From Trichostrongylus colubriformis (taxonomy: Eukaryota; Nematoda; Chromadorea; Rhabditida; Trichostrongylidae), in the NCBI GenBank assembly GCA_963978905.1, contig OZ022261.1:18461582-18525581 (forward strand): a DNA stretch of 64,000 nucleotides, written 5' to 3'. A program made the position numbers and the translations under genes. Every line of letters starts with the position of its first letter. The stretch's first letter is position 1. The notes beneath the pieces were generated by a model. That model had not been told where the DNA came from, did no database searches, and saw only the letters and a list, made by a program, of their open reading frames with translations. Below are positions 1 to 64,000 of the stretch, in pieces.

Positions 1-700
1 TGGCTTGTATGTTCATAATGGTGACGTCGCTGTCGTGCGTATCGCGGTGGTAATCCCTGCGACCTCGATACTCTTTCGTTACATACTAGTTCCAGTCTAA
101 TGACTGACTCAACACTTGTGTCTTTGCTCATATGTTCAACATCATGATATTGAAACTTGTTGTTCCGTGTAGTACCAGTAGTTCTACATTCACTGATATG
201 GTCATTCTCTCAGAGTTAGGTGTCCTATAGATAAAACTGTAATTACTACTTAGTTTGTTCACTCAAAATAGATCTTATCTGAAGTGGTTTCTGCGATTGG
301 CAGGGCCCGATGGAGGCTGGACAGGCGTATCATGATTCCAATCAATCGCGTCATGTGCTGCGTATGACCGTATGACCGATACCCACCACAGGTCCGCGCG
401 ACAGCGACCGATACGTCAGTGATGCGGGCGGAAAAAAGTCGCCTTCGCCGGATTGAGTGGGTAGGACACGGTTGCAGGATTATTCCAGTTCATTTTTCCT
501 GCACCTCTTGGTATCACTCTACATTCAACAAATGACCAAATCTTCTACTCACATCTGTCGGGCGGAGGTGGTGTAATAAGTGGTGACGCGCACCTCCACT
601 CCTATGGTGACTATACATCGCACATCAGCTGGCCCCCGCAAGCCATTGTACAGGCCAAATCACATGCATCTGCCACCAAAATCATATACTCTATATATAA
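1..700. other. Stretch without recognisable gene
   Basis: No exon with credible splice sites and no known domain is visible on either strand. Only short frames occur. Likely intergenic or intronic sequence. Confidence 0.5.
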
Positions 701-721
701 AGTATGCTCTATATATAAAGC

Positions 722-737
722 AGAAGTTTGGTGTGTT

Positions 738-768
<31 letters not shown>

Positions 769-782
769 GTCTGTCTGTCCGC
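722..782. repeat. GT microsatellite in a dispersed repeat
   Basis: A run of GT units follows the words AGAAGTTTGGTGTGTTTG. The same word followed by another GT run lies at about 1769-1812, so the microsatellite belongs to a dispersed repeat rather than being an isolated slippage tract. Confidence 0.7.
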
Positions 783-800
783 TCACCGCATAATTTCTAT

Positions 801-1365
801 CTCGCGTCGCAGCAAAGCTGGGATCCTGAATTTTTAAGGTAATGTGGGGGTGTTAAGGGGACATCAATGGTGAGGGAACGGAAGTGATAGCAACTGATAA
901 GGGCTGATAAGGAGCCTCGAAAGGCGAATAGCGGGAAATTCATATCTCGCGTCGCAGCAAAGCTGGGATCCTGAATTTTTATGGTAATGTAGGTGTGGTA
1001 AGGGGACATTAATGGTGAAGGAACGGAAGTGATAGCAACTGATAAGGGCTGATAAGGAGCCTCGAAAGGCGAATGGCGGGAAATTCATATCTCGCGTCGC
1101 AGCAAAGCTGGGATACTGAATTTTTAAGGTAATGTAGGGGTGGTAAGGGGACATTAATGGTGAATGAACGGAAGTGATAGCAACTGATAAGGGCTGATAA
1201 GGAGCCTCGAAAGGCGAATGGCGGGAAATTCATATCTCGCGTCGCAGCAAAGCTGGGATCCTGAATTTTTAAGGTAATGTAGGGGTGGTAAGGGGATATC
1301 AGTGGTGAGGGAACGGATGTGATAGCAACTGAAGGGCTGATAAGGAGCCTCGAAAGGCGAATGGC
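801..1365. repeat. Tandem array, period 145 bp, about 3.9 copies
   Basis: The word CTCGCGTCGCAGCAAAGC starts at 801, 946, 1091 and 1236, exactly 145 bases apart. Units differ by only a few bases, so the expansion is recent. The last unit breaks off near 1363. Short open frames on the minus strand repeat with the same period and are by-products of the array, not genes. Confidence 0.93.
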
Positions 1366-1569
1366 GACGCAGCTGTGTTGTGATGGGCCGGTAAGGAAAT
1401 TACACCTAGGGATACACCGAGGGTACCCATGTCACTCCCACAGTCCAGCGTCAATCATTTACAACCTGTCTGCACCACATACACACCTATCCCATTGTTA
1501 TATGTCTCAACTGAACTGCTGTCTGGAAAGGTCGGGCATGTTAGAATTGGGTAGATGCTGACCTAAGCG

Positions 1570-3010
1570 CACAGAGCACATAAGAATTAAGCCTAGCTCC
1601 GCCCACTGTGAGCGAGGCTTGCGCGGAAACTGCCGGTGTTCAAATTTAAGTCCACGCTCAGGTTCCAAAAATCAGGCAGGCTAGGAATGGACCTGTAGAG
1701 GTCGGGCAAGTTAGGGATGGGTTAGGGTAAGCCAAAATGTACGGAGCACATGAGAGGCAAGCTAAAACCAGAAGTTTGGTGTGTTTGTGTGTGTGTGTGT
1801 GTGCATGTGTCCGTTTTTTGTCACATAATCTACTTTCAACTCAATTGCAACGTGGAGAGGTCGGGCAAGTTGGGGATGGGTAGGGGTTGACCAAAGTGTG
1901 CGGAGCTCATTAAGGACTAAGCCTAGCTCCGCCCACCGTGAGCGGGGCTTGCGCAGAAATGGTTGAAAAAATCGGCTAAATCAAGAGTGCCTGTAGGGAT
2001 CGTGCAAGTTAAGACTTGGTAGGGCCTCATCTCAACTGTACAGAGCATATAAGAACTAAGCCTAGCTCCGCCCACCATGGGCGGGTCTTGCGCCGAAATC
2101 GATGAATAAATGAATTTATGTCCTCGCTCAGGTGTTGGAAATCGGGCAAGTTAGGAAAGAGTCTGTTGAAGTCGCGCATGTAAGGACTGGAGAGGGACTG
2201 ACCAAAGTAAAGGGAACACAGATCACAGGGAACGCAAATTAGGCACGGGCTGTGGAGGTCGGGCAGGTTAGTATTGGGTAGGGACCAAGTGTACGGACCA
2301 CATAAGTTCTAAGCCTAACTCCGCCCACCATGGGAGGGGCTTGCGCCGAAATCGATGAATAAACGAATTTAGGTCCTCGCTTAAGTGCGGAAAATCGGGC
2401 AAGTTAGGAAAGGGTTGTTGAAGTCGTGCGAGTAAGGACTGGATAGGGACAGACCAAAATGTAGGGAGCACACAAGAAGCAAATTAGGAACGGGCCTGTA
2501 GAGGTAGGGCAAGTTAGGAGAGCGTAGAGGAAAACATAAGTGTACGGAGCACATAAATTCTAAGCCTATCTGTTGAAGTCGCGCATGTAAGGACTGGGGA
2601 GGGACTGACCAAAGTGAAGGGTGCAATAAGCAAATAAGGCACGGGCCTGTGGAGGGCGGGCAGGTTAGGATTGGGTAGGAGTCATGTGTACGGAGCATAT
2701 AAGTTTTAAGGTTAGCTCCGCCCACTATGGGCGGGGCCTGCGCCAAAACCGATGGGTACTCAAATTTATAAACCCTCGCTTGGGTTGCGAAAATCGGGAA
2801 GGTCAGGAATGGGACTGCTCAGGTCGTGCGAGTAAGAACTGGATAGGGACAGACCAAAATGTAGGGAGCACACAAGAAGCAAATTAGGTACGGGTGTGTG
2901 GAGGTCGGGCAGGTTAGGATTGGGTAGGAGTCAACCCACCAAATTTATGTACTCTGTACACGTCAACCCCCTGTGTATAGAGTACATAAGTTCTAAGCCT
3001 AGCCCGGCCA
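1570..3010. repeat. Irregular array of diverged repeat units
   Basis: The word GCCTAGCTCCGCCCAC or a close variant recurs near 1591, 1921, 2060, 2313, 2711 and 2995, each usually followed by GCGGGGCTTGCGC. Between them lie copies of a GGTCGGGCAAGTTAGG-type block. Spacing is irregular (about 140 to 330 bases), which suggests an old tandem array broken by deletions. Confidence 0.8.
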
Positions 3011-3569
3011 TAATTGCAATATTGGTACCACACTCACAAAGTGACTGTTTGTTCTCGGTTACCATTAGGGGGTGGTGTGTTATTATCAGGTGTATCTCTC
3101 GGCAATCAGTTAAGGTCAATGTTTCTTATAGAACTGATACATGCACGTCCTCTCCAAACTTTTAATCCTCAAAAGTCAACTACTACGGAGCGTCTCAGCG
3201 CTCACGATGAGACACCTCCAACTGCTGCCGCTCCTTTTAGCGTGGCCGCCCCTCTGCGATTGTGCCTTACACACTTGGATCAACGATGGGAAGGGGGTCT
3301 TCTTTCTTGGATTTTTTGACCGTTTCGATCCATCTTCCTTACTTTGGTACTACTAAGTGCTTCAATTCTATTTTTGTGTTCGGATCGAATCCTGCCTTTC
3401 TTTTAAGGGGTTTTGCCTTCAGTGGGGAAGAAGTTACAGATGGGTGTGGTGTCTCTTAGTTTTAACCAAAGCCGATGATCGTTGGAGATTTGCAATATGT
3501 ACAAGCCGCATATTATCCGTTCCCTGCTACTATGTGCGCTCCCTATACACAGGGCCTATTCCTGCTGCA

Positions 3570-3720
3570 ATGCGCGCGAAGCGCGCATGCGAAAGTCGTC
3601 TCGCCGCGCTAGCGGCGAGCCGAGAGTCGCTCCTCGCTACAAAACAGAAAGCCCTAAAGCCACCCTGCCGGGGCGGCGAAGCCGCCCCTACGAGGATTGG
3701 CCGGCGAAGCCGGCCAATCC
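3570..3720. repeat. Cluster of four perfect GC-rich hairpins
   Basis: Four inverted repeats follow each other in 150 bases: 3570-3588 (8-bp stem, GAA loop), 3600-3619 (8-bp stem, GCTA loop), 3670-3688 (8-bp stem, GAA loop) and 3694-3720 (12-bp stem, GAA loop). Three share the core GCGAAGC, a DNA heptamer known to form an unusually stable mini-hairpin. A half copy (TTGGCCGGCG) follows at about 3734. They lie just upstream of a Ty3/gypsy remnant; whether they belong to it is unknown. Confidence 0.85.
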
Positions 3721-3756
3721 GAGTCCAGGAGGGTTGGCCGGCGTCAGCGACGTACT

Positions 3757-6700
3757 ATGGTCGACTTCACATTGAAGAGCTCTGATGGAATACGCCATGA
3801 TAGACGAGGACATTGCTACGTCACCGAAGACCTCGACATCTTCGGCTGGGAATGGATCCAGCAAATTTCAGAGCTGGTGAAACCACTGCAGAAGTATATC
3901 GCCAACGTAACCTTGCTTGCTGATCCTGCTGCGACCTGTCGAGAAGAGATTGTCGCTAAACTGAAGGTCACCCATGTCGAGCTATTCAAGACAGGACTCG
4001 GACGATGCTCAAAGACCAAAGCGACACTGTAGCTGATACCCAATGCTCATCCTGTCTTCACAAAGAAGCGTCCCGTGCCGTACGCCTATATAGCCGCTCT
4101 GGATGAAGAGATCGATCGCTTGCTTGCAGAAGGGGTTCTTTCTCCAGTCGACTACTCCGCCTGGGCAGCACCCGTCGTCGTCGTCAAGAAGACTGATGGA
4201 ACCATGCGCCTCTGTGCGGACTTTTCTACTGGACTGAACGACGCGCTGATGTTACATCAGCATCCGCTGCCTACTCCGGACGACATTTTCACCAAGCTGA
4301 ACGGCGGCACGACATTCACGCAGATCGACTTCGCCGACGCTTATCTACAGAACGAGCTCGACGAGGAGGCGAAGGAGCTACTTACCATCAACACGCACAG
4401 AGGATTACTCCGCCACAATTGCCTCCCATTTGGCGTCCAATCTGCACCAGGCATCTTTCAGCAAATCATTGATTCCATGATTTGCGGACTCAGAGGTTGC
4501 GCTGCGTACCTCGACGACGCCATCGTCACCGGCCGCACTATCGAGGAGCACGTCGCCAACTTGGAAGCTCTCTTTAAAAGGATATCCGACTACGGCTTCC
4601 GCGTCCGTATCGAGAGATGTAATTTCCTGATGCCTCAGCTCCGATACCTAGGACATATAATCGATTCCACCGGACGCCGACCCGATCCTGCCAAGATCGA
4701 GGTGATCCGCAAGGTGCCACACCCCACGAACATCACACAAGTACGATCGTTCTTGGGAATGCTCAACTACTAAGGTCACTTCGTCAGCGAGATGCGACAA
4801 CTGCGTGCACCGTTGGACAACCTCCTGAAGAAGAACACACCGTCCGAATGGTCCGCCGAGTGCCAAGAAGCCTTCCAACGCGCCAAGGATGTGCTTGCCT
4901 CGGACCTCCTGCTCACCCACTACGATCCCACAGAGGAGATCGTTTTTGCGGCCGATGCATCGGAGTACGGGATAGGAGCAGTGATCAGCCATCGTCTTCC
5001 GGATGGAACGGCGAAAGTGATTCACCATGATTGCCGTTCCCTAACAGCTGCCGAGAAGAATTACGGACAGGTCGAGAAAGAGGCTCTCGCCATAACGTTT
5101 GCCCTACGGAAGTTCCACCGTTACATATACAGGCGCCTCTTCAAGCTGTTAACCGACCACAAGCCACTCCTCGCCATTTTCGGAAGTAGGAAAGGAGTGC
5201 CGGTATATACTGCAAATCGACTTCAACGATGGGCTTTGATAATGAAGAACTACGACTTCAACATTGAATACCAAAGCTCCACGAGTTTTGGGCAAGCGAA
5301 CGCCCTTTCTCGCCTCATCGCGGAACAATCGACCACCCTAGAAGATTTAGTCTTCGCAGCGATCGAAAAGGATTCGTCCGCCGTTTTTATCAATGCCACG
5401 TCCAAGCTACCAATCGATGCCCATAGGGTAGCCGAAGAAACATCAAAGGATTCAGTCCTGAAGAACATCCTCGAATATGTGCAATGTGGAGAATGGCCGA
5501 AGAAATCAGATGCCGCAAGCCGTTTCGAAAGCCTGAGGGAATCACTCTCAACGCAGAATGGTTGTCTATCTGTGGGCGATCGCATTGTGATTCCAGATAG
5601 CCTTCGCAGTGCTGTACTCATCGAACTTCATGAGGGACACCCAGGGATGACGCGGATGAAGATGGTCGCCAGAGACTACGTCTTCTGGATGAACATCAAC
5701 AGCGACATCGAAAACTTCGTCAAGACATGCATTCCCTGTCAGGAAACTGCAAAGAGTCCAGTAAAAGCAAAACTTTGTTCATGGCCGATGGAGGATAAGC
5801 CGTGGCACCGTGCTGACTTCGCTGGGCCGATGGATGGAAAAATGTACCTCGTCATCGTCGACGCCTACTCGAAATGGCCCGAGATTGTCGAGATGTCATC
5901 CACAACGGCAACCAGCACAGTAGGAGAGTTACGCCGCCTCTTCGCCCAATTTGGCAATCCGCAGACGCTAGTAATGGACAATGGACCGCAATTCGCAGCC
6001 CAGGAATTTAACGACTACTGCCACTGAAATGGTATCAGGCAAATCACGTCGCCACCATTTCACCCTCAGTCCAATGGACAGGCGGAGCGCTTCGTGGACA
6101 CCTTTAAGAGGGGCTTCAAGAAGATGAGGAAGCACTCATCTCCGACAGAAGCACTGCAGAAATTTCTTTTAACATACCGTCGGAGTCCCTGCCCTTCCGC
6201 GGCGGGAGGACAGTCACCAGCTGAGACTTTCCTGGGAGACAATTCAGAACCACACTCAGTCTCCTCAAGCCATCTGCCACCCAAAAGAGCGAGAACCGAA
6301 ACCGAGAAAGGAGGACCAGTGTAATCGTCATCACGGAGCTCGACACAAACAGTTCACCGTGGGCGACTTCGTGTGGACAATGGACTACCGTTCAAGAACG
6401 CCACGGCAGGTCCCTGGACGGATACAACAACGCCATGGGAAAAGGCTTTATGATGTACTGGTCGATGGACAAATATGGAGACGAAATACCAACCAATTGC
6501 GATTGTGTGCTAATAAAGTGCCATCTGTTACAGAATCACCGTCAGAATTAGTGGACCTACCACTGCTACCATGCTCCAGGCAACAGCAGGGACCGACAGC
6601 GTTAAGGACAACACAAGCCACAGCATCAGTTACACTGCGGAACACTTCGACAACAACGCAGTCCACGACCGAGGAAGTCTCTGGAGAGCGACGATCAAGA

Positions 6701-6769
6701 CCACGCCGTGCACCGGACCGATTGAACGTCGACCCCAAGAAGAAGACGTACACCCAGTGTCCATCTTAG
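3757..6769 (+). pseudogene. Ty3/gypsy retrotransposon pol, degenerate
   Basis: One reading frame encodes a Ty3/gypsy polyprotein interrupted by stops at 4030, 4771 and 6025 and by a one-base frameshift at roughly 6270-6302. Domains in order: pre-RT linker (3757-4074); reverse transcriptase with LCADFSTGLND, the motif-A stretch QIDFADAY, LPFG and the catalytic YLDD (near 4507); RNase H with FAADASEYG and TDHKPLL; integrase with an H..H/C..C zinc module, two visible catalytic Asp contexts (VDAYSKWPE, VMDNGPQF) and the Glu context after the third stop (NGQAERF); then a C-terminal tail in the shifted frame (GDFVW). The last frame stops at 6767-6769, directly before a purine tract, as expected of a gypsy element. 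Gag and a retropepsin DTG/DSG are not visible, so the 5' part is missing or beyond recognition. Confidence 0.93.
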
Positions 6770-6775
6770 GGGAGG

Positions 6776-7001
6776 TGTTGGATACTGTAGGTATTGACTA
6801 TTTCAGGCGCAAAGGCGCCCCGACCTTTGGTCTCGCGGCTGATGATGCCTTGACCCTGGCGGGATTACATCCCGATCCCGGAATTTGGTGCCTAATGATA
6901 CTTTGACCCCAAGGGGGTATATTATGTCTTCTTGATTTGCTATGTTCAGTTTATTCTCTTCTGTTACTGAATAAATTTTCTACCTCGCAGTGGACGTAAC
7001 A
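6776..7001 (+). repeat. Probable 3' LTR of the Ty3/gypsy element
   Basis: The pol frame ends at a polypurine tract (AGGGGAGG, about 6768-6775). The next bases are TGTTGG, a typical LTR start. An AATAAA lies at 6970-6975 and a CA dinucleotide closes the candidate near 7001. No matching 5' LTR was found upstream, so the right boundary rests on pattern alone. Confidence 0.45.
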
Positions 7002-7793
7002 TGTACAATTTGGGCGAAGGTGCAACCGGATAGAGATCGTGGAAAAGGAAACTATACAATCTTAGGTTGGGATTCAAATGGCGAGACTTATATGTGTCAA
7101 TCCTGGAAGAAACGTGGACAAGAATAGCTGCAGCCGATACTATTCTATGGATAAAAAGCATTCAAAAATTATGAAAACTATGTGATTTTCGGAATAAGTA
7201 AATAAAGTAAACGAAAAGTGTTGCCGTAGATGGTGCATGTATTACGCTGTCAACGCATTTTGGTCAGTGACACTTACACATAAAAGACACAGGCTGAAAA
7301 GGGTAAGTCTTGCTGAAGGGTGTCACTTTGGACAAATCTGACATTTGCCCACGAGATCTCTCCAATGATCTGAATTTTTTTCCACTGGTCCGTTTGTTTT
7401 TAATAGTGCTCAACCAGTGAGGCACTCGTAATCGCACTTCCGACATCCAATCGTCTGTCCAAGGCGAACATTTCTTGGACATGAATTCTTCTGAACCTCA
7501 TCAAAGTATAGTGTGAGCTTTTGGAGATCCCGTCGTGTTTCTGCTGTTATTATTGGTTTGAATAATGAGAAGGTAACGATATCGATTTTAATAAACAACG
7601 CCACGCATTAAAAATTTTCTGAGCCAGGGCACTGCAGGTATTGCTGGAGTTATGCTTGTAGAGGAGCTGAAAATCACCGTACTGTCATAAAATCTTTGTG
7701 AACAGTTGGAAAGATCCAGAATAAAGAAAAGTGGTCATCATACCATGTTTCTTCAATATCAGTTTTTTTTTTTGCATACTAGCACTTTTATAG
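7002..7793. other. Stretch without recognisable gene
   Basis: Only short minus-strand frames (about 7264-7604) are present; they show no domain I recognise and no convincing splice pattern. Confidence 0.4.
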
Positions 7794-9805
7794 CATGGTG
7801 ATAACACCCAGAAAAAGATAATAGACAAATACCATACCATAGTCATCAGATATGAAAGTAGAATATACAATTACATTCCTTTTAGCAATATATTCAACTC
7901 ATTTAAAGTCAAACAAATTCTTTCGGATAACAATAGGGATAATCTGAAGGATTTCATATCCATAAGGACGGTTTATAAATATCACGATGCGGTAGCCAAT
8001 AAAATATTCAATTATAATAAGATACTTGAAAGTCTTAAAAAAGATAACTTAGAAGAAGTAATGAAGAACCAGTGCGCTTGTAGCCAAACATGTTTTGCAA
8101 AATATAACAATATCGATTTGGGACACGTTGTCACAGGTGATTTAAACATAATCAAAGAAGAAAAATTAAGAAGTATTTTGGAAAAAGGAGCAGACTAAAA
8201 ATTGAAACAATATATTTAGAAAAGGTGGAGGAAGTTATCAATTTCTATGAGAATAAGTATAATTTGAATATCGAAAAAGTTAAACTATTACACAAATACT
8301 TCCGGACTTGTTACCATGACAGAGATAAACCTCTACTCACAAGCAGCAATCTTGAAGGTCAGGGGGAATGCTTACCAAATGATATTATTAAACGATACCA
8401 AAATAATTTTGTGTTCTGTCCGCTAGACAAGGCAAGTAATTGCCATTGGCATTGGCTTTAATTGGCAAGAAAATAATTATGGGGTTATTTGGAAAACATT
8501 TTATTCAAGGGTCCTTATGAAGGAAATAGGCATTTTATATGATAAGGATAAACAAAGTTTTTCAATGCATAATACCAATAATACCTACAATAGGGAGAAT
8601 TGTGAGAATAAGTATGCCATACTACTCAGAAATAAGCTTTTTTGTACACGAAACAAGCTCAATATATTCCAAAAAGCGGAACTACCAGTTATATATGCAA
8701 TACCTAAACTACATAAGAATCCTATTAAGTTAAGATTCATCACAGGAGCCAAAAAATAGCAGTATGAAAACATTAGCTCAAGAATTACATATTATTTTCA
8801 CATTTATCAAGAACCATTTCATACAGTATGCCAATGTAGTGCAGAGTTGGAACAAAACAATAAAAACATATTGGTCTAGTAATGATATTAATATCAGTAG
8901 AGAACTAATTACAAATACTCACAATAATTTAAAGTTATATACGGCAGATTTCACAGACATGTTTACGAATCTAGAACATAATACAATCATAAAAATATAC
9001 AAATATTGCTAACTATCTGTTTCAAAAATTCCAGTAAACAGCTTCTTGTCACTAACGGATATCGTGTTTATTACACGGATGGTCAGGATATCAAAAAAGT
9101 TTATAGAAGCTACAATACCAATGATTTAATACACTTAGTTGATTATTTGTTAAAAAATAGCTACTGTCTATTCGGAGATAATATATATAAACAAAATAAA
9201 GGGGTACCGCAAGGAGGTAATTTCAGCCCTTTACTAGCAGATCTCACCCTTTCAATTCTAGAATATAATTATGCCAAGAATATAAAGATGAGTAAAGATA
9301 AGTTGTTCCTACCATTCAGATATATGGATGATCTCCTGGTTTTACATAATCAAAGGGAGACAGACATAGAAAAAGAACTAGCATTAGTCTATGAAAACAA
9401 ATTGGAACTGAAGAAAACTAATATTGATCAATATAATAGTAATTATTTAGACTTAAAAATTAATATAGATGAAGGTAAGGTAAACACGATTTTATATAAT
9501 AAAACGGATGATTTTAACTTTAAAGTTAGTAGATTTCCACATAATGATACAAACATATCGAACTACAGTAAAGCTTAGTTACATATACAGAAACTCTCAG
9601 AATAGCTAATACTACTGCAAGATTTAAAAATTTTGAGAATAACTTGCAAGAATCTACGGTAGTCTCACATAATAATAAATACACTAATGAATTTATAATA
9701 GCAAACATATTGAAGTGCATCTATAGAAATAAGTTTATCAGCTATAAATTCTTCAACAATGACCGATACAGAAGTGTCGCGGACTTTGTTAAGACGACCC
9801 TTTAG
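7794..9805 (+). pseudogene. Penelope-type reverse transcriptase remnant, A+T-rich
   Basis: A long coding region runs through at least five frame or stop breaks. The first block is open from 7794 to 8195 and ends in a C.C...C cluster followed by GHVVTGDLNII...KLRSIL. The next blocks carry FVFCPLDKASN (about 8410-8445), YAIPKLHKNP (about 8690-8725), a motif-A stretch YTADFTDMFTNL (about 8938), a motif-B stretch GVPQGGNFSPLLADL (about 9205) and the catalytic YMDDLL (about 9321). After one more shift near 9570 the frame stays open to a stop at 9803-9805. The PKLHK, TDMFTN and RYMDD context suits the Penelope-like superfamily or a close ally. No GIY-YIG endonuclease is visible after the RT. The block is clearly richer in A+T than its surroundings, which may mean a distinct origin. 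Confidence 0.8.
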
Positions 9806-10118
9806 ATATTTCAGTTAAAGTTTTTCATGTTCAATATACAACTCTTATCCGCTCTTATATTTGGTACGCTTACTAACATTTATCTGCTCCGTTGCTAATT
9901 AGTACACATTAGAACGCTGACTATCTTACAGTAATCTACCGTAATTTTAGGACACACGATTATTTTGTCACTTTTGATTAATAATTTCACACATCCCATC
10001 TATTCTCATTCACAATATCCCCGTGTTAGGCATTTGTATATTTTTATTATTTTCTCTTATCCTCACGTCCTGAGACAGGTCATTTAACACATATTAACCC
10101 GATCACCCTCCACTCACT

Positions 10119-10182
10119 GAAGATCCTCAGAGGATGATCGCACAAATGATTCGTATGATGAAGGGGTGAAACGAATCATTTT
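10119..10182. other. Hairpins downstream of the A+T-rich RT remnant
   Basis: A 10-bp perfect stem (AATGATTCGT with ACGAATCATT, about 10146-10181) encloses a 16-base loop containing TGATGA and GGTGAA. A weaker hairpin (ATCCT/AGGAT) precedes it. Hairpins holding TGATGA...GAAAC words are often seen beside Penelope-type elements. The helix II pairing needed for an active hammerhead ribozyme is absent. Confidence 0.4.
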
Positions 10183-10224
10183 TTGTTTATGTACCTAGTT
10201 CATGAGTTTTTATTTATAGTTTAC

Positions 10225-10491
10225 TTACTTGCAAGAATCAAATGTGGATCTGTTGTGAAAATCCCAAGAAGTCGCGTCACAATGGAATCGTCGTGACCTT
10301 GAATTACTGCTCTGCACGAAGGAGGATAAAGAAGGAGAAGACACTGATGATGTCTACGGACTATTGAGCAAAACAAAAAAGGGGGTTGGTGCGAAGAAGG
10401 CCAACTACAGTGGGTGGCGAGCTCAAGTCCATTCACTCGCGTAGAGGTTTTCAGCAGTATGTTACAAAAACTGTTAAGAAAACACACCAGC
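10225..10491. repeat. Dispersed repeat, copy 1 of 2
   Basis: This block matches 14735-15020 in the same orientation. Shared words include GGAGGATAAAGA, GAAAATTCATTCACTCGC-like text and AGCAGTATGTT...ACTGT...AAACACAC. The type of element is not known. Confidence 0.65.
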
Positions 10492-10946
10492 AGCTCAGAT
10501 AGAAAGCCCTTTTTCTACCAGCGTAATAGCGTACTTATTGTTAGTATTTTCTAAAAACCATCCATCCATATCGCTGTGGCACGACTTAGCTGCTACACGA
10601 TTTTGAAAAATTGGAAAAGCGCGGAAGTATGTATGTAGGTCAGTGATCAAGGTCACAACAGTAGCATGAATTGTGACGATATCATCAAAATGATAGAAAG
10701 ACGAGGACAGGCTACAAAAAATCATTGGAAATTATTTTCATGGAATAGCTTGAACAACTTTTCGATATAGATGCTTTTCTTGGCGACACATGACCAAAAT
10801 TAAGTTCGTCACCCAGTAAAAGTCATAAAATTCCCAATTAAGAGAAAATGACAAGTTATTACCGTGCCTATGCCACTTTAGTATAATCATAAAGTGTCGT
10901 GCACATACATAACTATGTAGTCAAATAAACCACTTCGCCAATATTT

Positions 10947-10952
10947 TTTATT
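10947..10952 (-). terminator. Poly(A) signal of the stomatin-family gene
   Basis: AATAAA on the minus strand, starting about 10 bases after the stop codon at 10963-10965. It is the only canonical signal near the end of this gene. Confidence 0.65.
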
Positions 10953-10962
10953 CGTACATACT

Positions 10963-13900
10963 TTAGTCTTGTAGAGCCCTGTCGTAATATGAACTCGTAT
11001 TTCGTTGGCACAATAACGTTCCTGTAAAGCTTTGAACAAGTTCCAACGGCAACGGCAGTACAATGGTGTGATTGTTTTGAGCCGATATCTTGGTGAGCGT
11101 ATGCATATACCTGTAATCAATCAATCGATCACTAGTCGATGGAGATCCATGACGATCTTCATAGCTGCATATAGAAATCATCAGATTCAGGATAGAATCA
11201 ATATCGTAAACAAAAAATGGCGTTCAGATGCTATGCACTGCGAAAAAAGAGCCTTAAAGGCACACCACGCTATAATCAGATTAGTGGCTTACTTTCTTGG
11301 ACAATTGCTCATGCTACACCTTTGCTGCGGCTGCACGGTGCACCCTCACGGTTTGTCCTTTTTGAACACAATTGAGCCACGCCCACCCGAGCAAATCGCA
11401 CCTTACCTCAGACGAACAAATCTACATGACGCTCACGTGGAGAAGGAAACTTTTAATAAGAGAAGATAATTCGATGGAACAGCCAATGCGATGATGAAAG
11501 CAGCTTCCACATTGGAAAGTGTTCTTCTAAGGCCAGGCGTGATTGGGTTGGATGGGCGTGGCTCGATGTCTTCAAGCAGGCACAGAACCGTGAGGGTGCA
11601 CTGTGCAGCCGCAACAAAGATGCATTCTGAGTAGTTACCTGAGGACCTACTTGCCCCAAGGAAGCCAACCACTGAGCTGATTATCGCGTGATGTGCCTTC
11701 GAAAGAAAGCTAACCTGAGCTGCAGAGCCGCCGGACTCGAGGTGAGCTCGTTCGCTGCTTGTCGGAGCGCATCGGAGGCCTGTGATTAGAAACCATTTGA
11801 TGTTTAAAAACCATTAGATGGTAAACTTAATTGTGGTCAATGATACACGTATGAATAGCTTAGGTTCATGAGCGTGAGTATTTCTGAAAGTTGTTACAAA
11901 CCACATATTGAAACATCTCTCAGTTTTCTCCTCTGTGTGGCATTATTATTCGTATTATTATTAGTACTCAATAGTATTTAGTATTTATTCGTTCTTAGTA
12001 GTGCGCTACCGACTGAACAATCAAACTGGCATTTTCTATTCAAATTCTTCTGCTGCTGCTCGACTGGACGATAACATCTGCTTGAAGGAGTAGTGTCTGG
12101 GAAATGAGTTTTTCTAATAGTCATATATTTAGGTTGTATTTGCTTAATAAGAGGCACATGCAAAAAGTGAAGCAAAAAATGAGAATCCGGCTAACAAGGA
12201 AAGGCCCCGGGTCACCGTGGCCATTAGTTTCGAACGGGGATCTCAAATCTGCCCTCCAAATTTGCTAAACGATTCTGTGGAGAATGTTACGAACGTTTGA
12301 AAGATACGGCGCAAGCGGAGGTGCTGGTCATATATGACTCGAGAGAATATGATGTAAGAGCTCACATGGAGCAGCTGGTAGGGTGTCGTGCTAAAAATTG
12401 GTGCATGGGAGTTCGAATTTTTGATGCATTTGCTAGTTTTGCTGTTGCCTTGAGGTTTGTTAAACGTTTGCAAAACGCTTTTACGCTTCATTAAAGCATC
12501 CCGTGCCCCCACTGATGAGTAGTATGTGAAGATTGGTTCTTCTCTGGATAATTGAACATTCTGCCCATCTATTTTATCCTATTCATCTGCGATTGTGAGG
12601 AATTTGGCGTTGTTGCGTAAAATGATCATGGTATTCGTGTTCAGGGGCTCGAATTACCCTTCTGTGCAAATTTTCAGCCATATCGAGTTTTTGATCCAAC
12701 TTCGGAAAATTAGGGGTGCTGAGGGAGTAAGTAATAGTTTTTGAATTTTTTTCCTCAAAAAATCGTGCAACCTGAACAAAGATAACCTAGACATACCTAT
12801 TACAGATGCTTTTTTTAAGGGACCAAACTTCCCTTACTGTACGAGTTTTTAGCCAATTCGAGAACTTGACCGAATTTCGGAAAAATTCATGAGCTATTGA
12901 CTGGCAGTCCATTCAACATTCAACGTGCATTCAACGAAGGAGAAGTCGTTGACCTCTGCCGAGAAAATGCCCTTATTTGACGCCTGTTACGCATATTTTT
13001 GTCATGAGCATCTGTAATAGATATGTCTAGGTTATCTTTGCTCAGGTTGCACGATTTTTTGAAGAAAAAAATTCAAAAAGTAGTACTTACTCCCTCAGCA
13101 CCCCCAATTTTCCGAAGTTGGGCCAAAAATTCAATTTGGCTGAAAATTGCACAGAGGGGTAATTCGAGCCCCTGAACATGAATATCATGGTCATTTTACG
13201 CAACAACGCCAAATTCCTCACAATCGCAGATGAATAGGATAAAATAGATAGGCAGAATGTTCAATTATCCAGAGAAGAACCAATCTTCACATATCACTCA
13301 TCAGTGGGGGGCAGGGGATGCCTTAATGAAGCGTAAAAGCGTTTTGCAAACGTTTAACAAACACTCAAGGCAAGAGCAAAACTAGCAAATGCATCAAGGA
13401 TTCGAACTCCCATGCACCAATTTGTAGCACGACACCCTACCAGCTGCAACATCTGAGCTCTGACATCATATTCTCTCGAGTCATATAGGACCAGCATCTC
13501 CGCTTGCGCCGTATCTTTCAGACGTTCGTAACATTCTCCCCAGAATCGTTTAGCAGATCTGGAGGGCAGATTTGAGATCCCCGTTCGAAAGTACATAGGG
13601 GGATATAGAACTCATCTTAAATGGCCACGGTGACCCGGGAGCCTTTCCTTGTAAGATACAGCCGCTCAAAGTGGCAGAAGGGAGGCCAGGGTCTCCGAGC
13701 AAGTGCACCGCCCGTCGACCGCCGCAGTTGGGGACGGAAAGTGAGGCTGTTCACGTAACTCTCGGCTCCCAGTATGCGTCTAAGACTACGCCGGACGACG
13801 AGGTGGGCACTCATTCGGGGCCAGCCCTCCCGTCGCCCACTCGGAGGAGCTTTATCTCAGCCGGACTCTGACTTTTTTGCGTGAAAGTTTGCATACGGCC

Positions 13901-16900
13901 TTACTAGGCAAATACAATATAAGAGTATGGGTGACAGAGAATTTCACTATTGTAGATATTTAGAGACATCAGGGTCTGTCGTTCCTTAGCTATAAATATT
14001 GGTTTGAATTATTTAAGAGTGGTGTTTCATGTTAATGACCACTGACTCCAGCGTCAGGTAGAGTTCAAGCCTTTGAGCCGCAAACGTTGTTGTTTAGGCG
14101 TGGAAGTGGAGTCAAGACTGAGGTTTAAAAATGTTTGCATGTGTTTGGGAACGTCTAAAAGAGGGGAAAATGCCCACTCAAGTTGCCCTCAGACGCAGTC
14201 ACTGTTCATGGTGCTATCTACTCAGAGCAATCCCAGCAACTCCTCTTTCAATGGGGCCGAGAGATATACTCCGATTAGGCCAGAAACAGTACATGGAAGT
14301 AGTTTGATTTGTAGAAAGCGAATAAACCACTCATCAGGCAAGAAACCGAATGGCGCTTACGCCAACAGGCGATGACGCCAAATGAGGTAAACATTTGGCG
14401 CGCGTGTCAAGCGTTTCCGCGTCGATAAAGTGTATTTTACCGCTGAAATGGTCAAATTGTCCCTATGGACAGGTTTTGAGCAACTTTTATGACCTATCTC
14501 GTTTTTTGCAGGAGTATTAGAGACTCCCACACCATGTAAGCGTCATATTTGTGTTCTATAGGTCGAACTAATTTTGGCCATTAATGTAATAATGTAATAA
14601 CGTGCCCCGATAAGGATCATCTTCACCTCCTCCCCATTAAAATTTGAGCTGGCGAAGCAGCCTCGGAAAGGTGTTCAATTACAAAACTCAAAAGAACGAT
14701 CGAAAAAAAGATGTGGCGTACTGTTACTGTTGACCAAATGTGGATCTATCAACCATTCACCTGCAAGAAGTGTAGGGTGCAGGACAGGCATTAGAGATCA
14801 CAGTTTAAATGGAATAATCGGGCTATGAGTTAGTGGTCTGCACTTGGGAGGATAAAGAGGGAGAGGACGCTGGTGAAGGCTACAAAGACTAATGAACAAA
14901 GCAGGAAAGGGAACTGTTGCGAAAAAGACAAAGAACAGTCGTGACAAGCGAAAATTCATTCACTCGCATAGAGGCTTTTAGCAATATGTTGCAAATACTG
15001 TCAAAAAAAAAAAACACACTTGTGGTATTTGATATTTTTAATTTTAAAAATATCAAAAGTCATTACTAAAGCTTTCAGCTTTACGGTTCGATGCCGATAT
15101 TGGCCAACCGGCTCAACACGTTATACGTGTGAGTGCTGATAAGCTATGGTAAATATACCATTTAAAAGCTGAGTTAAGGTGAAGGTGGTGTCGGTAGTGT
15201 AATGGATTAGCACATATCCCCGGAAAGGATAAAGTGCGGGTTCGAGTCCCGTCCGGCACCGAAGCTTTTGCCCATAACTCAGCATCCTTGTAGTAACACT
15301 TGTGGTTGTTTTTGCGTAGCGATAAGGCACAATACCTGATTTCCCAAAGCATCAAAACTTCAAAAGACTTCAGATGGTGAGGATCAACTTCGATTAAATG
15401 TGCCTAGGGTCACTAGCCACTCTGTTCGCACAAAAACACGGTACAAAAAAGAAACCAGAGAACAAGTCACTCCACGAAACAAAGGAAAGCGGACAGAGCG
15501 TATTAATAGTGTGGGACCTCCAGTGCGACGCAATGCGTACGAGTTAGACGGTCGTACTTTGCGGTGCCGGCGGCAAGGCGTGGTTGCGTATCTTTGCGTC
15601 TCCGCCTATGTCACCCTGCCTCGTTGCGTGCCTCATCTCAGCACCTCCCCCGTGCCACATTCCCTTGCTGCCTGTGAACGCAGCCACGCCCTGTCGGTGG
15701 TGAGTATGACCGCGGCCTTAGAGACATTGAAGTTGTTGGGATCTTAAGCGATTATCCGTCTGCGTCCAACTTTGCGGACATGTGATCACCTCAAAATCCA
15801 TCTACTTTCGGGGTTCCTGACTCGCACGCACCGTGTCGCACTCCGCACGCCACCGCAGATCGAAATCCTATCCTAGTAATATACACACTCGCGAATAAAA
15901 AATTACCTTGATTTCTCCGAGAGCAAAACTTAATTTCGCATTCGCTGCTCTGACTGCTTCAGTTTCGGCAGCCATTGCTCGATAAAGGTTAGTTGGAAGT
16001 CGTATATCCTTGATTAGAACTCTTTCAACACGGATTCCCCATATGGATGATGCTAAAAGTGTGGTTCGAGCATCGGCAGCACTAAGTTCATCATATTAGG
16101 TTGTCGGGAAAGTTCTTTGGTTTTTTCAAAGCTTACTTTTTTCCCTCAAAACTGCTTTCCAGCAGTTTCTTCTGTACATATAAATGTGTACAAGTTGTAC
16201 AAGTTCTCACGCATCTACAGGTATTATTGTCTTCCATCTCACGGATAACCTTTTCAGCAAAATAAATATATCAAAGGTCAATGTCATCTTCATTACCGAA
16301 GGCTTTTTTTTTGAATGGCGTTGGATAGGGAAGGGAAAAAATGATTATCCGATGGAGCAAGATCAGGGCTATAAGGTGGATGGGGTAGCACTTCCCATTC
16401 AAGCTCGAGAAAGAAAAGTGACTCGCCAAAAAATTCTCGAGCTTGAATGGAATGTGCTACCCCATCCACCTTGTAGCCCTGATCTTGCTCCATCGTCTTT
16501 TCTCTTCCCTATCTAACGCCATTCAAAAAAAGCCTTCGGTAATGAAGATGACATTGAACTTTGATATATTATTTTGCCGAAAAAGTTATCCAGGAGATGA
16601 AGGGCAACAATACCTATAGATGCGTGAGAACTTGTACTACATTTATATGTACAGAAGAAATTTCTGGAAAGCAGTTTTGAGGGAAAAAAGCAAGTTTTTA
16701 AAAAACGAAGGAACTTTCCCGACAACCTAATATTTATTCATTTATTGTTGAAGCAGAGGATTATGGAGTACTTCTACCCGCAGAAAGCTAGTTCAAGATA
16801 TGCAGCTCCTCGTACATAAAACACGGAAGCGGATCCACAATCTCTTAACCGTTTCGGGGTGCCAAAAATAGTGATATTGTGCTAACTGTGGACTGGGACT

Positions 16901-19900
16901 GTGATTGATTGGTGGATTTCCTTTGTTCACTCATCACTGACACGCTATGTAGCACTCCTTTTGTTGGAGCTAATAATTTAACGAGGATGCGAAGTTTTTA
17001 CCGTTAGTCGATAAATGTCTTTTGCAGAACTTTCTGTTTTTTACACATCGACTTCGACGTTGCCTCGAGTTCGGAGCAGCAAGCGGAGGTTAGAAGTGTG
17101 CAGTGGGAGAAGGAGCTGATAGGGCGCTACTTCGCGTGAGTTTCGACATGTAATGACGTCGCGTAAGCCCTTGTTGCACTACATTTTAACTTAAGTGTTA
17201 AGGAATGGGCTAAATGTCCACAAAAAGTTGATGGGAACTCTTCGTTCGAGTCTGACTGAGTTGAATGTTCAAATTCGTCCTGTTTTGCTCACTTTTTTCG
17301 AGAACATGTTTCATCTGTGCAGCGACTCCGTCTCGATCTGCCATAATTTGAGCCAGTGTCCGTCTGCTGAGTGTGTTGTGCAAAGTTGTCTGGGCTAATT
17401 GTCTTGTGGAATAGTTAGCGTCGTACACTCCCGAAAGGCAAGCGATGGGATCCCTCAACAGTTTCACGTTACGTTACAACGACCAGACCGTACTGCGGAA
17501 TGTTTGGTACCGAGCGCTGTAGTAGACAACAGCATCCACGGCCACTGTAACAAAATCCAGCGTTAGCAACTCTTGAGTCGGCACGTCATACGCCTTCAAT
17601 CTAAAAAAAATGAATTCGGGTATAATATAATAAGTCTGAGATAAGGTTAGAGGCTCTGTTAAAAAATAGGTTGCCGTTCTGTGCCTGTTGTCAACTCACC
17701 GTAAATCAATTATTTGGTATTCATCGACGAAAGGAAATACTAACACAATACCCGGCCCACATGGACGAGAATCCCAGATTTTACCGAGCCGAAAAATCAC
17801 CTGCAAAGATCAAGAATTCATGGACCATTTGTCAAGCTTCCATTTAGTATTCCCGATTGATTTGGTTTTCACAACGGATTGCCTGTGTCACGTGATATGA
17901 GGGGGCAGGCTTTTACTCGACCCACATGGCCAATGCGAATTACGGACTACATGCATGTGTGGTGGCCCTTCTAGCTACTGAGAAGCTTGAATCATCTAAA
18001 CGCATGGTGACTATGAAGGCGAACAGGTCAGATTGTCCACTCGTAATGAGATGTGTTAGGTATCCGAGAATTTTTGGCATATCCATGCACAAAGACAAGA
18101 CGTGTAACACGTTGTGTTGTACTACATACAGAGTAACGTATCACGGCTGCTTTCCATTATCGGTAGTTACGAATATTCAAGATACCCATCTCGAGAACTA
18201 TGCACGCAACCATTAGTGAATCTAAGTGACAACTAGATTTGTCTAAGGAAGTCACTAAGAAAACAGTTTACAGTACTTCGAAAGTGGAGTCTAAGTAAAG
18301 TTTCAAGTATCCAAATATGTCCAGATTTACAAGGGAAGGATGGTAAGTCGAAGTGGCCGTTTGAAATGGGGTTTATACCAATGACAGGGCTCGGGATGCC
18401 ATTCACCAGTCTGCATTCCATATCTGCTGTGCGTTTCTGGGAGCAGAGTTACAAGCGTTGAAAGAGAAGCAACTCAGCACATATGCGATAGGCAAGTACA
18501 ACAGTGTGTCTCGATAGCCAAGTGGTTATGTGCTAGGACTCAGTGGACATGGTTTACACGGACACTAGTCAAATTTGTGTCTCTTCCGAATAATTACAAG
18601 GTTTAATGAAAACCCAGACGAAGTTCGTACAAATGCCGAGTATTCATCAACACAGCTTGCCTTACATTCAAGTGGCAATCTTGGCAGAACTCACATTAGG
18701 CCAAAGGGTCATTGTCATCTATAAAGTGCTGGTTACCACATTTGTTGTAAAATACTATAAAGGCAATGAACGCAGAAGTGGAAATGTACATGATAAAACA
18801 GCGAAAATGGATTCACTTCCTCAGAAATGCTCTTTCGTAGTGATATCAAGCTCTCGGAGCATGAATTGCTCGTTTGTAACGTTCGGGAAGTAATCTGTGA
18901 AAAATGCAAAAACACAGAGTCAACAACGCTCCGAACCCGGTGCCCCCTCGATCCTGCGTCCTAGCCCATAACCACTTGGCTATCGAGACACACTGTTGTA
19001 CTTGCCTATAGCATATGTGTTGAGTTGCTTCTCTTTCAACGCTTGTAACTCTGCTCCCAGAGACGCACAGCAGATATGGAATGCAGAATGGTGAATGGCA
19101 TCCCGAGCCCTATCATTGGTACAAACCCCATTTCAAACGGATACTTCGACTTACCATCCTTCCCTTGTTAGTATGGCGAAGAAACCGTGCCTCAATGTTA
19201 TCGCTGCGATGCTACCGCTACCGACGCGATGATCGCAGTGGAGCGCACTACATGACTCATGTTCAGTTTCTAACTTTACTGTCCTTGTTTTTTCATCCTT
19301 TATCCTTGCCGCATAACTTGCACGACTTTTGAGCCTTCTATTCTGTCATCAGAGGACGGGCCCACAGAAGTAGCGGAACCTGAAGAAGGGGGTCGTATGG
19401 AGCTCGCCTTGAGATAGCACCGTTTTTTAAAATTACCTTCGGCGCCACGCTTGACCCTGGTTATGGACCCTCTCAGCTGATACTCTGCGAAAGATGTTGG
19501 TGGAGCCACTGCTACAGCGTGCTGAGAGCGAAAAATGCTTTCATCTACCAAGGGTGGGGAGAAGTACGCCAAAAAATCGCGTGGCCGCCCGCGACGAGCG
19601 GCGCGGCGATTGCGAGTGCCAGTGATAGTGCTGGCAGCCTTCAAGCGAGACAGTGTGGCAAAGGTGGAGGAGGCAAGGTGGCGTGGCTGGAGGAGGCAGT
19701 GTGGCATGGCTAGAGTGCAGAAGTGACGCAGCCACGCTCTGCTGGGCTCCCAAGAGCAAAATCGATTCGCAAGTCGTACTGGTGGCGCCGCGAGTGCGAC
19801 GGCGATTTCTTGGCGTATTTCCCCCCACCCATCTACCTATAACGCTGTCCGCAAAACGTTACAATTGCTAAAAAGGAGAGGGAAGACACCGCTCCCAAAC

Positions 19901-22900
19901 AATTGCGTTCCACAAGCATAGTGGCTCTATGAATTATTGTTTCTCCGTCGTCCATTCATGAAGAAGGAGGAATTCAAGAAAAGAGGTGATATTGGGAGGG
20001 CCGTGAGTTGGTTCAAAACTTCAAACGCTTTGACTTCTAGAGCGAGTTTCTATTAGGTTGTCCGGAAAGTTTTCGGACTGACGTCGGAGAACATTGTGTA
20101 GTTAGCAACTTTATTGACATCGTGTACCGTAGATTTTGGAGTATTCGTAAGGTCTGAAGTTGGCGTACAGAAAGGTTAGGTCGAGCCCCACAGGTAGCTA
20201 GCACGAGCCATTTGTTCTATGTTTGTGGTCGAGATTTCTTGAGCGATTCGTCACCGTTGTCGAGCTTGTGGTACCAGTAGAAGCACGTCGTGCGACAGGG
20301 GGCTTGCCCCTTTATTGTCTCGCAGCAAAGCGATGGGCCTCGTTCGCGGATCGGCCGGAGTCGTATTGTAGAAGCAGAACTGGTTGGTAGAACATCTCCT
20401 TGTCATCCATTGCGAAGGCACTACTGGGGACAGGAGACGATATGTCGCACATGCTGCTGACAGGTACAAATACCGGACATGAAACACAAATCCCTCAAGT
20501 TAGGTCCGCTCACAACATCGGGTGACAAAGATACAGTAGCGGTCAAAAATACATGCGGTTTTGGACATAACCATAATTTTGGCCGACGTTTACAAACTCT
20601 TTTTTTAGTAATTTGAAGGCAACTGCTACTCCATGAAAAAAGTATCTTAGCCGAGTAGGATGCAGTGTGAAAGTGATAAATTATCTATCTGGAAGCCCTA
20701 AAAATGGCCGAACCCTTCAAAAATTCAACTAGCCATAAAAAGCTTATAACTCAACGAAACAAGCCGTTATGCAAAAAATAGTGCGGAATGAGGCTAGAAC
20801 ATTATTATCCGTCCTTTGGAATCCTGACAGCACCGAAGCGCGGTGTTGATCATTTTCAGTGTTTTCAGTTAAATAATTTTTTCCACCTTCACACTGCACC
20901 CTACTCGGCTGATATACTTTCTTTCTCTGAATGACAGTTGCCTTCAAAACACAAAAAAAAAATTTGAACGTGATATGTAAACGCTGACCAAAGTTATGGT
21001 TAAAATCCGTAACCGCATATATTTTTGACCGCTACTGTATGTTGTTTCGAACCCTACCATGCATTTACTCCGAAAACTTTCCGGTCAACCTAATAGTAAC
21101 GTTCAACTGGAGAAGGGAGGACGTGCAAGCAAGTGTTAAAATTTTTTTGACTGATATGCTCATTAGCTGGAGTTATTGAAATCTGAAAGAAAACGTGTGT
21201 TCTAAGTCAAAAACTCTCCGACCCCCGGATCAAAGTATGAGTCTCGAAATGCTTCGCATCAGTTCCCTTTCCATACTTCCCGAATGACTCAGGGAAAAAG
21301 GTTGGGGGTAGGTGGAACACGAGTTGAAATAAACTTGGGAGAAAGTAATGCATGCTGACTGCTCATGTAATGGACAGATCACTGCCCCGTAGTAGTTCGG
21401 CCACAGGCTCAGACCCCTCGAGGAGTGGGTACCTTTGTCGTCGTGTGAGCGTAGAATGTGCGTATATTCATGTATATAGAAAAATTACGTTCTGTTGAGC
21501 ATTTAGAAGGAATCAAAATTCTTTCACTCATGCTCTTTTTCAAGATTTGAATTATGGGGATAAGGTGACGCTAAAGATACATAGGTCTTCAAGCGGATTT
21601 TCCTTGCACACATCTAAAGAATTTCTTCACACATGTGCAGACACTTGAGTTCGTTTGAATTTTGGGTACCAGACAAAGCTGAGAGCTGTAGGTTTGCTGG
21701 TGCGTTACAAAGTTCCCTCGTTTTTGCTGATGCAGAAGTTGATAACGAAAAGGAGAAATGCCATGTTCTCGGCGAACATGTGCAAATAGGTTGAAAAATT
21801 ATGCTCTTTCGATATTACTGTTCATCCAGCTCATTGTCGTTACTCGAAGAAATCGTCCACAGAAACTTAAGTTCTCCTGCTACGCATATACTGCGCCGCA
21901 AACAAAGTTTCACGCGCATACACATGAATCCAATTGAAGCGACGGGGTAGGGCGTCCGTGAGGGTGTGGATCGAGACTAAGCCTCCGTCGAGGAAATCTC
22001 GACAGGGGGAGGGCGTTGTAATTGTTGAAGTGGCAGTGATCAACGGAATTTTCTATACTGAGGGTCCACAGAGTAAAGGGGAGATGCGATAGAACTGAAA
22101 ACTCGGTTTGAATCCAATCTGATATTTAATTTAATCTTCATTTGAAACTCTCGAAGGACATACAAGGAGCTACCCACACGAACAGAAAACGAGGTAATAC
22201 TTTTATTCGGATAAGTGCTTAAGACGATATCTCGGTATCTTACAAGGGATGGGTTTCAACTTTCCAAGGGACTTTGAATCGAGACCCAGATCAATCGAAG
22301 AGCTCCGAATACTGATTATAACTGTGAAAACCAAAATTGCTAAATGCCATTTTGAAGCGAGTTAGGAGGGGTCAAAGTTTGCTCGTGATGCCTCAATGGC
22401 GAGGCGCGTTGTCATCAGACGGTTTGTCGAAATGGCCATTTGCGATAAGGCACATACTACTGTACGCGCTTTTAAATGCTGATCTCAAATCTCATTCAGA
22501 ATCTGTCAAACAATTACCTGAATGAAGTTATGAAGGTTTTTTTCTGAAAAAAAATAATACTATTTCGTGGCATGTTTGGGAGCCCATAGCGCGCGAGTCA
22601 TACGTGTTCACGCAAAACCAGTGTGATTTTCGTGTTCAGGGGATCAAATTACCCCTTGCGACAAGTTTTCAGCCAAGAGAATTTGACCAAATCTCGAAAA
22701 ATTTGATGGGCTATTTGGCTGGCAACCCATGCAACAAAGGAGAAGTCGTTGAACCTTGTCCAGCAAATGCTCTTATTTGGCGCTTGTTACGTGCGTTAGT
22801 GTGATGGGCAAGTGTAATAGGTATGTTTAGGTTATCTTGTTCAGCTTACAGGATTTTTTGTGGAAGGAAATTCAAAAACTCCTACTTAACCCCTGGCCAC

Positions 22901-25900
22901 CCTTAATTTTCCGTAGTTGGGCCAAAAACTGGATCCGGCTGGAAACTTGCACAGAGTGGTAACTCGACCCCCCGCGCGAATATCATATAAGGAAACGTTT
23001 AGAAGTGAAAGAAAAGCTTTTACTGACGAGGAAACACGAAATGCAAAAAGTGCGCTCCGACGGGGAGCAAACACATGATCTTGCGCCTATAGAACAGGCA
23101 CACCACCACTAAGCCACGGAGGTCGGTGTTGTCTCAAAGCTGGTCATGCTTATGACGAAGCGCCTCGCCATTGAGGCATCACAAGCAAATTTTGACCCCT
23201 CCTGATTGGCTTCAAAATGGCATTTAGCAATTTTGGTCTTCACAGTTATCAGTATTTAGAGCTCTATCCATTGATCTGGGTCTCAACTCAAAGTTCCATG
23301 GGAACTTGAAACCCCTCCCTTGTTAGAGACGGGAGCGAGACAACGCAAACGATACACAGAGCCAAAAGCTAGGCTGATCTCCTAGTCCTTTCGCAATTGT
23401 GGTCTTTGAGCTAGGTGTCAAGCTTCTGCGACCAAACGCTCATAATTCCTACTGTGGTGCGAAGTTAACACTCGATACCTTGTTCACAGCGCAAAATTCC
23501 AAGGCGGCCACAAGAATAGTGTACCCTTCACTCTGATGAATCCTCAATGGAAACCTCCCAACGCTAATAGCCCTTTCGTTGGTCCGTTGGCAACGTAACC
23601 ACAAGACCTCCGAAGTTCACCGATTATCCACGGATCTCCTTCACCGAGGCGCTTCTCTCGCTGAAGGATCTCAAGCCGTTAGAGGTGGCGAGGCTACGTG
23701 GCGCGACCCCAGGTCGCGGATAGGCGGCTAATCGCGGACCAGAAGCCATGACGTACCTGCCCTGGGACGCAGGTGAATTCAGAGGATGGATTCCTTGTTT
23801 CGGCTGTGCTGGGCTGGTTCATACCCTCTGTATCTATGCAGACGTTTCTGCATACGTGTGGGAGCGTTCTGTATTGTGCAGTTGGTATCCTCTTTCGGTC
23901 CAGCCAAAAGCTTGATACTAACGGCTGGGAGGTACATGGGAGGCCCTCCGGGGTCGCCTCCAATAAATAAACTTTAAGTCCATTTTGGGATAGCCTGGCT
24001 AACTGCGCGGTGTATACCCAGCCCCCAAGACAGAGCTTGACAAGCTACTCGTAGGTCTCCATCTCGCTGAAAACAGCAGTAAGGATGAGCCTCATTCCCC
24101 TGAACCTGAGGGAGCCCACAGTACGGCAGCGGTGGGTAGGACCACTCGGGAGAGGCTGCTAAAATCTCAGGGCCACAACAAGCTGCCTGAATCGAGAAGG
24201 ACAAGAAGGCGATATGTACTAACAACGCACGAACCCTTGCATCGGAAGCGAGAACCGAAGATCTGATGAGGCCAGGAAGATCAAGTACGACAACATCGGA
24301 CTGACCGAGACGAGAAGGCATCGCCCACTACACGCCGTGTACGAGACTGATGAAGAACCGTTCCTTGGAACATGCGACAGGAGAGGCGCTGGCGGGGTTC
24401 ACGACGCACTTGGCCATGTACATCGATTCGTAGAAAATCTGACAACCCGAATCGGACGCTTGTTATTGAAGAGATGTGGCTCTTCAATAAGCCCGGCTTT
24501 GAATATCTTCGTCGCCTATGCACCACATCAAGCTACGACGAGGACGAGCTCGAAGCGTTTTATGTGGAATTGGAGAAGTTCTATAAGGAAGACCACACCT
24601 TCTTCAAGGTCATCTTTGGCGACTTCAGCGCCAAGATCGGCCCTAGAAGAACGGACAATGAGCTTCTCATCGGGACTTGAGTTTATTATGTAGATCAACT
24701 CCATCCATGGTAACTCACAGTTCCAAAAGCCCTCTCATCTGCGATGGACTTGTGAGTCACCCGGTGGACAACTTCATAATAAGATCGATCACGTCATCTT
24801 CAATCGAAGGTTTTGCTTGACTGACGTCGCTGTTGTCCCGAAGTTGTATACGGGATCAGATCATCGACTCATCGGCGCGAAACTCTTCCTTTTGATACGT
24901 GGAGAGAAAGCCGCGAAATTCAAGGAGCGAAGACCCAAGACAGTCATCATGGAACTCTCCGTTTCTCACGCAGGTGTATATGAGGATTCCGATGTATCGA
25001 CGACAAGTACAACCGGCTCGTAGAGGATCTTCACGATTGTGCCAGGAGGGCAGAGTTTGGAAGTCACCAAGAGGCGTCTCTCTGCGGAAACTTTCGAGCT
25101 GATACGCCAACGTGCGTGGAGCCGCACGAGCCGCAGGCGATTACCAACTGACGTCCGAACTTGCGAGGCAATGCAGAATGGCGATAAAAGTAGATCTCAA
25201 GGAGAGAAGAGCAGCAGTGCTAGCTGAAGCAGCGGAGGCTGGAAGGAGCATCCGCAATGCCCGCCGAAGTTTCGCTAGTTATAAGACCAAAATGACCGGT
25301 CTCCGGCGTCCGGACGGTACAGTTACTGCTTCCCGAAGAGCCATAGAGAAGGTCATCCTCGACTTACTTGGATCTCATCGATAGCCATGTCCAACTGTCT
25401 AGGAGCAATCTGAAGCAGGATGGATATGTCGTACCATAGTTCCTCCTGCAAAGTCCGAAACGCCATTTCGTCGGTGAAAAATGGTAGCAAGCGAAAGCAC
25501 CCGACCGAGACAGGATCAGACCAGCGGGGCCGTGTTGCTGTATAAGAAGGGAGATGTACACGACATAGGCAATTATCGTCCAATGTGTCTGCTGTCTGTA
25601 GTCCACAAACTCTTTACTCGTGTCATCTTGAATAGGATCGGTTGAACTTTAAAAGAAGGACACCCATGTGGGCAAGCAGGGCTTCGGAGAGGGTTCAGCA
25701 CAATCGATCACATTCACACGGTCACTAGACTCATCGAAGTTTCGCGAGATACAAGATGCCCTTATGTCTCACATTCATTTGAAGAAAGCCTTTGAATACG
25801 TTGAGACAGAAGCGGTTATCGAAGCCCTGAGAAACCAGGGTGTGCTTACCCAGTACATAAGACTACTTCGTGAGCTCTACAGCAACTTCACGAACACGAT

Positions 25901-28474
25901 CTCGCCATTGTACAAGAAAGTCGTCATCGACGTGAAGAGTGGGGTTCGACAAGGCGACATCATCTCGCCTAAACTATTCAGCGCCGCTCTTGAGAACGTC
26001 ATGCGTCAACTGGAATGGGAAGGAATGGGAGTGAAGGCATACGGCATCTACACCACCTGCGCTTCGCTGACGACATTGTGCTTATAACACCGAAAATCCA
26101 GCAAGCGGAGCGGATGCTAGCCGATTCCGACTGCTAGTGTGGAAAAATCGGTCGGTACCTGACGAAGGCGATGTTCATGAGAAACGGATTGCTACGTGAT
26201 GCTCCATTCGTGCTCAACGGGACGAACATCTCTAAATGCTTCAGCTATGTGTCCCTAGGTCGGGACTTCAATATGATGAAGACTCATCACCAGAACTGAG
26301 CCGGAGGAAAAGGGCGGCTTGGAGAGTCTTCAAAACCATTGAGGGAGTAGTGAAGAAGACGAAAAACATTCGGCTTGGCGTCCATCTCTTCTCAGCTGTC
26401 CTTCCTGCCCTAACATACGCCTCAGACACTTGGACTCTACGTAAGCAGGAAGAGCATGCGGTCGGTGTCATTCAACGCGCCATCAAAAGGGAGATGCTCG
26501 GCGTATCCCGATACACGCAAGTGCAGAGGGGAATGTAGAAACCACGGAAAAGGAGAACCTTGAGAAGAGGGGGTCGTATGGAGGCCCCGTTTTAGGGGGA
26601 GGGTGGTATTTTTTGAGTATGTTCCTCTACGCAACGTTCGACCCTGGTTTAGCCGCCAGAGAGCTGAGAAGCAAATAGGCATCAGTGACGTTATCAGGAA
26701 CGCAGAGTTAGAACAAATCAGCATTGAACGATAATTTTGAACTGCGCTCTGGCAACTGACGGCTGTTCAAATTTTGTGTCGGGAAATGTGGGGGTAATTC
26801 GAACGAGTTGCTCTTCTTTCACTTTTTTCATCTTCCTCCTTGGAACACGAGAAAATTGTTGGTTCTTTTGTGTTTCTGCGCATATACTGCATCTAGAAGA
26901 TAGATTTGCCGAGGAATTAGAAAGATACAATTTCCGCGGACGATTTCTTCAAATCAGGATGTACTGCAGTAGGAGCCAACGAAGAGTTTTCGTAATGAGC
27001 GCGACAACTTCGAGATGAAAAGTAAAGAATGTAACGTCATGCGCAGCGCGACATATGTTTACTCGCTACGCTTACTGTTAAACGCAGTCCTTTTGAGATC
27101 ACTTCGTGGAAGAGTGCCATATTTGTTCCTACATCCAAAACGTTTCGATTGCATATGCATATGCTGTGTTGCAAATTGATATTGAATAGCTGTTTCATTC
27201 TGAGCTCACATGAGCCAAAGAGGAGAAAAGCAAAAAAAGTATGCGCATCAAGAAGTCCAACAGATGACCTACGTATTGCTGCGTTACAACGACGTTATCC
27301 ATTACCCACTAACCCACTAAACTGAGAAACGCTATCAGGGCACTCCCAGGTGTTGACGAAAATTGCCGCTTCAGTACGACCTCCTCCTCTACGGGTAACA
27401 ATACGCCCCCCACCACCCCACCCCCTCCCCCCTTTGATTGACCTCTGCAATACCAGTAACTGTTGCCGGTTTATATAGTTGCAGAGTACTTTATTGCTAT
27501 GTATTCTTACTTGGAACAAGGACACCCTTCGCTTTTCATCTGCTCATCGAATATTCATATTCTTGCGCTTATCGCAGGCCTCTGCAGGAACCCCTCCCCC
27601 CCCCCCCCTCCCTCCCTTCTGTCCGGTCAAATACGATCCCTCTGTTGAGGAATCCTCGACTACCGATGTACCCTGAGTGCTATTCCTCCATGTTGGCAAA
27701 GCACATGTTGAACGTAATTTTGTTCATAGAGTCGTTTCACAATTTTGCACTTTGCTTTTACTTGTTAGGGGCACTTATGCGCGACAATTACGTGTAGATT
27801 ATCCAAATAAGCAGTGATAGACTCGTTTACACTTGTCGGATCCCGGATACCACTATTCATGCTTACGCGAAATATAGGTTTCGGGACAGAAAGACGAACA
27901 CACATAGGCACAGACATACAAAACGAATGATACGCACTAGGATATTAGCCACAGCTTCTGGTCAAAACTCGAAGGAGCACGGGGCAGGGATTTTTCACAG
28001 CTGAAGTCAAATTTTCAAAAGATGTCATAAAACTTGTCATACCATACTCTTGTACTCGTTAACAATTCTAATGCAAAAGAATAGCGACAGTGGAAATGTG
28101 AGTAGAAGTAGCGCCCAGCAGAGTCCAACGATGGCTCGATCAGCTATTGAAAGTGGCGGATTTAGTCGACTACACGCTGCCAACAAATTGCTCCTTTTCA
28201 TCATCAGTCGTGATGAAAGTGTATCCTGGAAGAAACCATTGGCGTAATGCACAGTAACTTCAGCTACAAATCAGTAATGGTAGTAAACGTTGTGCATCAC
28301 TAATGAATGTTTATGGAAATTCATTTGAATTCCTTGGTACCTGCGTATTCCTTGATATCTTGATAATAGTAGAACCCTCAAAGGCGGTGATTTTGGTCGG
28401 TCTAGCTCAAACTTTCCGTCTTTTTCGGTTTCGGTTAATGCTTTCCGGTTTCTTGTCACTCTGGTGACTATCAT
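10963..28474 (-). CDS. Stomatin/SPFH-family membrane protein, 8 exons
   Basis: Exons in coding order: 28376-28474 (proposed start), 28043-28225, 17700-17800, 17511-17600, 17293-17453, 15907-16052, 11715-11779, 10963-11110. They total 993 bases (330 codons plus stop), every junction is in phase, and all introns are GT-AG. Residues 64-88 form a hydrophobic segment with the mid-membrane Pro (LLLTFPLSLFF) of the stomatin hairpin, followed by NEYKSM and VIFRLGK. The band-7/SPFH core follows: FPFVDEY, DVPTQELLTLD, VDAVVYY, STRQLAQTTL, WGIRVERVLIKDIRLP. The C terminus has LQLRYMHTLTKISAQNN and LPLPLEL. Family members sit on the inner leaflet of the plasma membrane, bind sterols and modulate channels (MEC-2, UNC-1). 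A Cys next to the hairpin could be palmitoylated. The segment between VVYYSA and STRQ diverges from MEC-2, so this is a divergent paralogue, perhaps STO-3-like (uncertain). Exon 1 uses a weak GTTCTA donor and is least sure. Intron 2 (10.2 kb) is packed with transposons. Confidence 0.93.
11318..11625. repeat. Inverted repeat pair, arms about 100 bp
   Basis: The words GCGGCTGCACGGTGCACCC and GAGCCACGCCCACCC on the plus strand (about 11327-11400) recur as reverse complements at about 11525-11615. The arms lie in the last intron but one of the stomatin gene. Similar text appears near 56780-56880, so this is a dispersed family of unknown class. Confidence 0.65.
11780..12126. other. Intronic stretch without gene
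   Basis: Part of a stomatin-gene intron. No domain, RNA gene or clear repeat is visible. Confidence 0.4.
12127..13925. mobile_element. Foldback element (family C) split by a younger insertion
   Basis: The left end (GTTGTATTTGCTTAATAAG... to GAATCCGGCTAA) and the right end (TAAGATACAGCCGC... to GCAAATACAATATAAGAG) are the two inverted halves of a foldback family also found at 33860-34255 and 54346-56666. A second element sits between them at 12195-13651. Confidence 0.7.
12195..13651. mobile_element. Harbinger-like foldback element, arms about 620 bp
   Basis: The ends CAAGGAAAGG and CCTTTCCTTG are flanked by TAA on both sides. The copy of family C at 54447 shows the uninterrupted site (GGCTAAGATACAG), which supports a 3-bp target duplication; TWA duplications are typical of PIF/Harbinger transposons. 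The arms 12195-12810 and about 13010-13651 are near-perfect inverted copies around a loop of about 200 bases. Each arm carries a tRNA-like stretch (A-box-like AGCAGCTGGTAGGG, B-box-like GTTCGAATCC at about 13395). No transposase is present. Confidence 0.85.
14735..15020. repeat. Dispersed repeat, copy 2 of 2
   Basis: Same orientation as 10225-10491. The copies are old: many substitutions, but the order of shared words is kept. Both lie around the 3' half of the stomatin gene. Confidence 0.65.
15188..15260 (+). tRNA. tRNA-like sequence, probably a pseudogene or SINE head
   Basis: The 73-base segment folds as a cloverleaf: 7-bp acceptor (GTGTCGG with CCGGCAC, one G-T pair), U8-A9, short D stem with GG in the loop, 5-bp anticodon stem TATCC/GGATA, and a T arm with TTCGAGT. 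The B box GGTTCGAGTCC is perfect. Position 33 is C instead of the invariant T. The anticodon reads GGA (serine) without the long variable arm serine tRNAs need. It therefore looks tRNA-derived rather than a working tRNA. It lies in a stomatin intron. Confidence 0.5.
15270..15906. other. Intronic stretch without supported gene
   Basis: A plus-strand frame (15400-15747) is open, but its composition is Arg/Thr/Ser-rich with no domain, and the strand is opposite to the host gene. It is treated as chance. Confidence 0.4.
16096..16730. mobile_element. Palindromic mariner derivative, two 3' halves head to head
   Basis: The ends TTAGGTTGTCGGGAAAG and its reverse complement are flanked by TA on both sides (16094-16095 and 16731-16732), the mariner insertion site. 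Both arms carry inverted copies of the same transposase 3' end; on each strand it reads VLPHPP.SPDLAPS, the context of the third Asp of the mariner D34D triad. The arms meet near 16420. The 5' half and first catalytic residues are absent. The element starts 42 bases upstream of the stomatin exon at 15907-16052. Confidence 0.9.
18330..19167. mobile_element. Harbinger-like foldback element with tRNA-like arms
   Basis: Termini CAAGGGAAGGATGG and its inverse are flanked by TTA on each side. The arms 18330-18540 and 18958-19167 are nearly identical inverted copies. Inside each arm lies a tRNA-like word CTCGATAGCCAAGTGGTTATG (D-arm/A-box type). A second copy of the same terminal sequence is at 31047-32207. 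Confidence 0.85.
19552..19831. repeat. Small foldback repeat
   Basis: GTGGGGAGAAGTACGCCAA at the left end matches the inverse of the right end (TTGGCGTATTTCCCCCCAC) with few changes. The inside is GC-rich with GGAGGAGG-type runs. Confidence 0.55.
20053..21093 (-). mobile_element. Mariner element carrying a nested insertion
   Basis: TTAGGTTGTCCGGAAAGTTTT at 20053 and its inverse ending at 21093 are flanked by TA. The minus strand from about 20490 to 20150 reads broken fragments that resemble the helix-turn-helix half of a mariner transposase (W/FYWYHKLDNGDESLK), but stops and shifts make this tentative. A separate 504-bp element interrupts it at 20534. Confidence 0.75.
20534..21037. mobile_element. 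Tc1-like MITE nested in the mariner element
   Basis: The ends CAGTAGCGGTCAAAAAT and its inverse are flanked by TA (20532-20533, 21038-21039). CAGT ends and TA duplications are typical of the Tc1 group. There is no transposase. A sibling with CAGTAGCGCTCAAAAA ends lies at 34328-34828. Confidence 0.85.
21100..22239. other. Intronic stretch without recognisable gene
   Basis: Part of the 10.2-kb stomatin intron. No frame with a domain and no clear repeat arms are visible. Confidence 0.45.
22240..23325. mobile_element. Harbinger-like foldback element
   Basis: CAAGGGATGGGTTTCAA at the left and its inverse at the right (TTGAAACCCCTCCCTTG) are flanked by TTA. The outer arms are about 175 bp (to 22415 and from 23155). 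The inner part is related to 31193-31845 and 41939-42956, and a tRNA-like module sits at 23050-23126. Confidence 0.8.
23050..23126 (-). repeat. tRNA-like SINE module, copy 1
   Basis: The minus strand reads CCTCCGTGGCTTAGTGGTGG (D-arm/A-box type), a 5-bp anticodon-like stem GCCTG...TAGGC, TTTGCTCCCCG at the T-arm position, and a TTTTT run after it (Pol III stop). Related modules with the same tail (GCATTTTGTGTTTC) are at 31953-32036 and 42109-42191. Confidence 0.6.
23500..26700 (+). pseudogene. RTE-type LINE retrotransposon, degenerate
   Basis: Fragments in several frames, in LINE order: apurinic-type endonuclease from about 24260 (YDNIGLTETRRH, FFKVIFGDFSAKIGPRR, the second half FNRRFCLTDV and YTGSDHR); a basic linker (LKERRAAVLAEAAEAG, 25180-25340); reverse transcriptase with NYRPMCLLSV (about 25570), HLKKAFEYVE, GVRQGDIISPKLF (about 25945) and the catalytic FADDIVL (about 26065); then a C-terminal region (ALTYASDTWTLRKQ). 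Many stops and shifts make it inactive. The GC-rich text 23500-24230 has the look of its 5' untranslated part. It lies in the largest stomatin intron, on the opposite strand to the gene. Confidence 0.9.
27336..27675. mobile_element. hAT-like MITE, 340 bp
   Basis: The ends CAGGGCACTCCC and GATGTACCCTG are followed inward by the family marks GTTGACGAAAATT and AAATACGATCCCTCTGTTGAGG. The flanking octamers AACGCTAT and AGTGCTAT match at 6 of 8 bases, fitting an aged 8-bp target duplication as made by hAT transposons. Same length and ends as 32797-33136. Long C runs lie inside. Confidence 0.75.
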
Positions 28475-28499
28475 GAGCTCCACTCGATCCTACCTCTAC

Positions 28500-29361
28500 A
28501 CTATTTTCTATTAGAAATTTTCAACAATTCTTTGACTGCGTTTTCGAGTGGTCTATTAGTAGTTTACAATTAAAGCAAGATCCTTATGGATGAGTAGACT
28601 TCAAGTCAAACTTACCATAAATCTAAAACGTCGAAGTTATCAATAAAGCAAAAAAATCTTGAATTTTTGTGTTTAAGCTAATTCTCGTTGTTGTTGTTGT
28701 TGATCAGCACTGTTCGACGTCGCCTCACGGGATCCAGTGACTGTCAGACAATGCTGGCCAACACTGTCGTTAAAGTGTTAAGTTCCAAGGAATAAACTGT
28801 ACGTCCTCACCACCCTAGGAAAGTGATGGAAGTAAGGGGAAATCGGTTTATCAGGAATTCGTATGTGTGGTGAACACCGCCCAAATATGGAAGATAGCAA
28901 TGAAAAAATGAGTTATTGTGAGAAAGATCTCTTGTAGAAGGATAGCAGAGCCGTGTACGAAGAAATAAGCACAATTAAGTAGTGTCTTCGTACTATTAAG
29001 GGTAATCGAAGGGAAGCGTTAAAAAGGAAAAAAGAGAAAAGTAAGTAAGTTACTAGATGGTACTTAATTACTGCCTGCTATACGCCTTTCATGCGGTACA
29101 ACAAACTCCATGCTTGCGTTCTATAGAAATAGTCAAATTACTATTTTGCGTTGATATTTCGAAATGGTGTCACACAGAGTAAATATTAGTAGCCTTGGTC
29201 TGGTTCTTTTTCTTCTCGAAGGTGCACTGTGAGATGATATGGTTATTCAGAAGGGATACTATGAATTACTTGAATGAGCGCTGGGAGGCCGAGAAGACGG
29301 TGTGTGACCAGTTTGCGCTTGGAAGTGCGCCCCAACCCCGTCGTTGAATTCCTACGGCGAG
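28500..29361. other. Upstream flank of the stomatin gene, no gene seen
   Basis: This is the region 5' of the proposed first stomatin exon and may hold its promoter or a further 5' exon. A (GTT)n-like stretch lies near 28690. No motif is clear enough to name. Confidence 0.35.
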
Positions 29362-30787
29362 CAGTGTCAAGCGTCCAGTTGAGGAAAATTTTCAAAAAAT
29401 ACGACCCTCCAAAAGGGAACCTCAACACGACCCCCCCCCCCCCTTTCTTCAGGTTTCGCTCTGTGGTTTCTACCAAGCCAATGCGAGCCACTAGGGAAAT
29501 CAAGAACCCATGAGAAAAAAAATACTGAGGCCAAACCAAACTCCTGACAAAAGAGAGAAATAAGAGCCTAACAAAACTCAGTACTCATATTCCAAAACAA
29601 AATCGTCTAACATAAGAACCCTACAATTCCAATATTTGTATTCCGGAACGAAAGCGTTGTCGACCACTGATAATGTGCTCGTCCTCTGATGACAAAGGAG
29701 AAGGCTTAATAGTCATGCAAGTCATAGGGCAGAAATAAAGGATCAAAAATAAGAATAAAAGTCAAAAGGTAAAAGAAAAGCTGATAAGGAGCCATGTAAT
29801 ACGCTTCATAGCGCCCTATCTGATCGCTGGTTGCTACTGCGGCTGCGCGCGGCGATCATGATGGAGCGCGTTATCTTCCCATACTAAATTCCGACATTTC
29901 TAAAATACTTTAAACTCATCCTAGAGCCCATCTTTCGAGCACCTGTGAACTGTTTTCCTAATAACTCCCTCAGACCTATCCAGTGCCCGTTTGCTTTCTC
30001 CAGTGGTTGCTTAGTTCTCGAGATGGGTTTCCAGATGAGGATTTGATGAGGAAGTTTTTAAAGTGCTTCATTCAAATGGCCCTAACTTCCTTCGAACTTA
30101 ACCATATGAGTGCGTTTCGGTGAGGCGGGGTCTGCTAAGTTGTCGCTTTCGAATGACTTCCTGAGCTACGCCATATCTTCAAAACGAAGCGATAAAACTT
30201 CAGGAAAGCTAGTTGAGGAAATTTTTTTCGCCAATTTGCGAGATCTTCCCAAGATTCTTCCGAAAAATTGACTCATAGTTGCTGAAATTTCTCTAGTGCT
30301 CATCCTTCGCTCTCGAGCGCATACTGAGAGGGCGAGAAGCATCGGTCAGCTTCTTTGTGGGATGCGCCATGCATGAGGGTTTTATCAATGAATACTCAAT
30401 GAATACAGATGCGCCATGCATGAGGGTTTTATCAATGAATACTCAATGAATACAAACGTCTTTCCGGTCCGCATAGTGGCCGCTAACACTAGACTACGTA
30501 TTTGCGATCGTAGTAAGATACGAAATAAGTCCATATCAGCTAATTTTTTTTTCATCTCATAGTTTCCGGAGTATTCATCCATGGTGGTACCCGTGGATAG
30601 ATGACGCTTCTCACGGCTAATCAGTGAGTTTCGGAGATGTCTCTGTACGTGTAATCGGTGCCAGTGGACCAATGAAAGGGTCATTGACATTGGTTGGCTT
30701 CGTTGTGGATCGCGCCATGCATGAGGTTTCCATGATGATTATGTTAATAATCGGTTTTATCACTCCCTCAAGGGAGGCTTGTCCCTG
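29362..30787. mobile_element. hAT-like element, non-autonomous, 1.43 kb
   Basis: It starts CAGTGTCAAGCGTCCAGTTGAGG and ends GGGAGGCTTGTCCCTG. The flanks ACGGCGAG and ACGGC-AGC fit an 8-bp duplication with one lost base. The inside matches 38659-40175 over most of its length (TTGCTTAGTTCTCGA, GATGCGCCATGCATGAGG). An internal direct duplication of about 50 bp lies at 30363-30455. No transposase frame is visible. Confidence 0.8.
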
Positions 30788-31046
30788 ACGGCAGCACACG
30801 ACAGCTACACTTACAATGGCGCGTCACGTGATGCGTCGGACCATCGCCGTGACGTCAGGTATGGCGTGCCCCGGAAAGTACGTCCACCACAAAACTCAAC
30901 GCGGTAGTTGACCGATTTTTCTGGCATTCTGGTCAATTCATACTTTTTCTACTCTTTCATACTTGGCTCCTCTACTTTCGTATTCGACTATAGATCACAT
31001 CTTTTGCAGTACCTTCGACGTTGCTCCCAATCATCACTGGACCTTA

Positions 31047-32207
31047 CAAGGGAAGGATGGTAAGTCGAAGTGGCCGTTTGAAATGGGGTTTATACCAATG
31101 ATAGGGCTCGGGATGCCATTCACCAATCTGCATTCCATATCTGCTGTCCGTCTCTGGGAGCAGAGTTACAAGCGTTGAAAGAGAAGAACCTCACAAGGGA
31201 AGAACCCCAGGTCGAAGTGGCCATTCAGAATGGGATACACATGGTCCGACGTATTTTCGGACGCTGATCCCGAATCTGTATTCAAAATTCGCAGAACGAT
31301 TTTCTGAGCGGAGTTATGGAGGTTTTTTGGAAAAGCAGTACTATTATATGGTAGGTTTGAAAGCCCATAGCACGCGAGCCAGACATTCTTGCGCAAAACC
31401 AGGGCGATTTTCGTGTTCAGGGAGTCAAATTACCCAATGGACAAGTTTTTAGCCAATTCGAGGATTTGACCAAATTTCGGAAAAATTCACGGGCTATTAT
31501 TGGGTGGCAGCGCATTGGACAAAGGAGAAGTCGTTGACCCTTGCCTAGGAAGTGCTCCTATTTGACGCTTGTTTCGTACATTTAGTGGGATGGGCAAGTG
31601 TAAAAGGTATGTGTAGGATATCTTGTTCAGGTTGCAGGGTTTTTTGTAGAAGAAAATTCAAAAACTACCACTTCACCCCTTGGCCACCCCTAATTTTCCG
31701 AAGTCGGACCAAAAACTGGATTTGGCTGAGAATTTGCACAGAGGGGTAATTCGACCCCCTGTGCGCGAATGTCATAATCTTTTTACGCAACAACGCCCAA
31801 TTCGTGTGGTACGGGATTCCTTCGACTTGGTATCTTTCCCTTGTGAGTAATGTTAGTAGTTGGCAGAGTAAATGATGGGTGCGATAGGTACCAGTACAAG
31901 GAAACGTCCAGTAGTGAAAGAAAAGCACTTACTGACAATGAAACACAAAATGCAAAAAAAGCCGCACCAGCGGGGAGCAAACCCGTAGCCCCTGGCCTGC
32001 AGATCCGAAACACTACCTGTAAGCCACGTAGGCCGTTGCTTGGAGCTGCAACGGCCGTGCTGATGACATAGTGCCTCGCAAATTGTAACTCTGCTCCCAG
32101 AGACGGACAGCAGATATGGAATGCAGATTGGTGAATGGCATCCCGAGCCCTATCATTGGTATAAACCCCATTTCAAACGGCCACTTCGACTTACCATCCT
32201 TCCCTTG
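31047..32207. mobile_element. Harbinger-like foldback element with nested insert
   Basis: Outer arms 31047-31188 and 32083-32207 match the element at 18330-19167 almost base for base, with TTA on both flanks. A further inverted-end unit (ACAAGGGAAGAACCCC ... TATCTTTCCCTTGT, 31193-31845) and a SINE-like module occupy the inside. Confidence 0.85.
31953..32036 (-). repeat. tRNA-like SINE module, copy 2
   Basis: The minus strand reads GGCCTACGTGGCTTACAGG, then TCGGATCTGCAGG, GGGTTTGCTCCCCGC and a T7 run (Pol III stop) before GCATTTTGTGTTTC. The tail down to about 31850 matches the copy at 42191-42310 in inverse orientation. Confidence 0.6.
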
Positions 32208-32658
32208 TTAGAACGGGCGTTGTAAGGGCATATGAGAAACTGCTCTGTAGAGGATCTGCACTCCCTTTACAACACATTGGCTAAGTTCCAAGCACAGAAC
32301 TTTCATCTTTTTATCGGAAGTCATTTTCATAACGATCTCAATGATTATTCCTCAATGACAATTATTTCGACCCAGTTATGCCCTCTCCCCACCTTATGTT
32401 TGACTAACCCCCATGAAATTTCTTCGTTCTGCAAAAATAAGACACAGAGTGAAAAGGTTTGAAGCATTAGCTGAAAGCAGGTATGAACTGAACGTTGCTT
32501 TGTTATTAGTTTAAGGCTGGAACCAAAAGATGGTATTATACAGATGAAGTAGGCGTTCGCTGTTAGATTGGCTCACAAATTTCAAACCACGAGCGCCTCC
32601 GCTTTGGTTTGGTTTGAAGTTGATACATTAAGCTATTACTCTGTCCAATCTGGCCAAC

Positions 32659-33239
32659 ATGGCTGCAAATGAAATATTCAGGTACACAAAACAATCCTCA
32701 CAAGCGGATATCAAAGTTGTGAAAGATGACGTCATACAGCGAGAGTTTTCAGTTCACATTCGTAATGAACAATTGAATGTGTGGGGGCTCTGCAAGCGGG
32801 GCACTCTTAGGTGTCGAGGGAAATTGCCTCTTCAATATTATTCCCCCCTCAACAGGCACACAAATACGACCCCCTTTTCGATATTTAATAGCCTTTCCAG
32901 TATCAGTAACTATTGCCAATTGCATAGCATTACTAAGAGAATTGTTAGTATTAGTAGTTTTTGTTTCAATCACTTAATTCAAACACATTTCTTACACAAC
33001 CGGGTCAGTTGACGGCACGTTCCGCCCATAATTTAGCCTGGAACCTTGCTGATCTCTGCAGTCACGACCCCATCCTCCATCTCGTCCCTCAAATACGATC
33101 CCTTGTCCAGGAATCCTCGACGCCCGGTGTACCCTGTCTCCGAGATCACAATCCCAGATGTAGAAAGAAACGGCACAAGCAACGGTCGAGGCACCCACGA
33201 TCTCCACCGCCTTGTTGGGCAGACTTCATAAAGGTGTAG
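32659..33239 (+). pseudogene. Unknown reading frame split by a hAT-like MITE
   Basis: An ATG-started frame (MAANEIFRYTKQ...) is open for about 45 codons up to a 340-bp hAT-like insertion at 32797. If the insertion and one target duplication are discounted, the frame continues in phase (ITIPDVERNG...) for about 30 more codons to a TAA near 33231. I do not recognise the protein. It is hydrophilic, without signal peptide or membrane segment. It could be a host exon or part of an older transposon. The in-phase continuation over roughly 30 codons has a sizeable chance probability. Confidence 0.4.
32797..33136. mobile_element. hAT-like MITE, 340 bp
   Basis: The ends CGGGGCACTCTTAGGTG and CGGTGTACCCTG match the copy at 27336-27675. 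The flanking octamers TCTGCAAG and TCTCCGAG agree at 6 of 8 bases. The internal marks AAATACGACCCCC and GGAATCCTCGAC are present. Confidence 0.75.
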
Positions 33240-33859
33240 TAACTAAGTCACAAAGGAGTGCACTATGGTGCTCACAGAGCAGCATATTAATAAATGCAGT
33301 GTGTTGGCTATCACTAATGTTCAGCACGAATGCACTGATTCAACTGAACCTACTTCCAGTTACCTACGTACATGGCTGAGGGACAACTCCATGTCCTACA
33401 AAAACTCAGCAAGTGTAATGTCGTCTTGAAAACGTTCGAGGCAACGGCAAGGGCTAAGGAACCCAGTACGGCGATTCTGTCCTCCTTTCTGATCCACATG
33501 AGCTGCATATATCCAGGATCGGCTGTCAGAAGTGTAAAATCGACGAAAAGTGCCCTTTCTTCATTCATGGGAAGTGAAACCTACCATTAACTTATTGACC
33601 ACAATGCACGTTACTTGTACGAGCGACGCAAACAAACCTATAGTGAAAGGCTAGTCGCGCCTATTTCATGCGCCATCATGGCGCTACACCTGCAGAAACT
33701 CATTTCGACCACGCCCACATGAGTCCCCTTGTTAATCAAATAAAGGTTGTTGTGGACCAAAAGGACGTGCTTAGAGTGTGTACAGTTGCGCTCTAGTGGC
33801 TGAATCTACAAGGGATGTGTAATGTTAAGTGAAAGGAATAGTTGACAGGAAAATGAGCT

Positions 33860-34255
33860 TCGTTGTTACCCAAATATATTTATGTTGTATTTGCTTGATA
33901 AGGGTCGCATGCAAAATTTCACGCAAAAAAGCGAAAATTCGGCAAAGATACAGTTCCTAAAAGAGGCGGCCGAGGTGGCGGGCCTCCCAGTAAGTGCTCG
34001 CCTCGTCTTCCACCGCAGTCGGAGACGTCGGAGACGCAGAATGGGAACAGGAAGCCAAGTTAACAATTCCACTCTGCGTCTGCGACCGAGGCGGACGACC
34101 GGGCGGGGCACCCATTTGCAGACCGGGCCCCGTCGTCCGCTACTTTGAGGAGCTGTATCTTTGTCGGATTTTCACTTTTTCGCGCGAACCTTTGCATGCC
34201 TTCCTCACTAAGCGGATGTAACATAACTAAGCGGATGTAACATAAATATATGGCT
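33860..34255. mobile_element. Foldback element, family C, uninterrupted copy
   Basis: The left arm (TTATGTTGTATTTGCTTG... AAAGATACAGTTCCT) is inverted at the right (AGGAGCTGTATCTTTGTCGG ... ATGTAACATAA). A GC-rich centre with CGTCTTCCACCGCAG-type inverted words lies between. This copy defines the family found split at 12127-13925 and 54346-56666. Confidence 0.75.
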
Positions 34256-34327
34256 AATAGAGGATTCAACCTACAATTAAGAAGCATAGTAGTAGATAGC
34301 ATGACCGCATGGACATTTATCGAGATG

Positions 34328-34828
34328 CAGTAGCGCTCAAAAATCTTCGGCGAAGTGGTCTTTCACTTGGGTTTTTCACTTGTAACTTTTTTGCAACTAC
34401 ACCGATCTAAGAGAATTTTAGTATGTTGTACTTGGGGACACCGCATACTTAATATACTATTTTGATGCTCAACGGTGTAAGTTACGTGGTTATATGAATT
34501 TTTTTGTTTTTGGAGTGCCATCTCTATGCCGTCCCTTTGTGCCGCTGTCATCAGAAGTCGTGGTCTTTCTACGGAATATTAATGTTCTCTGAGGCTTGCG
34601 CGTTTTGTTTTTGTAAAGAAAGCCGTTTCTTGACGAAGTCTTTCACTTTTTTTCGGTGGTCTTGTAGTAAATCTTGTAAAGAACCATGAAAAGTGTCAAG
34701 CGGCACTCAAGTAGAAGAATATGTTGGCAATAGTTTCAGGCACCACATATTAAATTTTTGTCAAATTGGTCAAGCAGAAAAAAAGTTATGACAAAAAAGT
34801 TTTGGCCGAAGACTTTTGAGCGCTACTG
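34328..34828. mobile_element. Tc1-like MITE
   Basis: CAGTAGCGCTCAAAAATC at the left and its inverse GAGCGCTACTG at the right, with TA on the right flank and a mutated TG on the left. At 501 bp it is nearly the same size as the sibling at 20534-21037. Confidence 0.8.
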
Positions 34829-34920
34829 TATGTTGTAAGTCTGTGGCGGGAGTACAAATGATTCATGACTTCCTATTTCATACATATTTCCGTCAAAGCG
34901 AACTATTATTCCTTCCTTTC

Positions 34921-35042
34921 AGTTGTGGAGATAGGTGTAGGCAAAGAATTACAGTAACAACTCCGATGTCGGTACGATGCGCGATGCCTATAGACCCGAA
35001 GCCACGCTGTGAAGTAAATACAAAGCAAAATGGATGCGTATA
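34921..35042 (+). CDS. Possible last exon of a Cys-rich protein
   Basis: A good nematode acceptor (TTCCTTCCTTTCAG) precedes an open segment encoding CGDRCRQRIT...VRCAMP...RCEVNTKQNGCV and a stop. Five Cys in 40 residues would suit a small secreted disulfide protein, common in parasitic nematodes. No upstream exon was found; the Tc1-like MITE ends only 90 bases before. Low certainty. Confidence 0.3.
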
Positions 35043-35229
35043 GCTGGCAACCACAATTTTGGAAAGAGCACACATCGTTTTTCAGACTATGGCAATTTTC
35101 TTGATATTTCGCAATACCAGGTTTTCAAGTTATTCCTCTTCATGAAAGTATCAGCCTGTGCAATCTGTTGGCAATTACTGCTATGTTAGTTAGAAAGGGT
35201 GAGTTTATTTTTCACAAGGAAGATTGCAT

Positions 35230-35610
35230 TTAAGCAGTTTTTATTTTCTTTTTTATTTATTTATTATTTTTCTTTCTTATTATTATATTACTATAATTTT
35301 ATATAATATTAATACTAATAATAATAATAATATTATTATTATTATTTATTATTATTATTATGTTTTTATTTTATTATTTATTTATTATTATTTTCTATTA
35401 CTAGTATGCTATCATGTTTTTATATAATTATGTTATTATATTTCTATATTATTGTATTTCTATATAATTATATTATTGTATTATAATAGTATTTTATTGA
35501 TTATTATTTTATTAATTATTATTTTATTGATTATTATTTTATTAATTATTATTTTATTAATTATTATTTTATTAATCATTATTTTATTATTTTATTATTT
35601 TATGGTAATA
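35230..35610. repeat. TTA-rich microsatellite block
   Basis: Almost pure TTA/TTAT repeats with slight variation. Open frames rich in Ile, Leu and Tyr here are by-products. Confidence 0.9.
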
Positions 35611-35970
35611 TTATTATATTATGTAACCCGCGGAGAGGGAGGGGGTGGGGGAGGGAGCTGTAGAATGGCCCCTTGAGCTGAGCTTATATAAGTGGTTCAA
35701 TGCCCTTAGGGTCAGGTCAGATTGCTGAGGGGAAGCCCACAGGGCGATTGAGATTTGAAATTGTGCCTCAGGTAACTGACCGAAGCTGATTGCTGTCAGT
35801 CAGCTCCGGTCACTAACCTGAGGCATAATTTCAAATCTTAATCCCCCTATGGGGTTCCCCTCAGCAATCTGACCTGACCCTGAGGGCATTGAACCACTTA
35901 TATAAGCTCAGCCAAGGAGCCATTCTACAGCCCCCCCCCCCTCTCCCCCGTGGGTTACATAATATAATAA
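35611..35970. repeat. 360-bp palindrome inside TTA/TAA microsatellites
   Basis: From ATGTAACCCGCGGAGAGGG to its inverse CCCTCTCCCCCGTGGGTTACAT, the two arms (about 165 bp each) match closely, including TTATATAAGTGGTTCAATGC and GGTCAGGTCAGATTGCTGAGG. The centre lies near 35790. The flanking microsatellites are also inverted (TTA on the left, TAA on the right). Confidence 0.9.
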
Positions 35971-36500
35971 TGTAATAATATAATAATATAATATAATAAT
36001 ATAATAATACAATAATACAATAATATAATAATATAATAATATAATAATATAATAATGTAATAATATGATAATGTAATAATATAGTAATATAATAATATAA
36101 TAATGTAATAATATAATAATACAATGATACAATAATACAATAATATAATCTTATAATATTATAGTATTATAGTATTATAATAACATTATATAATATAATA
36201 ATATAATAATATAATAATGTAATAATATAGTAATATAATAATCCAATAATATAGTAATATAATAATATAATAATATAATAATACAATAATACAATAATAT
36301 AATCTTATAATATTATAGTATTATAGTATTATAATAACATTATATAAAATAACATAATAATATAAAAAGAAAATGATAAAATAATATAATGATGTAATAC
36401 TATAATAGTATAATATATAATAGTATAATACTAGTATAATATATAATAATACAATAATAGTATAATAATATAATGATATCATAGAAATACAGTAATACCA
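35971..36500. repeat. TAA-rich microsatellite block with a duplicated unit
   Basis: TAATA repeats; a 60-base more complex unit (ATAATCTTATAATATTATAG...) occurs twice, about 157 bases apart, near 36147 and 36300. Confidence 0.85.
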
Positions 36501-38650
36501 TATTTCAATAATGTGAGAATTTCAATAATGTGAGAAAGAAGAAAGAACCAACAAGCACGCAGGGACAAATCTTCAGCCATATATAGCCATGTATGTATAT
36601 CAAGTAGGTGAACTGACATGTTAATAGGCCAGTTATCCCCTTTGTGATTGGTGGCACCATTGAGCTAGACATGTCATGCAACCATATTCGGCAATTAGTA
36701 TCACCTTGGAGACCAAAAATGAACTCTCAGTAAAACCACCTCCATCACAGTGCGTGCCCCACCCTCTCAACATAGCGATTAATTCCCAGAGCTAATTGTC
36801 GACCAGTGAACGCGTCGGTATTCATGGGAACACTGGCGCACTCTTTCGAAACCCATGCAAAACACATATCTGCTATTTTTTCATTGGGAATTCATTTTCT
36901 TGACTTTAGGACAACATTGGAATGTCCCGTAAAATCTGTGTAATGAAAGTTATCGTTTGGACACGAGTGGACGTCATGACCCCGAGCCAAGCCACTCGAA
37001 TGGGCGGAGGCACCGCGGAGCTATTTGCTCCCGCAGTAACCCAATTCGTGTGGCGTGGTGTCCCATTTGGAGTGTTATGATTCTCCGCCCAGTGGACACA
37101 ATCTTCTCCGCATATGTTTTTTTGTATTTGCTCACTGAAGGTCCCTTGTAGAGTTTCACGCACAAAAATCAAAGTGCTGCGGAGACAGATCCTCTTGAAT
37201 TTTCCACATATTCGGTAACGGGGCAGGGAATTCGGGAAAGTGAATAGGGCTGCGAGGGCACTATGGGCAGAGCCATAGCCACTGTGTGATCAGTGGAGCA
37301 TTGTGGAAAGCAAAGCGGTCGACAAGCGAAAAACTGCGGACTGCGTTACTTTCCACTATTCCACTTTCGATTATGAGGCTCAATTTTTAAGCTAGAACAA
37401 AGGTTTTTCGCTACTTTTTTTGTTTCTCTTCAGGAACAGAAAAATATAGTGACTTCAGAAGAACTAGAATCATGGAATCTCCGTGCACTATTCTTTCAAG
37501 GAAATGACATGCGACATTGCGCCGCATTTATTTCCAAGATTGCCGTTTGCGAAGATTCATTGATATAAAAAAAGCGCACGTGTAACTCTCGCGTCGCCCC
37601 TTCACCACACACATTTTGGTCTATATTGAACAGTTACCGTGGCAAAGATTATTTTACCCTTCTGTTTGCAGCTGCCTGGTGGAAGTGATCCATGGGATGG
37701 TTGGATTTATATGAGCTGGACTTTGTTATCCGACGTTCTACGTTCTCATATGTAACAGGGCAGGGTTCGACCGCAACAATAATACGCAATTCAGTACGCC
37801 CAAGACAACTATGTTGCCTCAGGAGCCAATTAGCCGACGTCTATTCCTATGGTGTGCTACTTCTGTATAGAGTACTCATTAGCACCTCTATCTCGCACTT
37901 GCATACTTCACACCTTTTCCGCATTTTCTCGCACTTGGGCGTGTTGAATGACATCGCGTAAGTGATTGCTCCGCCCAAGCCTCCTCTTCACAGGGGGTGC
38001 CAGTAAAAGTAAATTTGCTCACGGCTCACATCCGTTAAGTGTGCAAAGCATAGGGAAAAGAAATAGTTAAAAGTATTGGAAAATATTCTCGAAATGTTCC
38101 TCTAAAAGTGGGAAGAAGCTGTGGCTCACTACGTTCACCTTTACAAAACATGGAGCCTTCAGTTGGCGCAGCCGGGCTTCAGAGCACCTACGCCATCACG
38201 GTCCGCTTGAAACAGTGGAGCCACGTTCCGAGGTAGGTCTTTTGTGGGAAGCTTTCTAAGGATTGCCTCTTCGTTCGTGGAAATCACAGAGCCCTTGCTG
38301 TTTGGACAAGGCTGCTATGAACGGAAGTGTCATTCTTCATGCCTCAAATCTGCCTCCACAGGGGTTTCAGTGGTAATGGCACGTTTTGGTTTTTGGAAAC
38401 GAAGGATGGTGGGAGCCTGGAGAAAACGGAATACTTAAGGACACCGCCCAATATGAATCCCCTCGGGAACAAAGAGTGAACGAACCTTCTCGAGGTTGTG
38501 AACGAGAGTGACGAATCTCGGATATTGCCGTGTTGAGGTGACACATCATATGTCGCGGATTGCGACGGTGGCCGCCGGGGGCATCGCGCTCCCCGGCCCA
38601 TCCGCGTGCGGTTGCAAATGCGGCAGCGCTTCGCGCTCGGTTGGCTCCGC
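36501..38650. other. Long stretch without supported gene
   Basis: Several short frames exist (e.g. 36906-37172 minus, 37692-37961 plus). None has a domain, consistent splice sites or repeat partners that would let me name it. A GC-rich segment (38560-38650) directly precedes the hAT-like copy. Confidence 0.4.
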
Positions 38651-38658
38651 CCTCTGTG

Positions 38659-40175
38659 CAGGGTCAAGCGTCCAGTTGAGGGAAATTTTCAAAAAATACG
38701 ACCCCCCCCCCAAAAAAGGAGCCCCCAATACGACCCTCCCTTTCTACAAACTATTATATTATGGACACACATTGACTCATGTCCATCAATGGGCTGTGAT
38801 TGAATAAAAACTGAATCAGTAATAATGAAGGCACGAGAACTGGACAAGTCTAGAAATGATCCAGAAGGGGCTCTCGATCAAAAAAACAAAAACAAAAGAC
38901 TGTTACCTTTGAAGTTTCGTTTCAGGCGACGGGCGACCGCCCGTTTCGGGCGACGTGCGAAGCGGTCGCGTTGGAGCGCGTTATCTTACTATCACCCCAT
39001 ACTAAATTCCGACATTATCAAAACACTTCAAACTTTACCTAGAGCCCATCTTTCAAGCAGCTGTGACCTGTTTTCCCAATAACTTCCTTAGACCTATCTA
39101 TTGACTACTTGCTTTCCCTTATGGTTGCTTAGTTCTCGATATGGGTTTCCAGTTGAGGGTTAGTTGAGGGGAATTTCGGAGTGTTTCACTTCAAATGACC
39201 ATAACTTCCTTCAAACTTAACTACATGAGTTCGTTTGGGTGAAGCAGAGTCTGCGAGGTTTTTGCTTTCGAATGACTACCTGAGCTATGCCATACCTCTG
39301 AAAGGAAGCAAGTTATTTTGAGGGAAGCCAATTGAGGGCCAGTTGAGGGGAATTTCGGAGTGTTTTACTTCAAATGACCATAACTTTCTTCAAACTTAAC
39401 TATATGAGTTCGTTTGGGTGATGCAGAGTCTGCGAGGTTTTTGCTTTCGAATGACTACCTGAGATATGCCACACCTCTGAAACGAAGCAAGAAAAATTCA
39501 GAAAAGCTAGTTGAGGGGACCTTTTTTTCGTCGAATTTACGAGATCTTCCCCACGAATCTTCCCAAAAATCGATTCATTGTTACTGAAATTTTTCCAGTA
39601 TGCATCCTTCGCTCTCGGAGGCCTAGTGGGAAGGCGAGAAGCGTCGGTCAGCTTCTCTGTGGGATGCGCCATGCATGAGGATTTCATCCACATTCTCAAT
39701 ATACAAACGTTTCTCCGGCCCGCATAGTGGCCGCTAACACTAGATTACGTACTTGCGATCGTAGTGAGATACGAAATAAGTCCATATCATCTAATTTTTC
39801 GTTTTCATCCCATTGTTTCTGGACTGTCCATTCACGGTGGTACCCGTTTATAGATATCGCTTTCCACGGTTAATCGGTGAATTTCGGAGATGTCTCTGTA
39901 CGTGGTTTCGGTGTCAGCGGGCCAACAAAAGGGCTATTGGCGTTCACCGGTTTCGTTGCGGATCGCGCCATGCATAAGCTTCCATGATGATTAAGTTAAT
40001 CTAGTTTGGGTTCGAACCCAATTAGTCAGTTTTATCATTTTTCCCTTACACTTTAGACCCTCAGCCTGAGAAATTCTGTTCATCACTGCTAACCTCAACA
40101 ATTACGACCCCCCCCCTCCTAGCGGACCAAATACGACCCCCCTGTTGAGGATTCCTCAACGGAGGCTTGACCCTG
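38659..40175. mobile_element. hAT-like element with perfect 8-bp duplication, 1.52 kb
   Basis: It starts CAGGGTCAAGCGTCCAGTTG and ends CGGAGGCTTGACCCTG. The octamer CCTCTGTG stands directly before (38651-38658) and after (40176-40183). Short inverted ends beginning CAG and an 8-bp duplication are the hAT pattern. The inside holds direct repeats (GTTGAGGGGAATTTCGGAGTG twice) and C runs, but no transposase. Confidence 0.88.
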
Positions 40176-40183
40176 CCTCTGTG

Positions 40184-41077
40184 GCTGAGACCAGTATAAA
40201 AGGCTGGTCGCCGACTGCCAGTCGGTTTTCACCGGGCAACGCCGTGATGTTGCTCGGGGTCTGGGGGTGCGGTGCACCTTCAGCTCCCGAGTAGTGGGGC
40301 ACATGAGTTGGCCGGTATCCACCCCTGCTGTCCGACTGGGAGCAGCCATGTGGTTCGGGTCCCATCTCGGCACCGTCAGCCACATGGTCAAGAGGAAACG
40401 CCCGGATGGGGGTCTACTACGTATAGCCGACTGATGGAGTCGCCCCAACTGAGGCGACTCGGGAGGAAGATAGGAGGTATGATATTAGTACGTGACAATA
40501 AATGTATTGTGTATGTTATATTGTGTTATGTCTTAAGCATAGGATGTGTTCCTATAATGTGGTGTGCTATTCTATTGTTGTATTAACATCTGGCCCCTAG
40601 GTCCCCGGAGTATCCGCCGAGCCAGGAGCGGGTGTCCTGGTGAGGCGTAGTGGTCCGATGGGGCTCTGACCCAAAAGGTTGGAGCGACGGGAGTTTGAGA
40701 GCGGGTGTACCACCGATGACCGCACAAGATGAGTGTTCATCCGCGACATCATATTCACTCAGAATAAGCTCCCGATCCTGTTCGTGCATAAGGCTCCCAC
40801 GGAGTTTATTTATAGTATGGGGTGTGCTCTTAGATTTGGGGATGGAAATACCTTGTAAGAATTTGCTGGAGTTCGACTAATGTGGGGTTGAAAGTGAAAA
40901 ATTACTTTTTTTAGCACCCCTTGTACAGACAGATCAGAGCGAAATAGTAGGAATAAGTGGACTCGTAGAGGGTATAGCAATCATAAGGATAATATTAGTT
41001 GATATACCACTGAATGAGAGATGGGGAACACAACCTGCTCTGCAATGAAACCAGTCAAAGAGGAAATGAGTAAGTTG
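40184..41077. other. GC-rich promoter-like stretch, unassigned
   Basis: A TATAAAA (about 40195) precedes GC-rich text with strong inverted words (GAGTCGCCCCAACTGAGGCGACTC, about 40437-40460). This looks like the leader of a retroelement. The hAT-like copy landed just upstream of the TATA word. No coding region could be tied to it. Confidence 0.35.
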
Positions 41078-41318
41078 TGGGTAAAATGTATAAAAGGGTT
41101 CTTAGTTGAGTAAATTTGCAAAATGTTGGAATAATTTCTTTCTCTTTTTTATGCTAGTACGAGCTTTCACCAGTGGTGATGTCTTTATTGGTCTAAAATA
41201 TGGGTAAAATGAGTAAAAGGGATCTCAGTTGAATAAATTTGCAGAATAACTAAATAATTTTTTTTTCTTTTTTTATGCCAGTACGAGCTTACTAGTGGAA
41301 TCTTCAGTGGTCTAACGT
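41078..41318. repeat. Tandem duplication, unit 123 bp
   Basis: TGGGTAAAATG starts at 41078 and again at 41201. Both units hold AGTTGA(G/A)TAAATTTGCA and the word TATGC(T/C)AGTACGAGCTT. The copies have diverged by some 15 percent by eye. Confidence 0.75.
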
Positions 41319-41353
41319 TTCGATCTTCTCGCCTTCTTCAGAGGCCTGAAGGT
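41309..41353 (-). other. CTGAAGA...GAAACGTTAG motif
   Basis: The minus strand reads CTGAAGAAGGC then GATCGAAACGTTAGACC. Such words resemble hammerhead-like text at Penelope-type element ends, but helix II does not pair here. A Penelope-like RT remnant lies 2.4 kb away. Confidence 0.3.
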
Positions 41354-41679
41354 GACTCGAAGCCTTTTGAATCGTCAATCATGCATTTGAAACAAACGCT
41401 ACATGATGCCAAGGTCCTAAGAAGGGAGAACATGGGAGCTGATGGAGGACGTACCGATGACTTTTCTTACTGGGGCGCAAAGCACTCTTTTTGTGTCAGA
41501 AGTGTCAGAAGATCGTAACCGCCGGGCAATCCACGATACTTCAACGGTGAAGATGGCTTACCTGCTTCCACGATACATTTCACATAAAAGGATTGGTGTA
41601 TGTTGTAACTTGCTTGCGTATGATCCCGTGATAAGGAATCTTTATCAGTCTATTCTAGGCACTGTTATTAAGAGAAACC

Positions 41680-41799
41680 ATCTTTGTTGCAATCTTCTAC
41701 TGCAAAATGTGAGTCTGAAATCTTTGTTGCACTCTTCTACTGCAAAATGTGGGTCTGAAATCTTTGTTGCACTCTTCTACTGCGAAATGTGAGTCTGAA
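41680..41799. repeat. Tandem repeat, 3 copies of 40 bp
   Basis: ATCTTTGTTGCA(C)TCTTC starts at 41680, 41720 and 41760. Units differ at only a few positions. Confidence 0.93.
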
Positions 41800-41938
41800 A
41801 CAAACCGTGCCGACGTCTTCCACCAGAGCGAATTAGGTGGATCGAGGGTGGGTAGACGGAGTTCTTTAATGATATTGGATCCAGGGCCAAGTCCACTCTC
41901 TATCCGAAGAAACGACCGAGTTTTGCGTTTACTTACAA

Positions 41939-42956
41939 GGGAAGGACCCCAGGTCGAAGTGGCCATTCGGAATGAGATGCATCTGGTCCGATCTCTTTTC
42001 GGACGCCGACCTCGAATCTGCATTCCGAATTTGCAAAACGATTCTCTGAGCGGAGTTATGGAGGTTTTTTTGAATGATCGGTTCATCAGCATGGCCGTTG
42101 CTAAGTAGCCAACGGCCTCAGCGGCTCAGTGGTAGTGCTCCGGATCTGCAGGAGAGGGATCGAGGGTTTGCTGCCCGCCAGTGCGGGTTTTTTTGCATTT
42201 TGTGTTTCATTGTCAGTAAGTGCTTTTATTCCACTTCTGGATGTTTCCTTGGACTGGTACCTATCACACCCATCATTTACTCTGCCACTTTATTTATAAC
42301 TGCTAACATTACTCACAAGGGAAGGATACCAAGTCGAAGAGAATCCCGTACCACACGTATTAGGCGTTTTTGCGTGAAGAGATTATGATATTCGTGCACA
42401 GGGGGTCGAATTACCCCTCTGTGCAAATTTTCAGCCAAATCCATTTTTGGTCCAACTTCGGAAAATTGGGGGTGGCCAGGTTATAAAGTGGTAGATTTTG
42501 AATTTTCTTCTACAGCCAACCTGAACAAGATAGCCCACACATACCTTTTACACTTGCCCATCGCACTAAATGTTCGAAACAAGCGTCAATTAGGAGCATT
42601 TCCTAAACAAGGGTCAACGACTTCTCCTTCGTTCAATGGGCTGCCACCCTATAGCCCGTAAATTTTTCCGAAATTTGGTCAAATTCTCGAATCGGCTAAA
42701 AACTTGTCTTCTGGGGTAATTTGACTCCCTGAACACGAAAATCTTCCTGGTTTTGCGCAAGAAGGTCTGGCTCGCGTGCTATGGGCTTCCAAACCTACCA
42801 CAATAGTATTGTTTTTTCAAAAAAACCTCCATAACTCCGCTCAGAGAATCGTTTTGCAAATTTCGAATACAGATTCGAGATCAGCGTCCGAAAATACGTC
42901 GGATCATATGTATCCCATTCCGAATGGCCACTTCGACCTGTGGTCCTTCCCTTGTT
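41939..42956. mobile_element. Harbinger-like foldback element carrying a SINE-like insert
   Basis: CAAGGGAAGGACCCCAGG at the left and its inverse GGTCCTTCCCTTG at the right are flanked by TTA. The terminal arms (about 140 bp) share CAAAACGATTCTCTGAGCGG. The inside holds a tRNA-like module (42109-42191) with its tail to about 42310, and sequence inverse to 31400-31845. Confidence 0.85.
42109..42191 (+). repeat. tRNA-like SINE module, copy 3
   Basis: GGCCTCAGCGGCTCAGTGG (D-arm/A-box type), CCGGATCTGCAGG, GGGTTTGCTGCCCGCC at the T-arm position, and a T7 run at about 42185 before GCATTTTGTGTTTC. This is the clearest of the three copies. Confidence 0.62.
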
Positions 42957-43689
42957 AGGAGGGTAGTGGCGAACACAACACAACCAACCGCCGCTTCTGA
43001 CACTCGCACTGAAAATGTTGACCAGTTGGCAAGGGTCACTTTTTTATTAACCCTGAAAACCGGCAACACTCAGCTTTCCCATGGCACATCACATAGCATC
43101 AATGCAGTAACTTTCCGTAAAGTTGTGGGAGGTCTAGAGTGATTGAGAGATTTGCTACGACACACGACGCGACGCGATAAGGGCCTGCAAGCCATTTATA
43201 TCGCTGATCAGCGGTCATTACCCAATATACCATTCACATGCACACTTCATGAAGAATCTGAACCGGTGTTCGGAGCCGAGGTGAAGTTTATATTGACATC
43301 ATTTGCTATTTACGCTCAATAGATACTATAGACGGCTTCATGATTACGACCTGACTTACGAACAACGGCAGGGATTTGGACAAGTGCGCCAGTTAGTATC
43401 GAACGATGCAATAAGCGTCTTGGTGATAAAAGTGTGAAGTTCGTGGTTACACCGTTCACTAGCCGCCGTGAGGTGACCAAGCTTCAATAGCGAGATCCCT
43501 CCATATACCGTTGCGTCACCTTTGAAGACTTTATAACACATAGCAGACGTTTCAAACATGTATGAAAGACAGTGGGAACAACTGCTAGAGAAGACAGGAA
43601 GCTGAGGTCGAGACTCGAACTGGATAACCTCAGTTGTTCTGGCTTTTATAGCCTTATCAAGACCCACTAACCTGCTCTAAAGGACAAGT

Positions 43690-44720
43690 CCTCAATGTCA
43701 TCAGGAACCTACAAAATCCGACCTATAATGAGCTGTGTTGGTGGGCCACCTATCGTATATCTTGGTAACTCAACGCAATAGTGAGCTAATTATTGACCAA
43801 AATCCCCGCCCGCTTAATTAGACGAATCAGTTCCTGCAACGCTTGAACAATCCGACATTCGAAACGAAGTATGTGATGGGGTTATTTGACGTTACCTCGC
43901 TTTATACCAACGTCCAAAACGACTAAGCTCTGCAGGCCTTATCTGAAATGTTGGATGGGCATGTTAATGAGATTGTGACTTTTGGATTGGATGAAGCGCA
44001 CAAAATGACTCTGGTTGCGGACTGTCTGGGTTGTAAAATTTTCAAGTGGTCAGGGTCGTATTATTCTAAGATCAGAGGCTTAGCTATCGGCCGGCGACTA
44101 GCATCTGCTGCTATATAGCCGATTGCTCCAAGGCCGACACGATCCGAAACGGATTAGTGCTTCCAACTATTGAATGAGCAGTCGCAATACATTAGACTTA
44201 CACGGGAAGTACCGAAGTGACTAGCATTTTTCAATACGCAGTTCGAGTTGTCTAGTGGGAATGCCATTGTGAAGTGGACTGTAAGCCTAGCTGCAAAAGC
44301 GTTTTGCTTCATGCCATGTCATCTGATCCTGCTAATCTGAAACGTGCAGTCGTTAAGTGCATGATCACAACAGTAGCCGTAGGTGAACTGATGGAGAGGA
44401 ACGGCGGAAGTCGAGATGTTCAGACGCCCTTTGCAGCGATATGCGGTACCACTCTACCGCAGAACGTCACATTCTCCCCAACAACGACAAATGCCACGCC
44501 AAGGCGAATTACCACTACCCGTTCCGTTCATATCTAATGGGATTAGCGCTGCAATACATCGCAGAAAAGGTCGAGCACAACTGTAGGATGATGTCGTATT
44601 GGTAAATATCCGTAACGGCAACATTGGATGTCAAAATGTTCGCAAAAGACTATACTATGGGTGTTCGCAGTAGCACGTACAACAGGAAAGGTACCGGCTA
44701 TCCGCGTCAAGTAATAGCTA
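43690..44720 (+). pseudogene. Penelope-like element RT remnant, second family
   Basis: Broken frames read TYKIRPIMSCVGGPP (about 43700), FDVTSLYTNV (about 43890), IFKWSGSYYSKIRGLAIGRRLA (about 44037), then LLNEQSQYIRLTRE (about 44170), AFFNTQFELSSGNAIVKW (about 44225) and LPFISNGISAAIH-like text near 44500. These match the order of Penelope-like RT motifs. The segment with the catalytic YxDD is deleted between about 44120 and 44155. The GIY-YIG part is not recognisable. It differs strongly in sequence from the remnant at 7794-9805. Confidence 0.8.
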
Positions 44721-44952
44721 GGAATGCGTGGTATTATAACCATTACATTTGGCAAGCGTAAAAGCGAGGAGCATAACGGGAATGGCTTTGTTGGATCATT
44801 TTGGCCTACGAGACGGAAATCTCGTCATGAACGTGTTCAAATATTTTGGATTTCAACAATAAAACCACTAATAAGTAACCGAAAAGAGTGTCTCTCGATT
44901 AGCAATGACTTTTTGTTATTTGTATCACAGTGTGAGTTGAAGTGAGACCATT

Positions 44953-45384
44953 TTCATACTTTGCGCACCGACGCAGGCACCGGTAGCGACGGCGTCAAAA
45001 TCATGTGCCCGCCGCCAAAGACGGCGGCACTCTGATGACGCGCTTCGTTTGTCATACGCTCGACCACACTAATCACACTACGCTATGATATGAACTACAC
45101 TACGGTGTAGCCAAAACTCACGAGTTCAAAGGCGAATCTTGGCACAGTTCAACACAAGGGCTTGGTTCGAATTCGAATACGTGGGCCCTCGCCATGATCA
45201 TTATGCATAGTTTGGCAGTATGCCAATATTCGAATTCGAATTCGTGGCTCTCACCACGAATTCATACGGTGGCGTGATTGGGTTGAGCATTTAACAAACA
45301 GCGCATCACCAGAGTGCCACCATGGCCGGCGACGAGCACATGATTTTGACGCTACCAGTGCCGACGTCGGTGCGCAAAGTATGA
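44953..45384. mobile_element. Foldback MITE with 85-bp ends
   Basis: TTCATACTTTGCGCACCGACG at the left is inverted at the right (CGTCGGTGCGCAAAGTATGAA), and the match runs inward through TCAAAATCATGTGC for about 85 bp. The centre holds ATTCGAATTCGAATTCG words. The class is not determined. Confidence 0.75.
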
Positions 45385-46164
45385 AGCGTGACCTGCATGA
45401 CAGAACGTTCCGACGCATTTAGAACATCGAGTCAAGTGAGACTGATTCGCCCACAGTGACACATGTAATGAAGGCGTGAGCTTCTGCTCCACTGATGGAA
45501 TCTTTTTAACTCTGTTTTTTCCTAACGGATTCCCGGGCGATCTAGAAACGACACCGGAAATGCTAGAGGGCAAGAGGAGTTTGTTCGGATATTTGGCCAG
45601 TAAACAAGTTTCGAGCGGCCCTCAGGCAATTCCACGACTAGCCACGTATTGACATAAAAGGAAAAACAATCGAAACATCATGCCGAGATCTCAACAAGGG
45701 AGAACATGAAGCTCAATAACGAAATCGTCTTGTCACGAGAAACGCTCAGTTCCTACCACCTGCATTTAATTTTTTGACGCTTACTTGGGAGCGAAGCATC
45801 AAACGCGTCAAAAATTCGCGTAGTAATCATAGTGGTCACCACTGCTCTCTTACGAGCAAATTGAAATTGTATATTACCTTATTGCTTATTTCTTTATCTC
45901 CTACCATTATGAAATTGAATGGAGTCGCTCCATTTTTCATCGTGTAACACTCATTGTCGAGAAGAAGTTGGCAGAGCTGCCAACCGAGCGAGACCACGCT
46001 CAAACTCACGTGCGCGGGAGATGCGAAGTAGGTGCGGGTTGAAGGTCTTAAAGAGAATTCGGTACAAAAGCTTCTCTCCTCTACTCCTGTGCAGCATTTA
46101 CAGAGCTTGCCACGATCAACGCTGTCGTGGTGAGCCACACATCGCTCAGCTAGCATGAGCGTAG
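45385..46164. other. Stretch without supported gene
   Basis: Overlapping open frames occur on both strands at 45836-46171, but none has a domain or clear splice sites. Confidence 0.4.
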
Positions 46165-46829
46165 GATGCAAGGAAAAGCGTGGTTTCGAGAAGAGTCTTC
46201 AAAATACGACCCCATCTCCCTTCTTCATTTTCCGGTGATTCTATTGTTTTCTACACAGACAGTACGATCCACCAGAGTGGAACCTACGGGGTTGCCGCCT
46301 CACATTGCCTACTTGCACTATACTATGTCTCAGAAAGAAAGGAGTTATGTCGAAAGGAGGCCGAGTCGAGGAAAATTTTGCGTCAAAGCGGCGTGATCTT
46401 CCTACGATTCTAAGGAAATAGCGATCCGTTTTGTCTGAAATGCCTCCACTACACATCCTTCACTGTTAGATATCCAACGGGGTGACGATGGACGTTGGCC
46501 GTCTTCGTCGTAGTAGCCGCCATGCATGAAGTTTCCATCGACAATTCATAGGTTTAAAGGGTACCCTTTTCCGGTCTTGGGATCGCGAACTGTGAACTGG
46601 GCATCAGTATCGACCTCCTTCGAGATTTTGGGTGGAGATTAAATTGAAATAGTTTTGGATTTGAAACCACCGAGTCAGAATCATCACATCTTCCCTTTAC
46701 ACTTTGGACCCTCAGCCTGAGAAATTACACTGATCACGGCCTACTTCTCCGATTACGACCTTCCCCCTCTTACCGGACCGAATACGACCCCGCCCCCAGT
46801 CGAGAATTGCTCGATGGAGGTATGACCCC
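46165..46829. mobile_element. Decayed hAT-like copy
   Basis: Near the right end it shares TTTACACTTTGGACCCTCAGCCTGAG, ATTACGACC and TACGACCCC...GATGGAGGTATGACCCC with the copy at 38659-40175; near the left, GTTTCGAG...TTCAAAATACGACCCC. The ends are mutated and the flanking duplication is not convincing. Confidence 0.6.
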
Positions 46830-47206
46830 AGGATGTGCACACAGGCAGTCTCATACGTCACATCTGAATGGAACTGCCTAATGTTTCTCGGAATTTTAAT
46901 GCGTGTATAACGCGTGGATGTACTCTCGCTGTGCGTTTTCATCACGAGGATCTATAAACAAAAAATTGACTACCACAATTATATATTCAATCATTAAATC
47001 CCTCTAACATCAGTTTGCGTGTAACTGCTGTTCCAAATGTATACGACTACATTTAAATTTTTATAGAAGATATTATATAAATTTGGTGTAAAACGTTCAA
47101 CATTCTGCGTAGTAGGTTACTGGCTAAACATCACTGAATATTGTCCTGAATGAATTAACAGACATTCCCATCCGAATATAAACTTAAGATTTCAAGCTGT
47201 GTACAT
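46830..47206. other. 3' flank of rme-6, no gene seen
   Basis: A+T-rich sequence downstream of the rme-6 stop. No canonical AATAAA is visible on the minus strand within about 200 bases; variants such as TATAAA occur. Confidence 0.4.
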
Positions 47207-49276
47207 TTACAAGAGAGTTTTGATAAATTCAATGGCAGCTGTAAACTGCGTCCACCAATACCCTTCTGCTCCATCGAGAAGCGACCCGCCAAATCCCTGC
47301 ACATACTGCACATTCGAAAGCAGGGACGGTGGATTCGCCTAAAACACGATTCCATATCCGATCACTGTCGCTTCCCTACATTACCGCAACATGAAACACA
47401 AAATCAATCCTATACCTGAATAAGTACGTAAACAAGTACTGGAGTGACGTCATCCGCTGCCGCTGCTCCCATACCAGGTGCCATTGAAATAAGGTTACTT
47501 ATGGTTTCACAACATCTTAAGGAGAGGTTAAAAGCGTTTCGAAGAGCTCGCAGTCCACACAAAAACAGCTGTCTACCTTCCTCACCTTACAACACAAGCC
47601 AACTTATCTCTTGCAGATTTGTAGGCATTAATTATGTTGATCTCAGCTTGAGCTGATGGCCAAGGTGCTTCACCATGAAGAGCCTGTGACAGATTCAGTT
47701 AGTAGTGTTCAACGGAGTACAAGTTGAAAGCATCACAAGTGACATTTTGGGTGGTGAGGAGGGAAAATACGCTTACCCAAAATGAACGCTAGTGATTCGT
47801 AGAAATGATGCCCGGCGTAATTCGTGGTGGGTGTTGCGCTCTAGCACCACGACAAAACGCAGCGTGGCTGTAGCCCCTTTACTGCCCTAGCTCCTTCAAT
47901 AAATGAGCGCGTCGAGTTCTGTGAATGACGGCCACTCCGCATATTCGCGTGGCTCTGTTCAAAGCGTCAGCGATGGAGCGATAAGACACGCCTGCGCCGA
48001 AACCACAAAAAGAATTTGAGCTTCATCTCTCCGGTTTGGGGACCATTTGATTTGGCTTTTTCGTCACTGCTGTATCTTCACTTTAGCATTCAATAACTGA
48101 TAAAGTGACCCGCTGTAGTACCTTCAAGACGAAAACTCGTTTAATACTCTTAACGAAAGCTCACATTGGGAATCCTTAGCATTGGGTGACCTGGATGAAT
48201 AGATCTAGACAGTCGTGCAAGAGACTTTGAGAATAACCTGAAGAAAAGTTGCAGATCACCTCACAAAAACAGCTACCTTCGCATGAAAAGGAAAACAAAA
48301 TCATAAGTGCACAAAAAAAAAAACTGCTCCAAGACCCGATTCAGCAAAGTCACGAGTTACCTTTTGTGATCAGTTAAATTTCTGAAATTAATGAAATCAG
48401 TGCTAGCTATTGAAAGGAAGTAAATAGATTACTCCTTTTGTTTCCGTTCTTTTTCCGCTATTGTTTCGGCGAAATACTAGAAAAAATCAAAAGGGAGAAA
48501 AGAGAAAAACTGACTCGTCACGATGTCGATCAGCATCCAAGTTTGGATAAAACGCTAGAGCATGAATTTGAGCCATGAATACTCTCTCAATAGTTTTCCG
48601 AGCATAAGCGATCAAATGAGCAGGAGCTGACTGCCACATGCACGATACAGGCAAGCGGGTATACATACCCGTGAGGGTCCGTAAAAGGCAGTCCGTTTTC
48701 TCATCCTAAACAGAATTTTGATGCAGATAACTGTTGACACTATCATTTTTATAAACCACCACATCACGCTGAGCTACAGCACACAGCCAGGGTGGTATGG
48801 AATGGAAAAGGAATTTATCAGTACCACCACCCACACAACTCCAAGACTGCACTCAAACACCTTAAAAATACTCCAAACAAATTCAAAACTTCACAAACCT
48901 GGGCATTAAGAATCACAAATTCCTGCAGAAAACGCTTCATTTGTTGGTCTTTATTTTCAAGGTAAAAGCGAACCAGTACTTCTACGAGGCACTCTTCGAC
49001 CACAGCTTTCTCCCTGAAAATAGTGTGCAAAATGCGACTGTGCCATAAAACTGGATGCAAGAAGAAAAAAACCTTCCCTTATTTCAGGCAACTAGTCGAT
49101 CAACTAGTTCTCAAGTAAACCATTCACGAGAGTAGACTAACCTCTGAACTCTAAGAGAAAGCTTCTCAATGTAATTCGTTAGGCGTAAAAGTGTGATCCT
49201 TGACTGCTGCAGGTAGAGTAGATATGACGAGCGCTTCCGATTCTCGTCCCTCAGTGTGCGCAACAGCTTCCGAATC
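47207..49276 (-). other. rme-6: VPS9 domain block of rme-6
   Basis: Seven exons (49142-49276, 48899-49013, 48515-48705, 48165-48237, 47586-47683, 47416-47515, 47207-47338) join in phase. The first two encode a helical bundle (RKLLRTLRDENRKR..., KAVVEECLVEVLVRFYLE). The rest form the VPS9 fold that opens Rab5 for GTP, including the DDVTPVLVYVLI segment at the substrate face. Stop TAA at 47207-47209. The protein ends two residues after IEFIKT, close to the end of the human protein. Confidence 0.92.
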
Positions 49277-52200
49277 CTGAATTTCCAATGAATCATCTGC
49301 AATCATACCATTTGAGCTATCGCACAAAACTGCACGAATCACACGGAATTCTGTAATGGGAAGTAGACGACCTGGGCGCCCGATATCAAGTCCCTCCTGC
49401 ATAATTCCACACTTGGATAAGCGCGCTAGCTCAGCTGATCTCTACAAAAATTTACCACTTTCCGTAGTTTCACGCAGTTCAGCGGGTCTGCAATGGGCAG
49501 TACTGAGAGTGCAGAAGGTTTAGCGATCGATAGTTTTGGATTCGATTGCATCGATTGGTAGCAATTTGTTCACTCAGTGAGCATAAAATCTTATATTGGT
49601 GGTAGATCCATCAGCCGGCTATCGCGCTGCTCATCATTTTTCTTAATGTACACTATTATTTGGAATTTCAGATAGTTTAGCGATCGATACGCTCTGTTGC
49701 TCCAAGCGGAGACGGTCGTTAGGCGCGGCCTCTTGCGGCTAATTTACCTATGAGACGCATGGTCAGTGGCTGCCACTCTGATGCCGATCATCCGACACAT
49801 CTTCTGCGATGGACGAGTCGCTTACATCACAGCACCCTCAGATTTTTGTGACTGATCAGCTTCCGTCGATCCAATCAGGTCCGCAATAGGTCGTCCACTA
49901 CGACGACCTCTTGTGGACCTGACTTTCTTCGACCGATGAACTCAGCATGGATTCTGGCTATATTTCCTCTCGCCTTTTTTGTGTCCTCTACATTTTGAAC
50001 AATAGGGAATATTGCTCGTTTACTTCGGAATGAGTGCAATAACCTCTTTGGAGCTATGATAGAAGCCACCTCTCAGTGATTTGCACTTTTTCTGACAAGA
50101 TTTTTATGTGTTAATTATCAGTTACGAAAAACTGATGGTGATGATGTGGACGAGTTGTCCGGCGCAGAGATGCGTGGGATGGTCGGCCCAAGGGTGGCAA
50201 CTATGGCCCATGCGCCCCTATGGCAAATTACCGGCAGGGGGCCACGCCACACGACACGCTATATAGCATAGGAAAGAGGTTCATTTTGTCTGCAATTATT
50301 ACAAATCCCGATCGCATCTCGATAATTCATGTACACCCACTATCGAAAGGAGGACGCCGTCACTCAGAAGGCTCTCTTCGTCTCACCCCACAAAAGACCT
50401 GTGAGTGTCAACGCCTTAGGATAAATGCGAAAGGCGAAGAGGTTTGACGATATTCGCCTGATGGCGCTCCCTATTAGCGCTATCAGTTGCTGTCAGCAAC
50501 CGTCACCCACTGCTGGTGGCCACGTCCCACCACCACACCGCCCATAATAAACAAGGTCCTAGAGAAAGAGGAAGAGGAAGAAAAGCGATTTTAGGCACTT
50601 TTCTTTGAAAAGAACATTTAAACTCGGAAAAGATAGAGTGTAGCGAAAACCGCGTTGAAAAGCGGCTTTTGGGGCGTACTGCGATTCTAGTGGGCTTCAT
50701 GGGCTTCACCGAGAACTGCACGCTTCACGTGGGCCGACGTCATACCAATCGATCGCGTAGGGCAAATTTAGGATTTCATTTATAACGAAACTAAACTAGT
50801 AAAACAATGAGAGGGAGAACAAGCGAAAGAAAGGCACATTTCATGATGATCGTATCGGTCGACTGTATCTTGTTGGAACTGTAGATCCTTAGGTAACTAG
50901 TCAGGCTGCATCTTTTTCGCGCCGCCGCGGTGCGCTATCTCGGCGCTACACCTACTCGAACCCACTTCGACGCCACCCATTTTGCTCAGTTGACCAATAA
51001 GGGAGTTCAGCGAGTTGCGTCGGAGTGGGTTGGAGCAGGTGTAGCGCCGTGATAGCGCACCGTGGCGACGCAAAAAAGGTGCAGCCTGACTATTTATCCG
51101 AGGATCTGCTGTTTCAAGAGGGTAGATCGACCCATCAGATTATTTCGAAGTGTGTCTTCAGACGGCAAAAGCGAAATACTGTAACTTGCGCGGTTGCGTC
51201 GCATTTTTTATCCGAGCACATAATCTTCTCGCGCAAAGAAGCTAGCAATACATGTGCAGTGCTTGAGAGATCATTTCAGGGAACAGTTCGGAGCTCAGCG
51301 TTTGACTGCATCTTGAGACGTGTGTCGAGGTCTCTTTGTACGACATTCAACTGGGTATTTCTGAGGAACTAGGTGCACAATCCAGCTTTTTAGAAATTTT
51401 GCATCAGCTTTTGAATACCTTGGTCCAAATGGAAAAAACAGGTTGATTCCAAGATCCGTGAGCCACTTTCCCTAGCTTGTTTTCGTACAGCAGTATAAAA
51501 AGCAATAGTACAAAAAGCCTCGTAAGTGTACTTTTCTGATGGCACCTGACAGAAGTTTGGTCACTCTTCAAGTATAATCACCGTTTCTCATTCAAATTAT
51601 TTGGAATTGCATTTCATTACAAAGTTTCTGATTTACTCGTTCCTTTTCTTATCAATTTCTCTTACAAGTACTCGATTTTTGTACTATTATACAAAACAAA
51701 ATACGCTAGAAAATTGGCTCAAGGGCTTTGAAATCACCCTACATAAAAGTTTTCAGAAGTCATTTCGCCACTATAAGCACCTAGTCAGAAAGGATGACTT
51801 CGAGAAAGATGAGCCAAAGACATCATTCTCTTCTCTCCAAGTAACAATATATGCATTGCAAACTCACTCAACGTGATGAAACAATTTGCTCCAATGAAAA
51901 AATCGACGTGGCCGCGCAAGGAACGAGGTGTCACTTCTGCTGTGCACGTTCTTCTATCGACGTCTTAGCAAGGCGTCGGGTGTGCAACTAACGAACTGCG
52001 AGCCGCTTAAGCCAAAACTCCTTCCTCCCTGGTGACTTTTACCGGAATTATATGACATAATGCCATGTAGAATATCAGAATCAATTTGTCAAAACGTACT
52101 GAACCTTTCCCCAGACTGCAAGCAGCCTTCAATTGTACACTAGGCATTAATTATGGCTTTGGATCGCTCAAGAAAGCGCACCATCACTAAGCGGACCGAG

Positions 52201-55200
52201 TGGTTCACATCTCCTTGCGCGGGATGATCGGATCAGTATGATTAGATACAGACAACACATGACTTGCGGCCACTACTTACCCCTTATTATCAAAAATTTG
52301 CAGGCATCGCATCACTTCTCTCGTATGAGCCACCAGGCTTTGCTCCCTATTGTTCACGGCTTCAGCAAGCAGTGTGCGCAGCAACATGACCAGCTGTTCA
52401 CGCTCATTCTCCATTTTCATACCGCTGAAACAAATAAAGCTAGATTTACAGAACTCAGTCAACCTGAATTCATCGAAGTATATCATTCGCCAGAAGAACT
52501 TTTTATTTTGAACTCTTACCGACAGGTGCCGCCAAATGGCATTGAAGGCAGATTACCAACACTGCTCAATACGAGCCGCAGCTTCCTTTTCGCATCCAGA
52601 AATGCCCTGCAACAGCTCTGACACAGTACTATAATACAGAAATATTAGTCACGTTTTTCGAACAGATTTTACCTGCATTCGGTGAGATTATCCGGTGAAT
52701 AGTATGCGATCACTTGCTCAGAAGGTGCACTTTCGGACGCTGAGGATGCGAGTTCAACCGGTGGCTGCACTTCATCTGCGAAATGTGTAATAGTGGGTTG
52801 GTATTTTGCCAAGATGTCATCGGCAGAACGCTGATCGAAGTCTGAAAAAAGTCCATCGAGGTTCTTGCTCAGTGTCAGTTCGTGTTCAGTGGACCAATAA
52901 TTTCATTGTCTCCTGTTCGGCCTGTTCAGTTTAAGCCTCACATCAAATCTGGGACCCTCCCTCCAGACCATCATTGGCAGGAGGGAAGGATGGGATATCC
53001 GCAGGACCTTCCCTCGCCTAGCGAAAGCACGACACCCCTTTCAAGGAGAACAAGCTGTATTCCTTTACCCCTTGAGCTATAACCGCTGAAGCAGCTACCA
53101 AGGGGTGCTCAGATTTTCATACTTGCAAATAGACACGATGACATCATGCGACCATAAATGATAACATCCAAATTGATATGAAAACAGGTAAAAAAAAGAC
53201 CGACTAGCGATGTGATTTTCACTTTGACTGTTCGGTATCGCTGGATGGTTTGATTCGTTTTCCCGTCTAGATGAATTCCATTCACTCAGCAGATCCGAAA
53301 TAGTTGATGAATGCGGTATCTGACGGAACGATGAGCCAGTCATACCTGAAGTGATACACCAATACATTTTGTTGAAATTCATAATGTGAATTGTAGACAA
53401 TAGCATGTTGCCTTATACTAACCTTTTCTCACTTTGTCACCGACTTTCAAAAGACCCTGCTGGAAAAGAGCGAATTTCTTGCGACCAGAATTAGAAGGCG
53501 ACGATGGATCATAGTAATGCTCGACGTCGTGAGCGCTCCCTATGGCCGAGGAGTGTGAAGGCGAGCTGAACGAAGACGCGCATGCTCCGGAAGGTCCAGG
53601 TTGATCACCAGACTGTTGTTTTTGGGGCTGAATATAATTGAATGTCATAGGATCTGCGATTCCGGATGAAAGCAGTTTTTATCCTACGAAGACTATTCCA
53701 GCAACACTTGTATAGATGAGTGGCTCATCGAATATTATTTCGTTTCCTTGGCAAGCAAAGCAAAAAACGCAATAACTTTTTTGAACCACCAAAGATAACG
53801 AAGATGACCACGTTAGGCAAGATATCCTTGCTATATGATGGAGCTACTTTCAAAGAGACGGTCTGTGGCGAAATCCGTACAGAAAGGCGCATCCTACACT
53901 CGTTATCCAGACCTAGACGTGGCTCGCAGTTGCGGGTTTGATGCGGTGGGCTCCGACCGCGGAGTGCCCGTGGAGGTCGGGGTGACGCTGGCGATGTGGT
54001 GTATTTCAAGCGCTGCTCGCCGGCAGTGACTACGCACCGAGGGTTAGCACACCAAAATATATTTATCGAGGAGAATATGCGCAATTTGTGGTGGAATGCA
54101 TAGAAACATGCCTTCGCTATAAGTAGTTCAGCAGGAAGCAAGGTTTCGAGTAGCAGGGTTAGTAGCTGAGCGTTCTCATCCTCGTGATCTTTCACTACTA
54201 GACTATTTTGCAATCATCAATCTCTACTCAAACATGTGTCACTACCTGTGCTTCAGGAGAGATAGGGATTTCCTTAGCTTGGTATGAACATTTGTAGTGA
54301 GCACCTCTTTATCAGAGCACGCCGCCCGCTGAAGGAGGTCTCACTCAAAGGAATCGTCCACGGAAAAATGTTTTTCTGTTACCCATATTTATGTTGTATT
54401 TGCCTAATGTGGGCCGCAAAGTTCTACGCGAAATAGTGGGAGTTCGGCTAAGATACAGCTTCCCCAATTCCCGGCCGGGTGGGCGGGGTCTCCAAGTAAA
54501 AGCTCCACCCCGTCGTCCGCCGCGGTAGGGAACGGTGAGTGGGACTGTTTACGTAAGTTTCTGTTCCTAGAATGCGCCTTCGACCGCGGCGGACGACGGA
54601 ATGGGCACCTGCTCTTACAAGGAAAGGCTCCCGGGTCACCGTGAGCATTCAAGATGAGTTGAATGTGTTCCTATGTAATCTCAACCGGGGATCTCAAATC
54701 TGCCCTCCAAATCTGCTAAACGATTCTGGGAGCGGAGTTGTGGAGCTTTTTCTGAATAACTGGTACTATTAGGTTGTCCCAAAAGTCTTGTAGGATTTTT
54801 CCAAAAAAAAATCAGTAACTCTTGTTCACTTCGAGGCAGGTTCAGGCGGTTCGGGGATATGGTAGAACATTCTCTGAGCTTTCTAGCAAAATATATATTG
54901 ACCCACCAGATTCCGTGGAGAGAGCTACAATGCCCGTAGTCGATACCCATCCAACACGCGGTGTCATCTACTATGGGTGGTCTGTGGCACCAAAGGGACG
55001 GAACCTTGCCACTCCATCAACGCTGCATTGAGCAAGGGATGTGTGAGCTACGAGACCGTGCGCCGCTGGTTCATCAGTTTCAGCAAAGGCGAGATTGCCA
55101 CGGGAGACAAACCACGCTTGGGTACTGGTTCTGGGACGCGGAAGGCATGGTTTTCCGCAAGGTGCTGGTACAAGGCGAGACAGTCACCGCTGCCGTATGC

Positions 55201-58200
55201 ACCCACCAGCTCCAGCATCTCGCCGTCGCTGTTCGAGAAAAGTGCCGGAAAAGTCCGCTGTCACTTCATGACGACGCCCGCTCCCATTTCGCTCCCATTT
55301 TGCGAAAAGTACCCAGGCCAGGCTACAGGAGCTCGGCTGGGATGTGCTGCCCCATCCGCCATACTCTCCAGACATTGCCCCTTCCGACTATCACCTTACC
55401 CATCCTCTTGAAACCTTCCTGGCCAAGAAAAAATTCGTTGATTATGACTTGCTTGCAGAAACGATCGCTGACTTCTTCGACTCTGAGAACCCACAGTTCT
55501 GGGAGGAGGGAACCAACAATCTACCTATGAGGTGGCAAAGCGTTGTCGATAACAATGGTCCATACGCTGTTGCCTAATTGTTGTTTGTTGGAGCAAAGAT
55601 AATAAAATGTGATGATCGAAAAAAATCCTACAAGACTTTTGGGACAACCTAATATTACATAGTACGTTCGGAAGTCTATGGCGCGCGAGCCAGACGTTTT
55701 CGCGCAAAATCAGTGTGATTTCCGTTTTCAGGGGATCAAACTACCACACTGGACAAGTTTTTGGCCAATTCGAAAAATTGGAAAATGTGACAGAATTTCG
55801 AAAAAATTCATGAGCTACTGGTTGCAACCCATTCAACGAAAGAGAAGTCGTTGACCCTTGCCGAGAAAATGCCTTTATTTGACGCCTGTTACGTATACTT
55901 TTGTCATGAGCACCTGTAATAGATATGTCCGGGTTATCTTTTTTCAGAATGCACGATTTTTTGTAGAAAAAAAAATCAAAATACTGCTCACCCCTTCAGT
56001 ACCCCTAATTTTCCGAAGTTGGACCAAAAACTCGATTTGGCTGAAAATTTGCACAGAGGTGTAATTCGAGCCCCTGAACGCACGAATATCATAGTCGTTT
56101 TCCGCAACAACGCCTAATTCCCCACAATCGCAGAGTAATTGGGTAAAAAAGATGGGCAGAATGTTCGATTATTCAGAAAAGAACCAATATCTCCATATTA
56201 CTCATCAGTGGGGGCGCGAGATACTTTAACGGAGCATGAAAGCGTTTTGCAAACGTTCAGAAAACACTCAAAGCAAAAGCATAACTAGCAAATGCGTCAA
56301 GGATTCGAGCTCTCATGCTCCAATTTGTGCCGCGACACCTTACCAGCTGCTCCATCCGAGCTCCGACAACAGTTTGTCTCGAGTCATATATGACCAGCGC
56401 CTACGCTTGCGCCGTATCTTTCAGGCCCCCGTAACTTCCTTCGCAGAATCGTTTAGCAGATTTGAGATCCCCGTTTGAAACTACATAGCTACAAATACAA
56501 CTCATCTTAAATGGCCACGGTGACCCGGGAGCCTTTCGCCGAGATTTTGGGGAACTTTATCATAGCTGAATTCCCATTATTTCGCGTGGAACTTTACGGC
56601 CCACATTAGGCAGATACAGCATAAATATACGGGTAACAGAAAACCGTGGACGATTCCTTCAAAAGCTGCAAATTACCTGAACTCATCTTGGCGTGCCTTC
56701 GCCGCGCAATCTGGCCGGGAAATTTGGAGACGAATTACAGAATTCTCGCATTGAACTGAGAACATCGCAGCGCACAGGCGGCCACTGTGGGCGCAGTGGC
56801 ACATGGTGCACTTGCGCTCTCTACATTTTGGACCACGCCCACCCAAGCAGGATTTGACCCAACATCTGCGACTTGCTTTCTGGCAAAACCGAGAATCGTG
56901 CGAACAGACAGACATACGAACAAATAGTATACCAACAAACTACTGGTTTATAGACAGGTTACTTATGGTCCAGCATGTTTTCGGACGCTGATCTGGAATC
57001 TGTTATCCGAATTTGCAAAACGATTATCTAAGCAGGGTTACAAGATCCCATCTCGACGAACGTCGGCTCAAGTACACCACAGGAGAGTGAAGTGTCAGCA
57101 GCCGCCGATCAGATAGGTCAGTGTCACGGTCCATAAGCTGAGGGTGTTATTTACGTTATAATATACATATGATGCAGAAAAAGTCCAGGCGAGCAAAAAT
57201 GATGCATGTAGGAAGGTGAAGAGCATAGAAAATGGAATGAATGCATGCAAAATGTTATTATCCATGGGGAATTGAAAACACTCTAATGAACTAAATGTAA
57301 CCGAATCCTGCCTATTGAGATGAAAACAATTCGAAAAAGCTCAATATAGTGGTTAAATGACTAAAAATAGGCTTAGATAAGGTAGCCACCCTTCTTACGC
57401 AATTACACGCGAATCTCGTCGAGGGCAGTCAACTCGCGCGCAAATGTCGCGCGGAGAACGTCACTAAGCGAAATCTTGGCATGAGGGTACACACCCATCT
57501 TACACACATATACCTACCGTATACTTTCTAGACTATCGACCTTCACCCCTTCAGTTTAGGAGCGCGTCACTTACCTCTGTGCCAGGCGGCTGCTCCCTAT
57601 GGTGTACTTGATCCCGCGTCCATCGAAAAGGATCTTGTAACTTCGCTCAGAGAAACGTATTGCAAATTTGGATAGTGGATTCGAGATCAGCGTCCGAAAA
57701 TACGTGGAACCATAAGCATCCCAGTACAAGCGGTCACTTCTACCTCGGGTTCTTTCCTTGTGAGAAATGACTTCGAGCATGGATGTGTGGATTTGTCTGT
57801 GAAACTGAGAGAAGTGTTCCAGCTGCGAAAGGTTCAGCCCCCTCTGCTGGATGGATGCTTGAAAAATGGTTCATCCTCCCGAAATCCTCCTGCATATAGC
57901 AAAAACTAAAAATGTCACCTGCATTCATTCGAGTCATTTGCAGCTCTTTAGATGCACTTGCAAAGCATGCTTACTCTCAGTTACATAGTGTCTAAAGAAC
58001 TTATCAACTGCAAGAGGGCCGTCACACTAGCTCCGCTCAATAAGGTTGTAGTTGACGACGGGCATTCCACTGCGCTCGACGTACGGCGCCATTTTTTGCT
58101 GGGCTTTGGCCTGAACTCGAATGAGGAGAACCCCCATCTCCCCCCATATGAGGCTTAGGTAATACACTTTAGTGCACAAACTGATGATTGTACAATGGCA

Positions 58201-61200
58201 CCAGGCGAGCAACAACAACGGGCGAATGAGTGACCCCAACACCCCAATACCTTACCACCTACATAACTTGTTATTGAGGAGAAATCGCGTTTTGACGTCT
58301 ATTTGTGTTATATGGACATGTTGGTCAATCTGGGCTTAGCTTACTCAAGTCACCCATAGTGCGCAATCATGGCCAGCGAGCAGTGGTGGAACATACTATA
58401 TCAACACTAGCGTCGCCGTTTGTCCAAAGCATTCGGTAAAATCAGTGGAGGGAAAAGGTCAGGATTTAGTCACACTCCTACCTGTGTCCGCGCGGCGGTA
58501 AGTGAATCGGTTGGTCCTGCACGCTCTCGATCTTCTCTGAAACTGAAAAGAGATTCCGTTTTTGAGATATAAAAGATAAAATGAGTATAAGGAGTTGAAA
58601 AGAAAAGAAAATGGTACGAAAACGTTGAGACAGAGTTGGTGCGCACAGAATGCCTATTTATGATAAGAAAAAGTGTGAGATAAAATCTCGAACTCAAATA
58701 TTAATTGCTTGAAACAAACTTGCTCATCTCCGAATCCGCTTCACTACGGCTGTAAGAGAACGAGCTACCACTACTGTGCCTTCGCAGTCTTCCACCACCA
58801 TCACCATGTTGAGGGACATCGACAAGAGGTTGCACACTGACACAGGGAACCGCAATATGCTAAACATTTCCAAAACAATAACTGGAAGAATACATAAAAA
58901 TTTCTGCCAACATACCGATGCTGCTGCATCAGAACTACCATTGCGTTCTGCCCTAGATATGTCGTAGGTAACATCCGCAACCTTAAAAAAGCATTTTGAG
59001 CTCACATAATCGGAGCAACAATCCTACTGATCCTATCAACGACCAGAGTCTGGTAGTAATGTGACCAGATTCACCCAGGCGCGCTCGAGGACGTGTGCAC
59101 CTTTAGTCCATAAAGTACACGGTAAGATAATTACACGGCTACTGTAGGTCACTTCGCACCTCACCTCGCAACCCCTAGCCCTGCCTGTAGGGTTACCTAA
59201 TTGATTTCTTCCACCTACTGTTAATCATCGTGATGCATGAAGTAATGTACATGTACACGGGGAAAGTTGAAAGTGTATAAATAAAGGAGTTCATTCGCAA
59301 TTTGCAGTAGCACCTCATTGGTACAAACCAAACTCTCGAGTTCAAACCAGTACGCGTCACCCATGTGTGCCTGAAATATTCTCTTCGCCAGCTAATTAAA
59401 ACATTAAGGGTTAATAAACATATCACTTGCCTCTAGAAGAATTAATTCATATGGTGAACGTCTCGCACCTGTACTTGACAAGATGTCTCTTTTTATCCAT
59501 AACTTTGAAAGGTCATGCAAGGAGGTTTTATATAGGTTCGATGAGCACAGTTAATTCCTCATCATGGGTGTTAGTTTCGTATAAGAATTCTTCCAAACAT
59601 ACACTGCAATACTCTACTCCAAGATTCTGCCACTCCCATCACCCCAGCACAGCCGCATGCGTTCTACGTGGATCACCTGTGCATAGATTCTACTACACCA
59701 CCTCTCACGTCGCTCACCCAATGTTTTCAGATTATGCGCCTTTCCCTCCCTCATCTTACTACGGCCTAAACATGTAACGCCTCCTGTCGTATGTGGCTTC
59801 AGCATCATCACAAATCCCATTTTTCACAACATCGGTCTCGTTTCATAAGCAGCTTCTGTCTCCTTCCCATCACTAGTCCCTCAGCGGCCCTCAACTTCAA
59901 CTCCATTACCTGCTTTCCTTTCAGAATTGATCACCTACCAGCCCACAACTACAACTGGTGCTTGCACATTTATGTCTACATGCCACACGCGGCACCCCTG
60001 ATCCCCTCTATGTTGCACCCTCACCTTTACCTCACGCACCCAATTATGTCCTATGAGTTAGATCCTCTAGAGGCGAGGGAGATGTTTGTTTACCAATAGT
60101 GCATTGATTAGCTCACAAAGAGAATATTTTTAGGCACCCATGCGTGGTGCGATCATGGGTTACTGATAAAACTTGAGAGTTTGGTTTGTATCAACGAAGT
60201 GTTATAAACTGCAAAGTATGAATGAATTTCTTTATTTATACACTTTCACCCTTCCCGTGTTTATGTGCATTACTTCATATGGTCAACAGTGGATGGAAGA
60301 AATCAAATAGGGTAGCCCTACAGGCAGGGCTAGGGGATGCGAGGTGAAGTGAGAAGTAACCTACAATAATCCTGTAATTATCCCACTGATATTGGGTTGG
60401 GGAATAAGTTCCCGCGGTTTTTTTAACCCCGTTTTTCACATTGTTTCCTTCATCTTTCGGTGAAGCTAATATATGTTTTCGATAGAGCTTTTTTTGCTCT
60501 ACAAAAGCTACTATCTATTTTCCGATTCCTTTGACTACCTAATATCTATGAGGTTTGGAAACGAAGTAAGCTGAAGGCAAAAATTGGCACTCTCGACACC
60601 TCATCTTCCTAGTCTACCATCGGAATCGAAAAATGCAAGTGTATATGTTTTCGATAGAGCTTTTTCAGCTCTAAAGAATGGTACTACTTTTTACTCAAAT
60701 CGCTCAACTTTTCGCTGTTTTTAACACTCACAAATGCAGTACTCGCGAGGAAGTGCACTTTCGTTATCTCCCCTTCCTCGCCTACCGTCGAGATTGAAGA
60801 GGATGTTCATACATGCATTCGATAGAGCTTTTTTTGCTCTACAAGATGATGCCACACATCTTTTAAATCCTGTCATATTTTAGCATGTAAGGATAAGTTT
60901 CCACCTTTTTTTTCAACTCAAAATTGCGTAATGAAAATTAATTTTTTTGGCAGAGTGTTTTGTATCATTTGATAGAGGTCTTTTCGCTCTACGAGATAGT
61001 GCTTATGGTTTTTGTTCAAATTATTTTTTGCTATTTTTTAGATCATTTTAAAGGAATGACAAATCGACGAAATCGCGCATTTTCGTGTCGATCATGCTCG
61101 ATTTCGCCGATTTGGCACTCCTTTGAAATGATCTAAAAAATAGCAAAAAATAATTTGAACAAAAACCATAAGCACTATCTCGTAGAGCGAAAAGAGCTCT

Positions 61201-63757
61201 ATCAAATGATACAAAACACTTTACCAAAAAATTAATTTTCATAACGCAATTCTGAGTTGAAAAAAAGGTGGAAACTTATCCTTAAATGCTAAAATATGGC
61301 AGGATTTAAAAGATCTGTGGCATCATCTTGTAGAGCGAAAAAAGCTCTATCGAATGCATGTATGAACATCCTCTCCAATCTCGACGGTAGGTGAGGAAGG
61401 GGAGATAACGAAAGTGCACACTCTTGCAATGTACCGCATTTGTGAGTCTTAAAAACGCAAAAAGTTGAGGGATTCGAATAAAAAGTAGTACCATTCTGTA
61501 GAGCTGAAAAAGATCTAACGAAAACATATACACTTGCATTTTTCGATCTCGATGGTGGACTAGGAAGATGAGGTGTCGAGAGTGCCAATTTTTGCCTTCA
61601 GCTTACTTCGTTTCCAAACCTCATAGATATTAGGTAGTCAAAGGAATCGAAAAACAGACAGTAGCATTTGTAGAGCAAAAAAAGCTCTATCGAAAACATA
61701 TACAAACTTTACCGAAAGATGAAGGAAAACAATGTGAAAAACGGGGTTAAAAAATCGCGGGACCTTATTCCCCAACCCAATACTTTATGGACTAAAGATC
61801 ATCACCCCTCGAGACGGATAACGAAGATCCTCAGGATCCAGCCTCCGGATAAGAACAGATCTGATTATACCTCATTCACCAGGCGACCACAAAAAAAAGA
61901 GATTTTCTGGATACCCCGTCTAATGACTGGCCACCGTATGGGCCAAACACCCAACGTATTGAACAAAAGTGCTGCGACGATTGCAACAGTATTGCAATAC
62001 TCAATGACTGACACCTACTAAGCCGGTTGTAGGACGTACCTATGAATATCTTGCGAAGCCGCGACTATGCGAAATTGCTGCGTCGCATTTGCAGCGACGC
62101 ATAGGGCATGCAAAGCCGTGCGCACTTTTACTCAAAGTCAGCATTAGGCATGATATGGTCAATGGAAAATTTCTAAAATATTCATTCACATAGAAACTAT
62201 GGGCCTGAGAAGACTATTCTTGGCGGAATTCCCATCAAAAAGCATGCTCCCGAGCTGTAGTGACGGTGTAGTGGATAAGACCTCGCCTTTGATAAGTCAT
62301 CCCGCCTCCTAGGGTCGACTTTACCGAAGAATGATTGAAGTATAGAGTTATAAGTGTGATAGCAGAATGGTGTTATCGTATCGATTAAGCCGTATCAATC
62401 GGAATGACGTGGTGCTTGACGTGTAAGTTTCGTGATAAAAAGATCCACCGGTCAGTATCAAAGATTGGAAGGAATGAAACAATCGAATTACCCCTAACGC
62501 TGCTTTTAGACATTCTCATCGCGACTTCCCCTCAGTAATGCTGCACTGTATACCATTCACCCAGAGATAAAAGGCCCCGAGTACTGTGCCGTGGCGCTTG
62601 CGATTCTACGGCTTAGTGCAATCGACACGTATCCAAGCCGTAATATGGTGCCTGTGTTTGTTTGCCGCGCGGAACATAAAAAATAAAAAATAACAAGAAT
62701 CCACGAGCCTGTCGCCCTCGCTCACGGCCACCGTCTGCTTCGGAGTCGCTTGCTATTGCATCCAAAGACCACGTGTCACTTCGGTCCTCTGTAGCTGCAT
62801 TGGCTCCGCAAAGTGAACCCGTACTGAACAACGTGGCTCATTATCACGTTCTACAGAGCGAAATGCTACAAAAGAAGAACTACCGATTAACAGCGCGTCC
62901 TCGCTGACCGCTGCCGTCGGGTGCATCGACTGAGGGAAGCTGTGGTAGCAGCGGCAAGGATGGACCTTCATCATCAGATGGCACTACATTTGTCGACCAG
63001 CTGTCAGACAACAATGACCTCTGATCATCACCTGAAAAAGCTACAATGACATCCAAGGCAAAAACAGTACTTATGAAGACATTGAAAATTCAAGGTAACC
63101 AACGTCTATTTTGCTGTGACATCGGCACAGTAAATTTCCCAAACTTCTCCTCGAGCCCTTCCGCATTCTGCTTTCGCACAGCAACCGGTACTCCAGATGG
63201 CAGCACTCGTTGTGCAGCATCTGTTTCGCCGCCTGCTGCGGTAGAGATCGCTCCAAGATCGGCCATTTCTGAAAACGGCGGCTTTCATAAATCCCTGAGA
63301 ATACAGCAATTTATGATGTGAAGCTTACCATTTTCTTGGCCATCCCGGATTCCTTGACTAGGTGCTTGACTCAACGGGGATTCTCGTCCATCAAGGCTCG
63401 CTGAACCACGCCCACTAAGCCCAGTTTCATCGACATCGGATACGTTGTCAGGAATAGTTGAAGCACCATCTTCATCAAGCAGAAGCATTCTAAAAAAGTG
63501 GACACCACATTTACATTTAAATAACCATCTCAGATGCAAAGGTTTTTGTGCATGTCGTAGCATTCGATTTTTGTCCAAGACTGGTTCAGCGATTTCAATT
63601 ATGCACAAAGAACTCAGATTTCAAGTTTTCAAAAGTTACCTGTCTTCCTGGGGAGCTTCTAAACTACTTGATATTGATCCCACTTCCTGCTGCTCAGCAC
63701 CATCTTCTTCAAGATCTGAGGCATTATCTGGAGTGCGATCGGAAACAGCTGATCCAA
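47207..63757 (-). CDS. rme-6: RME-6/GAPVD1 orthologue (Rab5 GEF), 3' part of gene
   Basis: Exons in coding order: 63640-63757, 63329-63489, 63104-63268, 62884-63031, 62726-62823 (3' edge unsure), 58916-58981, 58720-58859, 58482-58536, a doubtful one near 57775-57889, 53423-53627, 53223-53345, 52673-52841, 52557-52628, 52281-52424, 49142-49276, 48899-49013, 48515-48705, 48165-48237, 47586-47683, 47416-47515, 47207-47338. Phases agree within three blocks (63757 to the start of the exon at 62823; 58981-58482; and 53627-47207). Recognition comes from the VPS9 end (IERVFMAQIHALAFYPN, GEAPWPSAQAEI, DDVTPVLVYVLIQANPP, WWTQFTAAIEFIK) and NNREQSLVAHTREVMRCL, which match GAPVD1. Exons to the right encode the Ser/Asp-rich linker (SDTWS, SDSEAD). 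RME-6 activates Rab5 on clathrin-coated pits. The RasGAP-like N terminus lies outside the window. Introns hold palindromes and nested transposons. Confidence 0.93.
50900..51090. mobile_element. 191-bp palindromic MITE with TA duplication
   Basis: GTCAGGCTGCA at the left and TGCAGCCTGAC at the right are flanked by TA (50898-50899, 51091-51092). The arms match for about 90 bp (GGTGCGCTATC, GGCGCTACACCT). A half copy lies near 33653-33730. It sits in the 3-kb rme-6 intron between exons 52281-52424 and 49142-49276. Confidence 0.85.
51091..52280. other. rme-6 intron sequence without gene
   Basis: A plus-strand open frame at 51601-51876 is A+T-rich and Phe/Leu/Ser-rich near its start, with no domain and opposite strand to the host gene. 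Confidence 0.4.
53015..53095 (-). repeat. tRNA-like word in an rme-6 intron
   Basis: The minus strand reads AGCGGTTATAGCTCAAGGGG (A-box type), then a CTTGTTCTCC anticodon-arm-like stretch. The T arm is degraded. This is probably the head of an old SINE. Confidence 0.35.
54618..56537. mobile_element. Harbinger-like foldback, interrupted by mariner, right end cut
   Basis: The left end CAAGGAAAGGCTCCCGGG is preceded by TTA. The right part 55990-56537 is a full match to the right arm of the element at 12195-13651 (same tRNA-like word and CACGGTGACCCGGGAGCC), but the last bases CTTG are missing. A mariner copy lies at 54769-55652. Confidence 0.8.
54769..55652 (+). pseudogene. Mariner transposase copy, internally deleted
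   Basis: The ends TTAGGTTGTCCCAAAAGTC and their inverse are flanked by TA (54767-54768, 55653-55654). In three frames the plus strand reads HTH text (SYETVRRWFISFSKGE, 55040-55090), the second catalytic Asp context (LHDDARSHFA, about 55264) and the third (LPHPPYSPDIAPSDYHL, about 55345), then a C-terminal tail (FWEEGTNNLPMRWQSVV). At 884 bp it is about 400 bp short of a full mariner; the region with the first catalytic Asp is deleted. Confidence 0.92.
56955..57766. mobile_element. Decayed Harbinger-like foldback
   Basis: TTTCGGACGCTGATCTGGAATC...CAAAACGATTATCTAAGC at the left is inverted at the right (57620-57740), which ends TTCTTTCCTTG followed by TGA. The inner arms also match (GATCCC...CAAGTACACC). 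It belongs with 31193-31845 and 41939-42956. Confidence 0.65.
59137..60365. mobile_element. Foldback element, arms about 255 bp
   Basis: The left arm 59137-59395 is inverted at 60112-60365. Shared words include CCTAGCCCTGCCTGTAGGG, TTGATTTCTTCCA, GAAAGTGTATAAATAAAG and CAAACCAAACTCTC. The centre (59400-60110) has two plus-strand open frames (59427-59777, 59791-60099), rich in His/Ser/Pro, with no recognised domain. The class is unknown. Confidence 0.78.
60392..61780. mobile_element. 1.39-kb near-perfect palindrome with TA ends and periodic hairpins
   Basis: TTGGGTTGGGGAATAAG at the left and its inverse at the right are flanked by TA on both sides, a Tc1/mariner-type target. The arms of about 690 bp agree at nearly every base around a centre near 61086. 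Each arm repeats a small hairpin, TAGAGC-T7-GCTCTA or variants, at about 60483, 60655, 60823 and 60973 and at the mirror positions 61183, 61331, 61500 and 61671. No transposase is present. It lies in an rme-6 intron. Confidence 0.93.
61781..62725. other. rme-6 intron stretch, weak tRNA-like word
   Basis: No exon that restores phase between 62726 and 58981 could be proven here. A degraded tRNA-like word (GGTGTAGTGGATAAGACC, about 62268) is present. Confidence 0.35.
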
Positions 63758-63799
63758 CTGAAAAGCAGCCACAGCATTGAGGACCCTGAGCACTCGCCC

Positions 63800-63975
63800 T
63801 AAACCCTAAGCGCTAAAGGTGCAATCCGCCAGTCGGGAGGGGTCGAGTGAGGGTCGGCCAGGCGGAGGAATTCTTCGACGGGGAGACGTATTGGGTCCGC
63901 TGGCAGAGGCGGAACATAACCGATACGATTAGAGAAGCCAAGCGGTCGATACATCGGTGTGAAGGAGTTATTACA
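63800..63975 (-). other. Unassigned open frame near window edge
   Basis: The minus strand holds a 51-codon frame starting MYRPLGFSNRIGYVPPLP and rich in Pro, ending at a TAG near 63805. Its end does not fit the phase needed to join the rme-6 exon at 63757. It is either a piece of a mobile element or a separate exon. Confidence 0.3.
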
Positions 63976-64000
63976 AAAGCAGTTTACATTACTTTAAAAA

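Follow-up and report, generated by a model that had tools for sequence, protein, structure and literature searches.

A palindromic transposon family with mariner-type ends in Trichostrongylus colubriformis, its co-evolving arms and its mirrored internal dyads

Palindromic transposons are common, and to our knowledge the question of why they remain palindromic is not settled. It is raised here by an element of 1389 bp in a stretch of 64,000 nucleotides from the nematode Trichostrongylus colubriformis, the whole of which was analysed and is referred to below as the window. The complete element occupies exactly 60392–61780, the ends proposed for it in an earlier note on this DNA, and full-length copies elsewhere have the same two ends. 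It consists of a left arm (60392–61086, plus strand) and a right arm (61087–61780, minus strand) without a spacer, and it is flanked by TA at 60390–60391 and 61781–61782, the two halves of a target-site duplication, which the note had also observed. A mariner-type terminal repeat, TTGGGTTGGGGAATAAGTTCCCGCG, which has matches genome-wide, forms the left end (60392–60416, plus strand) and recurs with one mismatch at the right end (61756–61780, minus strand). The centre (61074–61100) is asymmetric, with CGCGCATTTTCGTG on one side and CGAGCATGATCGA on the other, and this asymmetry is conserved in the family. When aligned, with one extra base included at the right end, the arms are identical at 645 of 699 columns (92.3%), with 46 mismatches and 8 gap columns. 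The palindrome is therefore real and well above the arm identity of about 80% that the earlier note had set as a lower limit, but an identity of 92–93% falls short of its description as near-perfect.

Within the palindrome the motif TAGAGC-N7-GCTCTA occurs at eight sites, six of them perfect and two with one mismatch, so that four mirrored dyads lie in each arm as inverted repeats within an inverted repeat. Dyads 1–4 of the left arm are at 60483–60501, 60655–60673, 60823–60841 and 60973–60991 (plus strand; the last has one stem mismatch), and those of the right arm, from dyad 4 outwards to dyad 1, are at 61183–61201, 61331–61349, 61499–61517 (one stem mismatch) and 61671–61689 (minus strand). 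Their spacing is 172, 168 and 150 bp in the left arm and 148, 168 and 172 bp in the right, mirrored across the centre, which bears out the regular series of four hairpins per arm first read from the sequence, at intervals of 148–172 bp. At up to two mismatches the whole window holds 10 such sites, compared with 1.74 expected, and none of 100 shuffles reached 10.

An insertion can be recognised from a paralogous empty site. A repeat at 59126–59451 (minus strand) matches the left flank of the element (60052–60382) at 77% and runs on into the right flank past the element, with a single TA (59116–59117, minus strand) in the element's place, indicating that the element inserted there and duplicated the TA. 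In the genome assembly (331 Mb in 52 contigs, six of them chromosome-sized), a similarity search in which 40 of 2390 candidates were scored found the window copy and at least 39 other places. When these 39 were retrieved, 29 proved to be full length and 10 partial; the partial copies were excluded from the analysis of arms, which covers the 29 full copies and the window copy, i.e. 30 copies and 60 arms. The full copies are 1360–1418 bp long (n=30), and TA is present on both sides of the window copy and of 28 of the 29 others, the exception being L022 with CA on its left, so the further TA-flanked copies that the earlier note proposed to look for do exist. Pattern searches of the whole genome gave 80 matches to the palindrome centre at up to two mismatches (about half of them were retrieved), 1188+1188 = 2376 matches to the ends at up to three mismatches, 1991+1986 = 3977 exact matches to the dyad CGATAGAGC-N7-GCTCTACNA, and 228+231 matches to an arm 34-mer at up to three mismatches; the reversed-pattern controls gave 0 in each case. 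Palindromes are generally error-prone in assemblies, and an inverted duplicate created by the assembler might be suspected here. We give that virtually no chance and have rejected it, as 54 of 699 columns distinguish one arm from the other, and the element ends precisely and has a TA duplication, an empty site and 39 other places in the genome.

The family also has an older subfamily. Arm 34-mers carrying one common change, with no listed partner, were considered as a possible mark of an autonomous parent and rejected in that role; the 20 loci of this kind that were retrieved come from an older subfamily, palindromic for the most part, whose ends read TTGGGTTGAGG, and many of these loci carry internal deletions. 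Several old copies have no palindrome centre, among them L053, L055, L062, L064, L066 and L068 (997–1075 bp). From the 20 stretches fourteen old elements entered the analysis, solely to determine arm identity and to build a majority sequence, and in these the coverage of the arms drops from 27 of 28 to 11 of 28 toward the centre. Of six clustered centres on contig C6, the three retrieved were all degraded remnants and of no use for the timing test described below.

With respect to class, the TA target-site duplication, seen both in the empty site and in the TA-flanked copies, is that of Tc1/mariner elements. By eye, the family end TTGGGTTGGGGAATAAGTTCC resembles TTAGGTTGTGTACAAAGTCTTC of L074, a mariner with an open frame, as well as the TTAGGTTGTC... 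ends of two other elements in the window (16095–16731 and 54763–55658); no match at few mismatches was found between the family ends and those of four transposase-bearing elements. The search for an autonomous partner, in which 150 of 7219 first-look candidates were scored, led to four mariner copies that were inspected, all with other ends. The element is non-coding, its arms showing no similarity to four transposases (tblastn, best E 1.3), and it has many copies of similar length, all of which is typical of MITEs, but at 1389 bp it exceeds their miniature size of under about 600 bp. It also shares with foldback elements its long inverted repeats with internal repeats, but duplicates TA only and not the 7–10 bp of Galileo and Tetris. 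The end patterns and a stricter form of the dyad had no match in viral contigs, where the dyad itself had five matches (best E 0.67 among the BLAST matches listed), and no match to the dyad was found in the genome_contigs set. At least dozens of mariner copies, distributed over all six large contigs, have one and the same score and an open frame of 345 aa, and they perhaps represent a recently active autonomous mariner.

The window contains a number of other repeats. Another TA-flanked palindrome, likewise with mariner-type ends (TTAGGTTG), lies at 16095–16731, and in its arms part of a mariner transposase occurs in mirror image (tblastn with L071, E 1e-10 and 4e-7); no dyad match lies inside it in the window scan at up to two mismatches, and it looks as if one end of an autonomous element had been turned into a palindrome. 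At 54763–55658 there is a TA-flanked mariner with 38-bp ends that are 97% alike and a transposase spread over several frames (Mos1 HTH match, Pfam). Long-arm inverted-repeat elements with arms 86–99% alike are found at 12225–13593, 18321–19176, 22235–23330, 31043–32211 and 41932–42958, the last four all with TACAAGGGA near their ends. At 798–1366 a 145-bp unit is repeated in tandem (3.9 copies with 95% matches), and 4774–6027 and 8982–9578 hold RNase H, integrase zinc-binding and integrase core domains of a retroelement and, apart from these, a piece of reverse transcriptase (Pfam).

Partner arms within a copy resemble each other more closely than they resemble the arms of other copies. Across the 30 copies arm identity is 94.1% within a copy compared to 88.7% between copies; the nearest of the 59 other arms is the partner for 44 of the 60 arms (49 when 11-mers are compared without alignment), and in a tree built without the centre the arms are sisters in 24 copies, but not in L013, L019, L027, L029, L030 and L033. 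Identical departures from the majority sequence in both arms of a copy number 744, against 177±26 in 200 random re-pairings, the largest of which gave 254. Likewise, the loop letters are identical in 11 of 12 mirrored dyad pairs, a comparison of 64 dyads among the listed matches of the 3977 that was confined to clusters with at least two concentric pairs. At the centre, two adjacent columns hold TT in one arm and GA in its partner in all 30 copies, and in two further columns the arms differ in 25 of 30 and 29 of 29 copies, the fixed left/right difference being confined to the innermost ~11 bp per side. Judged from the sequences, the 30 full copies thus descend from one founding palindrome with an asymmetric centre, which gives each copy an orientation.

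With the copies oriented by their centre, arms of different copies diverge by the same amount whether they lie on the same side or on opposite sides, the two values being no more than 0.002 apart in any bin up to column 680; they separate in columns 680–697 (0.075 for the same side, 0.291 for opposite sides). The likeness between partner arms peaks in the middle of the arm (columns 350–400: 0.037 within versus 0.139 between copies). At the tip, columns 0–50, the corresponding values of 0.056 and 0.063 hardly differ, and the same holds for columns 650–680 (0.068 versus about 0.088). Partner likeness is slight at the tip because the lineages themselves hardly differ there; near the centre, where the arms differ in 9–11 of 30 copies at several columns from 649 to 682, homogenisation itself may fade. 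What these divergences demonstrate is homogenisation of the arm middle, and not of the very ends.

The timing of this process can be addressed with L041 and L042, which represent one insertion duplicated together with its flanks (98.1–98.8% identical). Among the 551 arm sites that can be compared, both duplicates retain 45 older differences between arms, a count that includes the fixed centre columns, and the later changes comprise 20 single ones, each in one of the four arms, and one paired. This ratio of 1:20 differs from the 744:1182 of the family (p=0.001), where the counts are not independent because copies share ancestry; for private changes alone, 0:6 against 125:330, there is no difference (p=0.20). 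The 20 new bases are private in 6 cases, shared with one or two copies in 4 and with more in 10, a spectrum similar to that of the single changes in the 30 copies (330/359/492; p=0.59), so that single changes have the appearance of post-insertion decay, and paired changes that of events preceding insertion. Because the arms changed independently after the duplication, homogenisation seems, from this one duplicated insertion, to have taken place before insertion or in the course of it, and the same case argues that arms mostly decay independently afterwards.

If the inverted repeats of a resident element underwent ordinary gene conversion, like those of large chromosomal palindromes and unrelated to jumping, just such concerted evolution with an unconverted centre would be expected, and the single paired change in L041/L042 could be an event of this kind, as could possible erasures at two further sites where the "new" base is the one common in the family. 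We nevertheless consider conversion a rather doubtful explanation, since the duplicated insertion kept its 45 arm differences and only 1 of its 21 later sites is paired, compared with 744:1182 in the family (p=0.001). The pattern suggests, instead, that one arm was used to restore the other around the time of a jump.

The dyads pose a second question, whether they serve any function. The earlier note saw the arms as tandem units that were then mirrored, and this stands for a 37-bp core around the dyads: in the left arm, units 1–3 match one another at 29–32 of 37 positions and unit 4 matches the others at 21–27. Outside the core, however, likeness is limited to units 2 and 3 (72% over 94 columns, some of them core columns; shuffle z 2.4, a weak value). 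The mirrored, repeated core is real, and makes the element more than a plain palindromic MITE, in agreement with the note's remark that a simple MITE does not explain the hairpins. Differences between the arms of the window copy fall in 6 of 148 core columns and 48 of 551 others (p=0.08), and of the eight dyads, folded singly, six exceed shuffles in stability (z below −2) and the remaining two do not.

Divergence between the arms of one copy approximates decay after insertion, and the excess of divergence between copies approximates change before it. The estimates of decay come to 0.059 for the first 26 bp, 0.051 for dyad stems, 0.043 for loops and 0.048 for other sites; those for the 12 bp that flank the dyads on each side are a little higher (0.075 and 0.076). 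Pre-insertion change, with bootstrap ranges, is 0.006 (−0.001 to 0.019) in the 26-bp ends, 0.027 (0.015–0.039) in the stems, 0.044 (0.030–0.064) in the loops and 0.064 (0.049–0.087) elsewhere, with 0.055 in the 12 bp before the dyads and 0.100 in the 12 bp after them. Dyad stems have therefore undergone 2.4 times less change before insertion than the rest at similar decay after it, and their pre-insertion divergence is below that of 99.8% of 5000 random site sets. From this reduced change we infer that the dyads were constrained during the mobile phase.

That the dyads are neutral leftovers of an old mirrored tandem repeat is, in our estimation, unlikely. Some tandem duplication is indicated by the likeness of units 2 and 3 beyond the core, and the stems stand out only moderately for low raw diversity, with 5 of 121 slid site sets lying lower. 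However, besides the lower pre-insertion change of the stems, the majority sequences of the young and old subfamilies differ at none of 76 dyad sites and at 36 of 543 others (p=0.015; for stems alone, 0 of 48, p=0.10, not significant), and cores are conserved in units 1–3 while their surroundings mostly are not. Changes in the stems comprise 98 one-sided and 6 compensatory cells, and of the 15 kinds of change common to both arms one is compensatory; in the 30 copies and the comparison of subfamily majorities covariation was weak, with none clear. As stem changes are mostly one-sided, a protein-bound dyad would fit at least as well as a folded one.

The palindrome might alternatively be maintained as a natural double-stranded RNA locus, from whose transcript small RNAs would arise that silence transposons or a gene. 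The minus strand does fold end to end: its transcript is predicted to form one duplex of ~690 bp (MFE −1089.4 kcal/mol), in line with the very long double strand foreseen in the earlier note, and Made1 palindromes are described as having given rise to human mir-548 genes, in the part of the source available (PMC1784062). If selection acted on the double-stranded RNA of a resident locus, however, the arms would have to be kept alike, against which L041/L042, the one case tested, speaks, and the 20 Rfam matches, mostly to miRNA families, are all below gathering scores. We regard this explanation as quite improbable; the family, the empty site and the co-evolution of arms within copies point to a mobile element first, with double-stranded RNA as a possible by-product. 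The placement of the palindrome in an intron of rme-6 found no backing, since ten minus-strand ORFs gave no VPS9 or RasGAP match; the same ten had only two Pfam matches, far below cut-offs, and no homologue of the ORF at 63288–63620 was found.

The explanation that we favour, and consider probable, is that of a non-autonomous palindromic transposon with mariner-type ends and a TA target, whose arms were restored while it was mobile and whose dyads were selected as accessory sites. Its ends and TA target suggest that a mariner-type transposase would bind the ends and mobilise the element in trans. During the mobile phase the arms of each lineage appear to have been kept alike; the likeliest means are the repair of a single strand folded back into a hairpin, or a switch of template from arm to arm in transposition-linked repair. 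Such repair would restore the stem while the central loop escapes, and once inserted the arms would mostly decay independently. The four dyads per arm were presumably selected in the mobile phase, likeliest as accessory sites for the transposase or a host factor, and the folding of transcripts into long double-stranded RNA would be a consequence of the design and not the reason for it. A stronger form, put forward only tentatively, is a self-proofreading transposon in which the arms act as mutual spare copies and the folded strand is repaired to its mirror image around each jump. If true, damage to an end or dyad in one arm could be erased before the next insertion, and palindromy would give an element that lacks coding capacity a design for correcting errors. 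In either case the fixed central asymmetry supplies each copy with an internal control and an orientation, making homogenisation measurable, placeable along the arm and timeable against insertion, and the division of change into before and after insertion can reveal internal sites needed for mobility without an assay, here pointing to the dyad as functional.

Among known systems, Tc6 and other palindromic repeats of Caenorhabditis elegans are, like the window element, Tc1/mariner-like and from a nematode. The hookworm mariner bandit has the same TA target and Tc1/mariner affiliation, with 32-bp inverted ends, but encodes a transposase, and a palindrome is not described for it in the available part of its report (PMC2041818). 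Made1, derived from the mariner Hsmar1, is closer in being a non-autonomous near-perfect palindrome with mariner ends and fold-back transcripts (PMC1784062, in part), but it is 80 bp long with two 37-bp ends, whereas the present element has 1389 bp, internal dyads and arms that co-evolve within a copy. Such co-evolution in mariner-type palindromes was not found in the literature searched, mostly without subscription papers, and the nearest statement concerns the Drosophila foldback element Tetris, in which, in the accessible portions of the papers, repeats cluster together in two of three complete copies and homogenisation is named as possible (PMC4079207, PMC4168063). Tetris and Galileo resemble the element in that their long inverted repeats contain internal ones, which are TIR-220 in Tetris and ~140-bp repeats in one Galileo copy (same sources, as far as available), and differ in their 7–10-bp target duplications and in belonging to other superfamilies, compared with TA and mariner-type ends here. 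According to the Tetris paper, again in its available part, the internal repeats of Galileo hold additional transposase binding sites (PMC4079207), and by analogy these are the nearest precedent for the repeated internal sites that the dyads may represent.
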